From Branchiostoma lanceolatum (taxonomy: Eukaryota; Chordata; Leptocardii; Amphioxiformes; Branchiostomatidae): DNA of 64,000 nt. This document shows, piece by piece, positions 1 to 64,000 of this stretch. Under the pieces are notes generated by a model that was given only the letters and a program-made list of their open reading frames with translations, ran no database searches and was not told the DNA's origin. The DNA lies in the NCBI RefSeq assembly GCF_035083965.1, contig NC_089732.1:4045383-4109382 (forward strand). The letters run 5' to 3'. The position numbers and the translations under genes were made by a program. The stretch's first letter is position 1, and each line of letters opens with the position of its first letter.

Positions 1-267
1 CGAATAATGACCCCCCCCCCCCCGTACGTTCAGAGTTCAGACGCACTACCTGATGGATCAAGGTCGCTCAAAAGAATGTCGTCATCGGGTATCACCTAGC
101 AACGCGTTTGCTGTAGTCACATGACGGTGACTCACCCCACCGAAACCAACTTCTACCAAGAAGCGGAACAGAAACTCAACAGCTTCATTAAGAGCTAGAC
201 GTGTCGACGATATATTCGTACATTCGGTCAGTGTGAAGTTCTAGAAGTCAAGTCTTAGCTCTGCAGG
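1..267 (+). promoter_or_regulatory. 5' flank and putative core promoter of TRIM-NHL gene 1
   Basis: A poly-C run opens the window. From about 28 the sequence is a near-copy of the flanks before the TRIM genes at 3906 and 19357 and before the degenerate units, so the promoter region was duplicated with the genes. A CRE/E-box-like cluster lies around 115-135 and a TATATATTC-type box followed by TCGGTCAGTG (an initiator-like TCAGT) near 210-235. Conservation among copies is seen; promoter function is inferred. Confidence 0.45.
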
Positions 268-2439
268 ATGGCGAGTAACATGCCAGACGACTTTGACGAC
301 CAGTTCCTGACGTGCCCAGTCTGTATGCTGCACTTCCGGGACCCCAGAGTCCTGCCATGTCTGCACACATTTTGCAGGGGGTGTCTGGAAGAATGGGCCA
401 CCAAACAACAGCCGCTGGAGTGTCCAACCTGCCGCACACAGGTCAGTCTACCAGACCAAGGTGTGGACATACTCAGGACCAACTTCTACGTCAACAATCT
501 GCTGGACTTCGCGGCGGCCAAGAAAGGGGCGGAGCCAGGTGTGCCGTGCCAGGTGTGCGAGGGGAATGTGGACGGGTCAAAGTCATGGTGTGCGGATTGC
601 GCCACGTTGCTTTGTGAGTCGTGCACCGCCGTACACCGGAAACTTCCATGTTCTAAGGACCACGAAGTTACCCCTGAAGAAACCCTTAAGGCAGAAAAAG
701 ACGTGGGCAAATTTAATCGCAAGCGACACTGTCATAAGCACAAGAACCAAGAACTGGTCTTCTACTGTGAGAGCTGTAACGCTTTGGTTTGCACAGCGTG
801 CACCGTGGTCGATCATCGGCCGGGCAAAGATCACAATCCGGTGGAAATCGCCACCGTCGCTCAGAAGAAAAAGGAAACACTACACGGACTTCTGCAAGAC
901 ATAGACCCGCATCTGAAGGAAATACAGGCTTCTGTCGAGGTAGTTGAGAAGAAGATGTCAAAGTTGATGCCCTCGAAAGAAGCAGCCACAGACCAAGCCA
1001 AAGCGTATTTCCGCCGACTTGCTGACCTTCTGCAAAATCGTGAAAAGGAGATTTTGAGCCAGATTGACGAACAGTGCCGAGCCGATGGCAAGGCTCTACA
1101 GACAAAGAAGGAAGCGATAGAGTTTGAGTTGGCCGGACTGACGAGCGCACAAACGTTCTGTCAACAAGCTGTAGAACACGGAAGTGACGTGCACATTTTG
1201 GAGGTAGGACACCAAGTACAGACAAGGGTAGAAACTCTGCTGGCAAAAGAACTGGACCTGGAGTCTGACTGGAGCGAGTTTCAGTTCGTTGAGAACACGG
1301 CTGTCGCAGACTTTGACAAAGTGGTTGAAGACTTGGGTGGCGTCAAAACAAACGTCGATGTGTCGAAGTGCAAAGTTGCTGCGAAGCCAGCAGTTCAGGG
1401 GTTTGAGTGCGTCGCTGAACTGACGATAGTAAATAAAGAAGGGCGTCCATGTGTTACAAACAGTAAAGCCGTCACAGCAAACATGAAGGACCCGTCTAGG
1501 ACCGACGTCCCGACGCAACGACAGATGAAGACCGGGGGTGTGTGGGAAATCGCGTATGTACCCAATGTTACGGGGAATCACAGTTTAGAGGTCAAGGTCA
1601 ATTCACAACAGGTGACAGGAAGTCCGTTTGACATTGAAGTGAAGGGAAACCCCGTACTGACTATCGGACAGAAGGGCAGTGGAGTGGGGGAACTGAACCT
1701 TCCGATAGATGTCGCGGTTGATAAGGACGGTAACATTGCAGTTCTGGACCGGAATAACAAACGAGTCCAGGTTTTTGATGGACACAAAGGTCACTCCTTG
1801 TGTACTTTTGCCGTTGACGGTGAGAATCCATTTGGTATTGATGTGGACTCCAATGGGAGGATTCTTGTGACAGCATGGGGTGAAAAATGCGGCATAAGAC
1901 GTTACTCCAAAGAAGGTGAACTTTTGAGCACATTCAAGCCGAACTGCATGCGCAGCCCACATGGCCTGAAGGTTCTAAAGGATGGCCGCATGGTGGTGGC
2001 GAACGCCAGGCAGCCTTCCTGTCTCCTCCTCCTGCAGCCAGACGGGAGCCTCATCCGGCAGATCGGCAAGGGGCAGTTACAGAAGCCAGCGTTCGTGTCG
2101 GTAGATGAGTCACGTGGTGTGATGGTCGTCACAGATAGCAGCGCAAACAAAGTATTTGTGTTTGACCTTGACGGAAACCAAAAGTTCAGATTTGGTAAGA
2201 AAGGACAGAATGATGGGGAGTTTCAAAATCCAGAAGGTGTCACATTAGACCAGGCAGGTAATATCATTGTAGGAGACTGTATCGGCCGTTTGCAGGTGTT
2301 TGGGTCTGACGGGAAGTTCATTCGGACTGTGGCGACCGTAAAAGGAGATGATGTAGCTGGACTCGCTCTGACTCCTGGCGGTTACTTAGCGGTGGGGTGT
2401 TACAAGGGACATTGTATAGAGCTGTACAGGTACATGTGA
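268..2439 (+). CDS. TRIM-NHL protein 1 (RING, two B-boxes, coiled coil, filamin repeat, NHL propeller), intronless
   Basis: A 723-codon single-exon gene for a predicted cytoplasmic RING-type E3 ubiquitin ligase of the TRIM2/3/71-like class (TRIM C-VII). The C3HC4 RING occupies about residues 16-56 (CPVC, CLHTFC, CPTC). Two B-boxes lie at about 94-135 and 153-195, a coiled coil at about 200-320, an Ig-filamin repeat at about 380-470 ending in GSPFDIEVKG, and NHL repeats from about 478 to the end. Typical NHL phrases are GVAVDxxGNIAV-like starts and FGKKGQNDGEFQNPEGV. In this family the RING recruits E2~ubiquitin, the coiled coil dimerises and the NHL binds RNA or protein. ATG 268 was chosen because MASNMP immediately precedes the RING and aligns with the starts of the other copies. 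It is one of two intact copies here. The particular orthologue cannot be fixed because lancelet-type genomes carry many. Confidence 0.92.
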   Translation: MASNMPDDFDDQFLTCPVCMLHFRDPRVLPCLHTFCRGCLEEWATKQQPLECPTCRTQVSLPDQGVDILRTNFYVNNLLDFAAAKKGAEPGVPCQVCEGNVDGSKSWCADCATLLCESCTAVHRKLPCSKDHEVTPEETLKAEKDVGKFNRKRHCHKHKNQELVFYCESCNALVCTACTVVDHRPGKDHNPVEIATVAQKKKETLHGLLQDIDPHLKEIQASVEVVEKKMSKLMPSKEAATDQAKAYFRRLADLLQNREKEILSQIDEQCRADGKALQTKKEAIEFELAGLTSAQTFCQQAVEHGSDVHILEVGHQVQTRVETLLAKELDLESDWSEFQFVENTAVADFDKVVEDLGGVKTNVDVSKCKVAAKPAVQGFECVAELTIVNKEGRPCVTNSKAVTANMKDPSRTDVPTQRQMKTGGVWEIAYVPNVTGNHSLEVKVNSQQVTGSPFDIEVKGNPVLTIGQKGSGVGELNLPIDVAVDKDGNIAVLDRNNKRVQVFDGHKGHSLCTFAVDGENPFGIDVDSNGRILVTAWGEKCGIRRYSKEGELLSTFKPNCMRSPHGLKVLKDGRMVVANARQPSCLLLLQPDGSLIRQIGKGQLQKPAFVSVDESRGVMVVTDSSANKVFVFDLDGNQKFRFGKKGQNDGEFQNPEGVTLDQAGNIIVGDCIGRLQVFGSDGKFIRTVATVKGDDVAGLALTPGGYLAVGCYKGHCIELYRYM

Positions 2440-3905
2440 TCTGAGACCCACCAGACTTATTGTCACTTCACATCGTCACATCTTCCTAGAATGAATGTAC
2501 ATGTACTTTTTAATGACCTTGTTGTGTTAGTCTTGCATTAAGTGAATAATGTTCCTTGAATTATCTTTGACCAGGGATTTCTGATGATACGTCAGATCCT
2601 TTATCGTATCTGATACGATAAAGTATTTAAATGATAGTGACCATTGATGGCTAGATCATTTTCTATAAGTAACTGATAGAATGCAATCCCTACCAGTGGG
2701 AGGCAAATTTCGAAGAACGCCATCAACTCGCCGGGATTCAAGCCCACAACCTTGTGATCCAGATGTTCTTTGCTGATTGCTTGACAATTCCATGCTACAG
2801 AGCGAATACAACAGATACCAAATATACTTAATGCTTGTTCTAGTTGTCATTTTATTCAAATCATTGCAACATTATCAGCAGCAAAGATATTAACCTCCCT
2901 CAAATAAGTGGAAATGATTCAGTCACTTATAAACTTCATTGCTGTGACACGACTGGTACATTGAAATACAAGAACTGTTCACAATTATTAGTTTTACAAA
3001 TATAGAAAAAAAATTGGCCCATGATTTTTTATGCCCAACAATTAAAAAGGTGCTGTAAGATCTTGATAGTATACCATTGCAAAATTAAATTCTTCCCCCT
3101 TTACAATGGATGATATTGGCTGAAATGAGGTGAATAAAGATCTTAACATGAATATTGAACTAAGTTTATTGATTATGAAGTGGGGAAAAGCAAGAATTAG
3201 CTTCTTCAACATGTACCTCCAAGGTGTAGTATTTTGGAAGGAGGGTTTAAAAACGTCTATTATCCTTCCCTGTAATCTGTTCGGTCCGTAAGCTGTCTTA
3301 GTGTTTCTCTGCTGTTGTAATCCAACATGAGGTGATTTGTATCCTAACAACCATGCAAAAAACAGACTAACTGATGGTGGGGAAAGGTATCTAGTGGATT
3401 GTTTTTGTCTGCTGTTTCCCAAATTTACCCCCATATCATGTTGGTACAGTCTACCCACCTGTTGGCGCCTCGCCAATTCAAGTGAAATGACCTTCAACAG
3501 AGAGGGACGGGCCAAGAAAAGGCTTTGTTAGGGATCATTGCATGTAATGGTGGTATCCGTTTTAAGGTAGTGCCAATTAAACTATGTTCTTCAACCCCGG
3601 CATTGATAAACGTAGCAACTGCTCAGGCCCTTTATGTACATATTCCCATCCGCCGTGTCCCCAAAAGTTTAGAGTTCACGCGCAATGCCTGATGGATCAA
3701 GTTCGCTCAAAACAATGTCGTCATCATGTATCACCTAGCAACCTGTTTGCTGTAGTCAAGTGACGTAAGTCACCTCACCGAAACTTACTTCTTGGAAGAA
3801 GCGGGACAGAAACTCAACAGCCTCACTAAGAGCTAGACGTGTCTACGCTAGTATTGTACATTCGGTCAGTGTGAATTTCTAGAAGTCAAGTCTTAGGTCT
3901 GCAGA
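2440..3905 (+). repeat. Duplicated 3' flank of TRIM gene 1 plus 5' flank of the next copy
   Basis: No gene seen. About 2640-3660 recurs at 9600-10530, in part at 10610-11400, and more weakly at 21750-22100. About 3420-3600 recurs inside units A, B and C. From about 3655 the TRIM 5' flank begins and leads into ATG 3906; its CRE-like element reads TGACGTAAGTCA near 3760. A small palindromic tract (ATCGTATCTGATACGAT) lies near 2602-2620. This block is the spacer of the tandem TRIM duplication unit. Confidence 0.7.
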
Positions 3906-6900
3906 ATGGCGAGTAACATGCCAGAAGACTTTGACGAGCAGTTCCTGACGTGCCCAGTCTGTATGCTGCACTTCCGGGACCCCAGAGTCCTGCCATGTCT
4001 GCACACATTTTGTAGGGGGTGTCTGGAAGAATGGGCCACCAAACAACAGCCGCTGGAGTGTCCAACCTGCCGCACGCAGGTCAGTCTACCAGACCAAGGT
4101 GTGGACGGACTTAGGACCAACTTCTACGTCAACAACCTGCTGGACTTCGCGGCGGCCAAGAAAGGGGCGGAGCCAGGTGTGCCGTGCCAGGTGTGCGAGG
4201 GGAATGTGGAGGGGTCAAAGTCGTGGTGTGCGGATTGCGCCATCTTAATGTGTGAGTCATGTACATTGCTACACAGTAAGTTTCCAACTCAAAAAAATCA
4301 CGAAGTTACCTCCGAAGCGACTATCAAGGCAGAAAAAGACGCGGGCAACTTTCAACGCAAACGTCACTGCCACAAACACCAGGCCCAAGAACTGGTCTTC
4401 TACTGTGAGACCTGTAACGCTTTGGTTTGCACAGCATGCACTGTTGTCGATCACCGGCCGGGCAGAGATCACAATCCGGTAGAAATCGCCACCGTGGCTC
4501 AGCAAAGAAAAGAAGAACTGCAAGGACTTCTACGGGACATAGACCCACGGCTGAGAGAAATTGAGGCTTCTGTCAAGGAAGTAGAGAAAGAGATTTCAAA
4601 GTTGATGCCTTCGAAAGAAGCATCAACAAACCGAGCCAAGGCGTATTTCCGCCGACTTGTTGACCTTCTGCAAAAGCGTGAAGAGGAGATTTTGAGCCGG
4701 GTTGACGAACAATGCCGACTCGATGGCAAGGCTCTGCAGACAAAGAAGGAAGCGATAGAGTTTGAGTTGGCCGGACTGACGAGCGCACAGACGTTCTGTC
4801 AACAAGCTGTAGAACACGGAAGTGACGTGCACGTTCTGGAGGTGGGAAACCAAGTCAAAACAAGAGTAGAAACTCTGCTGGCAAAACAGCTGGGCATTGT
4901 GTCTGACTGGAACGAGTTTGAGTTCGTCGAGAAAACGGTTGTTGCGGACTTTGAGAAACAGGTTCACGACTTCGGTGACGTAAAGACAAAGGTCGACGTT
5001 TCGAAGTGCACAGTCGTTGTAAAGCCGGCAGTTCAGGGGTGTGTGTGCGTTGCTGAACTGACGACAATAAATAAGGAAGGTCGTCCATATGTTACAGACA
5101 GCGAGGCCGTCACAACCAACATGAAGGACCCGTCTGGAAAGAACGTCCTGACAACACAACTACAGAGTGGAGGCAGGTGGGAAATCTTTTACGTACCCCA
5201 GGTCACGGGCAACCACAGATTAGAGGTCAAGGTCAACTCACAGCAGGTGGCAGGAAGTCCGTTTGATGTTATTATTATTGGACAAAAGACTGATGATGGG
5301 GTGGGGAAACGGAACCGCCCGGTACGTGTTGCCAAGCCTGGTGTGGGCAAAACATCCAAGTCTGGATTCTCCTTCGTAAGAACTGGCCAGTCAGGTTATG
5401 GCTTTGGAGCATCACAGCAAACAGCAGAGGCCACTAAGCTAAAGACAGGGTTTTCCTTCGGGTTTGCTCTGCCACAGACATCCACTACGAGTCAGACTAC
5501 AGCACTAACAACAGGCTTCCAGTTCAAACCACCCCAACCAGAAACAAGTGACAGTGCTCAGTCCGGAGGCTTCTCCTTCAAGCTGGACCAATCACAGCCA
5601 TCTCAGTCATGTGTTGGACTTAAGTCTGGCCAATCCCAGTCCACTACTCCCAGCCAATCAGGATTCAAGTTTGGCGTAGACCAATCGCAGTCAAGTAAAG
5701 GTAGCCAACCAGCAACCAGTACTGAAGGAAGCAAGTTCACCTTTGGTGATGTGAAAGGTGGGCTCTCTGTTAGTGATGGCACTATGGGGGGAGTCTTTTA
5801 AGTTCTTTTTTGGCGACATCTCCGGGGTGAGCCTATTCATAGTATTGTGTGCAGTCTGCAAAAATTCTTGTACAGGAATGTGTCTATAGTAATTTCAGTC
5901 CACAGGACGATAGCTCAAGAATACCTGGACGGATTGTCTTAATATTTGGTATGTGGGTAGGTCTTTGTTAGACCTCGAAATTATTTGATTTTGGGCCCCA
6001 AGTGACTTTCTATGGTACTGTAGAGGAACTTCCGGTTTTGATATCTCCTGTCCTGAACAAGCTACGGTCATAATTTTCTAGTGGTGGGTAGCTATTGAGA
6101 GGGAGAATAAGTCAAGTGGTGTAAGTTCAGGCGCCCTAGCGTTTTTTTGCAACTGTAGGGCTTGATTTTGTTTCAAACGTTGAAAGAGAATATAGCCGGT
6201 AGCTCACGAAGGATAAATGGATCGTCATGATTTTTGTTTTGTAAATAGCTTAAGTCATCATTCAAATAACCATATGCTAATTATGCAAATCAATCGCATT
6301 ATTAATGACAGAGTAAAGTTTAGTAATCCGCTGCAGTCCATTACAGGATTCTCAAACAAATGACATATGGAACTGAGAATCAGCTGGGCATGATGTGGTT
6401 ATGTTAGTTGCATGTTCACACTGCCTGTTATATGCCAACTCTCTTCTTTTAACAGTTTAGTTGTTAGTAAATGTCTCTTACCCAATTCCTTATTCTGTAA
6501 CCCCAACCAAATACCAAAGACTTTTAGTGTACTCTCCAAGCAGAGGAGTGGGTCCGGCAGGTTTTTGGCGTGTTTTTAGGCGTTTTTGTCGGGCTATCTA
6601 CTTTGTCATGGTTTCTTTGTCTCTATAACCCACACCTCTGCCGGCACTGACCTCGGGGCGGAGGAGTTACTGCCACCTTTTTTCAATGGAAGCAAATAGG
6701 TTTGCCCCGCCCCGAGGTCAGTGCCGGCAGAGGTGTGGGTTATAGAGACAAAGAAACCATGACAAAGTAGATAGCCCGACAAAAACGCTTAAAAACACGC
6801 CAAAAACCTGCCGGACCCACTCCTCTGCTTGGAGAGTATTTTAGTGCATGTATGCATTCTTAGAATAAATCTGACAATCCGCAAGCACAGCTTGAAGTCA

Positions 6901-7949
6901 CAGGGTGCTGACTGAAGATTTTACCTTCTCTCTTAACAGACAAAGCCACTGCAGAAGGCGATCTGGATGACATCTTTATGTACGAAAAGAAGCCGACAAC
7001 AGATCAGATCGAACGGGCGAAGAAATTCCTCCTGCCTCCCACGTTCTACTTGTACGAGGACAAGCCACTTCCGGAGGGGTGGACTGAAGAGGACAAGCTT
7101 GACGACAAGCCAGAACGACGTGTCGTCAAGGGTGGGGAAACGCCTGGCAACGCCTCAGAAGCTGTAGGTAGCAAAACAAGTCAAAGCACGGACGCTTTTG
7201 GCACTGCATCATCCAATCTAGTGTTTGCAGACCTAATTGGAGCAAAAACACAGGATTTCGCCTGGGGGAAGTCTGACAAGCCGTTCGGAGGTTTCCAAGG
7301 TGCTGGCACGCAACTGTTTGGGACCCTGAACACAAGCCAGGAGAGCGATGGGGCAGAGCCAAACATTGAGGAAGAGCGTGATGATATCTACTTTGAACCC
7401 ATCATACCTCTGCCAGATAAGATGGAACTGGTCACAGGAGAGGAGGACGAAAGAGTCCTGTACGAACAACGGGCCAAGCTCTTCCGATGGGACAAAGGTA
7501 CCAACCAGTGGAAAGAACGCGGCATTGGCAACATTAAGTTCTTACTACACAAGACGACGAAGCGTATCCGTATCATAATGCGTCGTGACCAGGTCCTGAA
7601 AGTGTGTGCCAACCACCTCATCACCACGGACATGACGCTGAAGCCAAACGCTGGATCGTGGGTGTGGCACGCCATGGACTGCTCAGACGAGGAGCCAGCT
7701 TTCGAGCAGTTTGCAGTCAGGTTTAAGAGTACAGAAATCGCAGAAGAGTTCCACAAGCGTTTTGAACAATGCCAGGCCATGCTGATCGACGTGATGCCTC
7801 CCTCCCCGAGCAAAAACGCCGGTCCTTCCCGGGAGTCCCAGCTCATCAACAGTGCAAAGAAGCTTAAGTCAGAACTGAAGTCGCTGAAAGAGCAGTTCGC
7901 CGTAGCGGCGCCGGGAATGCAAAGCCCTCGCGAATCAGAGGAACAATAG
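3906..7949 (+). CDS. Chimeric TRIM-RanBP2-like protein: RING, B-boxes, coiled coil, filamin repeat, FG region, Ran-binding domain
   Basis: Exon 1 (3906-5757) encodes a TRIM N-terminus almost identical to the neighbouring TRIM-NHL genes: RING about 16-56, B-boxes, coiled coil, filamin repeat about 380-472. The first NHL strand is still recognisable (IGQK..GVG..N.PV.VA), then after about residue 480 it turns into FG-type sequence (GFSFG, GFKFG, FTFG). A donor at 5758 (AAAG|GTGGGC, phase 1) matches an acceptor at 6939 (TCTCTTAACAG, phase 1). Exon 2 (6940-7949) continues as RanBP2: the EKKPTxxQ...LPPTFY motif, FADL...DFAWG, then a complete RanBD1 fold (FEPIIPLP, AKLFRWD, QWKERGIGNIKFL, MRRDQVLKVCANH). 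The joined product would be 953 residues. RanBD1 binds Ran-GTP; a ubiquitin ligase aimed at Ran or nuclear-pore cargo is inference. If the intron is retained, translation stops at 5801 (631 codons). Sequence identity of both halves is clear; expression is not shown. Confidence 0.8.
6530..6838. mobile_element. Snap-back MITE (TACTCTCCAAGC family) with perfect 8-bp target duplication, in the TRIM-RanBP2 intron
   Basis: Arms of roughly 135-150 bp are inverted copies of each other, starting TACTCTCCAAGCAGAGGAG and ending CTCCTCTGCTTGGAGAGTA. Both ends are flanked by TTTTAGTG (6522-6529 and 6839-6846), an 8-bp target duplication as made by hAT-type transposases. No coding capacity. Related but more diverged hairpins lie at 45641-45820, 58166-58297 and probably 37358-37495. 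Confidence 0.85.
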
Positions 7950-9326
7950 GCCGACACCCTGGCCGCCATGTTACACAAGGAACGAGCTGACACTCCCGGA
8001 AGCATCGACCGACTGGAGTGGGTCAACTACGACATACGAAAAGACAGCAGCCACGACACGTCAAACCAGAGTTTCTTTGGCAGCACGTCTCAACCGTCTT
8101 CATTCTCTTTCTCGGCATCGTTTGCGGACAGCAGGAATTTGTCCCTGAACTTGAACAAGATTGAGCCCGAGGAAGATGAGTATTACCAGGATGACGAAGA
8201 AGACAATATTCATTTCTCGCCGATCGCCACCCTACCAGAGAACGTGGCCATGGAGCACGTGACAGCAGAGACCACTAAGCCGAAGACAGGGTGTGCTTTA
8301 CCACAAACGCCGCTGTTGCGGTCCCTCATCATGTCCACACCTACCAACACGAAGCCAGCGGCCGCTATGGCATCAGAGGATGGACAGAAGGGTTTGCCAA
8401 ACCAGACCATGCGCACCAGCGATTCCATCTCGTTAACACGCGCGTTCACAGAACCGTCGCAGCCGCTCTCCCTGACCATCGCAACCAAGTACCCGATTCT
8501 TACCACCATGGTCGACCCGAATACTTTCCGATCTACGCCCAAGCTCATTGTTCCCAGGAGCTTGACCTCAATTCGGGGAGTACTCCGACCAATCAAAATC
8601 ACAATCGGAGGAGGAAGAAATCTCAACACCTGACTCAGAGTATGACTCTGACTCTGACTCACATATTCAGATTGGCCCCGGGTATTTCAGGCCTCCCGGA
8701 GAAACAGAGTCTCCAATAACTTTGCCTCAATAGGTGAGGGAGATCCGGCTAGTGATTTATCAAAAAGCCTATCTAAGAACCTGTTCGTCACAGGCGAAGA
8801 GCGGATGTTCCAGCGCCCGGAGGAGGTGGAAAGGGAAAACCAGGAGCTGGCGAGTGACGACGAAGTCCCAGACGAAACAGAAGTGCATGATGATGGTATC
8901 CACTTTGAGCCAATCGTGACCCTCCCGGACACAGTCGAACTGAAAACCGGGGAGGAGGACGAAGACGAAGTGTTCGTTCATCGGGCGAAGCTGTTCCGTT
9001 TCGACAAGGACAACCACCAGTGGAAGGAACGGGGCCTCGGCAACATCAAGGTCCTCAAGAACCGGCACAATCAGCGCTTCCGCATCCTGATGAGACGTGA
9101 CCAAGTCCTGAAGATTTGTTGCAACCACTACATCACGGCCGACATGTCGATGAAACCGAACGCAGGCTCGAACCGGACGTGGGTTTGGGTCGCCATGGAT
9201 TTCGCTGAGGAAGGGGGCAGGAAGGAACAGTTTGCTGTCAGATTCAAGGAGGCAGAAACAGCCCTGGAGTTCAAGAATAGAGTGGATGAAGCGATCCGGA
9301 TCATCACCTCCTTGCCTGTTACATAG
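7950..9326 (+). pseudogene. Downstream RanBP2-like segment with a degenerate and an intact Ran-binding domain, out of continuous frame
   Basis: Immediately after the TAG at 7947-7949 the same frame continues as RanBP2-like sequence (ADTLAAMLHKE..., then SFFGSTSQ, SFSFSASFADS and an acidic stretch leading to NIHFSPIATLP, the lead-in of a Ran-binding domain whose body is missing). That frame ends at 8633. A second frame carries an acidic run at about 8566-8730 (FGEYSDQS, DSEYDSDSDS), and the first frame resumes after about 8652. It then holds a complete RanBD1 (about 8880-9300: FEPIVTLP, AKLFRFD, QWKERGLGNIKVL, MRRDQVLKICCNHYIT, WVWVAMDF) up to the TAG at 9324-9326. Either the part beyond 7949 is decaying, or small unseen introns rejoin it. 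RanBP2 carries several such domains, so the repeat order is as expected. Confidence 0.6.
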
Positions 9327-9382
9327 CGGTGGCGTGTTGGAAGGGCCTAGGGACACGCATAGAACTGTACAAGTACATCTGA
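9320..9382 (+). pseudogene. Vestigial last 21 codons of a TRIM NHL domain
   Basis: Starting at TAC 9320, in a different frame from the Ran-binding domain, the sequence reads YIAVACWKG...ELYKYI-stop. This matches the end of the TRIM-NHL gene at 19357-21531 (YIAVACFRGHCVELYRYK-stop). About 17 bases (ACATAGCGGTGGCGTGTT region) are identical to 21477-21495. It shows that the RanBP2 segment sits inside a former TRIM-NHL gene. The stop codon of the Ran-binding ORF (TAG 9324-9326) is made of these NHL bases read out of frame. Confidence 0.8.
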
Positions 9383-11220
9383 TCGTAGACTAACTGGGCG
9401 ATCGTTGCACACCAGCATCAGACTCTATGTGTCTTCTAGTGATCTTGCTGTACCTTTAAATTAGTCTCCTAAAAATGATGGGTAACTTAAGGGCAGAATT
9501 ACAAGTTAAATGCATGCATATTCCAAATTCCTAAAATTGTCTTATGCCAAGGACTTTATGATGATATGGTTAAGTTTCTTAAGTGACACTTAAGTGCATG
9601 ATAGGTTAATTTCACTGTCAGGAGACATTGTCTGTTACCTGATTGAAGAATACAATCCAGTGGGAGGCAAAATTTGGCTAAGAATGCTGACAGATGTGCT
9701 CTAGATGTATTTGGTAATTGCTTGATAATGCCATGCTACAGAACGAATACAACAGATACCAACTATGTTTTGTGCTTGTTCTAGTCATCAATTTATTCAA
9801 ATCAAAAGGCAACATTATCAGCAGCAAAGGTATTAACCTCCCTGAAACAAGTGAAGATGTTTCAGTCACTTATCAACTTCATTGCTGTGACACCACTGGT
9901 ACATTGAAATAGAACAAGTGTTCACAATTATTAGTTTTACAAATATAGAAAACACAATTGGTCCATGAATTTTTATGCCCAACAATTAAAACGGTGCTGT
10001 ATGATCTTGATAGTATACAATTGCAAAATTACATTCTTCCCCCTTTACAATGGATGATATTGGCTGAAATGAGGTGAAAAAAGATCTTAACATGAATATT
10101 GAACTAAGTTTATTGATTATGAATTGGGGAAAAGCAAAAATTAGCTTCTTCAACATGTACTTCCAAGGTGTAGTATTTTGGAAGGAGGGTTAAAAAACGT
10201 CTATTATCCTTCCCTGTAGTCTGTTCGGTCCGTAAGCTGTTTTAGTGTTTGTCTGCTGTTGTAATCCAACATGAGGTTGTTTGTATCTTAACCCGAGGAA
10301 CAGACTAACTGATGGTGGGGAAAGGTATCTAGTGGATTGTTTTTGTCTGCTGTTTTCCAAATTTACCCCCATATCATGTTGGTACAGTCTACCCACCTGT
10401 TGGCACCTCGCCAATTCAAGTGAAATGACCTTCAACAGAGAGGGACGGGCCAAAATAAGGCTTTGTTGGGGATCATTGCATGTAATGGTGGTATCCATTT
10501 CAAGGTATTGCCAATTGACTCTGTTCTAATCTTCGCTTCGCTTCGCTCACTCGGTGGTTTTATTCGGTGGTTATAGCACCTGGCCAGGCGTTATGACACC
10601 ATATACACCTCGGGGCGGGTCATTAACCCTTAATTCTTGTTCTAGTTGTCATTTTATTCAAAACACATGCGACATTATCAGCAGCAAAGATATCAACCTC
10701 CCTGAAACAATTGAAGATGTTTCAGTTACTTATCAACTTCATTGCTGTGACACGACTGGTACATTGAAATAGATTATCTTTTCACCATTATCGATTTTAC
10801 AAATATGAAAACACAACTGGTCCTTGAATTTTGTGCACAACAATTAAAAAGTTGCTGTAAGATATTGATAGTATACAATTGCAAAATTACATTACAATGG
10901 ATGATATTGGCTGAAATGAGGCGAAAAAGATCTTAACATGAATATTGAACTAAGTTCACTGATTGTGAAGTGGGGAAAATAAAAAAAAAATAGCTTCTTC
11001 AACATGTACTTCCAAGGTGTAGTATTTTGAAAGGAGGGTTAAAAAACTTCAACGTTCTATCGTTCTTTTCCCTGTAATCTGTTCGGTCCGTAAGCTGTCT
11101 TAGATTTTGTCTGCTGTTGTAATCCAACATGAGGTTGTTTGGATCCTAACAACTAAAAGACAGACTAACTGATGGTGATGAGAAAAGGTATCTAGTGGAT
11201 TGTTTTTGTCTGCTGTTTTC
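9383..11220. repeat. Two successive copies of the TRIM 3' flank
   Basis: No gene seen. About 9600-10530 is a diverged copy of 2640-3590, and about 10610-11220 is a second, shortened copy of the same flank, joined through a short CG-rich patch at 10535-10615 that has no match elsewhere in the window. These are spacer parts of the tandem TRIM array. Confidence 0.65.
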
Positions 11221-11427
11221 CAAATTTACCCCCATATCATGTTGGTACAGTCTACCCACCTGTTGGCGCCTCGCCAAACCCAGTGAAACGACCTTTTAAA
11301 ACAAAGAGGGACGGACCAAGAAGCTTTGTTAGGGGTTGCTGCATGACATTGTGGCATACATTTTCAGGTACTGTAGTGTCATGTAAACTGTGTTCTTCAA
11401 ATCCGATATTCACGTAGCAACTGCTCA

Positions 11428-11640
11428 ACTGCTTAGTCTACAAAGCCTACAGTCAGGAGTTCGCTACACCCAGACCCCGGGGAAGACCACCTAAGCGATG
11501 GAAAGACCAAATAGTGAAGGACACTGTGTTAAAAATTCGGGAAGCAGAGGCTAGGGCAAGGGACAGGACTACTTGGAAGAACCACCTGGAAAGCAAGGGG
11601 TCAGTTTCTGGCCTGTGCACGTAGGCAGGTAGGCAGGCAG
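11428..11640 (+). mobile_element. 5'-truncated LINE 3' end in unit A
   Basis: It encodes the C-terminal tail of a non-LTR retrotransposon ORF2: RGRPPKRWKDQI...IREAEARARDRTTW, the GRPxKRWxDD...A.DR..W pattern typical of the end of such polyproteins, followed by a stop and a (GGCA)n-like tail. The flanks GCAACTGCTCA (11417-11427 and 11641-11651) form an 11-bp target duplication. The uninterrupted site (gtaGCAACTGCTCAggccc) survives at about 3612-3626. Confidence 0.85.
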
Positions 11641-11983
11641 GCAACTGCTCAGACCCCTTATGTTTATATTCACACACACCATCTCCCCAGACGTTCATAG
11701 TTCACGCGCGCTGTCTGGTCGATCAAGTTCGCTCGAGATAATGTCGTCATGAACGTCCAATGGATGAGTTCTCTACAATCAGGTGATATCAGCCACGTCA
11801 CCAAAACTAGCTTCCCAGAACATAGGTCCTAACAGATCGTGCAGGGAATTTGAGAAACTTCACAGTCGGATTGAAACGACTAGTGAAGACGCACCATACA
11901 CAGCTTGCTTGTTTGTTTGTTTTTGTTTGTTAATTTGTTTGAGACTTAATCAGTTACCTTAACTATTGTTCAAAATCAATCTA

Positions 11984-12377
11984 CTGCACTTCCGGGACCC
12001 CAGAATCCTGCCACGTCCACATACATTTTGTAGGGAGTGTCTTTGGGCCACCAGACAACAGCCACTGAAGTGTCCAACCTGCCGCAGACAGGTCAAGGCG
12101 TGGACGGACTTAGGACCAACTTCTACGCCAACAACCTGCTGGACTTCGCCGCGGCCAAGAAAGGGGCGCCCAAAGAAATATTTCCCAACTTAGTAGAGGT
12201 TGTTTCCCACAGACTGCTTCAAAAACTTTATCGGAAACACCACAGCGCGATTCCAGTCCGACTTCACCCTGGCCGGGTGGGTCTTCACGCTCTGGGCAGT
12301 CATCTTCTTCTGGAACCTCATCTGGCACTTCTACGCGCTTACAACCATCCGTCGCACTGAGGTACAGAATGTTCACC
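11984..12377 (+). pseudogene. RING fragment fused to membrane-protein exon, copy A (frameshifted)
   Basis: The TRIM part starts inside the RING (LLHFRDPRILPRPHTFC, CPTC), lacks the initiator Met and first zinc ligands, and runs to FAAAKKGA. It then joins sequence matching intron 1 and exon 2 of the gene at 57058 (FTPAGWVFTLWAVIFFW-type exon at 59409). In copy A the captured exon is frameshifted after VEVVS, so it is dead as written. In the RING the histidine ligand context is kept but PCLH has become PRPH, losing a cysteine. Confidence 0.75.
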
Positions 12378-12620
12378 TTTGTCAACAAGGCTTCGTTAGT
12401 GTTCGTGTCTCTGTGTCTGTGCGTAACGTTCGTCGAGAACAGGGCTGTCCCGGACTCCGGCGGCGAAGAAACAGCGGACGACGTATCACAAGATGTGGCC
12501 GCAGGAAGTTCGTTTGAGGTCAACGTAGACCCTCCCCCCGAGAAACAGGTTGAAGACTCCGTCGGCGAAAAAACAGCGGACGACATACCAGGAGATTTTG
12601 GAGATAGTTGGATCACATAG
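12369..12620 (+). CDS. Small secreted acidic protein candidate, copy A
   Basis: 83 codons. The first about 26 residues look like a signal peptide (MFTFVNKAS, a hydrophobic LVFVSLCLCVTFV core, then ENRA before a predicted cut). The mature part is acidic with two internal repeats, DSGGEETADDVSQD and DSVGEKTADDIPGDFGDSWIT. A third repeat-like reading (QDSGGENSERPEDFGDSWLT) follows at about 12748-12840 behind a possible acceptor (GTGTCTATTAG). No recognised family. It could be a coding exon, or an ORF surviving by chance in a duplicated unit; copy B conserves frame and length. Confidence 0.4.
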   Translation: MFTFVNKASLVFVSLCLCVTFVENRAVPDSGGEETADDVSQDVAAGSSFEVNVDPPPEKQVEDSVGEKTADDIPGDFGDSWIT

Positions 12621-13320
12621 ATATCTACATATGATTCAATTATTCATGTTCAATACCTACAGCTACTATCATATTGCTTAGCTGTTTGTTGCTTTAATAA
12701 AATCGTACAGTCTTTGCTTGCAACTAAACAGTGCCCGTGTCTATTAGACCCTCCCCCTGAGACACAAGTTCAAGACTCCGGCGGTGAAAACAGCGAACGA
12801 CCAGAAGATTTTGGAGACAGTTGGCTGACTGACCCTCTCTCTACCCCTAGCAACTAACCGACCGCCATTTCACCGAACACTGACGGCCATCTTGGATTCT
12901 AGTTGAACGCCTACCCATGCTACGATAGTTCATTGGTAGTTTTAAAATATTTACTACCAAGTTACTTAATAGATATAATTACTTCAGTAACGCGATTAGA
13001 GTTGCGGTAATTTTGCTTTGAGGAAAAACTTGGCTAACATTGATCACAAAGCGAGGCAAATCTAGATTCTGGCAATGGTGTAGGAGAGAGGGGAAGTTTA
13101 GCACAGGATATATTATTTGTGTCCAAAGATGTTAAGTACAGGATCACATATAGATATCTACTTATGATTCAATTATCCATGTTTTATACCTACAGCTACT
13201 ATCATATTGCTTAGCTGTTTGTTTCTTTAATACAATCGCACAGTTTTTGCTTGCAACTAAACAGTGCCCGTGTCTTCTTTTCTATACTGTCTATATTGAA
13301 AGTCTATTGAAAGAGCTTAA

Positions 13321-13554
13321 CCCTTAAGCTGCCAGGTTTTTTAGCCAAGTAAAAATCAAAAATGTTCGACCCCTGATCTCCCTCACGAAACCCGCGAAAC
13401 GCCCGGCGGCGCTAACTCTCCTAACTTCCCGGCTTCGCGCGCTACACGCACGCAAAGCTGTTTTGTTCTGGGGAATACCATATCCCGGTTATAACCGGGT
13501 CCAGCACACAAGGCATATTTCTGTATCCCTAGTTAAGTCGGGACTGGCAGCTTA
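13321..13554. mobile_element. piggyBac-like MITE in unit A only
   Basis: 234 bp starting CCCTTAAGCTGCCAG and ending CTGGCAGCTTA, flanked by TTAA on both sides (13317-13320 and 13555-13558). The CCCT start and TTAA target are typical of piggyBac. Units B (near 15920) and C (near 18098) keep the empty site, AAAAGCTTAAACATG. The right end lacks the expected AGGG, a small terminal deletion. Confidence 0.8.
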
Positions 13555-14045
13555 TTAAACATGATACTGATAATGAAAGAACCAAAACATGTAAGATGGT
13601 TCCCCCATAACCTTCCAAAGTATAATGCATCCATGTTTCAGTGAACTGTAAACTGAACTGATATGTGATTATTAGCAGGTGAACAATGAACAATGACAGA
13701 ATAGAATGTCTCCGTAAGCTGTTTAAGTGTTTGTCTGCTGTTGTAATAAAAAATGAGGTTGTTTGGATCCTGACATCCTGACAACTAAGAAACAGAGTAA
13801 CTAATGGTGAGAAAAGGTGGATTGTTTTGTTCTGCTGTTTTCCAAATGTACCCATCATGTTGGTACAGTCTACCCACCTGTTGGCGCCTCGCCAAACCCA
13901 GTGAAACGACCTTTTATAACAAAGAGGGACGGACCAAGAAGCTTTGTTAGGGTTTGCTGCATGACATTGTGGCATACATTTTCAGGTACTGTAGTGTCAT
14001 GTAAACTATGTTCTTCAAATCCGATATTCACGTAGCAACTGCTCA

Positions 14046-14250
14046 ACTGCTTAGTCTACAAAGCCTACAGTCAGGAGTTCGCTACTCCCAGACCCCGGGG
14101 AAGGCCACCTAAGCGATGGAAAGACCAAATTGTGAAGGACACTGTGTTAAAAATTCGGGAAGCAGAGGCAAGGGCAAGGGACAGTACTGCTTGGAGGAAC
14201 CGCCTGGAAAGCAAGGGGCAAGTTTCTGGCCTCTGCACGTAGGCAGGCAG
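14046..14250 (+). mobile_element. 5'-truncated LINE 3' end in unit B
   Basis: Orthologous to the fragment at 11428-11640, with the same ORF2 C-terminal reading and the same flanking GCAACTGCTCA duplication (14035-14045, 14251-14261). It was inherited through the tandem duplication and is not a separate insertion. Confidence 0.85.
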
Positions 14251-14585
14251 GCAACTGCTCAGACCCCTTATGTTTATATTCACACACACTATCTCCCCAG
14301 ACGTTCATAGTTCACGCGCGCTGTCTGGTCGATCAAGTTCGCTCGAGATAATGTCGTCATGAACGTCCAATGGATGAGTTCTCTACAATCAGGTGATATC
14401 AGCCACGTCACCAAAACTAGCTTCCCAGAACATAGGTCCTAACAGATCGTGCAGGGAATTTGAGAAACTTCACAGTCGGATTGAAACGACTAGTGAAGAC
14501 GCACCATACAAGGCTTGTTTGTTTTGGTTTGTTAATTTGTTTGAGACTTAATCAGTTACCTTAATTATTGTTCAAAATCAATCTG

Positions 14586-14975
14586 CTGCACTTCCGGGAC
14601 CCCAGAATCCTGCCACGTCCACATACATTTTGTAGGGAGTGTCTTTGGGCCACCAGACAACAGCCGCTGAAGTGTCCAACCTGCCGCACACAGGTCAAGG
14701 CGTGGACGGACTTAGGACCAACTTCTACGCCAACAACCTGCTGGACTTCGCCGCGGCCAAGAAAGGGGCGCCCAAAGAAATATTTCCCAACTTAGTAGAA
14801 GTTGTTTCCACAGACTGGTTCAAAAACTTTATCGGAAACACCACAGCGAGGTTCCAGTTCGACTTCACCCCGGCCGGGTGGGTCTTCACGCTCTGGGCAG
14901 TCATCTTCTTCTGGAACCTCATCTGGCACTTCTACGCGCTTACAACCATCCGTCGCACTGAGGTACAGAATGTTC
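14586..14975 (+). pseudogene. RING fragment fused to membrane-protein exon, copy B (frame open)
   Basis: From ATG 14639 the frame stays open through GVDGLRTNFYANNLLDFAAAKKGA (TRIM) into IFPNLVEVVSTDWFKNF and the hydrophobic exon ARFQFDFTPAGWVFTLWAVIFFW..HFYALTTI, and on to 15157. The bases at the junction match the intron before 59409 (ATATTTCCCAAYTTA... TTCCACAG), so the intron end has become coding here. The RING is truncated and cannot be functional. If translated, this would give a small membrane-anchored peptide. Confidence 0.65.
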
Positions 14976-15224
14976 ACCTTTGTCAACAAGGCTTCGTTAG
15001 CGTTCGTGTGCGTGTCTCTGTGTCTGTGCGTAACGTTCGTCGAGAACAGGGCTGTCCCGGACTCCGGCGGCGAAGAAACAGCGGACGACGTATCACAAGA
15101 TGTGGCAGGAAGTTCGGTAGAGGTCAACGTAGACCCTCCCCCCGAGAAACAGGTTGAAGACTCCGTCGGCGAAAAAACAGCGGACGACATACCAGGAGAG
15201 TTTGGAGATAGTTGGATCACATAG
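14970..15224 (+). CDS. Small secreted acidic protein candidate, copy B
   Basis: 84 codons, alignable end to end with the ORF at 12369-12620 despite in-frame indels (extra CV in the signal core, one residue fewer after SQDV). Indels kept in multiples of three are weak evidence of coding constraint. The signal-like start and the GDSWIT end are conserved. It overlaps the 3' end of the RING/membrane fusion in another frame. Confidence 0.4.
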   Translation: MFTFVNKASLAFVCVSLCLCVTFVENRAVPDSGGEETADDVSQDVAGSSVEVNVDPPPEKQVEDSVGEKTADDIPGEFGDSWIT

Positions 15225-16420
15225 ATATCTACATATGATTCAATTATTCATGTTCAATACCTACAGCTACTATCATATTGCTTAGCTGTTTGTTGCTTTA
15301 ATAAAATCGTACAGTCTTTGCTTGCAACTAAACAGTGCCCGTGTCTATTAGACCCTCCCCCTGAGACACAGGTTCAAGACTCCGGCGGTGAAAACAGCGA
15401 ACGGCCAGAAGATTTTGGAGACAGTTGGCTGACTGACCCTCTCTCTACCCCTAGCAACTAACCGACCGCCATTTCACCGAACACTGACGGCCATCCTGGA
15501 TTCTAGTTGAACGCCTACCCATGCTACGATAGTTCATTGGTAGTTTAAAAATATTTACTACCAAGTTACTTAATAAATATAATTACTTCAGTAACGCGAT
15601 TAGAGTTACGATAATTTTGCTTTGAGGAAAAACTTGGCTAACATTGATCACAAAGCGAGGCAAATCTAGATTCTGGCAATGGTGTAGGAGAGAGGGGAAG
15701 TTTAGCACACGATATATTATTTGTGTCCAAAGATATTAAGTACAGGATCACATATAGATATCTACTTATGATTCAATTATCCATGTTTTATACCTACAGC
15801 TACTATCATATTGCTTAGCTGTTTGTTGCTTTAATACAATCGTACAGTTTTTGCTTGCAACTAAACAGTGTCCGTGTCTTCTTTTCTATACTGTCTATAT
15901 TGAAAGTCTATTGAAAAAGCTTAAACATGATACTGATAATGAAAGAACCAAAGCATGTAAGATGGTTCCCCCATAACCTTCCAAATTATACTTCATCCAT
16001 GTTTCAGTGAACTATAAACTGAACTGATATGTGAAAAATCAAAGAATATTAACAGGCGAACAATGACAGAATAGAACGTCCGTAAGCTGTCTTAGTGTTT
16101 GTCTCCTGCTCTAATCCAACATGAGGTTGTTTGGATCCTAACAACTAACAAGCAGACTAACTGATGGTAATTAAAAGGTATCTAGTGGATTAACATTGTT
16201 TTTGTCTGCTGTTTTCCAAATTTAGCCCCATATCATGTTAGCACAGTCTACATCACCTGTTGGCGCCTCGCCAAACCCAGTGAAACGACCTTTTAAAACA
16301 AAGAGGGACGGACCAAGAAGCTTTGTTAGGGGTTAATGCATGACATTGTGGTATACATTTTCAGGTACTGTAGTGTCATGTAAACTGTGTTCTTCAAATC
16401 CGATATTCACGTAGCAACTG

Positions 16421-16629
16421 CTTAGTCTACAAAGCCTACAGTCAGGAGTTCCCCACCCCCAGACCCCGGGGAAGACCATCTAAGCGATGGAAAGACCAGA
16501 TTGTGAAAGACACTGGGTTAAACATTCGGGAAGCAGAGGCAAGGGCAAGGGACAGGACTTCTTGGAGGAACCACCTGAAGAGCAAGGGACCAGTTTCTGG
16601 CCTGTGCACGTAGGCAGGTAGGCAGGCAG
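16421..16629 (+). mobile_element. 5'-truncated LINE 3' end in unit C
   Basis: Third copy of the LINE fragment, with the reading RGRPSKRWKDQI...IREAEARARDRTSW. The left target duplication has lost 8 bp relative to units A and B. Confidence 0.8.
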
Positions 16630-16968
16630 GCAACTGCTTAGACCCCTTATGTTTATATTCACACACACCATCTCCCCAGACGTTCAAAGTCCACGCGCGC
16701 TGTCTGGTCGATCAAGTTCGTTCGAGATAATGTCGTCATGAACGTCCAATGGATGAGTTCTCTACAATCAGGTGATATCAGCCACGTCACCAAAACTAGC
16801 TTCCCAGAACATAGGTCCTAACAGATCGTGCAGGGAATTTGAGAAACTTTACAGTCGGATTGAAACGACTAGTGAAGACGCACCATACAAGGCTTGTTTG
16901 TTTGTTTTGGTTTGTTAATTTGTTTGAGACTTAATCAGTTACCTTAACTATTGTTCAAAATCAATCTA

Positions 16969-17370
16969 CTGCACTTCCGGGACCCCAGAATCCTGCCACG
17001 TCTACCGTGACATTTTGTAGGGAGTGTCTTTGGGCCACCAGACAACAGCCGCTGAAGTGTCCAACCTGCCGCAGACAGGTCAAGGCGTGGACGGACTTAG
17101 GACCAACTTCTACGCCAACAACCTGCTGGACTTCGCCGCGGCCAAGAAAGGGGCGCCCAAAGAAATATTTCCCAACTTAGTAGAAGTTGCTTCCACAGAC
17201 TGTGCTTCAAAAACTTTATCGGAAACACCACAGCGCGGTTCCAGTTCGACTTCACCCCGGCCGGGTGGGTGTTCACGCTCTGGGCAGTCATCTTCTTCTG
17301 GAACCTCATCTGCCTGATCTGGCACTTCTACGCGCTTACAACCATCCGTCGCACTGAGGTTTAGAATGTT
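16969..17370 (+). pseudogene. RING fragment fused to membrane-protein exon, copy C
   Basis: Same structure as copies A and B, from the truncated RING to FAAAKKGAPKEIFPNLVEVAS. A base insertion at the exon start (GACTGTGCTTC) shifts the captured exon out of frame. The RING is truncated. Confidence 0.7.
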
Positions 17371-17548
17371 CACCATTGTCAACAAGGCTTCGTTAGTGTT
17401 CGTGTGCGTGTCTCTGTGTCTGTGCGTAACGTTCGTCGAGAACAGGGCTGTCCCAGACTCCGGCGGCGAAGAAACAGCGGACGACGTATCACAAGATGTG
17501 GCAGGAAGTTCGTTTGAGGCCAACCTAGACCCGCCCTCCGAGACATAG
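17366..17548 (+). pseudogene. Truncated secreted-type ORF, copy C
   Basis: 60 codons: the same signal-like start and DSGGEETADDVSQDV, then a stop after DPPSET. Sequence beyond the stop matches the third repeat of copies A and B, so an internal deletion removed the middle repeat and broke the frame. Confidence 0.5.
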
Positions 17549-18463
17549 GTTCAAGACTCCGGCGGTGTAAAAACAGTGAACGACATACCAGAGATAATTT
17601 TGGAAATAGTTGGCTGACTGACCCTCTCTCTACCCCTAGCAACTAATACCGACCGCCATTTCGCCGAACACTGACGGCCATCTTGGAGTCTAGTTGAACG
17701 CCTACCCGTGCTACGATAGTTCATTGACATTTTCAAAATATTCACTACCAAGTTACTTATAATTACTTCAGTAACGCGATTAGAGTTACAATAATTTTGC
17801 TTAGAGGAAAAATTTGGCTAACATCGATCACAAAGCGAGGCAAATCTAGATTCTGGCAATGGTGTAGGAGAGAGGGGAAGTTTAGCACAGGATTATTTGT
17901 GTCCAAAGATGTTAAGTACAGGATCATATAGATATCTACTTATGATTTAATTATACATGTTAGATACCTACAGCTACTATCATATTGCTTAGCTGTTTGT
18001 TGCTTTAATGCAATCGTACGGTTTTTGCTTGCAACTAAACAGTGCCCGTGTCTTCTTTTCTATACTGTCTATATTGAAAGTCTATTGAAAAAGCTTAAAC
18101 ATGATACTGATAATGAAAGAACCAAAACATTTAAGATGGTTCCCCCATAACCTTCCAAAGTATAATGCATCCATGTTTCAGTGAACTGTAAACTGAACTG
18201 ATATGTGATTATTAGCAGGTGAACAATGAACAATGACAGAATAGAATGTATCCGTAAGCTGTTTTAGTGTTTGTCTGCTGTTGTAATAAAAAAATGAGGT
18301 TGTTTGGATCCTGACATCCTGACAAGTAAGAAACAGAGTAACTAATGGTGAGAAAAGGTGGATTGTTTTGGTCTCCTGTTTTCCAAATTTACCCCCCATA
18401 TCATGTTGGTACAGTCTACCCACCTGTTGGCGCCTCGCCAAACCCAGTGAAACGACCTTTTAA

Positions 18464-18947
18464 AGGCATCCAGAGCATTTTATGAGGCTTGAAACTTTAA
18501 TAAAAAAACTCAAATTTCTAGTCATTCCTACAGATAGTACGTTTCAATAACACTACACCATTACATATCAAAATATAATAGCAAAGATACGATGTCGTTG
18601 TGTGGTGAGAACTGATAGAAAATCCAAACCCGAATAGACTGATCCTGACTGTCCATCACAATTAGAGAGTGACTGCATGTCCGTCAAATATTTGCATTTT
18701 TATGTTTGTAATTTGCATTTCTACGTTTTGACGGAGGTGGGCGGGGCTATGTTATTTACAGTATTTACAGTAGGCGCGTGAAACAAAACGATGAACATGT
18801 AGATTTTTTTGTGCCGTTTTTGCGCACCTTTGAAAAGAAATCCGAACGAAAATGTGGTAAACAGTGGCATTACCTTTCAATTTCATAAAGATTACACCAA
18901 CTAAAATATTTCCAATTTCCAAGTCTTATAAAATGCTCTGGGTGCCT
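18464..18947. mobile_element. 484-bp TTAA-flanked inverted-repeat element
   Basis: It starts AGGCATCCAGAGCATTTTAT and ends ATAAAATGCTCTGGGTGCCT, about 30-bp imperfect terminal inverted repeats, between TTAA duplications (18460-18463 and 18948-18951). The flanks could also be read as TTTAAA. Empty sites (GACCTTTTAAAACAAAGAG) are present at about 11290, 13910 and 16288. No transposase is encoded. Confidence 0.85.
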
Positions 18948-19099
18948 TTAAAACAAAGGGGACGGACCAAGAAACTTTGTTAGGGGTTGCTGCATGACAT
19001 TGTGGTATGCATTTTCAGGTACTGTAGTGTCATTTGAACTGTATTCTTCAAATCCGATATTGATAAACGTAGCAACTACTCGAGCCCTGTATATATTCA

Positions 19100-19356
19100 T
19101 ATCACCCTCACCCAAAAGGTTCAGAGTTCACGCGCACTGCCTTGTGGATCAAGTTCGCTCAAAACAATGTCGTCATCATGTATCACCTAGCAACGTGTTT
19201 GCTGTAGTCACGTGACGTGAGTCACCTCACCGAAACCAACTTCTAGGAAGAAGCGGGACAGAAACTCAACAGCCTCACTAAGAGCTAGACGTGTCGACGA
19301 TTCTCTATATATTCGGTCAGTGTGAAGTTCTAGAAGATAAGTCCTAGCTCTGGAAG
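19100..19356 (+). promoter_or_regulatory. 5' flank and putative core promoter of TRIM-NHL gene 3
   Basis: Best preserved of the duplicated TRIM promoters. GTCACGTGACGTGAGTCACC at about 19206-19226 combines an E-box (CACGTG), a CRE half (TGACG) and an AP-1-like TGAGTCA. CTCTATATATTCGGTCAGTG near 19303-19322 is a TATA-like box with a TCAGT initiator. Motifs are seen; function is inferred. Confidence 0.45.
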
Positions 19357-21531
19357 ATGGCGAGTTACATGCCAGAAGACTTTGACGACCAGTTCCTGAC
19401 GTGCCCAGTCTGTATGCTGCAGTTCCGGGACCCCAAAATCCTACCATGTCTGCACACCTTTTGCAAGGGGTGTCTGGAAGAATGGGCCACCAAACAACAG
19501 CCGCTGGAGTGTCCAACCTGCCGCACACAAGTCAGTCTACCAGACCAAGGTGTGGAGGGACTCAGGACCAACTTCTACGTCAACAACCTGTTGGACTTCG
19601 CGGCGGCCAAGAAAGGGGCGGAGCCAGGTGTACCGTGCCAGGTGTGCGAGGGGAATGTGGAGGGGTCAAAGTCGTGGTGTGCAGATTGCGCCGTGTTGCT
19701 CTGTCAGTCGTGCACTGCCGTACACCGGAAACTTCCATGTTCTAAAGACCACGAAGTTACCCCTGAAGAAACCCTGAAGGCCGAGGAAGCTATTAGCAAT
19801 TTCCATCGTAAACGACACTGCGACAAACACAAGAAGTACGAACTAGAATTCTACTGTGAGAGCTGTAACGCTTTGGTTTGCACAGCGTGCACAGTGGTCG
19901 ACCACCGACCGGGCAAAGATCACAATCCGGTGGAAATCGCCACCGTCGCTCAGCAAAGGAAAGAAACACTACAAGCACTTCTACAAGACATAGATCCACG
20001 ACTGATGGAAATACAGGCATCAGTCAAGGAAGTTGAAAGGAAGATGGCAAACCTAATGCCCTCGAAAGAAGCAGCTACAAACCAAGCCAAGGCGTATTTC
20101 CGCCAACTTGTTGACCTTCTGCAAAAGCGTGAAAAGGAGATTTTGAGGCAAATTGACGAACAATGCCGAGCCGATGGCAAGGCTCTGCAGACAAAGAAGG
20201 AAGCGATAGAGTTTGAGTTGGCCGGACTGACGAGCGCACAAACGTTCTGTCAACAAGCCGTAGAACGCGGAAGTGACGTGCACATTCTGGAGGTGGGAAA
20301 CCAAGTCAAAACAAGGGTAGAAACTCTGCTGGCAAAAGAACTGGACCTGGAGTCTGACTGGAGCGAGTTTCAGTTCGTCGAGAACACGGCTGTCACGGAC
20401 TTTGAGAAAGAGGTTAAAGATTTAGGCGGCGTAAAAACAAAGATCGACGTTTCGAAGTGCAAAGTTGTTGTGAAGCCAGCAGTTCAGGGATTTCAGTGTG
20501 TCGCCGTACTGACGACAGTGAATAAAGAAGGCCGTCCGTGTGTTACAAACAGTAAAGCCGTCACAACCAACATGAAGGACCCGTCTGGGACCGACGTCCC
20601 GACGCAACTACAGATGAAAAACGCGGGCGTGTGGGAAATATCGTATGTACCCCAGGTCACCGGCAATCACAGGTTAGAGGTCAAGGTGAACTCACAACAG
20701 GTGTCAGGAAGTCCGTTTGATGTTGACGTAAAGGGGAGGGACACACCTATGTTAACTATCGGACAGAAGGGTAGTGGGGTGGGGGAATTGAACCTTCCGG
20801 TAGGTGTCGCGGTTGACAACGGAGGCAACATTGCAGTGGTGGAGCGAGGTAACAAGCGGGTTCAGATATTCGATGTAGAAACAGGTCAGTCTTTGAGCAG
20901 CTTTCCTGTTGATGGTGAGAATCCGTACGGTATTGATGTTGAATCAGATGGAATGTTTCTTGTGACGTCGTGGGGTCAAAATTTTGCCTTAAGACGCTAC
21001 GCAAAGGAAGGCAGACTTTTGAACACCTTCAAGCCAGACTGCATGCGCTATCCACTCGGAGTGACAGTTCTAAAGGACGGCCGCATGGTGGTGGCGGACG
21101 GGCAGCATAAGTCCTGTCTCCTCCTGCAGCCTGACGGGAGCTTCATCCGGGAGATCGGCAGGGGGAAGCTGCTGTTTCCGAAGTTTGTGTCGGTTGACGA
21201 GTCACGTGATGTGATAATCGTCACGGATGAGACCGGACACAAAGTACTCGTGTTTGACCTAGACGGCAACCCAAAGTTCAATTTTGGCCAGGAAGGACAG
21301 AATGATGGGGAATTTCAAAATCCAAATGGTGTAACGTTCGACCCGGCCGGTAACATCATCGTCGGGGATTGTGCCGGCCGTGTACAGGTGTTCGGCCCTG
21401 ACAGGACTTTCATGCGGAAAGTGGGAACAGTTCAAGGCGGATATGCCAGCGGCATCGCAATAACCCCTGAAGGCTACATAGCGGTGGCGTGTTTTCGTGG
21501 ACATTGTGTAGAACTCTACAGGTACAAGTGA
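19357..21531 (+). CDS. TRIM-NHL protein 3, intronless
   Basis: 724 codons with the same order as the gene at 268: RING (CPVCMLQF..., CLHTFC, CPTC), B-box 1, B-box 2 (CHxC-type CDKH...C..C), coiled coil, filamin repeat ending GSPFDVDVKG, and an NHL propeller beginning IGQKGSGVGELNLPVGVAVDNGGNI and ending GYIAVACFRGHCVELYRYK. All zinc ligands and the full propeller are present, so it looks functional as a TRIM C-VII type E3 ubiquitin ligase. It is the closest relative in the window to the scaffold of the TRIM-RanBP2 chimera. Start MASYMPEDF aligns with the other copies. Confidence 0.92.
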   Translation: MASYMPEDFDDQFLTCPVCMLQFRDPKILPCLHTFCKGCLEEWATKQQPLECPTCRTQVSLPDQGVEGLRTNFYVNNLLDFAAAKKGAEPGVPCQVCEGNVEGSKSWCADCAVLLCQSCTAVHRKLPCSKDHEVTPEETLKAEEAISNFHRKRHCDKHKKYELEFYCESCNALVCTACTVVDHRPGKDHNPVEIATVAQQRKETLQALLQDIDPRLMEIQASVKEVERKMANLMPSKEAATNQAKAYFRQLVDLLQKREKEILRQIDEQCRADGKALQTKKEAIEFELAGLTSAQTFCQQAVERGSDVHILEVGNQVKTRVETLLAKELDLESDWSEFQFVENTAVTDFEKEVKDLGGVKTKIDVSKCKVVVKPAVQGFQCVAVLTTVNKEGRPCVTNSKAVTTNMKDPSGTDVPTQLQMKNAGVWEISYVPQVTGNHRLEVKVNSQQVSGSPFDVDVKGRDTPMLTIGQKGSGVGELNLPVGVAVDNGGNIAVVERGNKRVQIFDVETGQSLSSFPVDGENPYGIDVESDGMFLVTSWGQNFALRRYAKEGRLLNTFKPDCMRYPLGVTVLKDGRMVVADGQHKSCLLLQPDGSFIREIGRGKLLFPKFVSVDESRDVIIVTDETGHKVLVFDLDGNPKFNFGQEGQNDGEFQNPNGVTFDPAGNIIVGDCAGRVQVFGPDRTFMRKVGTVQGGYASGIAITPEGYIAVACFRGHCVELYRYK

Positions 21532-22634
21532 TCCACAGGGACAATCATATTTTCGCATCAGCATCTTCCTAGACAATATGTGCCTTTTAATGACCCTGTT
21601 CCGTTAGCCTTGATAAAGTGCATAATGTGTATCTTTTTGTCACAAATACCAGAAGTTAGATGTTTCCATGTTCCTTGATGTATATTTGACTTAATGCCAT
21701 GTATTTCTGATGATATGGTTAAGCTTTTAAATGATACTGACCATTGTTGGCTAGATCATTTTCTTTGACTGATGGACTACAATCTCTACCAGTAGGAGGC
21801 AAATTAAGGCTTAAAGAAAGCCACTCGCTCAGGATTCAAACCCACAACGTTGTGATCCGAATGTTAGAATGAATAAACACACACCAAACATTTTGTGCTT
21901 GTTCTAGTTGTCATTTTATTTAAATCATTATCAGCAGCAAAGATATCAACCTCCCTCAAACAAATGGAAATGTGTCAATCACTTATCAACTTGTTTATAC
22001 ATTGAAATATATTAACTGTTCACAATTGATTTTACAAAACTAATATAAAACAACCATTGGCCAATTAATTCTGCGCCCAACAGCTACAAGGGTGCTGAAA
22101 GATCTTTATACAATATCAAAATTACATTCTTCCCCTTCACAATAACTACTATTTAAAAAAAAAAAGCAACAAATGTGACTGAAAAGAGAGTCCTGAGGTA
22201 GTCCTAACTGCATCTTGACACAATCATCATAAAAGCCCTGAGTAAAACTGCAACTGCACTGTGTGTCACTCAATTCTCAGAAAGTGACATCTACAAGACA
22301 GTTCAGCATGGCGGCCTTGAAAAGGTGACCTCTGCGGGGGTACACCTGTTCTGCCATGCCTTCCAGTTTTGGAGAAGTGCAATACCGGTAAATAAATAAA
22401 TAAAAGTTCTAAGACAACACTGAGCTTTCTCAACTGTTAGTCTGCTGTCATTATACAAACTCTTACATGCTAATCTCCCAGAAGACAGTGAAGAAAAGAT
22501 CACACCTTCTTCTAATTGCTCCATTTTGGATGAATGACCATCCTAACAAAGCCAGTAGTGTGTCATAAAAAAAAGGCAGTCAGAAAACATTACCATCTTC
22601 CCTTCTAGAGTCTGCTTGTAGATTACTACAACTG
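21532..22634. other. Intergenic: partial TRIM 3' flank and PIF1 3' region
   Basis: About 21750-22100 is a diverged, shortened copy of the flank at 2640-3060. The rest, including an A-run at 22154 and (AAAT)n at 22390-22404, contains the convergent 3' ends of TRIM gene 3 and PIF1. No further gene seen. Confidence 0.6.
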
Positions 22635-25600
22635 TTACCAAGTAGGCTGCATGTTCTCCTTGTCCATGTATCTATCCATTGATGCCTGCATCATCCTCTG
22701 CTGCTTCCGTAGTCTCTGGTAGAACTGGAGGACGTCTGGGTTGGCGCGCACACACTTGGCGTCAAAGTCAAGCACACGGAGGCCCTGCAGACTGCGTGCT
22801 CGAGACAGGGCGACGTACGCCTGGCCACTCTCAAACACTCGGGATAACGACATCTCCACACAGTCCAGCGACATCCCCTGGTGGTGTAAAATTAAGAAAT
22901 GAATGAGTGAGTTAATAGATGAAGGAACAAGGTAATCAGGGATGGCAGACTTCACCCCCTTATACTCAGAGGCAGTAATCATGGTAAATGCTGCATTGTG
23001 CATGTTGGGAACAGACACAGACAAGCCAATACACGCTCTCTTGGGGTGAAAGAATGAATAAGAGAATAAATAAAAGAAGGAAAAATGAAAGATTTATCAT
23101 GATGATAATAAATTGCAGTCATACCCTAAATTACACAGTCTTCAGAAATTAATGATGCTTGAAGGTTCATAATCGTTTTTATTTTTCTAACACAACCATT
23201 AGCATAAAAACATGAAAAGCTAGCATATGATCATGATTGACAGGTTGTGACCTCTGACCTGGCTTTTGTGGATGGAGATGGCCCAGGCTAGTTTGATTGG
23301 CAGCTGTCGCCTCGTCAGGTAGATGCCGCCGGTGGCCTTGAACGTCCAGCGCTCGTGTTTCACCGGCTCGGTCACTCCACACAGGAACTTTACAATGGGG
23401 AGGCCTGAAAGGGGGGGAGAATAACTACAAAAAACTACAAAAAACTAATCTAAAAACTGAACCAGTTTAGCTCACTGAAATGCTAATCTTCCACTGGTTG
23501 TGACAGAGAAGACAGACGATATGTACGTCATCTACACACATACAGTATACTGTGTATACATACAGTATACACATACAATATACACTGTATGTATATACAG
23601 TATATACTGTATATAAATCATGTATACTGTATATACATACTAGTACAGTATATACAGGTTCATCAATTGTACTGGGGAAATTCCCCTAGCTCTTTTCCAA
23701 AATGATCCACAACAGCATCCCTTCCCAGTTACATGCATGTCAGCCTTACCTGCCCCTGAAGTCTGGAAACCTGTCACCACGCCCCGGGCACCGTTCACAA
23801 GTCCTCGCTGTACATCCAGGTTCTTAGCCAGCATCACCTAGAACAGAAGCAGAGAAACAAGTGTCAAAATAGGTGTTTTGAGGAAGCTCCTTCTATGAAG
23901 TTTATGTAAGAACGTTCCACAGATACTGTGACATAGGGATGATGCAGGAAAAAAGAAATAAGAAAAGTATTTTGTGGCTTTAGAAGACCAATTTGGAATT
24001 GTCAGTCTAACAAATGAGAGACTGAATGCATGTCCCTGAAATCTATGCATTTATATATTTTCATTTTGCATCTGTGCATTTTGACACAGATAGTTAGGGC
24101 AAATTAGAAGTTGAACTTGGCTAGGGCTATGCCACTATGGGATACATGCATGTCTACGGACTGATACTTGTAGTTATGGCTTCCCCAGGAATATTTCTGG
24201 GCAGGTTTGAGGTGTTGATTGACTGATTCCTTACCTGTGCTCCCACCTTCAGCTGGATGGTTTTCTCCACAGGACAGAGGGTGTTGATGGTCTTTATCAG
24301 GTCAGGGTCACTATCATGGGCCTCAAACGACTTTGTGTCTCCTAGGTAGGAGCATAAAAACAAGAGGGATTATAAACGTTAGTACCACATGCAATCCAAG
24401 GGAAAACATCCCCCCTTCAGGTGAGAAACAGTCTCTCAACCCTCTTCTTAAAAAGCAGGGTGGTCCAATGGGCTACACATAATAGTATTACTACACTATC
24501 CTAAAAATTTGGCAGCTATAACAACACCGGGATTTAGAAAATCTGATGACTTTGAGAGTCAAATATCTATTGAACAATTATAGCAGATAAAGAGGTACTG
24601 TAACATATATCAAGGAGGGGAAAGCATGCTCTTTTGATTGACACAATCATGTTCACAAACGTATTCACTCTGACACCTTCATACATGTACAAGTTGAAAA
24701 CATTGTATGTATTATTTTACAGCTGGCTAAATTTGAAGTTTCTTGTTACTGATGACTTACCTCCCAGCTCTTTAAGACGGACATCGTTGATATGGTTGAC
24801 GTCCTCCTTGTGTGTACACAGCCGTGTGGCCACGATATCTTCCCTCTCAATATGGTGGTTCTCTGTGGCAGACAGCCGTGTAGATATCGCTGGCGGACAT
24901 CTTAGTGTAAAGAAAAAACAAGTTACGTTAGGCCGAAATCATGGGATGGAGTTAGTATAAATGGGGTTATATATAATAGTTGGAATAAGGAGAAGTGTTA
25001 CATTAAAGAACATAAAAGTAACAGCAAACTCCTTCTTTATTCAGAATGAAACTGACAACTACTACTCTAGACTATAGTTTTGTGACACATCAACTAAGTA
25101 AGTTATCTTTTCAGGTTACTGTCATTCTCATAGAAAGGTCTTGGGTGAATTACTCATTTCATTCATATTGAAAAATACTATTTTTCCCACTCCCAGTCTT
25201 TATATGTCCCCCTCATCCAACAATATTTACCCATGCATTCCATGAAAAGATTTGGAGAGAAGCAGCTTCCACTCAACCCCGACCCCCGACCTTTGCCCCC
25301 TGACCTACCTGCCGACCCTGATGTTCTGTAGGATGTTGATGAAGGTGGGGTCAGTCTGTCTCTTCACCTGGGTCAGCTCATAGCTGGCCTGTATGCACTT
25401 GTGCCAGGACCGCGACTGAACAATCAAGAACACATAATGTATCAGGCTTGAGACATGATGAAATCTTCTTGCTTTGATAATATCAATGATATGAACTTTT
25501 CAACACATTGAGTTCATAAAAAAAAGACAACTAAAAAGCTAGAGATTGAAAGCACCAAAGGTACATACATCATAAAATATTGTGGGTTCACAATCACCTC

Positions 25601-28462
25601 TATACAGGTACAATTATTAGTACAATATATGTGTGAATAAATAAATAAATAAATTCATCTATGCTAATTTTTTTATGTACCGGTATTTGATATTACCAGG
25701 GTCTGCATCAAACAGACTTTTGGGCATTTTAAATTCACAGAAAGGGGAAAGTATATGCTAATCCATTATGAATGATATTACAGTCAGTCATGACAATCAA
25801 AATCCACCTAAGCCAAGGAATACATTTTCTGCAGTTTACCTGAAAACAGAACCGCCTCTTCTCCCCCGGCTTGGTGACAGGAGGCAGTTGTAGGAAGTCC
25901 CCACACAGGATGAGCTGGATCCCTCCAAACGGTTTGTCGCTCTTCCTCGTGGCTCGTGCCACGGCCTCCAACTTGTCAAAGAAGTCCCCGTCAATCATGG
26001 AGACCTCGTCCACGATGAGATGTCTGCACTGCTTCCACTGTTTCCGCACCCCCGGGCGCGAGGCCAGCTCGTAGCACTGCTGGATGGGGGCTGTGCCTGA
26101 ACCTATACCTGGGGAGGGGAGAAAACGTCTTCGTAAAAAAGCTGTATGTCAAAGAGCTAAATAAGACAATCACAGCTAAGGACTAAAACAGCTAGTGAAG
26201 CATGAGCCTACACCTGGGGAGTGGAGAAAAGAATGGGTCAAATGGAATTGAATGTCAAGTACCTGCTTTAGCTCTTTGAGCTTCAGTTTAAAACGTTTCC
26301 TATCTAGGAATAGGATCAGTCTGCATTCATCTTTGACATTTAGTGTGATCCTATTCATAGGGAGAAAATATCTTATACTGAATCTGAAAGACTATCATTG
26401 CTGAATCTCAATCAAAGATTGACACAACTTGAGAAACATCTTAATTTCTTAATCTCAAAGAGCTAGCTTTGTTGGGAACTGCTGAATTATTCCTTCCCTT
26501 ACATCTTCCTGCCATGTAATGCTGGGCGTAATGCTATGCTAGGCAAAGTTAACAAATTAAAACATGTTGTAGTTCAAATACAACAGCCTCATAGACCTCT
26601 AAAAATGTTGGTGGGTCAACTCCAAATTTGTGCTACAAAGAATTTAACTCTTTGCATGATAAGAAAGATACATGCTTTAATCGTGACAGACCTGCGAAGG
26701 AATGCAGAGTTGTCCCTCCAATGTGACAGGCGGCGACCCCTGTACTGGCCGTGGCAAACGTGTGCTCAGGAGGGAGCGCTCCGATTACCTTCCGCAGGAG
26801 GAAGGACTTCCCTGTACCTGCACTACCTGGTAACAACAGAGAACACATGTTATGGTAAGACAGCATGTGCAGTACTTTGCAGCATATTGGAGAGTAATAT
26901 GTGTACTGCCACTGGACCTGAAAGCTGTCCAGGGAGTTAGAATCCTGAGGATATTGTTGCCCATCCGACATGTCAGCTACATTTTTTCCTATACTGGAAA
27001 TGGTTGTACAGAATGTTGAGCCATAGTCTGTATAATGCAAACTCCAGATGTCCTGGGGTTTTATGTCCCCTCCCCACGGGGCTTGCCGGTTATGGGCGGC
27101 TGCTATAATATAGTTTAAGCGAGATTAAATCAGGCTAGTTGAACCATAGGTACTATTCTTTGTTGTACTCATTGATAAGGGTTAGACACTTTTTACATCT
27201 GTAATGTATACAACCTTCTGTCTGCAAACAGATCATTATTTATAGTTGCCAAATTAACTACATTTTGTACTAGTATGTTGTGATAGCTATGTTACCTGTA
27301 AAGAAGATGTTGTGTCCAGTCTGGACAGCGTTGAGGACAGCCTGCTGTTCCTTGGTCAGTCTGGACACTGTGCTGGACATGTGCAGCTTCTTCCTGGGGA
27401 CGAGATCAACCTGGGGGAGAGAGGTCAACAACAATAAGGTTCGAGGTGAAACTGGGAAGCAATAAGGGTTAAAACTCAAGGTCACCGAGAAGGGCGAATG
27501 ACTACATCTGTTACAAAGGAACTGTTACAATGATGTTTGATACACACTGACAGACAACATAATCCTATACATGTACAGGTAAACTTCAGTCACAAATAAA
27601 CAAATACCATATACTTTTGTACTTGTATACACTGTTCTTTCACGGGTGTGACTATGTATGCAAATGATTTACACAACTCTTTTGCTACAGGAGGGTGGCC
27701 ACTGAACAACAACAACAATGCATGTGAAAACAGCTCTGGCAGAATAATGCACAGACAACTATACCTCCAGATGCATGGCTTCAAATGCTTTGTCCATTGT
27801 TTTGCATTGTTTTCTATGTTTTGACAACAGCCTGACTTCCAAGTTGACAACAGTCTGGCTTCCAAGCTAGGAACACTGCAAAAATGAATACAATAGCAAG
27901 TAGTTGCAGCCATACATCTGTTTGGAGTTTACTTTACCTGAGCATTTGTGGTATCTCCCAGAGGTCTTTTTCTCTTCAGCCCCGGAGTCCTGCCCTTCAG
28001 TGCAGCTGAAGCCTGCGCCTCCCTGGTCCTGTTCACTGCATCCAAGTCTTTCTGGCACAGGGGACTGATGTGCTCCAGCCTTCTGGGGAGGTTTGATCTC
28101 AACCTCTGTCTGTCCGAGGCCACACCAATCTGCTTCAGTTGTTCCACCTTCGCACCAATAGTTCTGAGGAACAGGACAAGTTTTGCCGGGGGACAGTTTG
28201 AGATCAGGAGCTGGATTTTGTGGCCTGGGATTCGTATCGTTGCTTTTCCATCCTTGGCAAACCAGCTGAACACCTTGATGTCTTGCAGAGGGTACTTGAC
28301 GTCTGTCTTGCCCTGGTCAATCTTTAAGATGATGTCCCGGAATTCGTTACGTAATAAGATGAGGGTGATGTTCTTAAAGAGTTTGTTTTTTAGGACTTCG
28401 CCAGTTGGAGCGAGACTTTGGACTGCTACGCTGCAGTTGAGCTCACTGATGTCATAATCCAT
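22635..28462 (-). CDS. PIF1: ATP-dependent DNA helicase PIF1
   Basis: Ten coding exons, all phase-matched with GT-AG introns: 28462-27938, 27410-27296, 26826-26692, 26108-25840, 25415-25309, 24900-24761, 24341-24235, 23837-23750, 23404-23259, 22877-22635. The product is 624 residues, close to human PIF1. It is a 5'-3' superfamily 1B helicase acting on G-quadruplexes, telomeres, forks and mitochondrial DNA. Residues 1-175 form the animal PIF1 N-terminal domain ([11 protein letters not shown]..., [15 protein letters not shown]). Walker A GSAGTGKS is at about 214-221, Walker B VDEVSM about 291-296, motif [12 protein letters not shown] about 327-335, and the C-terminal helicase motifs ISIHKSQGMSLD and [17 protein letters not shown] lie near the end. 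An acceptor at 28486-28487 just before ATG 28462 shows that a 5' untranslated exon lies upstream. Confidence 0.95.
23540..23660. repeat. Palindromic TATAC/GTATA microsatellite in a PIF1 intron
   Basis: Irregular alternation of CATACAGTATA, TATACTGTATA and related 10-12-mers over about 120 bp, mostly self-complementary. It lies within the intron between 23404 and 23750. Confidence 0.8.
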
Positions 28463-28485
28463 GGTGAGATGTTTCAAGAACAGAC

Positions 28486-30980
28486 CTGAAATCAAACAGA
28501 TCTGGTAAATGAAACAGCATAAAGAAAAATGAATATAAATTCAAATAGATTGAGGTTACAAAAACAGCACCCTATTTGTACAGTGCAAAAATAAACACAC
28601 TGAAACCATTTAAAGTTTTTTTTTATCTTATTGCTGAAACACGTTTAATACGGTAGAAAAAAATGAAGCTCTATTCATTTTTTTCTGAATAAATTATTTG
28701 CAAATTTTTAGAAAATATATCCAAAGTACCAAACCATAGAAACTTACTTCGAGTTCAAAACATGTAATCTGCAACTATAGGATAAATCGTAGTTCGTATC
28801 TACAGCGTGCTTGGCTTTGAACAATGGAAGTGGTTTGGCTTCTTTATGTTTGACGTTTTCAAACACAGAACGAAGCCCTGCCGTGGCACTCAAATTCTTG
28901 TCGTTATAACTTATAAGAAGCCATACAAATTATAATTTATGGAATTTTTGCGTACGGTATTCAACGCCTGGAGATATAGGGCACAGAATAAGAACTTCGA
29001 ATCAAGCCTATGTATCTGCATGGGCAGCTTTACCTCCACTATTTTCTAGTATTTCTTTTATAACCTTTGCACAATGCATGCAGAAGAAGCCAAACTCACA
29101 GTCGATATAAATATTTGCTTACGCCCCCCTCCCCACATATCCACGAAGCAAAAGGACGGGCGCAAAAATTTAGTTCATTTGCCGGCTTTCTTGCTGTTTT
29201 GACCCATAGAATTGCACGGTGAGTATCCCTACCTTTGCACTTACATTGCAAAGTCTAAAAATTTCGACAAATGGAAAGAAAATGTTACAAACCCAAGCTG
29301 GTTGTCGCTCTGGAAGCCCTTGTTGTTGGATATGACAACAAAGCGGGAAGACGCGTTTAAAGGTCCCGGGCACATTGACCAATCAGAGACGCCCACTCGT
29401 ACAAACGGACCAATCAGAACGCGTCATGTTCAAATCACGCGCGTGTGGCATCATGGGATATTTCGGATCAAAAACTAGCGGCTTATTCAAACACGGTCAG
29501 CCAAAATACGCTGCCGACTGCCAGTTCTACACTTATATCTTTCTATATTCAAACCTCCTTGATTCAAATTTGTCATGAAAAACAGAAAAAAATGCACAAC
29601 TCTCTCATTCGGTAGATCAGCCGTCTAAATGCCGAAATTTTTACGCAAATGTTGTGGGGTGACAGCCCACGTACTGTAAAAGCAGCAGGATATTCAACAG
29701 GTGGATAATTCGCACAGATGTGGTCATTTTCCACGCAGACTTCCATTCATGTCTGTGTATGTGATCTACAATCTCACCACCTTGTCAAGTCTCAAATTAT
29801 GATCTTTTACTTAAACTTGACTCGACTTGACTTGACGCGTAAATACAAATTTCGTTCGTTTTTACTGAGTTTCGCCCTCCCATGCTTATACCTACTTGCC
29901 AACAACTGTCTGGGGGCAGCCCTGGTGTTGTTTTGGCATTTGTTTCATTATCTCTGGTAGTGTCTTGATTTTACCTATGTCATACCAGAGAGATGTGCAC
30001 ATTTTCCATGTGGCCTTGCCGATGATTATGATGATGGTACCTTCAGATTCAATGTACCCAGTCACAACACACACAAAAAGAATCCATCTGACCTGAAGAG
30101 TATGACAAAGACATGTCCGTCTAAAGCCTCCCTCTCACTGGACCCGCGGCACGCTGGTGGCGTCGCTGCGTCCTAAACTGGATTTATGTTACCCTTGACT
30201 TTATAATGGAAATATCATTCAAAACGTACATGTATGACCAAAAAGACAACAAAACACACAAAGCTTTAAAAGATTCGTTTTTTGTCGATGGAATTCGATT
30301 GGCCGCAGCGACGCCGCCAGCGTGCCGCGGGCCCAGTGAGAGGGGGTTTAATTTTGTATTTATTCAGCTTATGCTCTCCCATGTTGTACATCACTTGGTT
30401 CTTAAACATAATGTTAAGTATAGATTCCAAGCTTAAGCTTCGTAACTCGAATATTCAAAACACCATTAGACCGTAGATTATACAAAACAGGATGTCACTT
30501 GCCCGATTGATGAGAAATGCCCTGAATATCCCCATGTGCAAATATTGAAGCTAGGCCATTTTCATTTCATTTATTTATTTACACAGGGAAATGATCTTTA
30601 GTAGAAACGGATCATACCCAAATGACCTTTAGGCCAATTAGATAGTACATGTACATGTACATTATTGGTCAAATCAGTCCTCGCTAGAAGTCCAAAGCTG
30701 TGAACCCATTTGTGTAAACTTGAGACAGATAATCCTGAAATAACATGACAAGTAAGTACAATGTACAAACATAACATTCAGCAATCAGGAAATCCCAGAT
30801 CGTCAGATATTTTGACCATTACCGGCTTAGCAAAGCTTAGTAAGGTCGCCACTAAACCGTGACGCCCAAACTGAGTGCTCAGGCCAGGAACTGACCCCTT
30901 GCTCCCCTCCGTTATGTTCCTCCATGTTGTACGGTCCCGAGACCTGTGTCTGCTGAATCCAATTTGAATCTACAGTTTGT
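28486..30980. other. Intergenic and PIF1 5' region
   Basis: Holds the upstream part of PIF1 (untranslated exon not located) and the 3' end of the TIR-pseudokinase gene. TTTATTTATTT near 30585-30597 gives AATAAA-type signals on the minus strand, suitable for that gene's polyadenylation. A 215-bp inverted-repeat element lies at 30130-30344. No convincing coding region seen. Confidence 0.5.
30130..30344. mobile_element. MITE with about 41-bp terminal inverted repeats (CCCTCTCACTGG)
   Basis: Left end CCCTCTCACTGGACCCGCGG and its GC-rich continuation are repeated inverted at the right end (GGGCCCAGTGAGAGGG) with two mismatches over about 41 bp. The centre is AT-rich and non-coding. Target duplication is not clear. 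Confidence 0.8.
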
Positions 30981-32571
30981 TTAAAGTCTGGTGTCAAACT
31001 CTTGGTCTGAGTTCTCGTCATCAGTGTTGTCGTCTCTATAGTCACTGCAGACCGAGGATGTGCTCTCCCGGTTGCTCGCCTCAGCTTCTGAAGTATAGCG
31101 AAACATGTACACTCCATCGCCTCGTGCCCCCTTAGTACTGTCACCCCGATCCCTACTCTTTTCACGGTCATACTTTTTCTTGAAGCTACTTTTGATCTTT
31201 TTCCAAACGCCCTTCGACCCTTTCATAGACGACTTTGGCGATGTCACCGGAAGACTTTCTCGACTGCTTCCGAGGTACGACGAAGCCTGCGACGACAGCG
31301 ACGTGTCGGAGTCCACCCTATACCTCAGCGCGGGGCGTAGGGCGATGGACGGTGGGTTGCTGTTTGACACTTGATTCCATCCGGTGTATTCCCAACTCTG
31401 TCTGTAGTATTGGGTGCTGTAGATGTCATCCATACTCAGGGGACGTGGTATGGGGGTGAGGGGCACTGCATCGTGGCTCTTGCGTCGCACGCGGACGTCG
31501 GCGTATGGTGGGTCGTCTTGGGCGCTATCCACTTCTGCAGAGCCGTTCAAGACCACTCGTGGTGGGACCGGGGGAGGTGACATGTCCTCCCGTGACGTCA
31601 TCTCAGCTGATGAGTCGCGTCCGTAAGGGCTTGCTGCCATTCTGGACGGACGTGGTGGCACGGGAGGCCGCGCTGAACGCTCGGACCGGTTCTCGTCGTC
31701 TGTGTGGTGGATTGGTGGTGCGCTATGCGCACTACTGCTTAATGTAGTGTGACGTAACTTCGTGTAATATTCTGCGTCATCATTTGCTTCGCCGTCATCA
31801 TCAGAGTCTTCTCCCGCCACACCCGCTGGAGTATCAGGTCTATCCACTCTCGGGCTGTCCTGCATCTCATGGGTCCTGCTTGGTACGTTGTGTCCGTAAG
31901 ATGGGTTTAGGAAAAACGATGTGCGAACAACTCTGATTTCTGATTTCTCCTCTGCTTCGTCGTCAAGAACATCACTAGTCTCGCTTGCACCGTCGTCAAA
32001 AGCATCGCTTGCGGTCAGTTGTGCACATTGCAGTTTGTAATTCAGCTCGGCAACTAGAGGCGCCCTGCTGAGCGAATTGTTATACACGACTTCTTGGCCT
32101 CGGGAGCTCTTTTCAGAGCTTGCGACTGATTGGTTTGATTCCAAGCCCAACGTTGTGCACTCTATTTCATTGAGATTCTCTAGATCTGTTGGAGTGCACG
32201 TGGGGCTCCCCGACCGTTGGCTACCGTCAGACAGCCGCGTGCTGTTGGTTCCCGCCGTTGAACGCGACTCCGCCGACTGCCAAGTCCCGGATGTTACGTC
32301 ACTGCTGACGGTGTCGACCGTTTGGTTGCTAACCTCTGACGTCATGGTGAAGAATGTGTCGACGCTGCTTTGCGACACGTTGTCGGCGGCGTTCCAACCC
32401 ACAATGCAGTGCCTCAACGTGTAGTCGGCATCGCTTTGTAGTAGACCCTGGCGGAAGTAGTGGAGGTCCTGGTGGTTGAGAGCTGCATTCAGACTCTCTT
32501 CGTTTCCACCAGGAGCATGTTGCTTGTAGGTGCCGTTATCGCCGATGTCCAACAGCGGCGAAGTGGATGGA
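30981..32571 (-). other. Disordered C-terminal tail with SH3-ligand and tyrosine motifs (exon 28)
   Basis: A single 1591-bp last exon coding about 530 residues, rich in Ser, Thr, Asp and Pro. Two PPVPPR cores (RPPVPPRPSR and PPPVPPRV) are class II SH3 ligands. Tyrosines lie in YADV, YTKL, YNNS and DIYSTQYY contexts, possible SH2-binding sites if phosphorylated. A polybasic patch (KKIKSSFKKKYDREK) near the end could bind acidic lipid. Low complexity makes the function uncertain, but the frame is open and uses the same splice phase (2). Confidence 0.75.
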
Positions 32572-35500
32572 CTGAAATGAATTGTAAACACATTGGATTT
32601 CAAAGTATGCATTGGCTTTGGTGTTTTACCAAACCCATACTTCTCTGTGGTGTTATATCAAACTCACATTTGGCTGTAACATGCATTCTCTCAAACCACG
32701 TTTGTTGCAGATTAACTGTGTGACTACCTGACGCAGTGATTGAGGTATCATCATGATCACTTGTTCTAAAGCATTGTTGGCAAACGATTGTCACGGTATC
32801 TTAGTGTTTTAGAAGTTTGCTATTACAGTTGAGAGGGAACCACGATCTAGTTACTTGTGTCAAATACGCTAGTGTGTAGTGAAGAGCCAAAATATGCCGG
32901 AATATATGTATGTATAGCTCAACGACGCCCGACCTAGTGAACTTCTACATCAAGCACCAGTAATGTATGCATGATATCATTATCATGGCTGTTTCTACGG
33001 TATGACTCATGATCAACAGTACTAATTAAATGCTAGTGATGGCGATGTTGGTTTCTTTCGTTTACCCTAATGTATTTGCAGAGGCGATCGCGAAGAAAAT
33101 ACTGTGAAACGTCACCCACCTGTTGAAGCAGGCCACGATCTTGTCGAAGCCCGGCCGGCGGCTCCGCTCGTCCAGCCAGCACAGCTTCATGAGGCGGTAC
33201 AGCCAGTCGGGACAGTCGCACGGCTGCAGGGGCCTCTGTCTGCGCTGCAGGTACGGCAGGACCTGGGCAGGGATCGAACAATAATTCGTCTTTATTTGGA
33301 TAGGCAAGATGGTCAAAGGTCTCAGATTTTTTTAGAACCAGAATCATGCATATTCGATCTGACGTAATTCGAACCGAACGCGCGTTCCATTTGTGTGAGA
33401 ACATGTCTCCATCCTAATCCGTGCATGCAACATAAACTCTTGCTGTATGGCCCTGGGACTCCCAAGGCCAGCGCAAGGGCCGCTAGAAACGCCATTCAAT
33501 CGGAAAATAAATATAAACGTATGTGTGCTAGAACTTCATATTTGCTCTTTATTAGAATTATACTAGCCATGTAAGCAAAGCTCTTGAAATTAACTGCAAC
33601 ACACATATACCTCTGACGCTTTCATGTAAGGGTAAGGAGCCAGCATTCTGTTCCCGCTGGCTTTGTCGGCGTTGTAGGCGTGGAACACCTCCCAGCACAG
33701 CTGTCCGAACGTGAAGACGTCACTGCCCTGTGAGTAGATCCCGCTCTCTATCACCTCCATAGGGGACCTGCCGGACAATACAGCCAAACATACATGAATA
33801 AATTACAGCCGACTTTACGTGAATGCAATCACAGCCTTATACGACTGTAACACATTACAGATTGAGTCAATATGCAGTTACTACGTCGATAAAGGTGAAA
33901 TGCTTGTGCGCTTGGATGGATGTTAGGGTTTTATCAATACCGTGATACTTTGTTTGATAAGAGAGCTGTACACAGTTGTTTATGTACATACCATCTCAGG
34001 GCGTCTTGAGGCATAGGCTTGGTCACCACACTTTCGGACAGCTTGGTGTCGTACAGGCGGAGCCGGAGGCGGCTGGCGCGGCCCCACCTACCAACCTTTA
34101 CCTATGAGAGGTAGAAACGTCCGAGTTAATCAAATTGCAAACTAGAACGGTTAAGCTAGGGGCTTAGGAGGCAGCATCAACCAGACACCCTATCTCGGTT
34201 ATCACGATTGCTAAGCTGGTCTAAACGCCTCGATAGTCTCACCTGCGGATCAGACACAAGAGGTAGGTCATGAACTTCATGAGACAAGTTGCATTTGCAC
34301 ATCGCTGAAGATTGTTGAGGTGTCATTCGGACTATCTGCCCAAGCGTCCATCCTATCCCCTCGTAGTTATTCTTTCTGGACCATGTGATTCATACCGGTA
34401 CCGTTTATCCGGTTACCTTGATGCCATTAATCCTTCACCAACGCAAACGACGAACCTGTTTCTATGGGGATTTCGTCGTACTTACATGTTGTCCATTCCA
34501 GATAACGTACATGGCCCGAAGATCACAGTGGAGGATGCCTTCCCCCTTGACGAGACTACCGTGCGCGAAGGCCATGGCGTCCGCCACTTGCCTCAGGCAC
34601 CGGACCATATCGTCAACGGACAGTCTCTTTTCCGTCGCTGCTGCCAAAAGGCTCAGCTGGCGCCCAAAAAACACTTGCGACATCTGTAAACCGATAATAA
34701 AGATTCTTGTTATTTAGACAAGCTATATCCATTTACAGCCTTTTAATTCAAGACTTAAACTGAGATTTCAACAGCTCCTGATCAAGGTTTGACAACCATG
34801 TAAAGCAAACTTTGAGTGGCAAGGCAGTTAGACATGGCAGATTTCACCCATACTGCACAGTGTAGGTCAGAAGCAGCGTGGCCACCCACCCACCGGTGCA
34901 CCCACACACCCAAAGAACCACACACACACACACACCTGTTTGACGTGGTCACCATTTACTATGATGTCGATGACCCGTCTGATGTTCACATGATCAAGCC
35001 TCAGCAGCATCTCTCTCCTCCTCCTGTCAACCGCCGTCTCCAGTAGGAACTCCTCCTGTGGTAGAATAGAAGAATAATTGATGCTTTATTGCTTGTTGAA
35101 GTAGCCACCAAATTTGTATCGTAACTTATTCATTTTACCAGTATAGACGGGGATGAAGAATGCTTTTAAACGACAAAAGAAATGGTAACCTTTCTGTGAA
35201 GAAAAAATGGATTTATCCCTATGGCCATCTTGTTACCATATGCGGCCGCCGGAGATGGATAGAATAGTGTACCATACCTAGTTCTATAACTGAAAACTTG
35301 TTTGTAAATCTGAGTTTGTTTACACACAAACATGGGGTCATATACACCGTCACCAAGTTATACATTAGTTTGTATTACATTCGCCTAAGGTGAATGAGAT
35401 CCTACATGTTGTAACTACTTAATATTTAATGTTACATACCCCCTGGTCATTGGGCTGGTCGTAGGCAAGTATCTCACTTGCAGAGCAAGGAAATTTCCCC

Positions 35501-38500
35501 TGTAAAATAAGAAAGGCAAATAGTTGTTACACTCATTGATCATGAACGTAACCAGATAATATATTAGACTATGTGGATATCAATTCAAAAATAAAATTTT
35601 AAGATGCTAGCGAATAGAAACGTACCTTTTCGACCTTGTAGTCAGTCATGGGGACTTCTGAAATTTAAAAGACGTATTTGTCAAACTGTCAACTAGTCCC
35701 TTCATGCAGTTCAGCTGTCCAAGCTATATGTGTGAAAAAGCGCTGACACCTCAAACTTTGCTGGAAGCTCTACATTTGCTTCTAGATGAACAAAAAATGT
35801 CCATAACGTCGTTTAAAGCAGCATGTCTTATTTCTTCTGAGTTCTCTTATTGTTTCTGCTGCTTTAAAGGGCGGAAGACGTATAAAAGGAAAACGATTTA
35901 CCTGGTTCAATGCTGATCTGCTTTTCCAAATTCCTTGGTATCCCCTGATATGAAATATAAACAATCAAAACATCGTTATTTGAAGTGACTTGCTGACGTT
36001 TTGGTACTTTTATTTATGACATACCACAACGTTCTTGCACAATGTACATTTGTCGAGTTTCATGTTATCTGTCGTTGACAATGAATTGATATAACTCGTA
36101 CCCTTTCAGGTCGTGTTGACTGGTTGGGAGACAGACGGGGAGGGGGGTGGATGTCATCTATATGTTCCACACCTGCAAGAGCAATAATGACACCGTTCAT
36201 TAGGTAGGTAGATCATAGGACACTGGAGCTATAGAGTTTTCTTCTTTGCGTGGAGGAAAATCAAACTAGTAGTATGCTAAGCTTGAAATCTGTTGCATCT
36301 CGAAAATTTGATGTTACTATCACATGCATCTTTAGAATTTTGGTTTTGTAGAACCTGGGGATCTACGTTTCCAGATTCTTCTTCATCGTCATAAAATAAA
36401 CACAAACGAGATATGGAATTAATCTTTTGCGTTTTCATTTGAACGTCTTTCAGCTGCTACAACGTTTGGACTTGCCCTAGCCTCACCATATATGCATACC
36501 CAACTGACAGATGTTACATAGTATTAGATATAAGTATAGCACTGAACTGACCCGGTAGGGGGCACTCCTTGATGTAACACCTCAGCTTCCTCTCCAGCTG
36601 CATCAGGGCGATCCTCTCGGCCGGGTCGGCGAGGAAGCAGGGCAGCATGGCCGTCTGGAACAGCTTCCGCGGCACGCAGGACGGCTGGCGGGGACGCAGT
36701 CCGAACACAACCTGCGTACGGACAACAAAGAAAAAATATAACACCATACAGAATAAATGCAAGTATAGCATCATACTTCTTGCATCTATTCTGTATTCAA
36801 AGCTAAGGGGACGGATAGAATCTAGTCGATGTGGACAGGTGGTCACTATAGACAGGGATCTCGATGCGTGTGTCAATAGGAAAAAGTATCTCATGATCAG
36901 GGACTAGAAATCAAAACTCGTCCAGCTAATCAGAAACGGTAGCGTTCTACTTTTGTAAAAGGTTCTGCACAATAAACATGTTTCGTCTGTCAGTACTGCA
37001 GTCTTCATCAAATTCAAATAACCAGTCACTGAGGTCACGTCACATGACGTACACGTGACGTCAACAGTCGTTTCTACTTACCTGCTGTACGATGTCGTCT
37101 GCGGCCATGCCCCACATCTCGGTGAAAGGGCGACACCCGTGCGTCAGCACCTCGTACATGGCGCACCCAAGCATCCACACGTCACTCTTGTCCGAAAACT
37201 GGCACCCGACCATCGACTCAGGGGCGGTCCACAGCTTAGCGACGGGGTCGTCGGAGGACCCTTTGGAGGAAGATAGAAATAACTGTTACAGACAAATGTA
37301 GGTTTTGATAATAAGATATGTATTTAGTGTAGTTTGTCCAAGGACTGATACCAAACCTACTCTCCATGCATAGTTTGGCAGAGAAGATTATCGCCTTCTT
37401 ATCATAGTCGGCACTCTCCACCAACAGGAGAGTGCCGACAGAAAACGGGGCATAAAAGGTCACAATCTTCTCCACCAACCTCAGCTTGGAGAGTACACAA
37501 CCATCCAAAGCTTGGCTATTATTAGGAATCGACTGGAATTCAAAATCCAACAATGTGGAGATGATATTCACAGCATCTCCCCCTCCCTCTCCCTATTTGC
37601 ATATAGTTCTTTTTTATCAAAATGCATGCATGACAGATATTCAAAATCTATAGATAGAAAATTCACCTTGGAAAACAAGTTGCAGACAGTCGGGGCACTC
37701 GTAGGTCTCTTCCTCTATCGTTGGTGCTTTGGCAGCCATGTTGAAATTACCCAGCTTGCACCGGTACCTCCCATTCTTTTTGTACACCAGGAAGTTCCTG
37801 GCTATGACGTCACGGTGGACGATGTCGTGGTGGTGACAGAAGCGGAGAGCGGCCACCATGTCCAGCAGGAGGGTCATGAGGTCCCGCAGGTACAGCAGGG
37901 AGGACCCGGTGTGCTGGTGGTCCGTACGCTTCCGGAGCAGGAAGTCCAAAAGATTCCCCTAAACAAGGATACCAGAGATGTCAAGATGGACTGGTTTCTG
38001 CAAGGGTTGATGGACTTTTGATAATGTCATCGGAAAAGAAACTTAGAATTGCCAATATGCAATGCGTTTAGGTAGCGGTAAAATGCATTTTACTAGACGA
38101 TTCGTCACTTCCTACTCAAATATGGGATCTCTACTCTTAAGAGCATTTGATTCTAAAGATGTAGAATTAGTAGATGAATAAAATCATGATACTTATTAAC
38201 ACATGTAAAGAGATGGAAAGGTATGGTAAAACGTACATAAAGGCGTTTGGGATCATGATTAGCATGCAATAGCAAGAAACACAATATCTAATTATGCTAT
38301 TCGAAGCTCTTTTGTTTTATATTTATGTGGAATTGTATTATGTTTTATTACATATATACTTGACTTAACATGCTATGTTATTGGAAAATAAAGGCTAAAA
38401 ATCTGAAACACAAGATTGTAAGCCCACCTCCTCCATGAACTCGGTGATGTGGAAGACAGGCTGAGGCCGGAGCTGGTACGCCAGAAGCTGGAGGATGTTT

Positions 38501-41500
38501 GGATTGCCGCTCAGTTCTCCTAACATGCGCACGTTGTTCCTCACGGTCCGCGCACCTTCCGACATGTCCCCATCCCCCATCAGGTCTTGCATGGAATTCA
38601 GTTTGTACACCTGGGAAATAATCATCATTTAACTGAAGCGGGGGACGGTAAGACATGTCCCCATCCCCCATCAGGTCTTGCATGGAATTCAGTTTGTACA
38701 CCTGGGAAATAATCATCATTTAACTGAAGCGGGGGACGGTAAGACTTAAAGGCACCTTTTACGTACAACCGTAGTCTCGTATACGCGCACGTGTTAAGTC
38801 ACGTGTCTGTAGTTGGACATGTTGTTCACTCAGCTGCAATGTTGTGACAAGAGATCAATCTCCAAACCAACGCCAACACATACCTTAACAGCAACGTTGC
38901 CGTGCGTCGTGGTCCCCTTCCAGACCACGTGACCCTCCAGGTCTTGACACGGTGTCGGCTGGTGGGTGACAATGCGCAGGCCCAGCATTTTGTACTGGTC
39001 GCTGATGTGTTTAGCCTGATGAAGAAGTCGGACATCATTAGACTTTATGTTTATTCTATTCAACATTCTGTCTGTCTGTCTGTATGTGTCTGTCTGTCTG
39101 CCCCCTTTCTCTTTCTATCTCTCTCTCTCTCTCTCCCTCTCTTGCACCTATGAAAGCAAGTAGACGACAATTTGAAAAAAAAAACTGACAAAAAAGTGAA
39201 AGAGCGGAACTACCTCAATCGGAACTAAGTCCTCCCACTCAATATCGTCCGCACGTCCTCCTTGGCGCATCGCTAGACGGCGAGCCATCGTCTCACGGAC
39301 TGTCGGCTGGAAGAAAATATTACAGTACTTCAGTTAGATGGTCAAGAGAGATAGTATAAATGCAAAGTCATCATGGGAGAGTGATTCTCTATTATAAGTA
39401 GATTCCTCCGACTAGAAAGAAATGTTTCTTCAGTACCTGAGCATTATCTTAAACCATTGGGGCGAATGGATTTCTGACACCAAGAGCCACAACGACTCCT
39501 ACTTCGTTCATTTGAACATACATTTGAATGTTTGCCCGCTTTAGATAAATGTAAAAGCTCCGCTCATAAGTTCCCATACCTGTGGATGATGTAACAGCAG
39601 TTTACAGATGACCTCCACAGCCAGGCGCGCACTGCCCTGGTGGAACTGCTGCTCGTACCACAGCTCGGCTAACCCCAGCCGCGTCTTTCTCTTTCCGTTC
39701 GTGGGAGGGGGAGGGCGAAGCGCAATGCAGCATAGATCTGATGTAAGATGATGTTGAAGTTAATTCTAATCTCCATGGCTGCATAATAACTTTTGATCTT
39801 AAACATTCTGGCCATGTATAACGTCATGTTCAGTGAGTCCGTTACATTGTGATGATATTCATATGATAGACATTCAAAATATTGCTTGCCATGTTTGAAC
39901 AAATAAGGTTCAGATTGGTTCATGAAAAGACGATTTGGGTGGCCTTGTTTTTTTTTACAATGAACTCAAAAAACATTTCATTTAATACAATAACATGCTA
40001 GTCTTCTATTGGATAAATAGCTGCCCTATTGCTCTGACCTAATGCCACAATGCAAAAGATAAACTATATATCCACGTCACGATGATGCGGGACTGTCCTT
40101 TACCTGGCCTCTTGGTAGTCTGGAGTATCTTGACGAACATCTCGGTGATCAGGATGAAGAGCCTGTCCGCCCTGGACCCACCGTACGTCTGCGTGAGTTT
40201 GTACACCACTCGCTGGAAGATTTCCAGGGCAGTCTCTGAATCATACGCCTGTGGGAGAGAGAGAGTAGTGAATGTTACAACCTATAGCGCAATGTGCACC
40301 ATGGATCATAGAGAATTCCTGCAAAATTTAGCCTCCTTCGCAGACTTCTGGAGCGGTGGCATTTATCTTTTGGGGAGCACTGATTTGGGCGGGCCAATTC
40401 CTTTTCCCGGCATAGAAAACCCTAGCCCATGTTGAAAATTGCAAATCAGCGCTCCCCCACAAAACGCCACCGCTCCAAAAGTCTGCGAAAGAGGCTGGTA
40501 TAAATACCTGACTACTGAAAGATCTGCTGATGTTTTAACTTCAGATGTCCGCAGCCATTGAGAGTCGAAAGTTGCTGATGCTGACATACTAAGATTCATA
40601 CAAATGTTGGATCCGCTTTATGCGCTTTTGCGGCAATTTTCTAAGCCGTCTATGGTCGGATGTACAGGACAAGAGACATCTTATTAGTAAACATTGCACC
40701 TAAGAAATCCTGCTTTGGTATGTAGCTATAGGATTCAGGGTCTAACGCATGCACTATACTGCGACAGAATGTTAGATTCGTGTTTTGGCACAGGATGAAG
40801 ACAGACTTGCCATGTCAGCCAGATGTGACAGCACGATGTGCTGGTCGTACTCATCGGCTCTGCAGATGTCTTTGACGAGCTGCTTCGTCGTTGTCGGTCC
40901 GTTTATTCTGCTCGCCTCTCGCGCCTGCAATTGAACATCATATCAGATCCTCGTGAGAAAAGCAAGAGGTGTACACATTATAGCCATGCCTCCAAGTACC
41001 AGAATTATCAGGATTGAAGCGTTCAAACACTCGTTTTCCCTATAACCATCGTAGAGTGGAACTCATTGCCACCAAGTATAGTAGTGGCGTCCTCACTTGC
41101 AGTTAGATGTGCAAAGGTTAGGTGTGGCAGGTCGTTCAGTGTAATATAACCAGATGCTGCTGCGCGGCGCGCCTGTAGCATCTGGTGTGTTACGCCGAAG
41201 GGTGGTTATACCGGCCGTATACTACGTACAGATACAGATATATATAAAAAAACAAAGCTGTTTATATCTGTCCATTATCGTGAACCTTGGATAAAACGTT
41301 TTGGTTACATATGACATGTTTACTTACCTGCATCACTAGGTCTTTGAACTTTCCGATCAACTTTCCAGCGATCCGCTTGGAAGCTTCGTTGATGGTGTGG
41401 ATGTAGAAATCAGCAAGGCATCTGAAGAAGAAGAGAAACAATTAACAACAGGTGTGTGTTGACACCAACCAATCCACAGAATCAAGCGGTACCACCCCTG

Positions 41501-44500
41501 AACAGAGACAGAAGCTGTCTGCCACCTTAGCGAGACTACATCAGTCATTGATTAAGTCAATCGTTTGCATCACGTAAGATTGCCAGTGGAGTCATTCTTC
41601 AATGTGGGTAAGTCCAATAATTGTTACAGTTTGAAATTCAATTTTCACTAATTGATAAGCGCTTGAAACTGATGAATCTTTTTTCATTCAATGTATTGGA
41701 CACGTTCTTACCGGAAGCTTAGATCCGTCGCTTCGAAGGTTTCAAACTTGCGCTTGATGACGGCTTGAGTCTTCTTCAGTTCCTCGGCAGAGAGCTCCAG
41801 ACCGATGTCGCCGTTGACGTAGGAGACGTGGAGGCAGATGAGCAGGATGCAGCACACGTGCATGCGCAGAAGGGCGGTGCCGCGGGTCCACTGTCTCAGG
41901 GCTTCCCTATTGGACAGGACGTACAGCACCTCCCTAGTGACGTCACTCAGGCCGCCAGACTCGGCGTAGTCCGTGCCTTGATGAAACATGTTCTGATGAA
42001 TGACCTGCAGCAATATGAGAAGAAAATGTTGTCAGCAGGGCCTGATAAAGCCATAAACTTTACGTTTCACCAACCAAAATTAAGAAACCTATGCCGTAGG
42101 CTATGCATTTTTAGATTTATATCTTTTTTCCATACGCCGCATGGACAAGCACATATGTGTTAGGGTAGAGATTACCATCTGGAAGAATCTACGATTCTAC
42201 CGGCCGGTAGAGATCTAGATCACAGACTGAGCTTCTATCGAAGGAGACTCTGGTCGGGATACCTATCGACAGGAACTCCTATAGCGGATCTCTACCGGTA
42301 AAATCGTCGATTCTGCCTTATTTCTTACCTGACACATGCTTAACTGAGCTATAGAACATGTGTATAGCAAACTCACAGTCAGAAGCGCCTCCAAGGCCTG
42401 CTCCTCCACTCTGGGCAGCCCGCAGCAGCTGAGTTTGGCCAGGGTGATGCAGCTGCCCCGGTGGGTCTGCTGCTGGGGGAGGATGGCCAGCAACAAAACC
42501 TGTCGATGAAAAAAAGGGAAAATTTTTCTTCACGTTGTTTTCTTCCTACATCTTGCTGTGCTAACTGTTGTTGTACAGGTATTAGAAATGACGATTTACA
42601 GTAAAAACTGTACCAGAGTCATTACAGTAAAGCTGTACTAGTGACAACCTCTACATAAGGACTACCTGGTCAATGTGACCACTTTTTGCATGCTAGTACC
42701 TTAGATAATTTTCCCATTGACACAGGCATTAAGAAGTTTTCATAGACCGGATTCTTTCCGTCTCCTGGGTGGTCTTCTTGGGCAGTTTTGACTGTAGTTT
42801 AAGATGGTAAGTACGAAAGTTGTAGAGTAGACAGTACGTCTATACCGAGGGATGGAGCCTGTTATGTTATTAAATCATACCAATCGAAGTTAGATTTAGT
42901 GAAGAAGTCATTCTTGCCTTTTCCACGTCATCTCTCAGCGGCGGAGTGATCTTCTGTACCCGCTGGATGTAACTGTCCGGGTCGTGACAGAACGCCTTCA
43001 GGGACCACCCGGACCACTCAAACTCTGGACGGAGAAAAAACAGACAAATAGTGTTTCAACGCATTTGTTGGGAATGGAAGGGAGGGTGGGGTTTTGTGTG
43101 GTGGTTTAAGGTTAAGTACAGGGCTAAGGTAAAGTAGGGTAAGGTGACTTAAGATGAATCTTACCATCAGTCTCAAAGGACATTGTAGAAAAAAATTGGT
43201 ACATACATGTATCTTCCGCATTAAAAGACAAAAATTCGCCCACCTTTGCATGCTGTCAGCAATGCTTTTTCGGGCACCACTAAGTCGGTGTGGATCTGTG
43301 GGCCCACGGCGTCAAAGCTCCTGTGCGTGGCGTGCACGAAGTTAGACCCTGGTATTTCCTGGTCTTCTTCTTCGAAGTCGTTGTTGACGAAGACGTCGTC
43401 GTAAGTGTCATCAGCATTGTCGTCAGCGTGCGACGGTACGTGCACGTGCTGCTGGGGTTGGGGGGCTGAGACTGAAAGGAGAAATGTACAGTTGGCCGTT
43501 AAGTAAGCAACACAGCAGGTTAAGTTTGTGAACTCTAGATCTATAAAACATTTGGGCCGTATTACGACCGTTTTTCTCTTGATTACTGCGTGATTTTTAG
43601 ACTTTGGCCGATGCTTGCAGGTCATCAGGCGCGCCTTTCAGTTTGATAGGGTAGGTTTTCAGGCGAAAAATCTGAAGTTTATTGGATTGTATTGTATTGT
43701 ATTGTATTGTATTGTATTAAAACAGATATCAGCAAGCAAGCAAGCAAGTAGATGTAAGGCGTAGGGCTAGGCGTAACATTCATATGCAAGAGGCACAAAT
43801 GTCGTGCTCTGCTCAGAGACCATTTCGATGTCCTATGCCTGTCATCATTATATACTGATGCTAGAAGCAAGACAGCGCAAAATACTTACATGGAGGCCCT
43901 AGCGTGCGTAACAGGCGTGGGTACGCTTCCCTGTACGCAGCGTCCGTGGTGAAATCTAGAAACCCGAACGGCTTCAGTTTCGGAGACAGGGAGCAGCCCT
44001 CGAGCTCCTCCGTCTTGACGAAGATGGCCGAGCCTTCTCTGATGATGCTGCGGTCGTGGATGCTGTTGACTACGTACCTGTGGGATTGGAATTGAACTTT
44101 CTAAAATCCTTTTTATTTTGCCACGAAGGCGTCGTCGCAACATCACACAACAAAAACAGTAACAGCTAAATCCAATTAAAAACATTCAAGTCAATCTAAT
44201 GACTTCGATGAACGCAAATCAACGACTGATCTTTCCTTTGTATTAATCAAAATCAATTTGAACTCAATCTACATTATTTTACAAATCGATATTGTTATAG
44301 AAACGATGAATGATTAGCAAAACAAGTGTCACAGCAGAATCATCCGAACACAATGCACAAAAAGAGATAGCAAAACATCGTTAGACTCTAAACTACACCA
44401 TTCATGTTGAATAACTAACTTAAAGATCAAGATAACACGACGTACCAGTAGTACTGAGAAGCCATGAAGGTCCTACACAGCGGCAGGACAGTCACCCTGC

Positions 44501-47500
44501 TCTGCTGGACGCCCTTCATGAACTCATCCAGAAGAGGCTGCAAAGTTAAGGATGTTTACAAATTTTAGATTTTTGTCATCGATCGATTTTCCACAAAGTG
44601 GAAGGAAGCACAAATAAAGTGCTGTACATCCCTACAACGTACAAGTCCCCCCATACAGTGGAACAAAAGTACAACGTGAAGGATACAAAGTACGAATCTA
44701 CAAATATCTGCAGTAAATGAAAGAATTATTTTTTCATCACAAAGTTCTGGCATATCTACTTAGCTGTGTAGTTGTTGTAACGCTCATGATCACCTGTCCG
44801 GGCAGGTAGTACTTGGTTGTGTAGGTGTAATGGCACTCACCTGGTAGTTGTAGTAGTAGTACCTGGTTGTGTAGGTGTTGTAACACTCACCTGTCCCGGC
44901 AGGTAGTACTTGGTTGTGTAAATGTTGTAACAGTTGCTGTAACACTCACCTGTCCGGGCAGGTAGTACTTGGTTGTGTAGGTGTTGTACCCGGCGGCTGC
45001 CAGAGGTTCCATCAGCATGGTGAACATGAACTCTCCGCACGCCTCGCCTTCATACGGCAGGTGGACGTCATACGGGGGGACTTCTGGGAACGAATCAGAA
45101 CAGTTGCCATGACTACAGAGTGACTATGACGTAGTATTGTCCGCCATGCTGGGTGATTTAATATGAAAGTTTCCATATGAGTAAGTTGGACATCTATGGC
45201 TAAGTTGTACATCTAATTCTTGGCTCTAAATTTTGGGGTCAATGTTTGGGATCGTGGCTTCTTAAGCCCTCCGCAAAATCTACAGCCAGTGTAGTTAGTT
45301 TGATAGCGACCATTAGTACCATTCTATACCCATTAGTACCACCACGAGCAAACAACCCAAGAATGAGGAAGTATATGTATAATGCCATTGTCCTAATTTC
45401 CGGTATGCAGCGCTTGAATGTCCTTTTTTGTGTGCAGGTGTTCACTCCCCTGCGCACGCTATTCAAACAAACTGATAGCCGTCGTTTCATGTCACCTTTG
45501 CTCCGAGTTAACCATTCATGATCGATAAACAAAAGTCAACAGCAAAGTGACCTTTCAAGACACGGGCCTCTGCAATGGGAATCCCCGTACTGCGTAGTCT
45601 GTGTGGGTGTGGGTGGAACTGGTTCGATGCAGTTTTTTTGTACTCTCCAAGAAGAGGAGGGGTTCCGGCTGGTTTTTGACGTGTTTTTAGGCGTTTTTGT
45701 CGGGCTTCATACTTTGTCATGTTCTTTTTTTGTTTCTACAAACCCCAAAGTAGAAAGCCCGACAAAAACGCCTAAAAACAAGTCAAGAACAGCCGAATCC
45801 ACTCCTCTCCTTTGAGAGTAGTTTTGGCGAGATCCAAACGCCTTTACACAATGCAAATTGCTTGATCTCCAAGCAGATGTTTGAGGGCAAATGGTGGCGG
45901 TTTCTAACTCAAAACTTTATCCAAATCAACATTGCAGCCAATTATATATCAATGTATCCAATACTGAATTGTGCTGACTTTTGCACAGTCAGACGGAGAT
46001 AGAAAATGAAACTCACAGTCAGACGGAGATAGAAAATAAAACTACATCCAAACAACGAATAAGTAAGTATGGTCCGTCATGTTTGTTGGTGAAACTCACG
46101 AGTTGCCATATAAAGTTGAATTCGTATATATGATTGCAGTCACGTATGTATGAAGGCGCATGCTCATAGGTCTGACCCTTCAATGTTCAACCTATGATCA
46201 AGCATAGAGGATGTGACGTCAACGTGCACATTACATTAATCAATGAGTTGTGGTATACGTATCTACTTATTCTTTCACTCACTCCAGGAAATGGTTTACT
46301 GAGTTGACTGTCGCGGTTTCCAAGCAGAGGTGTCCACTTTCCAAGAACAACTAGACAGACCGAGCAACTATTTTTTCTAAGAATCAGAAACGAAAGGAAA
46401 ACCTTGAAAAGTTTACACAAAGAAGTGACGAAATTAAAAATCTTGTCTGAATCACTAATTGTGTCCGTCGTACCTATGGTCTTTTTTTTTAAGGATGTCA
46501 AAGTCGTTACATGGTCCAGTGATACACGAAACGAGCCTTGTTTAGAATATGTAACATAGATCTTCTAACATAATTCCACCAGGTTACATAATTCCGCCAC
46601 CCTGAAAAGATACGTCCAAACAGATCTCCAACCCAACGTCCGCCAGTATAATGCACTCGTCGATGATACACATGTCGATGATGACATTTATGACTTGTAC
46701 ATATTCAAGTACCGTATGATTTATTCCGAAGTTTTTATTGTATGGTAAAGACTGTAAATTTCGGCGCAATTCAGGGTCGGTTTGTCCTATGTTTGCTCAA
46801 TAAACCAGTCACTACTACCACTCCTGTATATCTAAACTGTCCATACATGGGGATGCTGCACTAGTGATCTCTCAAACCCACTGTTTTTCAAAGTGGCGGA
46901 TTTATGTAACCCAGCGGATTAATGTTAAGGCCTTCCTAAAGGGTTATGGTTAGTAGAATTTGGTTAAAATAGAATGAATTATTAGCGAGAAGAGTGACCC
47001 CGCGGTAAGGGTAGCATATCCCCTACAAAGAAAATGAAACCTCATGTCGGTCCCTCCCTACGTTACCTCCAAGGTGAAGTGGCCATTGAAATGCCTGACG
47101 AACGTCGCGCGGGGCCAATAGACGCCCAGGGAAAAGGGCCAGGGAAAAGCTGTCGTGTGTTGTTGTCTAGGGTAGCGAATGTAGGAGTCCCGGTAGAAAT
47201 AGGATGGCACCCAGGCTATTGTCGTACGTCCAGAACATTTTACCGCCGAGTGCTATTGTGCACCTTGGTAAAGTACCTGTACTACATGTGTTACAAACAC
47301 ACCGTACTAGATGTACGACTTACACGACAATGGCTCTGTAAGCACTTACAAATCGTCCTACTCTTAGATTAACACCACGTTGAAGAATTCAAACTGCGCA
47401 ATGGCTACAATGTCACGCATACCGTGACACGCCTTGTCACAATGCTATGCATTATTGACACACAACAAAAGTTAAGAAACTTTCGTTTTTACACTTCTGT

Positions 47501-47634
47501 CAGTTCTACAAAAAGAATCGAAAACTTACCGTAGGTACAAACGTAAAGAGCAGAGAGAAATTCCAATAGTTCAAACAACCTATTAAGTCGCCAGAGTGGC
47601 CATTGTAGTGGTTGTACTTACCCGAGGCGGCCAT
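30981..47634 (-). CDS. TIR domain / helical region / tandem tyrosine-kinase-like pseudokinases / disordered SH3-ligand tail
   Basis: 28 coding exons join in phase to 1727 codons: 47634-47622, 45083-44950, 44537-44446, 44077-43890, 43471-43244, 43024-42918, 42499-42377, 42004-41712, 41421-41328, 40924-40811, 40248-40104, 39668-39580, 39306-39214, 39015-38884, 38610-38428, 37958-37667, 37260-37082, 36711-36552, 36172-36102, 35944-35902, 35657-35626, 35499-35440, 35055-34936, 34683-34486, 34101-33992, 33767-33611, 33262-33120, 32571-30981. The order is TIR-like 1-142, acidic linker 143-218, mostly helical 219-571, kinase-like 1 about 572-886, linker to about 955, kinase-like 2 about 956-1197, tail 1198-1727. 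No signal peptide or membrane segment, so it is predicted intracellular. I know no characterised protein with this order; a signalling or scaffold role is inference. The weakest boundary is 39668, where only phase picks the acceptor. Two introns use GC donors (42917 and 40810). Confidence 0.82.
33120..35055 (-). other. Kinase-like domain 2 (exons 23-27), strongly degenerate pseudokinase
   Basis: Helix C EEFLLETAVDRRRREMLLRLDHVNI and hinge region are clear. The catalytic loop is ILHCDLRAMYVIW: HRD becomes HCD and the conserved Asn becomes Tyr. The DFG position reads YDT (LRLYDTKLSE). APE becomes SPMEV. SDVFTFGQLCWEVF and LYRLMKLCWLDERSRRPGFDKI close the C-lobe. No VAIK lysine is evident in the preceding short exons (SEILAYD). 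This is a pseudokinase on several independent criteria, so any role would be as an allosteric or scaffold domain. Confidence 0.8.
34913..34936. repeat. (CA)n microsatellite at a splice donor
   Basis: A CA dinucleotide run directly abuts the exon end at 34936, so on the minus strand the donor GTGTGTG of the exon 23 intron is the beginning of the repeat. Confidence 0.85.
37358..37495. mobile_element. Hairpin MITE in an intron of the TIR-pseudokinase gene
   Basis: It begins TACTCTCCATGC and ends GCTTGGAGAGTA. It contains an inner hairpin (GTCGGCACTCTCC / GGAGAGTGCCGAC). It is likely a diverged relative of the element at 6530-6838. No clean target duplication. Confidence 0.6.
38561..38742. repeat. 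Perfect 91-bp tandem duplication covering a splice acceptor
   Basis: 38561-38651 and 38652-38742 are identical. On the minus strand each copy carries the intron end TTATTTCCCAG and the first about 50 bases of kinase exon 15 (VYKLNSMQDLMGDGDMS). Only the inner copy (acceptor at 38611-38612) leads into the full exon. Because 91 is not a multiple of 3, use of the outer acceptor would shift the frame. Confidence 0.95.
39064..39145. repeat. (TCTG)n and (CT)n microsatellites
   Basis: Tetranucleotide CTGT repeats followed by CT-rich repeats in an intron of the TIR-pseudokinase gene. Confidence 0.9.
40330..40496. mobile_element. Inverted-repeat MITE (AGCCTCCTTCGCAGACTT)
   Basis: Left AGCCTCCTTCGCAGACTTCT and right AGTCTGCGAAAGAGGCT are inverted copies, continuing with GGAGCGGTGGC/GCCACCGCTCC further in. 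It is intronic, non-coding. Confidence 0.8.
41005..41240 (+). mobile_element. LINE 3' fragment in an intron
   Basis: On the + strand the reading FPITIVEWNSLPPSIVVASSL...CGRSF matches the usual C-terminal end of non-LTR reverse transcriptase ORFs (FP.....WNSLP..I..A.SL). A hairpin (CCAGATGCT...AGCATCTGG) in the 3' untranslated part and a short ACAGAT tail follow. It is inserted antisense to the host gene and differs from the LINE in units A-C. Confidence 0.7.
42185..42313. mobile_element. Imperfect inverted-repeat element (GAATCTACGATTCTACCGG)
   Basis: The ends GAATCTACGATTCTACCGG and CCGGTAAAATCGTCGATTC are inverted copies, with further pairing through GGTAGAGATC/GATCTCTACC. Intronic and non-coding. 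Confidence 0.65.
43681..43717. repeat. (ATTGT)n microsatellite
   Basis: Seven or so copies of TTGTA, followed shortly by (CAAG)n at 43732-43748. Intronic. Confidence 0.95.
43890..45083 (-). other. TIR-like domain exons (2-4) of the 30981-47634 gene
   Basis: Residues about 5-142. PPYDVHLPYEG fits TIR box 1 (YDxFxSY), and YYLPGQ fits the BB loop (RDxxPG). VQQSRVTVLPLCRTFMASQYYW fits the following helix, strand D and the FxxSxWC region of TLR-type TIRs. A strand like AIFVKTEELEG and a final LRTL follow. The NADase-type glutamate after the W is absent (WYVVNS), as in adaptor-type TIRs. Assignment rests on motif order by eye; a profile search should settle it. Confidence 0.68.
44780..44992 (-). 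repeat. Array of partial copies of the TIR BB-loop exon tail with its splice donor
   Basis: The 3' end of exon 2 (…TYTTKYYLPGQ|GTGAGT, ending 44950) is followed in the intron by three diverged copies whose donor boundaries fall at about 44891, 44841 and 44794, spaced 59, 50 and 47 bp. The copies near 44891 and 44794 keep a CCTGCC(C)GGACAG|GTGA-like end; the copy near 44841 has lost the LPG part. The spacing is not a multiple of three, so using them would change frame. Confidence 0.85.
45641..45820. mobile_element. Hairpin MITE (TACTCTCCAAG family) in intron 1 of the TIR-pseudokinase gene
   Basis: It starts TACTCTCCAAGAAGAGGAGG and ends CTCCTCTCCTTTGAGAGTA with long inverted arms (GACGTGTTTTTAGGCG / CGCCTAAAAACAAGTC). 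It is clearly related to 6530-6838, sharing the GTTTTTAGGCGTTTTTGTCG core. Confidence 0.85.
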
Positions 47635-47780
47635 GGTCGCAGGTACGGCGGTATTGTTTTATTTTTCAAGCGTGTTACTTCCGGGAGGCGTGGGGTCACC
47701 TGGTGACACCTGTAGCTGCCTCACCTGCTGTTAGAAGACTATCAGCTCCGTCATGTCGGTTTGAGACATTCCGACGGACC
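47635..47780 (-). promoter_or_regulatory. Promoter and 5' untranslated region of the TIR-pseudokinase gene
   Basis: Directly upstream of ATG 47634. An ETS-type site (ACTTCCGGG, 47687-47695 region) and a palindromic GGTCACCTGGTGACACC with an E-box follow. No TATA box seen. The small first coding exon (MAAS) and this GC-richer patch fit a housekeeping or immune-type ETS promoter; this is inference. Confidence 0.4.
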
Positions 47781-48639
47781 TTCCTTAGACCAGGTGGTCA
47801 CCACATGAGCAACTCCATAGCGTAACTTTTGGTAATTTGGATCTTCTAACTAGTTCTGAAACCTACGGACGTCGCCTACACCCATACCTACTGCTGCGGG
47901 AATCCCCCTCCCCCACAAAATTTACATACGTCATACACCTCGTGATCGTTTCTTATCATCTGATTAGTGGAAATTTTTCAAGGTGAAAAGAATCGTCACT
48001 TTAACCCTTCTCGTGTATTTCGTGCCACCCCTGATGTTTGACAAATGAACTGTCTTGAGGAGTCATTGACCTGTGCAGTTCCACCGTCGCCGCAAGAGGG
48101 TGTTTTATTAATGGCGCGTGAACAGAAGCTACCAGTAGTAGTAGCCTTTGAGTAGGTAACATTGCTCCTTGAACATAATGACAAATACTCATAGTACATG
48201 TACAGGAGAGAATGTTCTATTTTGAATCAAGATACTAGTATTATTCTACTGATGATACAGGCTCGGTGTAGGACAAACGTCGTCTGTATCCAATACCCTG
48301 GGGCCCCCTTAAAACCCCTTCCTGTTTTTGTTCCTTCTTAAAAGATCAAGGAAAGTGAAATGAATAAATGTACATGTCATTCCTGCCTTCTTGATTATAG
48401 ACGCTCGAAACACTCTCTCCAACATGACCAGTTAATTTACTATCATATCTGTTTTTCTCTAGCTCTAGCTCGATTATCACTAAAATCTATATCTCAGATT
48501 TCACGATTTTGTGTCTTGAAGTAAATCTATCATCATCCTTTGATTACATTATCGTCTATTTATGCATCAATCTGTACATACCAAACGCTCAATATTTATG
48601 TTAGAGCCACCAGTGTTAGAGTAGTTTATACACTAGTCT

Positions 48640-48712
48640 AAGCCAAGAGCGAAGACCCCATTCCTTGCTCTCTTAGTAAGAGCGCAAGGAATGGGGTCTT
48701 CGCTCTTGGCTT
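48640..48712. repeat. Near-perfect 73-bp hairpin
   Basis: A left arm starting AAGCCAAGAGCGAAGACC pairs with the right arm ending GGTCTTCGCTCTTGGCTT over 29 uninterrupted bases, with a short loop. Such freshly symmetric hairpins are either very small MITEs or precursor-like RNA hairpins. Confidence 0.9.
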
Positions 48713-49324
48713 GCCTGGTGAGAACTGGTAAATCGCTAGATGTCCCCACGGACAATTATGAGCCCAGACTCCGCGACGGGCTCTCGACATGTCAGAAAGA
48801 ACCGGTTAGTCCACTTTTACATGTGAGTCGGGGAGGGTTCAGTAGTGGAGCTGTTCAAATCTTCAGTCAACTTTCTTTACGAATATACAAGTTATTCGTC
48901 AAGCGTGTACATTATAGTTCGCACATACAGCACTAACATGACCTGGAATAAGAACACACGATACAATGTAGTTTATCAATCCTCACCTATCCTTCATTTA
49001 AGAAAAATCATGATCTGCTATCTATTTATTTTGTAACGCTAAATAACCTTGCGAATGAAAAATCAATCCCAAGTCCCCAGCAGATTACTTTGATAGCTGA
49101 TAAAAAGCTTCGTCAAATAGGGTGTTTATCAAATTTGCCATAAGAGATCGATAGCCGACCAGAAAGGGTCCACTGATTGTCCGACACTTGCTTTCTCCGA
49201 CAAACGAAGTCCTCTCACAAATTAATGCCATTCCCCTTATTCGGCAAAATTGTACTCTTAAAAACCAGGTCTCTACCCTTTTAGTCGCAACAATGCACAG
49301 TGACGCATAGGGCAGACGCGTCCC

Positions 49325-49522
49325 TAGCCTCCGTAGCAGGCTTTTTGGTGGGACTCTTTTTACTAATCATGTGCTGTTTTCTGATTGTATAATCAGTTCC
49401 GAATGTACCTGATTACTTGTAGTCAGCCTCCCGTATGGGTACAGTCAGAATTGAGGTACAACCAGAAAAAGCACATAACGAGCTTAAAGAAGAGCCTAAT
49501 CCAGAAGCCTGCATAGAGGCTA
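49325..49522. mobile_element. MITE with imperfect inverted ends (TAGCCTC...CAGGCTT)
   Basis: Left TAGCCTCCGTAGCAGGCTTT and right AAGCCTGCATAGAGGCTA pair with a few mismatches, extending inward through GACTCTTT / AAAGAAGAGCC. Non-coding. Confidence 0.65.
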
Positions 49523-52164
49523 AGCGTCGCACCCTCGCCACCTCATGACCCCGGCTCTATTGTCTGAACGCCCTGCTGTCATTTGTGTCGCTCCGACAGG
49601 CTGCTAGCGTGCGCCCCACCCTCACATGACGTGCTGTTTACGGGAGGCAACGTTCTGGTCTAGGTGTACACAGTCGGCGTGCTGAGATCGTGAGGGGTTG
49701 GATAACATCACCGTGGGTCGAGTGATCTTCTTGCAAAGGGCCTGCGTTAGGAGAGGAGTGAAGGATTTTCAGGACAACAATTTTTAGGTGAGTGAAAGTT
49801 GCAGAGCCGATCGCTGAATGCACGCCTTTGTAGTTCATTTGAAGAGATAGCCCTCGGGGTACACAGGACTAGACAGTAGGACAGTGATACTCTCTAACCA
49901 GAGGTTGGAGGGAAAAGGTTGGGACTTTCTCCTGATTTGCACAGTTTTCTAACAGCCGACCATCCAATTCAGTGTCCTGTCGGTCAGATATAGGGGCAGG
50001 TCAGAAACTGTCACGACTTTGCCCCCAAAGATCTGCTTGGAGATTAGGACCTCAAGTCTAATTTGCTGTGAGAAAGAAACATACAGGTTCCCCGTGCTCT
50101 ATTCCAACCTCGTTTTGTTCAAGATGCTCTTGACATTGAAGATCACGGAACAAAAACGTCTCCGATAACATGACCATGACAGTGGGGTTGGGTTTTGTTC
50201 CTTGTGACAATTGCTCAGACGTTGCCAGTGTGTTCTAGTTCTGAGATGACGTGGATATCTATTGTGCCTTAGGCCTCGTGTGCCCCCTTTATTGAACAAT
50301 GAGGAAAACACAGTACATTTCAACATGGAAGAATACTATGAAATTCTGTGTGGATATTTTGCCTGATGATCGCATCAATCCACGGTGACATTTCAGATTC
50401 AATCTATGGCAGTTCATACATTTGTAACACAGTATAGTTTGGAAAAACCATAGTTATATAGTTTGGCTGTAATTGTTAGTCTCATTTGAAAACAATTAAG
50501 CATCCATCTCTTTCGAGTAAAGACAGCTATCTCTCAAGCAGAAACACAGTGGTATTAAAGTGTCCTTAAAATGCTCGCGCCCGTCATTCCCTATTCCTAC
50601 CACGCGCTCTTCTTCAGGCGTAAGAAAAGACGGGTTTGTCTGTGTCGTCATGGCGTGTTTTCCCCCTTGACACTCGGTCCTTTTCTGTGACCAAATTTAT
50701 TTTGTAGTTTTGAACTCATGAAATTCAGATCCATTCCTTGCTAGCTCGTCTTTCGTTCTTTGGAACCAACATGGCCGACCGTGTATATATCGAAGGTCAT
50801 TCCGTGTCCTCCCATCCGTTGTTAGTGATAAATAATTGATGCCCAGAGCGGGTAACACCCAACTCACACGTCACTCCCATAGGCATGGCGTCCCTTTGTC
50901 AGACCACCACAGCTACATTAAGCACAGTGTAACATTACACCTCGTGATTGTCATATTCCATTTTTCTTCTATTTGTGCTCGCTGTTTTAAAGAGTGTGCT
51001 AGAGTTCGTTATCCCTTTTGAGAGAGGGTGTGTCGTTGTTTACCTCAGTCCAGATGGTCTATAGACAGAGCGAGGGCAACACCTGCAAAATACACTTAAG
51101 GACAAAGGAAGCCGCCATTGATGTCTCTTAAGGTGTGACCTGGGCGCGTTAGAGCTTTAGTGTAGATGCTGTAGAAATTATATCTTGTAGCAATCACACT
51201 GTCGATATATGTATGATGTTTGCTACAAAACTAGATGTGTGTCGATACATACTACTCAATACATTCGCTACAAAATTTACGTATGAAGTCCAACTTAATC
51301 TAGCTTAGTATCTATACGTGCCATATTCCACGTGGCTGGCTGCTATCAAAGCTCAGTTGCAATAGAAGCTGAAAGCAAACTGCTTTCTTTACGTGACTCT
51401 CTTTGGTAACTACTTTTGTAAGCACGACAAATACAGAGCTGTGCTATTGAGGTGCATTATCTAAGCATCTTGTTTCATATTCTGCTCGATTACATATAAC
51501 AGCTCATTTTTTGCAGCAACATACCTTTTTCGGATACTGATACAAAACTACAGAAAATACATCCTAATTGATCACGTTCATTTTTATGTACAACATGATG
51601 TTCCATAACATTTTGATTCTTGTAACGCTAAGGACTACTTCGTTTGAAATTTGGCCAGAAGTCGAGCCTTTTAATTGCTGATCAATGAAGCCCCTGTCCC
51701 ATAAAGCCGACCATAAACTCCCGACCTTCTCAAGGCCATGGTTGGAACAGTAGTCCAGAGTAAGGTCATTAAATGTCTTCAAAATCGTCTGAGTCATCTG
51801 ATTATCTATTTGGAAAAATCTAAGTCGGGAACGTCATATTCTGCTTGGATGGAACAGAGGAGCAAACTGGGGCTAGAATAGGATGGATTCTAGGCTTCTC
51901 CCAACTCAACCCAGCACAGACCTTTTTGGGGAGTGGTCAGGAAGAAAGTGGTGGGAAGGTCTTGAAAGGGGTTTGATCCACCGCTCGCTGTCAGATCAGG
52001 GATAAGGTGTATATAGTGAGAGAGATCTACAGAAGTAATCCTCGTCTAAAGTGTTATCCACCGTTTCGCCAGGTGTGCAGATGTGTGAGGTTAGAGGTCA
52101 TGACGCGTCATGAAGTCGTCCTGCAGCATACCTGACGGGTGACAACAGCAGGTAGTCATGTATG

Positions 52165-52600
52165 GCAGGGATGGGCGGGGTGAAAATGTTGTGATTCAGA
52201 CCCTCTGCTAGCCTCGTATCCGGCCTTGTATGGATATGACAGCTCGGAGTCAGATGGGTACCGGGTGGGATGATAATGTTGTAATTCAGCCCTGTCTCAT
52301 ATCGGATATCCGGCCTTGCATGGGCGGCAGCACGAATTCGAAGTTAGATATATTGGGGATGGGAATGTAATAGATGAGCCCTTTCTTAGCCTGGGATTCA
52401 GTCTTCTACGGACGGCAGTACGAAGTCAGATATATTGGGGATGGATGGGATGAAAATGTTATGATTCAGCCCTTTCTGCCTCATATCCGACCTTGCATGG
52501 GCGACAGCATGAAGTCACTTTATATATTGGGAAACTTGATCACCTTTACATTTGCTGTAATGCTGTAAATGGGCCCCTTTACTATAGCCTCGTATCTAGT
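52165..52600. repeat. Minisatellite of about 90-110 bp units
   Basis: Four to five diverged units share GGGATG..TGAAAATGTT.TGATTCAGCCCT, then CTCATATCCG.CCTTGCATGGGCG.CAGCA and GAAGTCAGATATATTGGGG. Confidence 0.8.
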
Positions 52601-53970
52601 TTTGCACGAACGAAGTGGAGGGGTGAACTAGACTAAACTCCTTGGTTGGATAAAAGGCTAGACTTTTCCTTGCACTGCGATGATTATTCAATACGGTGTG
52701 GAAAGTCCATAAGAGACGTTATGAAAAACACTTATCAGATGTAGTAGATACCTGGGTCTATTTGTCAACCAACACACGAATGAGTAGAAAATCAATTGCA
52801 GTGCACTACTAGCTAACGAAAAAGCGTCGTGCTTCGTCCTCAGTCTGAGTCAGTTCGACCGCTCTACATTTTACCTTTAGAGCATAACACATTCCAAACC
52901 GCATTAGTTGTAACGTTGACAAGCCTGACAAACAAGTCACTCAGTGACCATTCCAGCCGCGCAGTTTAGTATCCTAGACGCCTGGGATTGGGCGTGGACA
53001 TTCCAGTCTTATCTGCCGAGGACTAAAGTCTAACAACGCACTGAGACCTGTAGAACTTTATAGGGTGTAACGCACTATTGTTGAGTAGGGGGCGCTAATT
53101 ACAGCGTTGTCGGTGACGCCTAGGTAGGTATGACATTCGAGTAGTTAACTGTGACAAAGGACTGACCAATAATGGGGGCCTGCATAGTGGCATATCCCTT
53201 TTCGTAGAGTGGAATCGGCCGTTTTGATTCCACGTAATTCGTTCTTGCTCTAGACTGTAATCAGTGCAATCTACGTACCTGAATTCAACGTAGAAGCCAG
53301 CCTGTTCGAATTTGAACGCTGTAAGTGGTTTAAACATGTCGTGGGTTAGGACATCAGTTTCATGCGCTCAACTAAAGTGAAAACAAACTGAAGCACAACA
53401 GTATGAGTATGTGTTAGTTTGAATTGAATGTACCGTTTGCGTGAAAGAATCAAACAAGACGCCTACAATTACTGCAGGTACGGAAATGAACAAAAAAAGT
53501 GTAAAGGTTTATTTATGCAAGCGGCTCAACTTGAATTGTGATTTCTTAGCCAAAAGCTTTCGCGTTGCCAGGTTTCTAACTATCCACTTTACTAAAGGGT
53601 TAATGGAAAAGGTTAATACTAAATCATCAAGTATAACCCCGTTCTTCTAGCGAGGTCAAGCACCTAAAGTCTTTGATAAATGAGGTCGTTGACTCGAGAC
53701 AGAATTGTATACCAAACGGCTCGACTGAAACTCCTTCCATCGCAGCAAAGTTAACCGCCATGTCTGGTCAGAACCCATTGACCCATTTTTGGGTCGGTGA
53801 ACACCGTCACGGGGTGTAAGGAGGTCAGTAAAGACAAAGGTGTGAAACTAAAGACACCAGGACCGGGCTGTTAGGGAGGAATACCGTGTGTTTAGGTCAT
53901 ATGTCATTCAGAGCGGACCTAGCTGACTTGGAAACGCCAAGTTATACGGTAAGAACTGTTACCTATACAC

Positions 53971-54720
53971 ATGTAAGCTGCAAAAAGTAGTTTCTTCCTC
54001 GGATCGGTCATCATGATGATATAGATTAGTATCGGACCCATGCCATGGACGCAGGAATGTAGGTAAACATGACAGGTGTCAGTATTGATCCTTCATACCA
54101 GCTCTTCCAGAAGGGGGTGGGGGCAGTAATAAGGTTTGATAGTCCTTGTTTTTACCATTCTGAAGCATATACCATTGGCTCTCTTGAGGATGTTGAATTA
54201 TACCAAGTTGAACGCATTTGCAGATTTTCATGTACAGTTTCATGACATATTTTCTTGTTGCCTGCCACCGTTTTTTGCGTCATCCACTGTTATCTGTAAT
54301 ACAAACAGAAGATAAAACACACACCTGTAATAGTATCCTCCTCTGTAAGCTGTAGAAGTAGCTTTTTCCTCGGATTGCTGCTCATAATGATACAGATTAG
54401 TATTGTATCCATGCCGTGAAAACGTTAATGTAGGCTAACATATACAGGTGCCATTATTCAATCATACAAACTCTTCAAGAAGGGGGTGGGGGCAGTAATA
54501 AGGTTTGGTAGTCCTTGTTTTGACCATTCTGAAGCATATTCTATTGGCCGCAGTATCCTGAGGATGTTGAATTATACCAAGTTGAACGCATTCACAGATT
54601 TTCATATACAGTTTATGATACTTTTTTGCAACTGTTGTTTGTCTGATGGAAGGGTGCCTACCTACCTGTTTGTCTGATCGACCGTTATCTGTAATACAAA
54701 CAAAAGATAAAACGCACACC
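53971..54720. repeat. Direct tandem duplication of about 370 bp
   Basis: Units 53971-54337 and 54338-54720 share GTAAGCTG..AAAGTAG, GAAGGGGGTGGGGGCAGTAA and GGATGTTGAATTATACCAAG, with about 15-20 percent divergence by eye. Confidence 0.8.
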
Positions 54721-54916
54721 TGTAATAGTATCCGCCTCTCTCTAAGCAGATCAAAACACTGGACTTTAGGGTCTTTAGGTGTGTTGCAAATATTTCAACT
54801 GTGTGACCTGGATTTTAGTATATCAAAACGTTTTATTTACAACCACAACAAGCTTATAATGCCTTAAGTATCAGTTGATGTTCTGGTATCTCTCTCGAAA
54901 TATGGCCACTGTTGTT

Positions 54917-55064
54917 ATCTCCAAGCAGATGTGGAGTGGAAGACCGTACCGTATCCTGATGTTTTTTTCTGATATCCTGGATTCTCCGAAAATATTTGGG
55001 TGGTCGAAATCCACTAGTCTGCAGAAAACGTTACAATCTTCCACCACAACATCTGCTTGGAGAT
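54917..55064. mobile_element. Inverted-repeat element (ATCTCCAAGCAGATGT)
   Basis: Left ATCTCCAAGCAGATGTGG and right ACATCTGCTTGGAGAT are inverted copies, with GTGGAAGA/TCTTCCAC inside. The CTCCAAGCAGA core is shared with the TACTCTCCAAGC hairpins but the interior differs. Fragments of the same end occur near 45870 and 50030. Confidence 0.75.
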
Positions 55065-56232
55065 TAGCTAAATACCACAGGACTGTTACGTCATTTTTCA
55101 AGCCTGGTGCCACCAGCAGTGTTCACGTGATGATCACGTGAAATGAGCACGGTCCTTAAGGACCCTCGGATTTGTTAAGGGTTTACGGAAGCTTGAATTT
55201 CTCAGAAAGACACCCAGTAGCCATAGTTACAGAATAACCATGTTTGCCTTCCATAAAGTATGATAAACACACCGTTCTCTTCCACTGACATCTTTAAAAA
55301 CTTTGCAGACGGAATTTGCCATTTTGATCTCTTTGATGAAATTGCGGAAGAAACGACTTATGAATACTTAATTTACCAGATCAAATTGAAAATTAGCAAC
55401 GAATATTGTGTTAGTAAGTACGTATGACAGAAACACCTCAAAGGTGCTCTTTACGGAGACTGTTTACGAGTAAGTGCAATGGATAGGGAGTTCCAAAACA
55501 AGCCGTGTAAATAGTATGTAACAACATTATTCAATAGATAAAATGTATTCCCTTTGTATTCCTTAAGAATGCGTAACCCACTCCTAACAATACACGCCCG
55601 CTCCCTCCAATTCATTATCCACCCTTCAGTGCAACGGAACAAAAGAAGACATTTGGCCCGAAAGACTGTGGAAGAGTCGACGTGAATAGAATATAAGATC
55701 ATCTCAATTTCTGAAGTAACGTCTTTTGCTATTTTAATAGTCTCACAATTTGTAGAGAGACCATTCCATGTTTGTTGAAAAGGTGTTGGTCCTGTTGGCA
55801 TTTAGATCATAGTACCTACGTGGGGTCAACTTAGGTGATCGTTCTGAGATATAGCAGAAAACTTGAAGCACACTTGGCTGTCTGCATATTAAGAATCCGG
55901 TTGGCCCATAGGCAAAGTGTTAAGATTGCATTGTTTATTTTTGATGCAACGTCAACTAGTAATTCGGTGCAAAGCGTTTTATCGCGGGATGTTGAGTATC
56001 TATCATGTATTTGTTTTGTTTTTGTGCTGTGCTTTAATGATTCGAGGCAAATGAAACTGTAGCAATCACGTACAGAGTAAGTCGGGTAGGAACTTGAATA
56101 CAGCGGTGGAATTTGTTATCTTAGTGGGAACAGAGTTTGAAGAAGGCGCTCCTTCGCGCTCGTGGGGTTATCAACCTTAGTGAACAGCACAATTAAGGAA
56201 AAGGGGTTAGAGTTCGGCCGCAATCACTTTTG

Positions 56233-56450
56233 GCCTCTACCAGGCTCCACGGGTCGCTGGAAAAATAGCAGAAATTGGCCAAATAGACGGATAACATGCC
56301 AGAGGAGTTGGTCTGCCAAAGAAGATACAGTTTGCGATCTATAGAACCATTGGTCGCAGACTGTAACCTCCCTGGCATGTCGGGCCATGTTATCCGTCTA
56401 TTTGACCAATTTCTACTATATTTCTAGCGACCTGTGGAGCCTGGTAGAGA
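56233..56450. mobile_element. Inverted-repeat MITE (CCTCTACCAGGCTCCAC)
   Basis: Left CTCTACCAGGCTCCACGGG and right CTGTGGAGCCTGGTAGAG are inverted, and pairing continues with AATTGGC.AAATAGACGGA / TCCGTCTATTTGACCAATT. Non-coding. Confidence 0.8.
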
Positions 56451-57057
56451 CTAACCACTTTTACGCTCCTTCTGAGGTGGAACATGCGGGGACGGAGAGC
56501 ACTTGACTGGAGAGTGTGAGTCATCGAATTAAGACAACAAAGATAAGGGTCGACCAAAACAAAGGTGGCGGAAGCCTGTTTGAAGTTCTTCAGTAAAAGA
56601 TGACAAAATTCATCGAAGAAAGTTGTTAAAGTAATGTTCAACATGCTGCTGTTTCTTCGTTTCAGTGTTTGTTGCTTTTATTGTTTTTCTTCGTTTCGCG
56701 ACTTCACAAAATTCTATGTCCCTTTAGCCATTCCAAAGAATCAATGTATGCAAAAAAGCTCGACAAATTTCTTATGATTTGGGAACTGCATATAGCACGT
56801 TTTGCAATCAACGCCTTTGACGCAAAAACGTCACAAGTTATGATTTTTCACAGTTAACTTCTGCTCATTATGCAAGAGGAGCGATTTTTCAGCGTGTGTC
56901 GACCTACTTCGCTGACAGCTTAACATAACAACGGTATAGAAAACTGTAGAGCGTACTCCCGCTTATTTTGCGCCCTATTTCCCTGTCAGCGTGACTCGGA
57001 GAAACTTTCCCTCCCGTCCTGCCGCGCGTGTGCGCCCGGTGGTAGCTTGCCCTCGCC

Positions 57058-60000
57058 ATGGCTGACCCGGCCGAAAACATATTCGCGCACATGCAGCCAA
57101 AGATGGAAGGCAGTCTGCCGCTGGTTTGCATTCTGTCCGTCACACACCGGTTAATGAACATTGACAATGTGTTACAGACGTGGAGAGAGGACAGGAAACG
57201 GAAGAGAGTCATGCACAAGCCGATCCGCGCCGTGCTGATAGGGTTCGCCCTGTGCTGTTACCTGTTCACCATCTTCATTAACATCATCTCATCCAACTTA
57301 GGAATAGAGCTAGGTGAGTGGAATAATTCCTACATTAACAACCGAACAATTGTCGGATTGATGTTCCTGTAGCTCAATTGGTAGAAGCCCCACAGTTGGG
57401 CTACTTGTTCCAATTAGTTGGTAAATAGGAGACCCAGGTTTGAAACCGGGGAAGGGCATCATAGTTAGAGCTACATTCGTTTTTCGGAAGAGAAGTAAAA
57501 TGGGGATCCCGTTTTCGAGGAGGTGCCTCGAGCACATTAAAGGCACTACAACTGTTACAGTCTCATTACTCAGATACACTGGGTACCTACTGGCTATGAA
57601 AACAAAAAAATGGTTAATTACAACTAGGTATATAATCCAACTAGGTATTCAAGTTTCGGCCATTTTTTTACTAGCTTCACAACGTTGCTTGGCTTGTCCT
57701 TTAAGTAAATACTAAAAATTCTTACGAACATAAATTACCGTAAAGTAGTTGCGTTACTACACCGGGTAGAGACACAGTGCATTTGGTGGTAAACGACTTC
57801 AGGACGGTGCTCAATCATTTTTGATGTGGATTAGTGGAGATTAATGGGCCATTTCGATAGGAATGTGTAACAATATCCACAAATGCATACGCGAACATAA
57901 ATTACCGCAAAGTGGTTGATTCACGTTACCGCATTAGGTGGGGCCACTACACCAGGGTGGCTAACAACTTTAGGAGGGGCTGATCGAGGGGTGTTCATTA
58001 AGTTAGACGACCTGTACCTAGCCCCTCGGGGCATGAATGCACAATAAAGGTCTTTCATTCATTCAATTAACTTTTGATGGGGATTAGTGGAAATTGATGA
58101 GCCATTCCGTTTTTTATCAGAAACGTGTTCGTGTTTTTAGAGATCTCGTGTTTCAATGCGTGTTTCACTCTCCAAGCAGAGGATGGGTTTCGTCTGGTTT
58201 TTGACGTATTGTGGGGTTTGAAGAGACAAAAGGCCCGACAAAAACGCCTAAAACACGTCAAAAACCAGACGGAACCCCTCTTCTGCTTGGTGAGTATGCA
58301 TGTTTCATAAAGTCCCCGTCACACAGTCGACGAGCTTCTGCCGTATTTGTTGATCGCCAGAAGGCCGGCCGATTTTAAAATCGACAGAAGGTCACTCGAA
58401 TTTTTGGTCTGAAAAAGCCACGCTACCATTCCTAACCGATCGGCGACCTGCGAACATCGTCATCGGCCGATCCCTAAAAAAATCGTATTACTGCCGAAAA
58501 TGTCGTTTAGATCTCGCAGACATGTCGGCAGATCGATTTTCGTGCTGTGTGACAAGAGCTTTACTGAAATTTGTACATTCTCGGGGCCTGGGTATATGTT
58601 TTGTTAGCATTCTTGTGCGGATAAGACTTGTTGTCAGTTAAACATGGTGGTGGGAACGAGTTGTTTATAGTGCAAATATCACAAAATGTATCTGTTCTCG
58701 TTTCCTGTGTTTCTTTTGCTGCTCTGGACTCATCACAGTGAACTACAAGTTCTTTAGTCGAGCAGCGCTCTCTAAGGATATATATGCGATCAGAGGTAGG
58801 TATCATGGTATAATCCCGCAGTTTGGTGGCGCTGGCAGATGAGGTGGTGGAGTGTAACCAATAACTGTGGGAACATGCTGGATATATAGAAGCTTAAGAA
58901 GGTGCTAACGATAACAAATGCATTGTTTTACTTACACGTTAAGCTGTAGTCCCAATCGTAGAACGGCGTTTCGTCGTAACTTAACGTAACCAGTACCTGG
59001 TGCTTAGGTACACAGCTTAAATGTGATGCTAGGTGCTAACGACACCCTACGATATTTTAGGGCAATGGGTTGCTCCTTGTGGATAGGCTAATATTCTAAC
59101 ATCCCTAACGTTAAGAAGGAATAACTACTTAACACCCTAAGCGTCCCTACAGCATAATATATATCTTCATTTTGGTGAAGTTTGTCGACAAAATAGATTC
59201 AGCTGTATCACACACATGTGGCAATGAAAACATAACCATTTTGGCGAAGGTAAATAATGTTGTCTAAAACGTGGTTACATGTACACACTAAGACCAAGAA
59301 TGTAGGCTACTTTGATGTAATTGTTACGTGATGAATATATATCTTAACACATTGCCGTACTTTAAAGAAAAGATATTTCCCAATTTAAGACATTGTCGCT
59401 TCCCACAGACTGGTTCCAGGCGTCCATCGGAAACACCACAGCGAGGTTCCAGTTCGACTTCACCCCGGCCGGCTGGGTCTTCACGCTCTGGGCAGTCATC
59501 TTCTTTTGGAACCTCATCTGGCACTTCTACGCGCTTACAACTATCTGTCGCAGGTACGGAATATTCATTCGTTAGTGGGTTAGTTCGCCAGTTAGATCGT
59601 TTGTTTCATACACTCTTCTGGCACCGCCATGGGCCAAGGGCACGTTGTCGTGAAATACCAACGGTAAATTGGACACAAAAAAAACAAATAAACAAACCTA
59701 CAAACAGGCAAGCTTCCATAACGCATTCACGAGTCTGGCACCACCATAAGCAGTCGGTACTTCGCTGTGGGAGTATGTTTGGTTATTTGTTTGTTTATTT
59801 ATTTGTTTGTTCATTTTACCATTGGCAATTCACAAATTCTCCTAGAATCCTTGTTGGTCGGAACATCTACAACGTGTATATAATTTCTTAATTCCAAATT
59901 CACTAGTCTAAGTTGGTGTCTGTTTTTAAAAAGAGGAGAAAGGCTTTCACAGGTCATAGTTCAAGTTCAGCCACATTGTAATACGACACCTGAGCGGGAC

Positions 60001-63000
60001 AAGAAAAGTGCATTACTCGGGTGAAAGGTGGTTCCGCTCCAAAGTTAGTGCGCTAGTTTTCTAAGGTGAAGGACCCACAAAATGTTAACAAAACGTTATT
60101 TCCTTTAATCAAAAATTCTCCTGTGTAAGGATTGGAGAACTGTAATCGAATATAAAAAAAGATATTGGAAAAAATTAAACTTCGTCACGAAAAGCTATAG
60201 GATTTGAACCAAAAACCAAAAAATTTTAATGAACACAAAAGTTGTTTTAGAGCTATAAAATGACCAAAATTCTTATATATAAGAGTTAGAGAATTGTAAT
60301 TAGATATAAACAAAATATTGAAAAATAATTTAACTTCGTCACTGACAGGATTCGAACCGCAAAATGTTAATCAATGTTTAAACTCAAATGTTACTTTTAA
60401 AGCTACTAGATAAAATTAATTATCATTTTCTTTTCATTCAAAATTTTTGATCTGTAAGAGTGACAGAATTGTAATCAAACATACAAAAAAATGTTTCGAA
60501 AAAATAAAACTTCGTCACGGATAGAATTCAAACCACAAAATGTTGATTAACGCAAACGTTACTTTTAGAGCTACTAGATGAAATCATAATTCTTTTAATT
60601 TGAAAAATCTTATCTGTAAAGATTTACAGAATTATGATTACAAATACATGTATAAAAACAAAATATTGAAAAAAATGAAACGTCGTCACGGACAGGATTC
60701 GAACCTGTGCGGGGAAACCCCATTGGATTTCGAGTCCAACGCCTTAACCACTCGGCCACCGTGACTACCTGTTTTATTACTATTGCTAATGGCAGAAGAC
60801 GACATTTTATTGCTTTTCTTTTATTGTATTCATATCTACTTACATACAATAAAAAACTTTATCAAGATTTAAAAAGTTAGCATAAGATTTTCTTAGTAAA
60901 TTCAGCTTTCCATTTGCACAAATTTAAGAACATACTCCAAATAAACAATTACAGTAAGTGATATCATAAGGTGATTGAGCCTTACGAAACTAGATGTAAT
61001 CGCTGTTTGGTTAAAACAAAACAAAAATACAACAGAGAAACCAGAACAAAATTTAGAGAAAATGGCGCATTTTTGTTGTTACGGTGCGTACAACATCTAT
61101 TGCTTTAAATTTTGGTCCATGTGTGTGTCTACATGCTTGAGGTCCCGGTACAAGATCGCTTTCGAAGATTCGGGTACGCATGTGCAGTGTCAAGGTGAAG
61201 GCCCCTGGCTTGTAAACAATTGTGTCTTGACCATTGTCGTCATTTGCATAACAATGCCCAGAGGGGTTTTGTTCACGTCTCAGGGGCCTTCATCTTTGAC
61301 TCTGCACATGCGTCCTCGAATCCACAAAAGCGCTAATATTATTAAGAAAGTCTTGATCGATTTGAACGATATGTGGTATGTTGGTAGGTGTTGTGAGCCT
61401 GCCGATCAATGTATTTTGGGGCCACCTGGTGGCCGACCTTGGTACTGCTGCAGAGATTCCGGATCTCGTATCTTTAGTCATGGACATGCTGTGGTCTTGA
61501 TTTTTTGGAGGCAGATAGCTTTATTGTAAAGAAGAAGTGGTTTAGGCTTGGGTCCCCAGCAGCTTGCTCTACAGGAACTGCAGGGGCGTTTTTGTTAGAA
61601 TCTTTCAAGGACGATATCTATACAAGGGAAGGACGCATTTGAATGATATTTTTTTCTGCAGGTACAGTATGTGTACGTGTACGTGTTTCCTAACGCCGTT
61701 CCCGCGCCAATGTAAGTTTTCTTGCACAGGCCTTTCGCCTTGGCACTGTCCGTGGTATACGATTCCTTACTTAATCTCCTTCGGGGCTTTGTCCTACGTC
61801 TCTTTCTGCAGGTACAAACATGAGTACGTGTACGTGTTTCCTAACGCCCTCCCCACGCCGTTCTGGGTGGCCTGGATCATAAACCTGGGCCTGAACATCG
61901 GCTGGCAGTTCCTGTTCGACGGGCGGCATATGATCCCCGCCGCCGTGTTCATGGCGCTCATCGTCATCTCTCTCATCGTCTGCCTGGCGACCACGTACTT
62001 CCGCACCTGCCGCGACGGCGCCTGGATGAAGGACAACATGCCGGTACGTGCACAAGATTCCGTTAGTTATGTAGGATTAGCGGTAGTTTTCTTTAAACGG
62101 GATCCCCGATCAGAGGTGATATATAGATACTCGTAGTCGCTAGTAGTCGGACCTGCCGCGACGGGGCCTGGATACCGGCAATACGGCCGGTACGTGCACA
62201 AGATTCCGTTAGGTTAAGTCACGCACACAGGGAATTTTAACGATAGTTAATACCATTAATTAAAACCGCGGATTGTAGGAGAGTCTTGCATAATGAAGGA
62301 CAACATGCAGGTACGTGCGATAGTTTTCGTTAATCGAGATCTAGTAGTAGTAGCCCAGGCGATGTGGCCTGGATGAAGGACAACGTGTCGGTAACGTTAC
62401 GTGCACCAGATTCCGTTAGGATCAGTGATAGAGGAGGTCCTTATTGGTGATAGTATTCAGCATGATGGCGATCGGAGCAGGGGGTCACTGGTAACTCGAT
62501 GAAGGTTTATATTCAGGTAGAACATTACGTAAATAAATGGAGCAACCGGATGAATTGTAAGAAGTCAAGTTTCTTGACAGCAACAACTACCTTTCATCAG
62601 TGACTGAGAATCTTCATTCCGTTAATAGACGTTGTCCTGTTTTCTAAATCTACATGTTATTGGGCAAAGCCGAGGTGCTCACACTATGCTCCTGATAACG
62701 TATGGCTGGTGGTCGTAACTCGAAGCAATTGAAGATCATTGAAGCTAAGACGTTGTCCCTAACGTCCGTACCCCGGCTACCTGGAACAAATGACAACTGG
62801 TCTTCTTTGTTTGTCTAAAAAGCCCTCCAGTATTATGACTAAAAAAACGACCAGTTGTTGTTTAGGCGTGGGGGTGGTTTCTACCAGGTTAGGGGAGCGT
62901 ATCCTCTTCACTTGTTTTATATAACTGTTTTTAAGAGGCTTGTGTAATTGTCCTTTTTGTAGGGCGATCTGTACGCAGTGCGGCTCCTGTGCCACAACGG

Positions 63001-63664
63001 CCTGGGCATCTACATCACCTTCGCCACCGTGCTGTTCTTCCTCAACCTCGGCATCTGTCTGATCTGGTGGGGAGCGGGGGCAAACCAGGTAAGCAAGCAG
63101 CACAACTTGAAATACATACAAACAAAAACTCCCCCTGCAGTACGGAAGGATTCTTCTAAGAAGCCCGAAATCGACCTTTATCTTTTTTTAATATCATGAC
63201 TTCGGTCAAGCTTGCAAGACTTTAATCTACTAGCATGGCGGACGTCCATGACGTCATAGTCACGTGGGTGTAAAATGCCATATTTGACCACCCCGATACC
63301 TCTGCCTTAGGTTGACGTGACCACGGGTTTGTTTTCCGGACATGGTCTTTCAACAAAATGACTTTTTAATTTTCTTATTGACTAATGCCTTTATAAATTT
63401 AACACACCAACATGGCGGACATTCATGACGTCATAGTCACGTGGGTGTAAAACGCCATATTTGACCGTCCCGATACCTCTGCCTTAGGTTGACGTGACCA
63501 CGGGCCTGTTCTCCGGGCTGGCGTTCCTGATGCTGGTGTGGTTCGTGCTGGAGAACTTCACCCCGCTGGAGCCGTACTGCCGCTACACGCTCACTATCTG
63601 GCCCACACTCATCGTGGCGCTCACCGCCATCTTCATCCACCGTCGGGCGCCGGTTGGTGGCACT
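57058..63664 (+). CDS. Multi-pass membrane protein, TspO/MBR-like sequence character (5' part; continues beyond the window)
   Basis: Five exons join in phase: 57058-57313, 59409-59553, 61812-62043, 62963-63088, 63488-63664, giving 312 residues so far. Exon 1: MADPAENIFAH, a basic stretch (REDRKRKR) and a membrane segment (AVLIGFALCCYLFTIFIN). Exon 2: FTPAGWVFTLWAVIFFWNLIW. Exon 3: TPFWVAWIINLGLNIGWQF and ALIVISLIVCLA. Exon 4: ITFATVLFFLNLGICLIWW. Exon 5: LAFLMLVWFVLENF and an LTIWPTLIVALTAIF helix. The PAGWxFxLWxxIF phrase, NxxW in the next segment and Trp-rich helices resemble the tryptophan-rich sensory protein family. The function is unknown and TspO kinship is a judgement by eye. ATG 57058 has a good context (CGCCATGGC). 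Exon 2 is the source of, or sister to, the segment in the units at 12, 14.7 and 17 kb. Confidence 0.75.
57360..57600 (+). mobile_element. tRNA-derived SINE candidate
   Basis: TGTAGCTCAATTGGTAGAAGC resembles a tRNA A box and CAGGTTTGAAACCGG a B box about 60 bp further on. A tRNA-unrelated body (GAGGAGGTGCCTCGAGCACATTAAAGG) follows. It lies in intron 1 of the membrane-protein gene. The ends are not delimited by an obvious target duplication. Confidence 0.6.
57720..58115. repeat. Diverged direct duplication of about 170-220 bp
   Basis: GAACATAAATTACCG.AAAGT.GTT recurs at 57726 and 57894, and TTTTGATG.GGATTAGTGGA.ATT at 57820 and 58071. A CAATAAAGGTCTTTCATTCATTC tail at about 58042-58064 resembles a retroelement 3' end. 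Confidence 0.65.
58166..58297. mobile_element. Short hairpin MITE (CTCTCCAAGC family)
   Basis: It starts ACTCTCCAAGCAGAGGATGG and ends TCTTCTGCTTGGTGAGTA with arms matching over about 55 bp. The flanks TGCGTGTTT and TGCATGTTT could be a target duplication with one change. Confidence 0.75.
58309..58565. mobile_element. Inverted-ended element (GTCACACAG ... CTGTGTGAC)
   Basis: The ends AAAG....GTCACACAG and CTGTGTGACAAGAGCTTT pair imperfectly, and the interior is rich in GATCGGC/GCCGATC palindromes. Assignment as a MITE is tentative. Confidence 0.5.
60085..60683 (-). repeat. Array of about 155-175-bp repeats ending in tRNA-Ser 3' fragments
   Basis: Three diverged units contain CGTCAC..(A)GGATT.GAACC at 60183-60210, 60337-60358 and 60513-60534, spaced about 154, 176 and 171 bp. 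This is the T-arm and 3' acceptor strand of the intact tRNA at 60684-60765. The spacer (CTGTAAGAGT.ACAGAATTGTAATC..., AAAATATTGAAAAA) also repeats. The 5' halves of the tRNA are missing in these units. Confidence 0.8.
60684..60765 (-). tRNA. tRNA-Ser (anticodon CGA)
   Basis: 82-nt class II tRNA on the minus strand: acceptor GTCACGG/CCGTGAC with G discriminator, D-arm GGCCGAGTGGTTAAGGC, anticodon stem-loop TGGACTCGAAATCCA (anticodon CGA, U33 present), long variable arm GGGGTTTCCCC and T-arm ACAGGTTCGAATCCTGT. All stems pair. No intron. It lies in an intron of the membrane-protein gene, antisense to it. Confidence 0.97.
61155..61336. mobile_element. Inverted-repeat MITE (ACGCATGTGCAG)
   Basis: Left GATTCGGGTACGCATGTGCAG and right CTGCACATGCGTCCTCGAATC pair, continuing through TCAAGGTGAAGGCCCCTG / CAGGGGCCTTCATCTTTGA. 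Non-coding, intronic. Confidence 0.8.
61662..61711 (+). pseudogene. Pseudo-exon: partial copy of exon 3 start with both splice sites
   Basis: TTTTTCTGCAG|GTACAGTATGTGTACG...CCTAACGCC..CCCGCGCCAAT|GTAAGT is a copy of the first about 50 bases of the exon at 61812, bounded by its own acceptor and a good donor. 50 bases would shift the reading frame, so inclusion would make a truncated transcript. Confidence 0.7.
62020..62420 (+). repeat. Echo copies of the exon 3 tail and donor
   Basis: The exon end ATGAAGGACAACATGCCG|GTACGTGCACAAGATTCCG (donor 62044) is repeated in diverged form with donors near 62190, 62311 and 62391. The copies lack the upstream exon body. Confidence 0.8.
63230..63520 (+). 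repeat. Tandem copy of an intron end, acceptor and exon start
   Basis: About 63230-63340 and 63408-63520 share CATGGCGGAC.TCATGACGTC and CCTCTGCCTTAG|GTTGACGTGACC. Only the second continues as exon 5 (63488). The first diverges after about 30 exon bases. Confidence 0.85.
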
Positions 63665-63836
63665 GTAAGTTACTTTAAATACTTTGTTTCGCATACATCC
63701 CGTAAACCGCCTTTAGGCGAAACACAGTAGTTTGGTACAGTAAGTACTGCCGCTACACCCTCACCATCTGGCCCACGCTCATCGTGGCGCTCACCGCCAT
63801 CTTCATCCACCGTCGGCCGGTTGGTGGCGCTGTAAG
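63571..63836 (+). repeat. Partial tandem copy of exon 5 with donor
   Basis: TACTGCCGCTACAC.CTCAC.ATCTGGCCCAC...CACCGTCGG...GGTGGC.CT|GTAAGT occurs at 63576-63664 and again at 63750-63831. The second copy lacks three bases (HRRAPV versus HRRPV) and is preceded by GGTACAG, a possible acceptor, so it might be an alternative exon. Confidence 0.85.
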
Positions 63837-63856
63837 TTGTTTTCAATATACTTAAC

Positions 63857-64000
63857 GCCAAAAATAGTTACTCAAGCAACTGGATAAGATTTTTTTTAAA
63901 CAGTCAGACGTTTCAGCCAGCATCCGCTGTCTTTCGTCAGTTATTGAAACGTCTGACTGTTTCAAAATCGTATCCAGTTGCTTGAGTAACTATTTTTGGC
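63857..64000. mobile_element. Snap-back MITE at the right edge
   Basis: GCCAAAAATAGTTACTCAAG... at 63857 and its exact complement ending at 64000 form 30 perfectly paired bases, followed inward by AACAGTCAGACGTTTCA / TGAAACGTCTGACTGTTT. The element may end exactly at, or just beyond, the window boundary. Confidence 0.85.

Follow-up and report, generated by a model that had tools for sequence, protein, structure and literature searches.

We asked whether a TRIM-NHL gene of the amphioxus Branchiostoma lanceolatum has exchanged its NHL propeller for RanBP2 sequence, as a sequence-only reading of this locus had proposed, and what protein the resulting gene would encode. The window is the whole 64,000-nucleotide stretch that was analysed (contig NC_089732.1, positions 4,045,383 to 4,109,382). 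Its features are summarized in Table 1.

Table 1. Features of the window (positions counted from its first nucleotide)
Feature	Position	Strand	Evidence and remarks
Neighbouring intact TRIM-NHL paralogue A, 723 aa	268..2439	+	NHL matches by Pfam
Exon 1: RING, B-box, coiled coil region, filamin, then RanBP2 FG repeats	3906..5757	+	open frame; Pfam; residues 1-617 = P0122
RING finger, residues 16-55	3951..4070	+	C3HC4 spacing intact; PF00097, 34.3 bits; zinc-ligand regular-expression match
B-box zinc finger (B-box 2)	4356..4475	+	PF00643, 36.8 bits
Filamin repeat	4992..5264	+	PF00630, 36.8 bits
RanBP2-derived FG segment (5' end = TRIM/RanBP2 junction)	5331..5757	+	81% to P0124 residues 1738-1878, E 7e-68; 84.9% to P0313
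Intron, GT-AG, phase 1 on both sides	5758..6939	+	AAAG/GTGGGC ... CTCTTAACAG/ACA; join identical in P0122
Foldback (MITE-like) element within intron	6530..6838		132-nt arms, 99% complementary, 45-nt spacer
Exon 2: IR half-motif, FG linker, RanBD-a, TAG at 7947-7949	6940..7949	+	residues 618-953 = P0122
IR1-M-like half-repeat (DDIFMYE ... LPPTFYLYE)	6978..7079	+	PF12185, 25.7 bits (cut-off 25)
RanBD-a, sole RanBD of the encoded 953-aa protein	7425..7778	+	PF00638, 166 bits; pLDDT; Foldseek
Remnant past the stop, weakly RanBP2-like	7950..8255	+	tblastn 28%, E 1e-4 over 8046-8255
Remnant of RanBP2 sequence lying upstream of RanBD1 in RanBP2	8259..8492	+	73% to P0124 990-1067
RanBP2 RanBD1 region	8478..9326	+	frame-shifted stretch 8566-8721 and four TGA; RanBD-b inside
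NHL-end fossil of the host TRIM gene	9308..9390	+	62/84 columns identical (74%) to window 2372-2447
Open TRIM-NHL paralogue C, 724 aa	19357..21528	+	aligns with NHL end of P0313

Gene structure and encoded protein

The spliced frame of the window gene encodes 953 residues in the order RING, B-box, coiled coil region, filamin, RanBP2 FG repeats, IR half-motif and one RanBD, and is closed by the TAG of exon 2. Pfam bore out the RING, B-box and filamin sequence that had been read from 3906 onward. The RING scored above the cut-off for PF00097, PF13445 and other families, and its zinc ligands were intact and in order. In the putative coiled coil region, residues 151–327 could be aligned to the TRIM3 structure 8amr, and TRIM3 and TRIM2 were the best solved relatives of the TRIM half. 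The TRIM sequence changes to RanBP2 FG sequence at about 5331–5335, in accord with the switch previously placed at about 5335, and positions 5331–5756 were 81% identical to P0124, the RanBP2 of B. lanceolatum, in which Pfam found no RING, B-box or filamin repeat. The IR match was marginal (25.7 bits, yet 23.6 bits with P0122 scanned whole); the human IR chains 3uin and 1z5s matched the half-repeat with E values of 6.5e-5 and 8.2e-5, respectively. A complete IR1-M-IR2 was absent, the protein having a single half-repeat with 34 residues matched. Pfam gave no match to a TPR or a RanBP2-type zinc finger in the coding part of the chimera, in which the number of in-frame RanBDs was one.

The splice phases across 5757/6940 agreed, as had been read from the sequence, and the first 953 residues of P0122, a public B. 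lanceolatum model, matched the spliced frame at 953 of 953 positions. The open frame, the in-phase join and the public model thus place the RBCC and RanBD parts in one spliced frame. P0122 is a prediction that was probably made on the assembly containing the window, so that it shows annotation rather than expression and is probably not independent support. Without splicing, the frame of exon 1 remains open past the donor to a stop (TAA, 5799–5801), so that a TRIM-FG product of 631 aa could arise from an unspliced transcript. This open frame would also suit two genes, a truncated TRIM gene ending at that stop and a RanBD gene driven independently by a promoter of its own, but exon 2 continues RanBP2-type sequence in agreeing phase, and both P0122 and the second chimera described below (P0313) join the two parts. 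We consider the two-gene arrangement highly improbable.

RanBD-a aligned best with human RanBP2 RanBD2. In the AlphaFold model, the pLDDT block means were 91–98 over residues 171–280 of exon 2; the model overall was poor (mean pLDDT 69.7, pTM 0.45) because the linkers are disordered. The top Foldseek match was the human RANBP2/Ran/RanGAP1-SUMO1/UBC9/CRM1 complex 9b62, followed by Ran-bound RanBP2 RanBDs, and the TMt against RanBP2 RanBD2 (7mnx_H) was 0.93. The region agreed at 42 of the 44 columns that were at least 90% conserved (25 relatives picked from 120 listed). The misses were residue 1, opposite the start methionine of the relatives, and F258 in place of L. Furthermore, RanBD-a was three residues short in the GSDRSWVW loop, and it had no supported neighbour in a tree of 18 RanBDs.

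Sequence beyond the stop codon

Two complete RanBDs had been proposed for this gene, and the locus does contain two that are Pfam-complete (E values of 5e-49 and 1.5e-50), but not in one frame. Between them the exon 2 frame meets five stops, namely the TAG at 7947 and TGA at 8631, 8643, 8649 and 8655, and positions 8566–8721 resemble RanBP2 only when read out of this frame (79% to P0124 1321–1368, E 9e-24). The stops and the frame-shifted stretch led us to reject both RanBDs in one protein from the window DNA. The sequence after TAG 7949 is a non-coding remnant, and the 3' end has decayed. RanBD-b (8937–9296) is open in itself and 94.6% identical to RanBD1 of amphioxus RanBP2, and the two RanBDs therefore differ in origin. 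Since the RanBD2-like domain comes first and the RanBD1-like domain second, the latter preceded by RanBD1-upstream sequence, the order is permuted relative to RanBP2. This permuted order, together with identities that differ between the parts, led us to reject a recent, straightforward copying of a single stretch of RanBP2.

P0122 runs past residue 953 by omitting 7949–8002 (54 nt) and 8511–8657 (147 nt), both multiples of three. The real product might then have 1345 residues and contain both RanBDs, as P0122 does, being made from an allele or transcript without these two short segments, and the open and well-conserved RanBD-b would fit such a product. However, the omitted segments end GG..AG and GT..GA in the window instead of GT-AG, the two omissions together take out all five in-frame stops, and P0122 reads 8658–8721 in a non-RanBP2 frame, a pattern that resembles an annotation device. 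We regard the 1345-residue product as improbable.

The NHL end that had been reported to reappear at 9320–9382 was recovered as a somewhat longer remnant (E 2e-8 in the small comparison with window 2372–2447). This fossil lies outside the frame, and the NHL propeller is not in the encoded protein.

A second chimera and the origin of the fusion

P0313, named 'TRIM2 [Branchiostoma lanceolatum]', is a distinct chimera with the TRIM-FG-IR order and the GDVK/DKA join of the window gene, and thus independently carries the proposed TRIM-RanBP2 fusion. It was the closest relative found, having the TRIM/FG junction, the FG segment, the IR half-motif and the exon join in common with the window gene. After the IR part, P0313 continues with RanBP2-type zinc fingers, FG sequence, another filamin repeat and finally an NHL end, without a RanBD match. 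The TRIM parts of the two chimeras agreed at 88.9%, against 80.2% and 80.0% between the window gene and paralogues A and C, respectively. The corresponding value for FG was 84.9%, against 80.7% (window gene and RanBP2) and 82.3% (P0313 and RanBP2), a difference that is modest over some 140 columns, and that for the IR region was 74.7%, against 47.3% and 43.4%. Moreover, GKTSKS at the junction represents derived letters common to both chimeras. These results suggest one capture followed by duplication of the chimera. The capture probably happened once and left B. lanceolatum with at least two chimeric genes.

The locus region is repeat-rich, and an RNA-family scan gave one tRNA. An assembly or annotation artefact fusing two unrelated genes could be imagined from the repeats and from models that are predicted only, and the sequence-only reading had named an artefact at 5335 as what would refute it. 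P0313, which comes from a record that differs in length and is only 85–89% alike, repeats the identical junction and exon join, so that such an artefact is very unlikely; the NHL fossil also comes after the RanBP2 piece, as capture inside a TRIM-NHL copy predicts. The proposed replacement of the NHL propeller holds for the window copy but not for P0313, in which the RanBP2 piece precedes the filamin-NHL end. The first event would thus have been an insertion or recombination, with NHL lost later from the window copy. Retrogene capture is not preferred, because the protein match to RanBP2 is interrupted at the position of the intron (5756/6927–6940), and our guess is that the RanBP2 piece was captured at the DNA level.

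The main rival is a decaying pseudogene, produced by recombination in the tandem TRIM cluster and not, or no longer, used, whose 953-codon frame is residual. The broken 3' part, with its five stops and frame-shifted stretch, is in keeping with decay; the cluster seems to shed dead copies, to judge by the truncated RING fragments near 12.0, 14.6 and 17.0 kb; and zebrafish ftr52 offers the precedent of a spliced transcript with a premature stop (PMC3137616). Against this, the GT-AG sites and phase are kept, the RING ligands and RanBD core are intact, and both chimeras are open over their common 732–747 residues at 17% divergence, the frame of P0313 having been chosen to be open because it is a predicted model. 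When neutral evolution of the first 747 codons was simulated up to an amino-acid divergence of 16.7%, with no indels and all divergence taken as neutral, the mean was 7.9 stops, and 1 of 1000 runs was stop-free. The dN/dS of the window branch, for the TRIM half only and including the time before fusion, was 0.35 (bootstrap 0.23–0.51, none of 500 reaching 1), higher than those of paralogues A (0.23) and C (0.19). We judge the pseudogene unlikely, albeit of real weight. The preferred reading, to which we assign a probability of roughly 0.6, is that an amphioxus TRIM-NHL gene captured a RanBP2 piece, that the chimera was duplicated, and that the window copy encodes a 953-residue putative Ran-directed RING ligase.

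Related proteins, putative function and known systems

A zinc-ligand pattern run over 359 proteins, plus the window-derived P0121, flagged P0122, P0313 and P0326. P0326 (1588 aa) has a TRIM-like RING/B-box N-terminus followed by RanBP2 sequence; it differs from the window gene in having RanBP2 zinc fingers, four RanBDs and an IR-like end, and no filamin match. Its N-terminus matched the TRIM56 RING (5jw7, E 3e-10) and TRIM2 (8a38, E 9e-8), and it agreed with P0313 at 28% over 261 columns (BLAST E 7e-18). Of the 359 proteins, only P0122 and P0313 were picked up by a profile of amphioxus TRIM N-termini, so that P0326 rests on the zinc-ligand pattern, these structure and BLAST matches, and Pfam scores that were below cut-off for both RING (19.5 vs 25.2) and B-box (23.0 vs 24.1). 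NCBIfam gave no match above cut-off for P0326, P0313 or P0122. Even in its best-matching stretch, the body of P0326 resembled amphioxus RanBP2 at only 34–35%, and P0326 may be a merged gene prediction. In three protein searches (lengths of about 190–603, 946–3010 and 525–1667 aa, the latter two scoring the candidates that shared most words), a RING and a RanBP2-type domain in one protein, read by eye from the Pfam column, occurred in 0, 1 (P0122) and 2 (P0122 and P0313) proteins among the best 120 of 170, 1114 and 493 matches, respectively. The only other named Branchiostoma entry among the matches listed was RanBP2 of a B. floridae x japonicum hybrid.

In the proposed mechanism, a tandemly duplicated TRIM-NHL (TRIM2/3-like) gene would have taken in RanBP2 FG repeats and then an exon with the IR half-motif and the RanBD2-like domain. 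The RING/coiled-coil half would form a dimeric ubiquitin ligase, the RanBD would hold Ran-GTP and hence Crm1/importin complexes under disassembly at the pore, and the FG and IR parts may add affinity for transport receptors or the Ubc9/SUMO-RanGAP1 machinery. Such a ligase would act on transport complexes that contain Ran, on the cargo of these complexes or on foreign particles docked at the pore. We infer that the product is most likely a RING ligase whose targets would be complexes of Ran-GTP, of nuclear export or of RanGAP1-SUMO.

Zebrafish ftr52 (PMC3137616), the two amphioxus genes and the distant P0326 all combine a TRIM N-terminus with RanBP2 sequence. That TRIM ligases repeatedly and independently took the Ran/FG/SUMO docking module of RanBP2, under recurrent selection for a pore-stationed ligase, is a doubtful extension of these cases. 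If true, such ligases would attach ubiquitin to export complexes with Ran-GTP, to assemblies of SUMO-RanGAP1 or to viral particles docked at the pore, and the repeated fusion of TRIM and RanBP2 partners would be testable grounds for proposing a ubiquitin ligase directed to the pore. The automatic names 'E3 SUMO-protein ligase RanBP2-like' and 'TRIM2' are suggested to denote one gene family.

TRIM ligases acquire targets through swaps of the C-terminus, and TRIM5-cyclophilin A (TRIMCyp) is the classic case. The window gene resembles TRIMCyp in being a TRIM ligase with an exchanged recognition end; TRIMCyp is reported to carry a retrotransposed CypA and restricts retroviruses, whereas DNA-level capture is our guess for the window chimera, and the antiviral or transport function proposed for it in the sequence-only reading is hypothetical. 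RanBP2/Nup358 is the source of the FG, IR and RanBD parts, and the window gene lacks its hallmark of an N-terminal TPR with several RanBDs in one protein. RanBP2 is reported to bind and SUMOylate TRIM5alpha at the pore and to be required for its antiviral action (PMC6237768). Another study describes Branchiostoma subfamily C TRIMs, of the same TRIM subfamily and genus as the window gene, with a foreign C-terminal MATH domain ascribed to recent recombination; these are B. floridae proteins with MATH domains instead of RanBP2 sequence (PMC3503706).

Among the literature matches listed, which covered openly available journal papers, no paper on an amphioxus TRIM-RanBP2 chimera was found. The earlier statement that no TRIM-RanBD protein had been described is contradicted by zebrafish ftr52, a transcribed finTRIM gene with the order RBCC-RanBD-CypA, a premature stop in all reported PCR products and a spliced transcript, for which a one-step DNA insertion was proposed (PMC3137616). 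Both ftr52 and the window gene have a TRIM N-terminus, a RanBP2-like RanBD and a stop. ftr52 is a finTRIM (class IV) gene with RanBD and cyclophilin over four exons and the stop in the RING exon (PMC3137616), whereas the window gene has a TRIM2/3-like (class VII) host with filamin, the FG-IR-RanBD series, no cyclophilin and its stop after the RanBD. We take ftr52 and the amphioxus fusions, set apart by these descriptions, to be independent events.

Coding frame and domains of the chimeric gene

All 953 residues encoded by the spliced frame of the window gene (3906–5757 plus 6940–7949) coincide with the first 953 of P0122, a 1345-aa public protein named "E3 SUMO-protein ligase RanBP2-like [Branchiostoma lanceolatum]". 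Exon 1 encodes a RING with all C3HC4 ligands present, a B-box and, after a region aligning to the TRIM3 structure 8amr, one filamin repeat. The change from TRIM to RanBP2-type sequence, which the sequence-only reading had set at about 5335, was placed at ~5331, where FG repeats begin with 81% identity to residues 1738–1878 of P0124 (B. lanceolatum RanBP2). The agreement of splice phases across 5757/6940 was likewise borne out by a GT-AG intron, phase 1 on either side. In exon 2, an FG linker connects an IR half-motif (25.7 bits; cut-off 25) to a single RanBD (RanBD-a, 166 bits), and TAG 7947–7949 terminates the frame. We hold with high confidence that the chimeric gene structure is real.

Two RanBDs had been assigned to this gene. 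The first lies in the coding frame, and five in-frame stops (7947, 8631, 8643, 8649, and 8655) separate it from the second (RanBD-b, 94.6% identical to RanBD1 of P0124); the protein contains one RanBD, not two. The pieces 3′ of the stop are in non-RanBP2 order: window 8259–8492 corresponds to P0124 990–1067 and window 8430–9323 to P0124 1276–1566, RanBD1 included, and the RanBP2 match at 8566–8721 (79% to P0124 1321–1368) occurs only in a different frame. The NHL end of the host TRIM gene, correctly noted as reappearing, persists as an 84-column match at 9308–9390, beyond the TAG and outside the frame. P0122 spans this region by skipping 54 and 147 nt (window ends GG..AG and GT..GA, neither of them GT-AG), each length a multiple of three, and in this way evades the in-frame stops. 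The bridging was treated as an annotation device; transcripts could show otherwise.

A second chimera and the history of the capture

A search with residues 440–953 gave P0122 and P0313 among the best 120 of 493 matches. P0313 (1280 aa, "TRIM2 [Branchiostoma lanceolatum]") has the order RING, B-box, filamin, FG, IR half-motif, RanBP2-type zinc fingers, FG, filamin, NHL, and has in common with the window gene the junction letters GKTSKSGFSF (GTVSQSGFSF in P0124) and the exon join GDVK/DKA. The two were 88.9% (TRIM), 84.9% (FG), and 74.7% (IR) identical, and the TRIM part of the window gene was 80.2 and 80.0% identical to those of the neighbouring TRIM-NHL paralogues A and C, respectively. The identities to RanBP2 were 80.7% (FG) and 47.3% (IR) for the window gene and 82.3% and 43.4% for P0313. 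Because of the TRIM and IR margins, the FG margin being small, a single capture followed by duplication of the chimera would be the simplest history. The FG identity between P0124 and P0125 (B. floridae x japonicum RanBP2), 86.0%, exceeded that between the window gene and P0124, so the capture may predate the split of these amphioxus, or the chimera may evolve faster. Given the low IR identity, the donor exon may be absent from the RanBP2 isoform compared (X5). In P0124, an IR-like LPPTFYFYED motif (residues 1911–1956) lies ahead of the second RanBD; this isoform lacked a cyclophilin match, in contrast to many vertebrate RanBP2 among the matches listed.

A zinc-ligand pattern across 359 proteins flagged P0122, P0313, and P0326. 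P0326 (1588 aa) starts with a TRIM-like RING and B-box, below the Pfam cut-off, that matched TRIM56 (5jw7, E 3e-10) and TRIM2 (8a38, E 9e-8) using phmmer and P0313 at 28% over 261 columns (E 7e-18); a profile from amphioxus TRIM N-termini missed it. The protein continues with four RanBDs and RanBP2 zinc fingers and finishes in an IR-like end (judged from letters). Because its body was ~41% like the best-scoring other protein of the fetched set, over the aligned stretch, and about 34–35% like amphioxus RanBP2, P0326 is not a close relative and probably does not stem from the same event. It is possibly an independent TRIM-RanBP2 fusion in another organism, or may be a merged gene prediction.

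Constraint, predicted fold and surroundings

The main rival explanation is that the window gene is a pseudogene. The TRIM-half branch leading to it (466 codons), which spans pre-fusion time too, gave dN 0.077, dS 0.218, and a ratio of 0.35 (bootstrap 0.23–0.51; none of 500 replicates reached 1); the ratios for A and C were 0.23 and 0.19. When neutral evolution of the first 747 codons was simulated up to an amino-acid divergence of 16.7%, without indels and taking no account of predicted models being picked as open, a mean of 7.9 stops arose, with 1 stop-free run in 1000. Exon 2 matched 42 of 44 highly conserved columns (25 chosen relatives). Its model reached pLDDT 91–98 over residues 171–280, with disordered linkers (overall mean pLDDT 69.7, pTM 0.45). 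The nearest solved structures were human RanBP2 RanBDs with Ran, headed by 9b62, a RANBP2/Ran/RanGAP1-SUMO1/UBC9/CRM1 assembly. The RanBD tree gave no supported neighbour for RanBD-a; alignment over a longer stretch favoured human RanBD2. A function for the window gene is plausible as a prediction.

The near-perfect foldback in the intron resembles a recent MITE-like insertion. The sequence preceding the TRIM copy, at most 0.6 kb long, repeats along the first 20 kb, 78–93% alike and partly as shorter pieces, a mark of tandem duplication. Near the RING pieces at 12.0 and 14.6 kb are frames with a common hydrophobic, membrane-like stretch, GWVFTLWAVIFFWNLIWHF; these pieces and frames may represent a new gene, small and present in several copies. 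The 558-codon frame is perhaps the cytoplasmic part of a receptor.

Features surrounding the chimeric gene in the window
Feature	Position	Strand	Remark
Foldback element in intron	6530–6838		132-nt arms, 99% complementary
Shorter stretch related to foldback	45633–45747		
Copies of TRIM-preceding sequence	3000–3625, 9943–10527, 10803–11427, 13711–14045, 16078–16425, 18251–18459		
Three truncated RING pieces	11984–12168, 14584–14770, 16969–17155		same TRIM family
558-codon open frame	30984–32657	minus	acidic, proline-rich by eye
tRNA gene	60684–60765	minus	66 bits

Proposed mechanism and known systems

Judging by the domain make-up of the protein, its RING and coiled coil would give a dimeric ubiquitin ligase. 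RanBD-a is predicted to bind Ran-GTP, with further contacts to transport receptors and the SUMO machinery supplied by the FG and IR parts. RanBP2 with RanGAP1-SUMO1/Ubc9 is reported to disassemble Crm1 export complexes (PMC4866044), and TRIM5alpha is reported to be bound and SUMOylated by RanBP2, on which restriction depends (PMC6237768). A TRIM with the docking module of RanBP2 built in could reach the same site as RanBP2, with no partner required.

The literature searched showed no two-gene family in which a TRIM of the filamin type carries FG-IR-RanBD; both genes exist as public models. The sequence-only reading knew of no described TRIM-RanBD protein, which zebrafish ftr52 contradicts: its spliced transcript specifies RBCC, RanBD and CypA in one protein, but the exon for the N-terminus contains a premature stop (PMC3137616). 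Branchiostoma subfamily C TRIMs acquired MATH domains through recent recombination, according to PMC3503706. There is thus precedent for capture of new C-termini by TRIMs, in Branchiostoma too, and for fusion of a TRIM with a RanBD, and there are hints that TRIM-RanBD fusion is recurrent.
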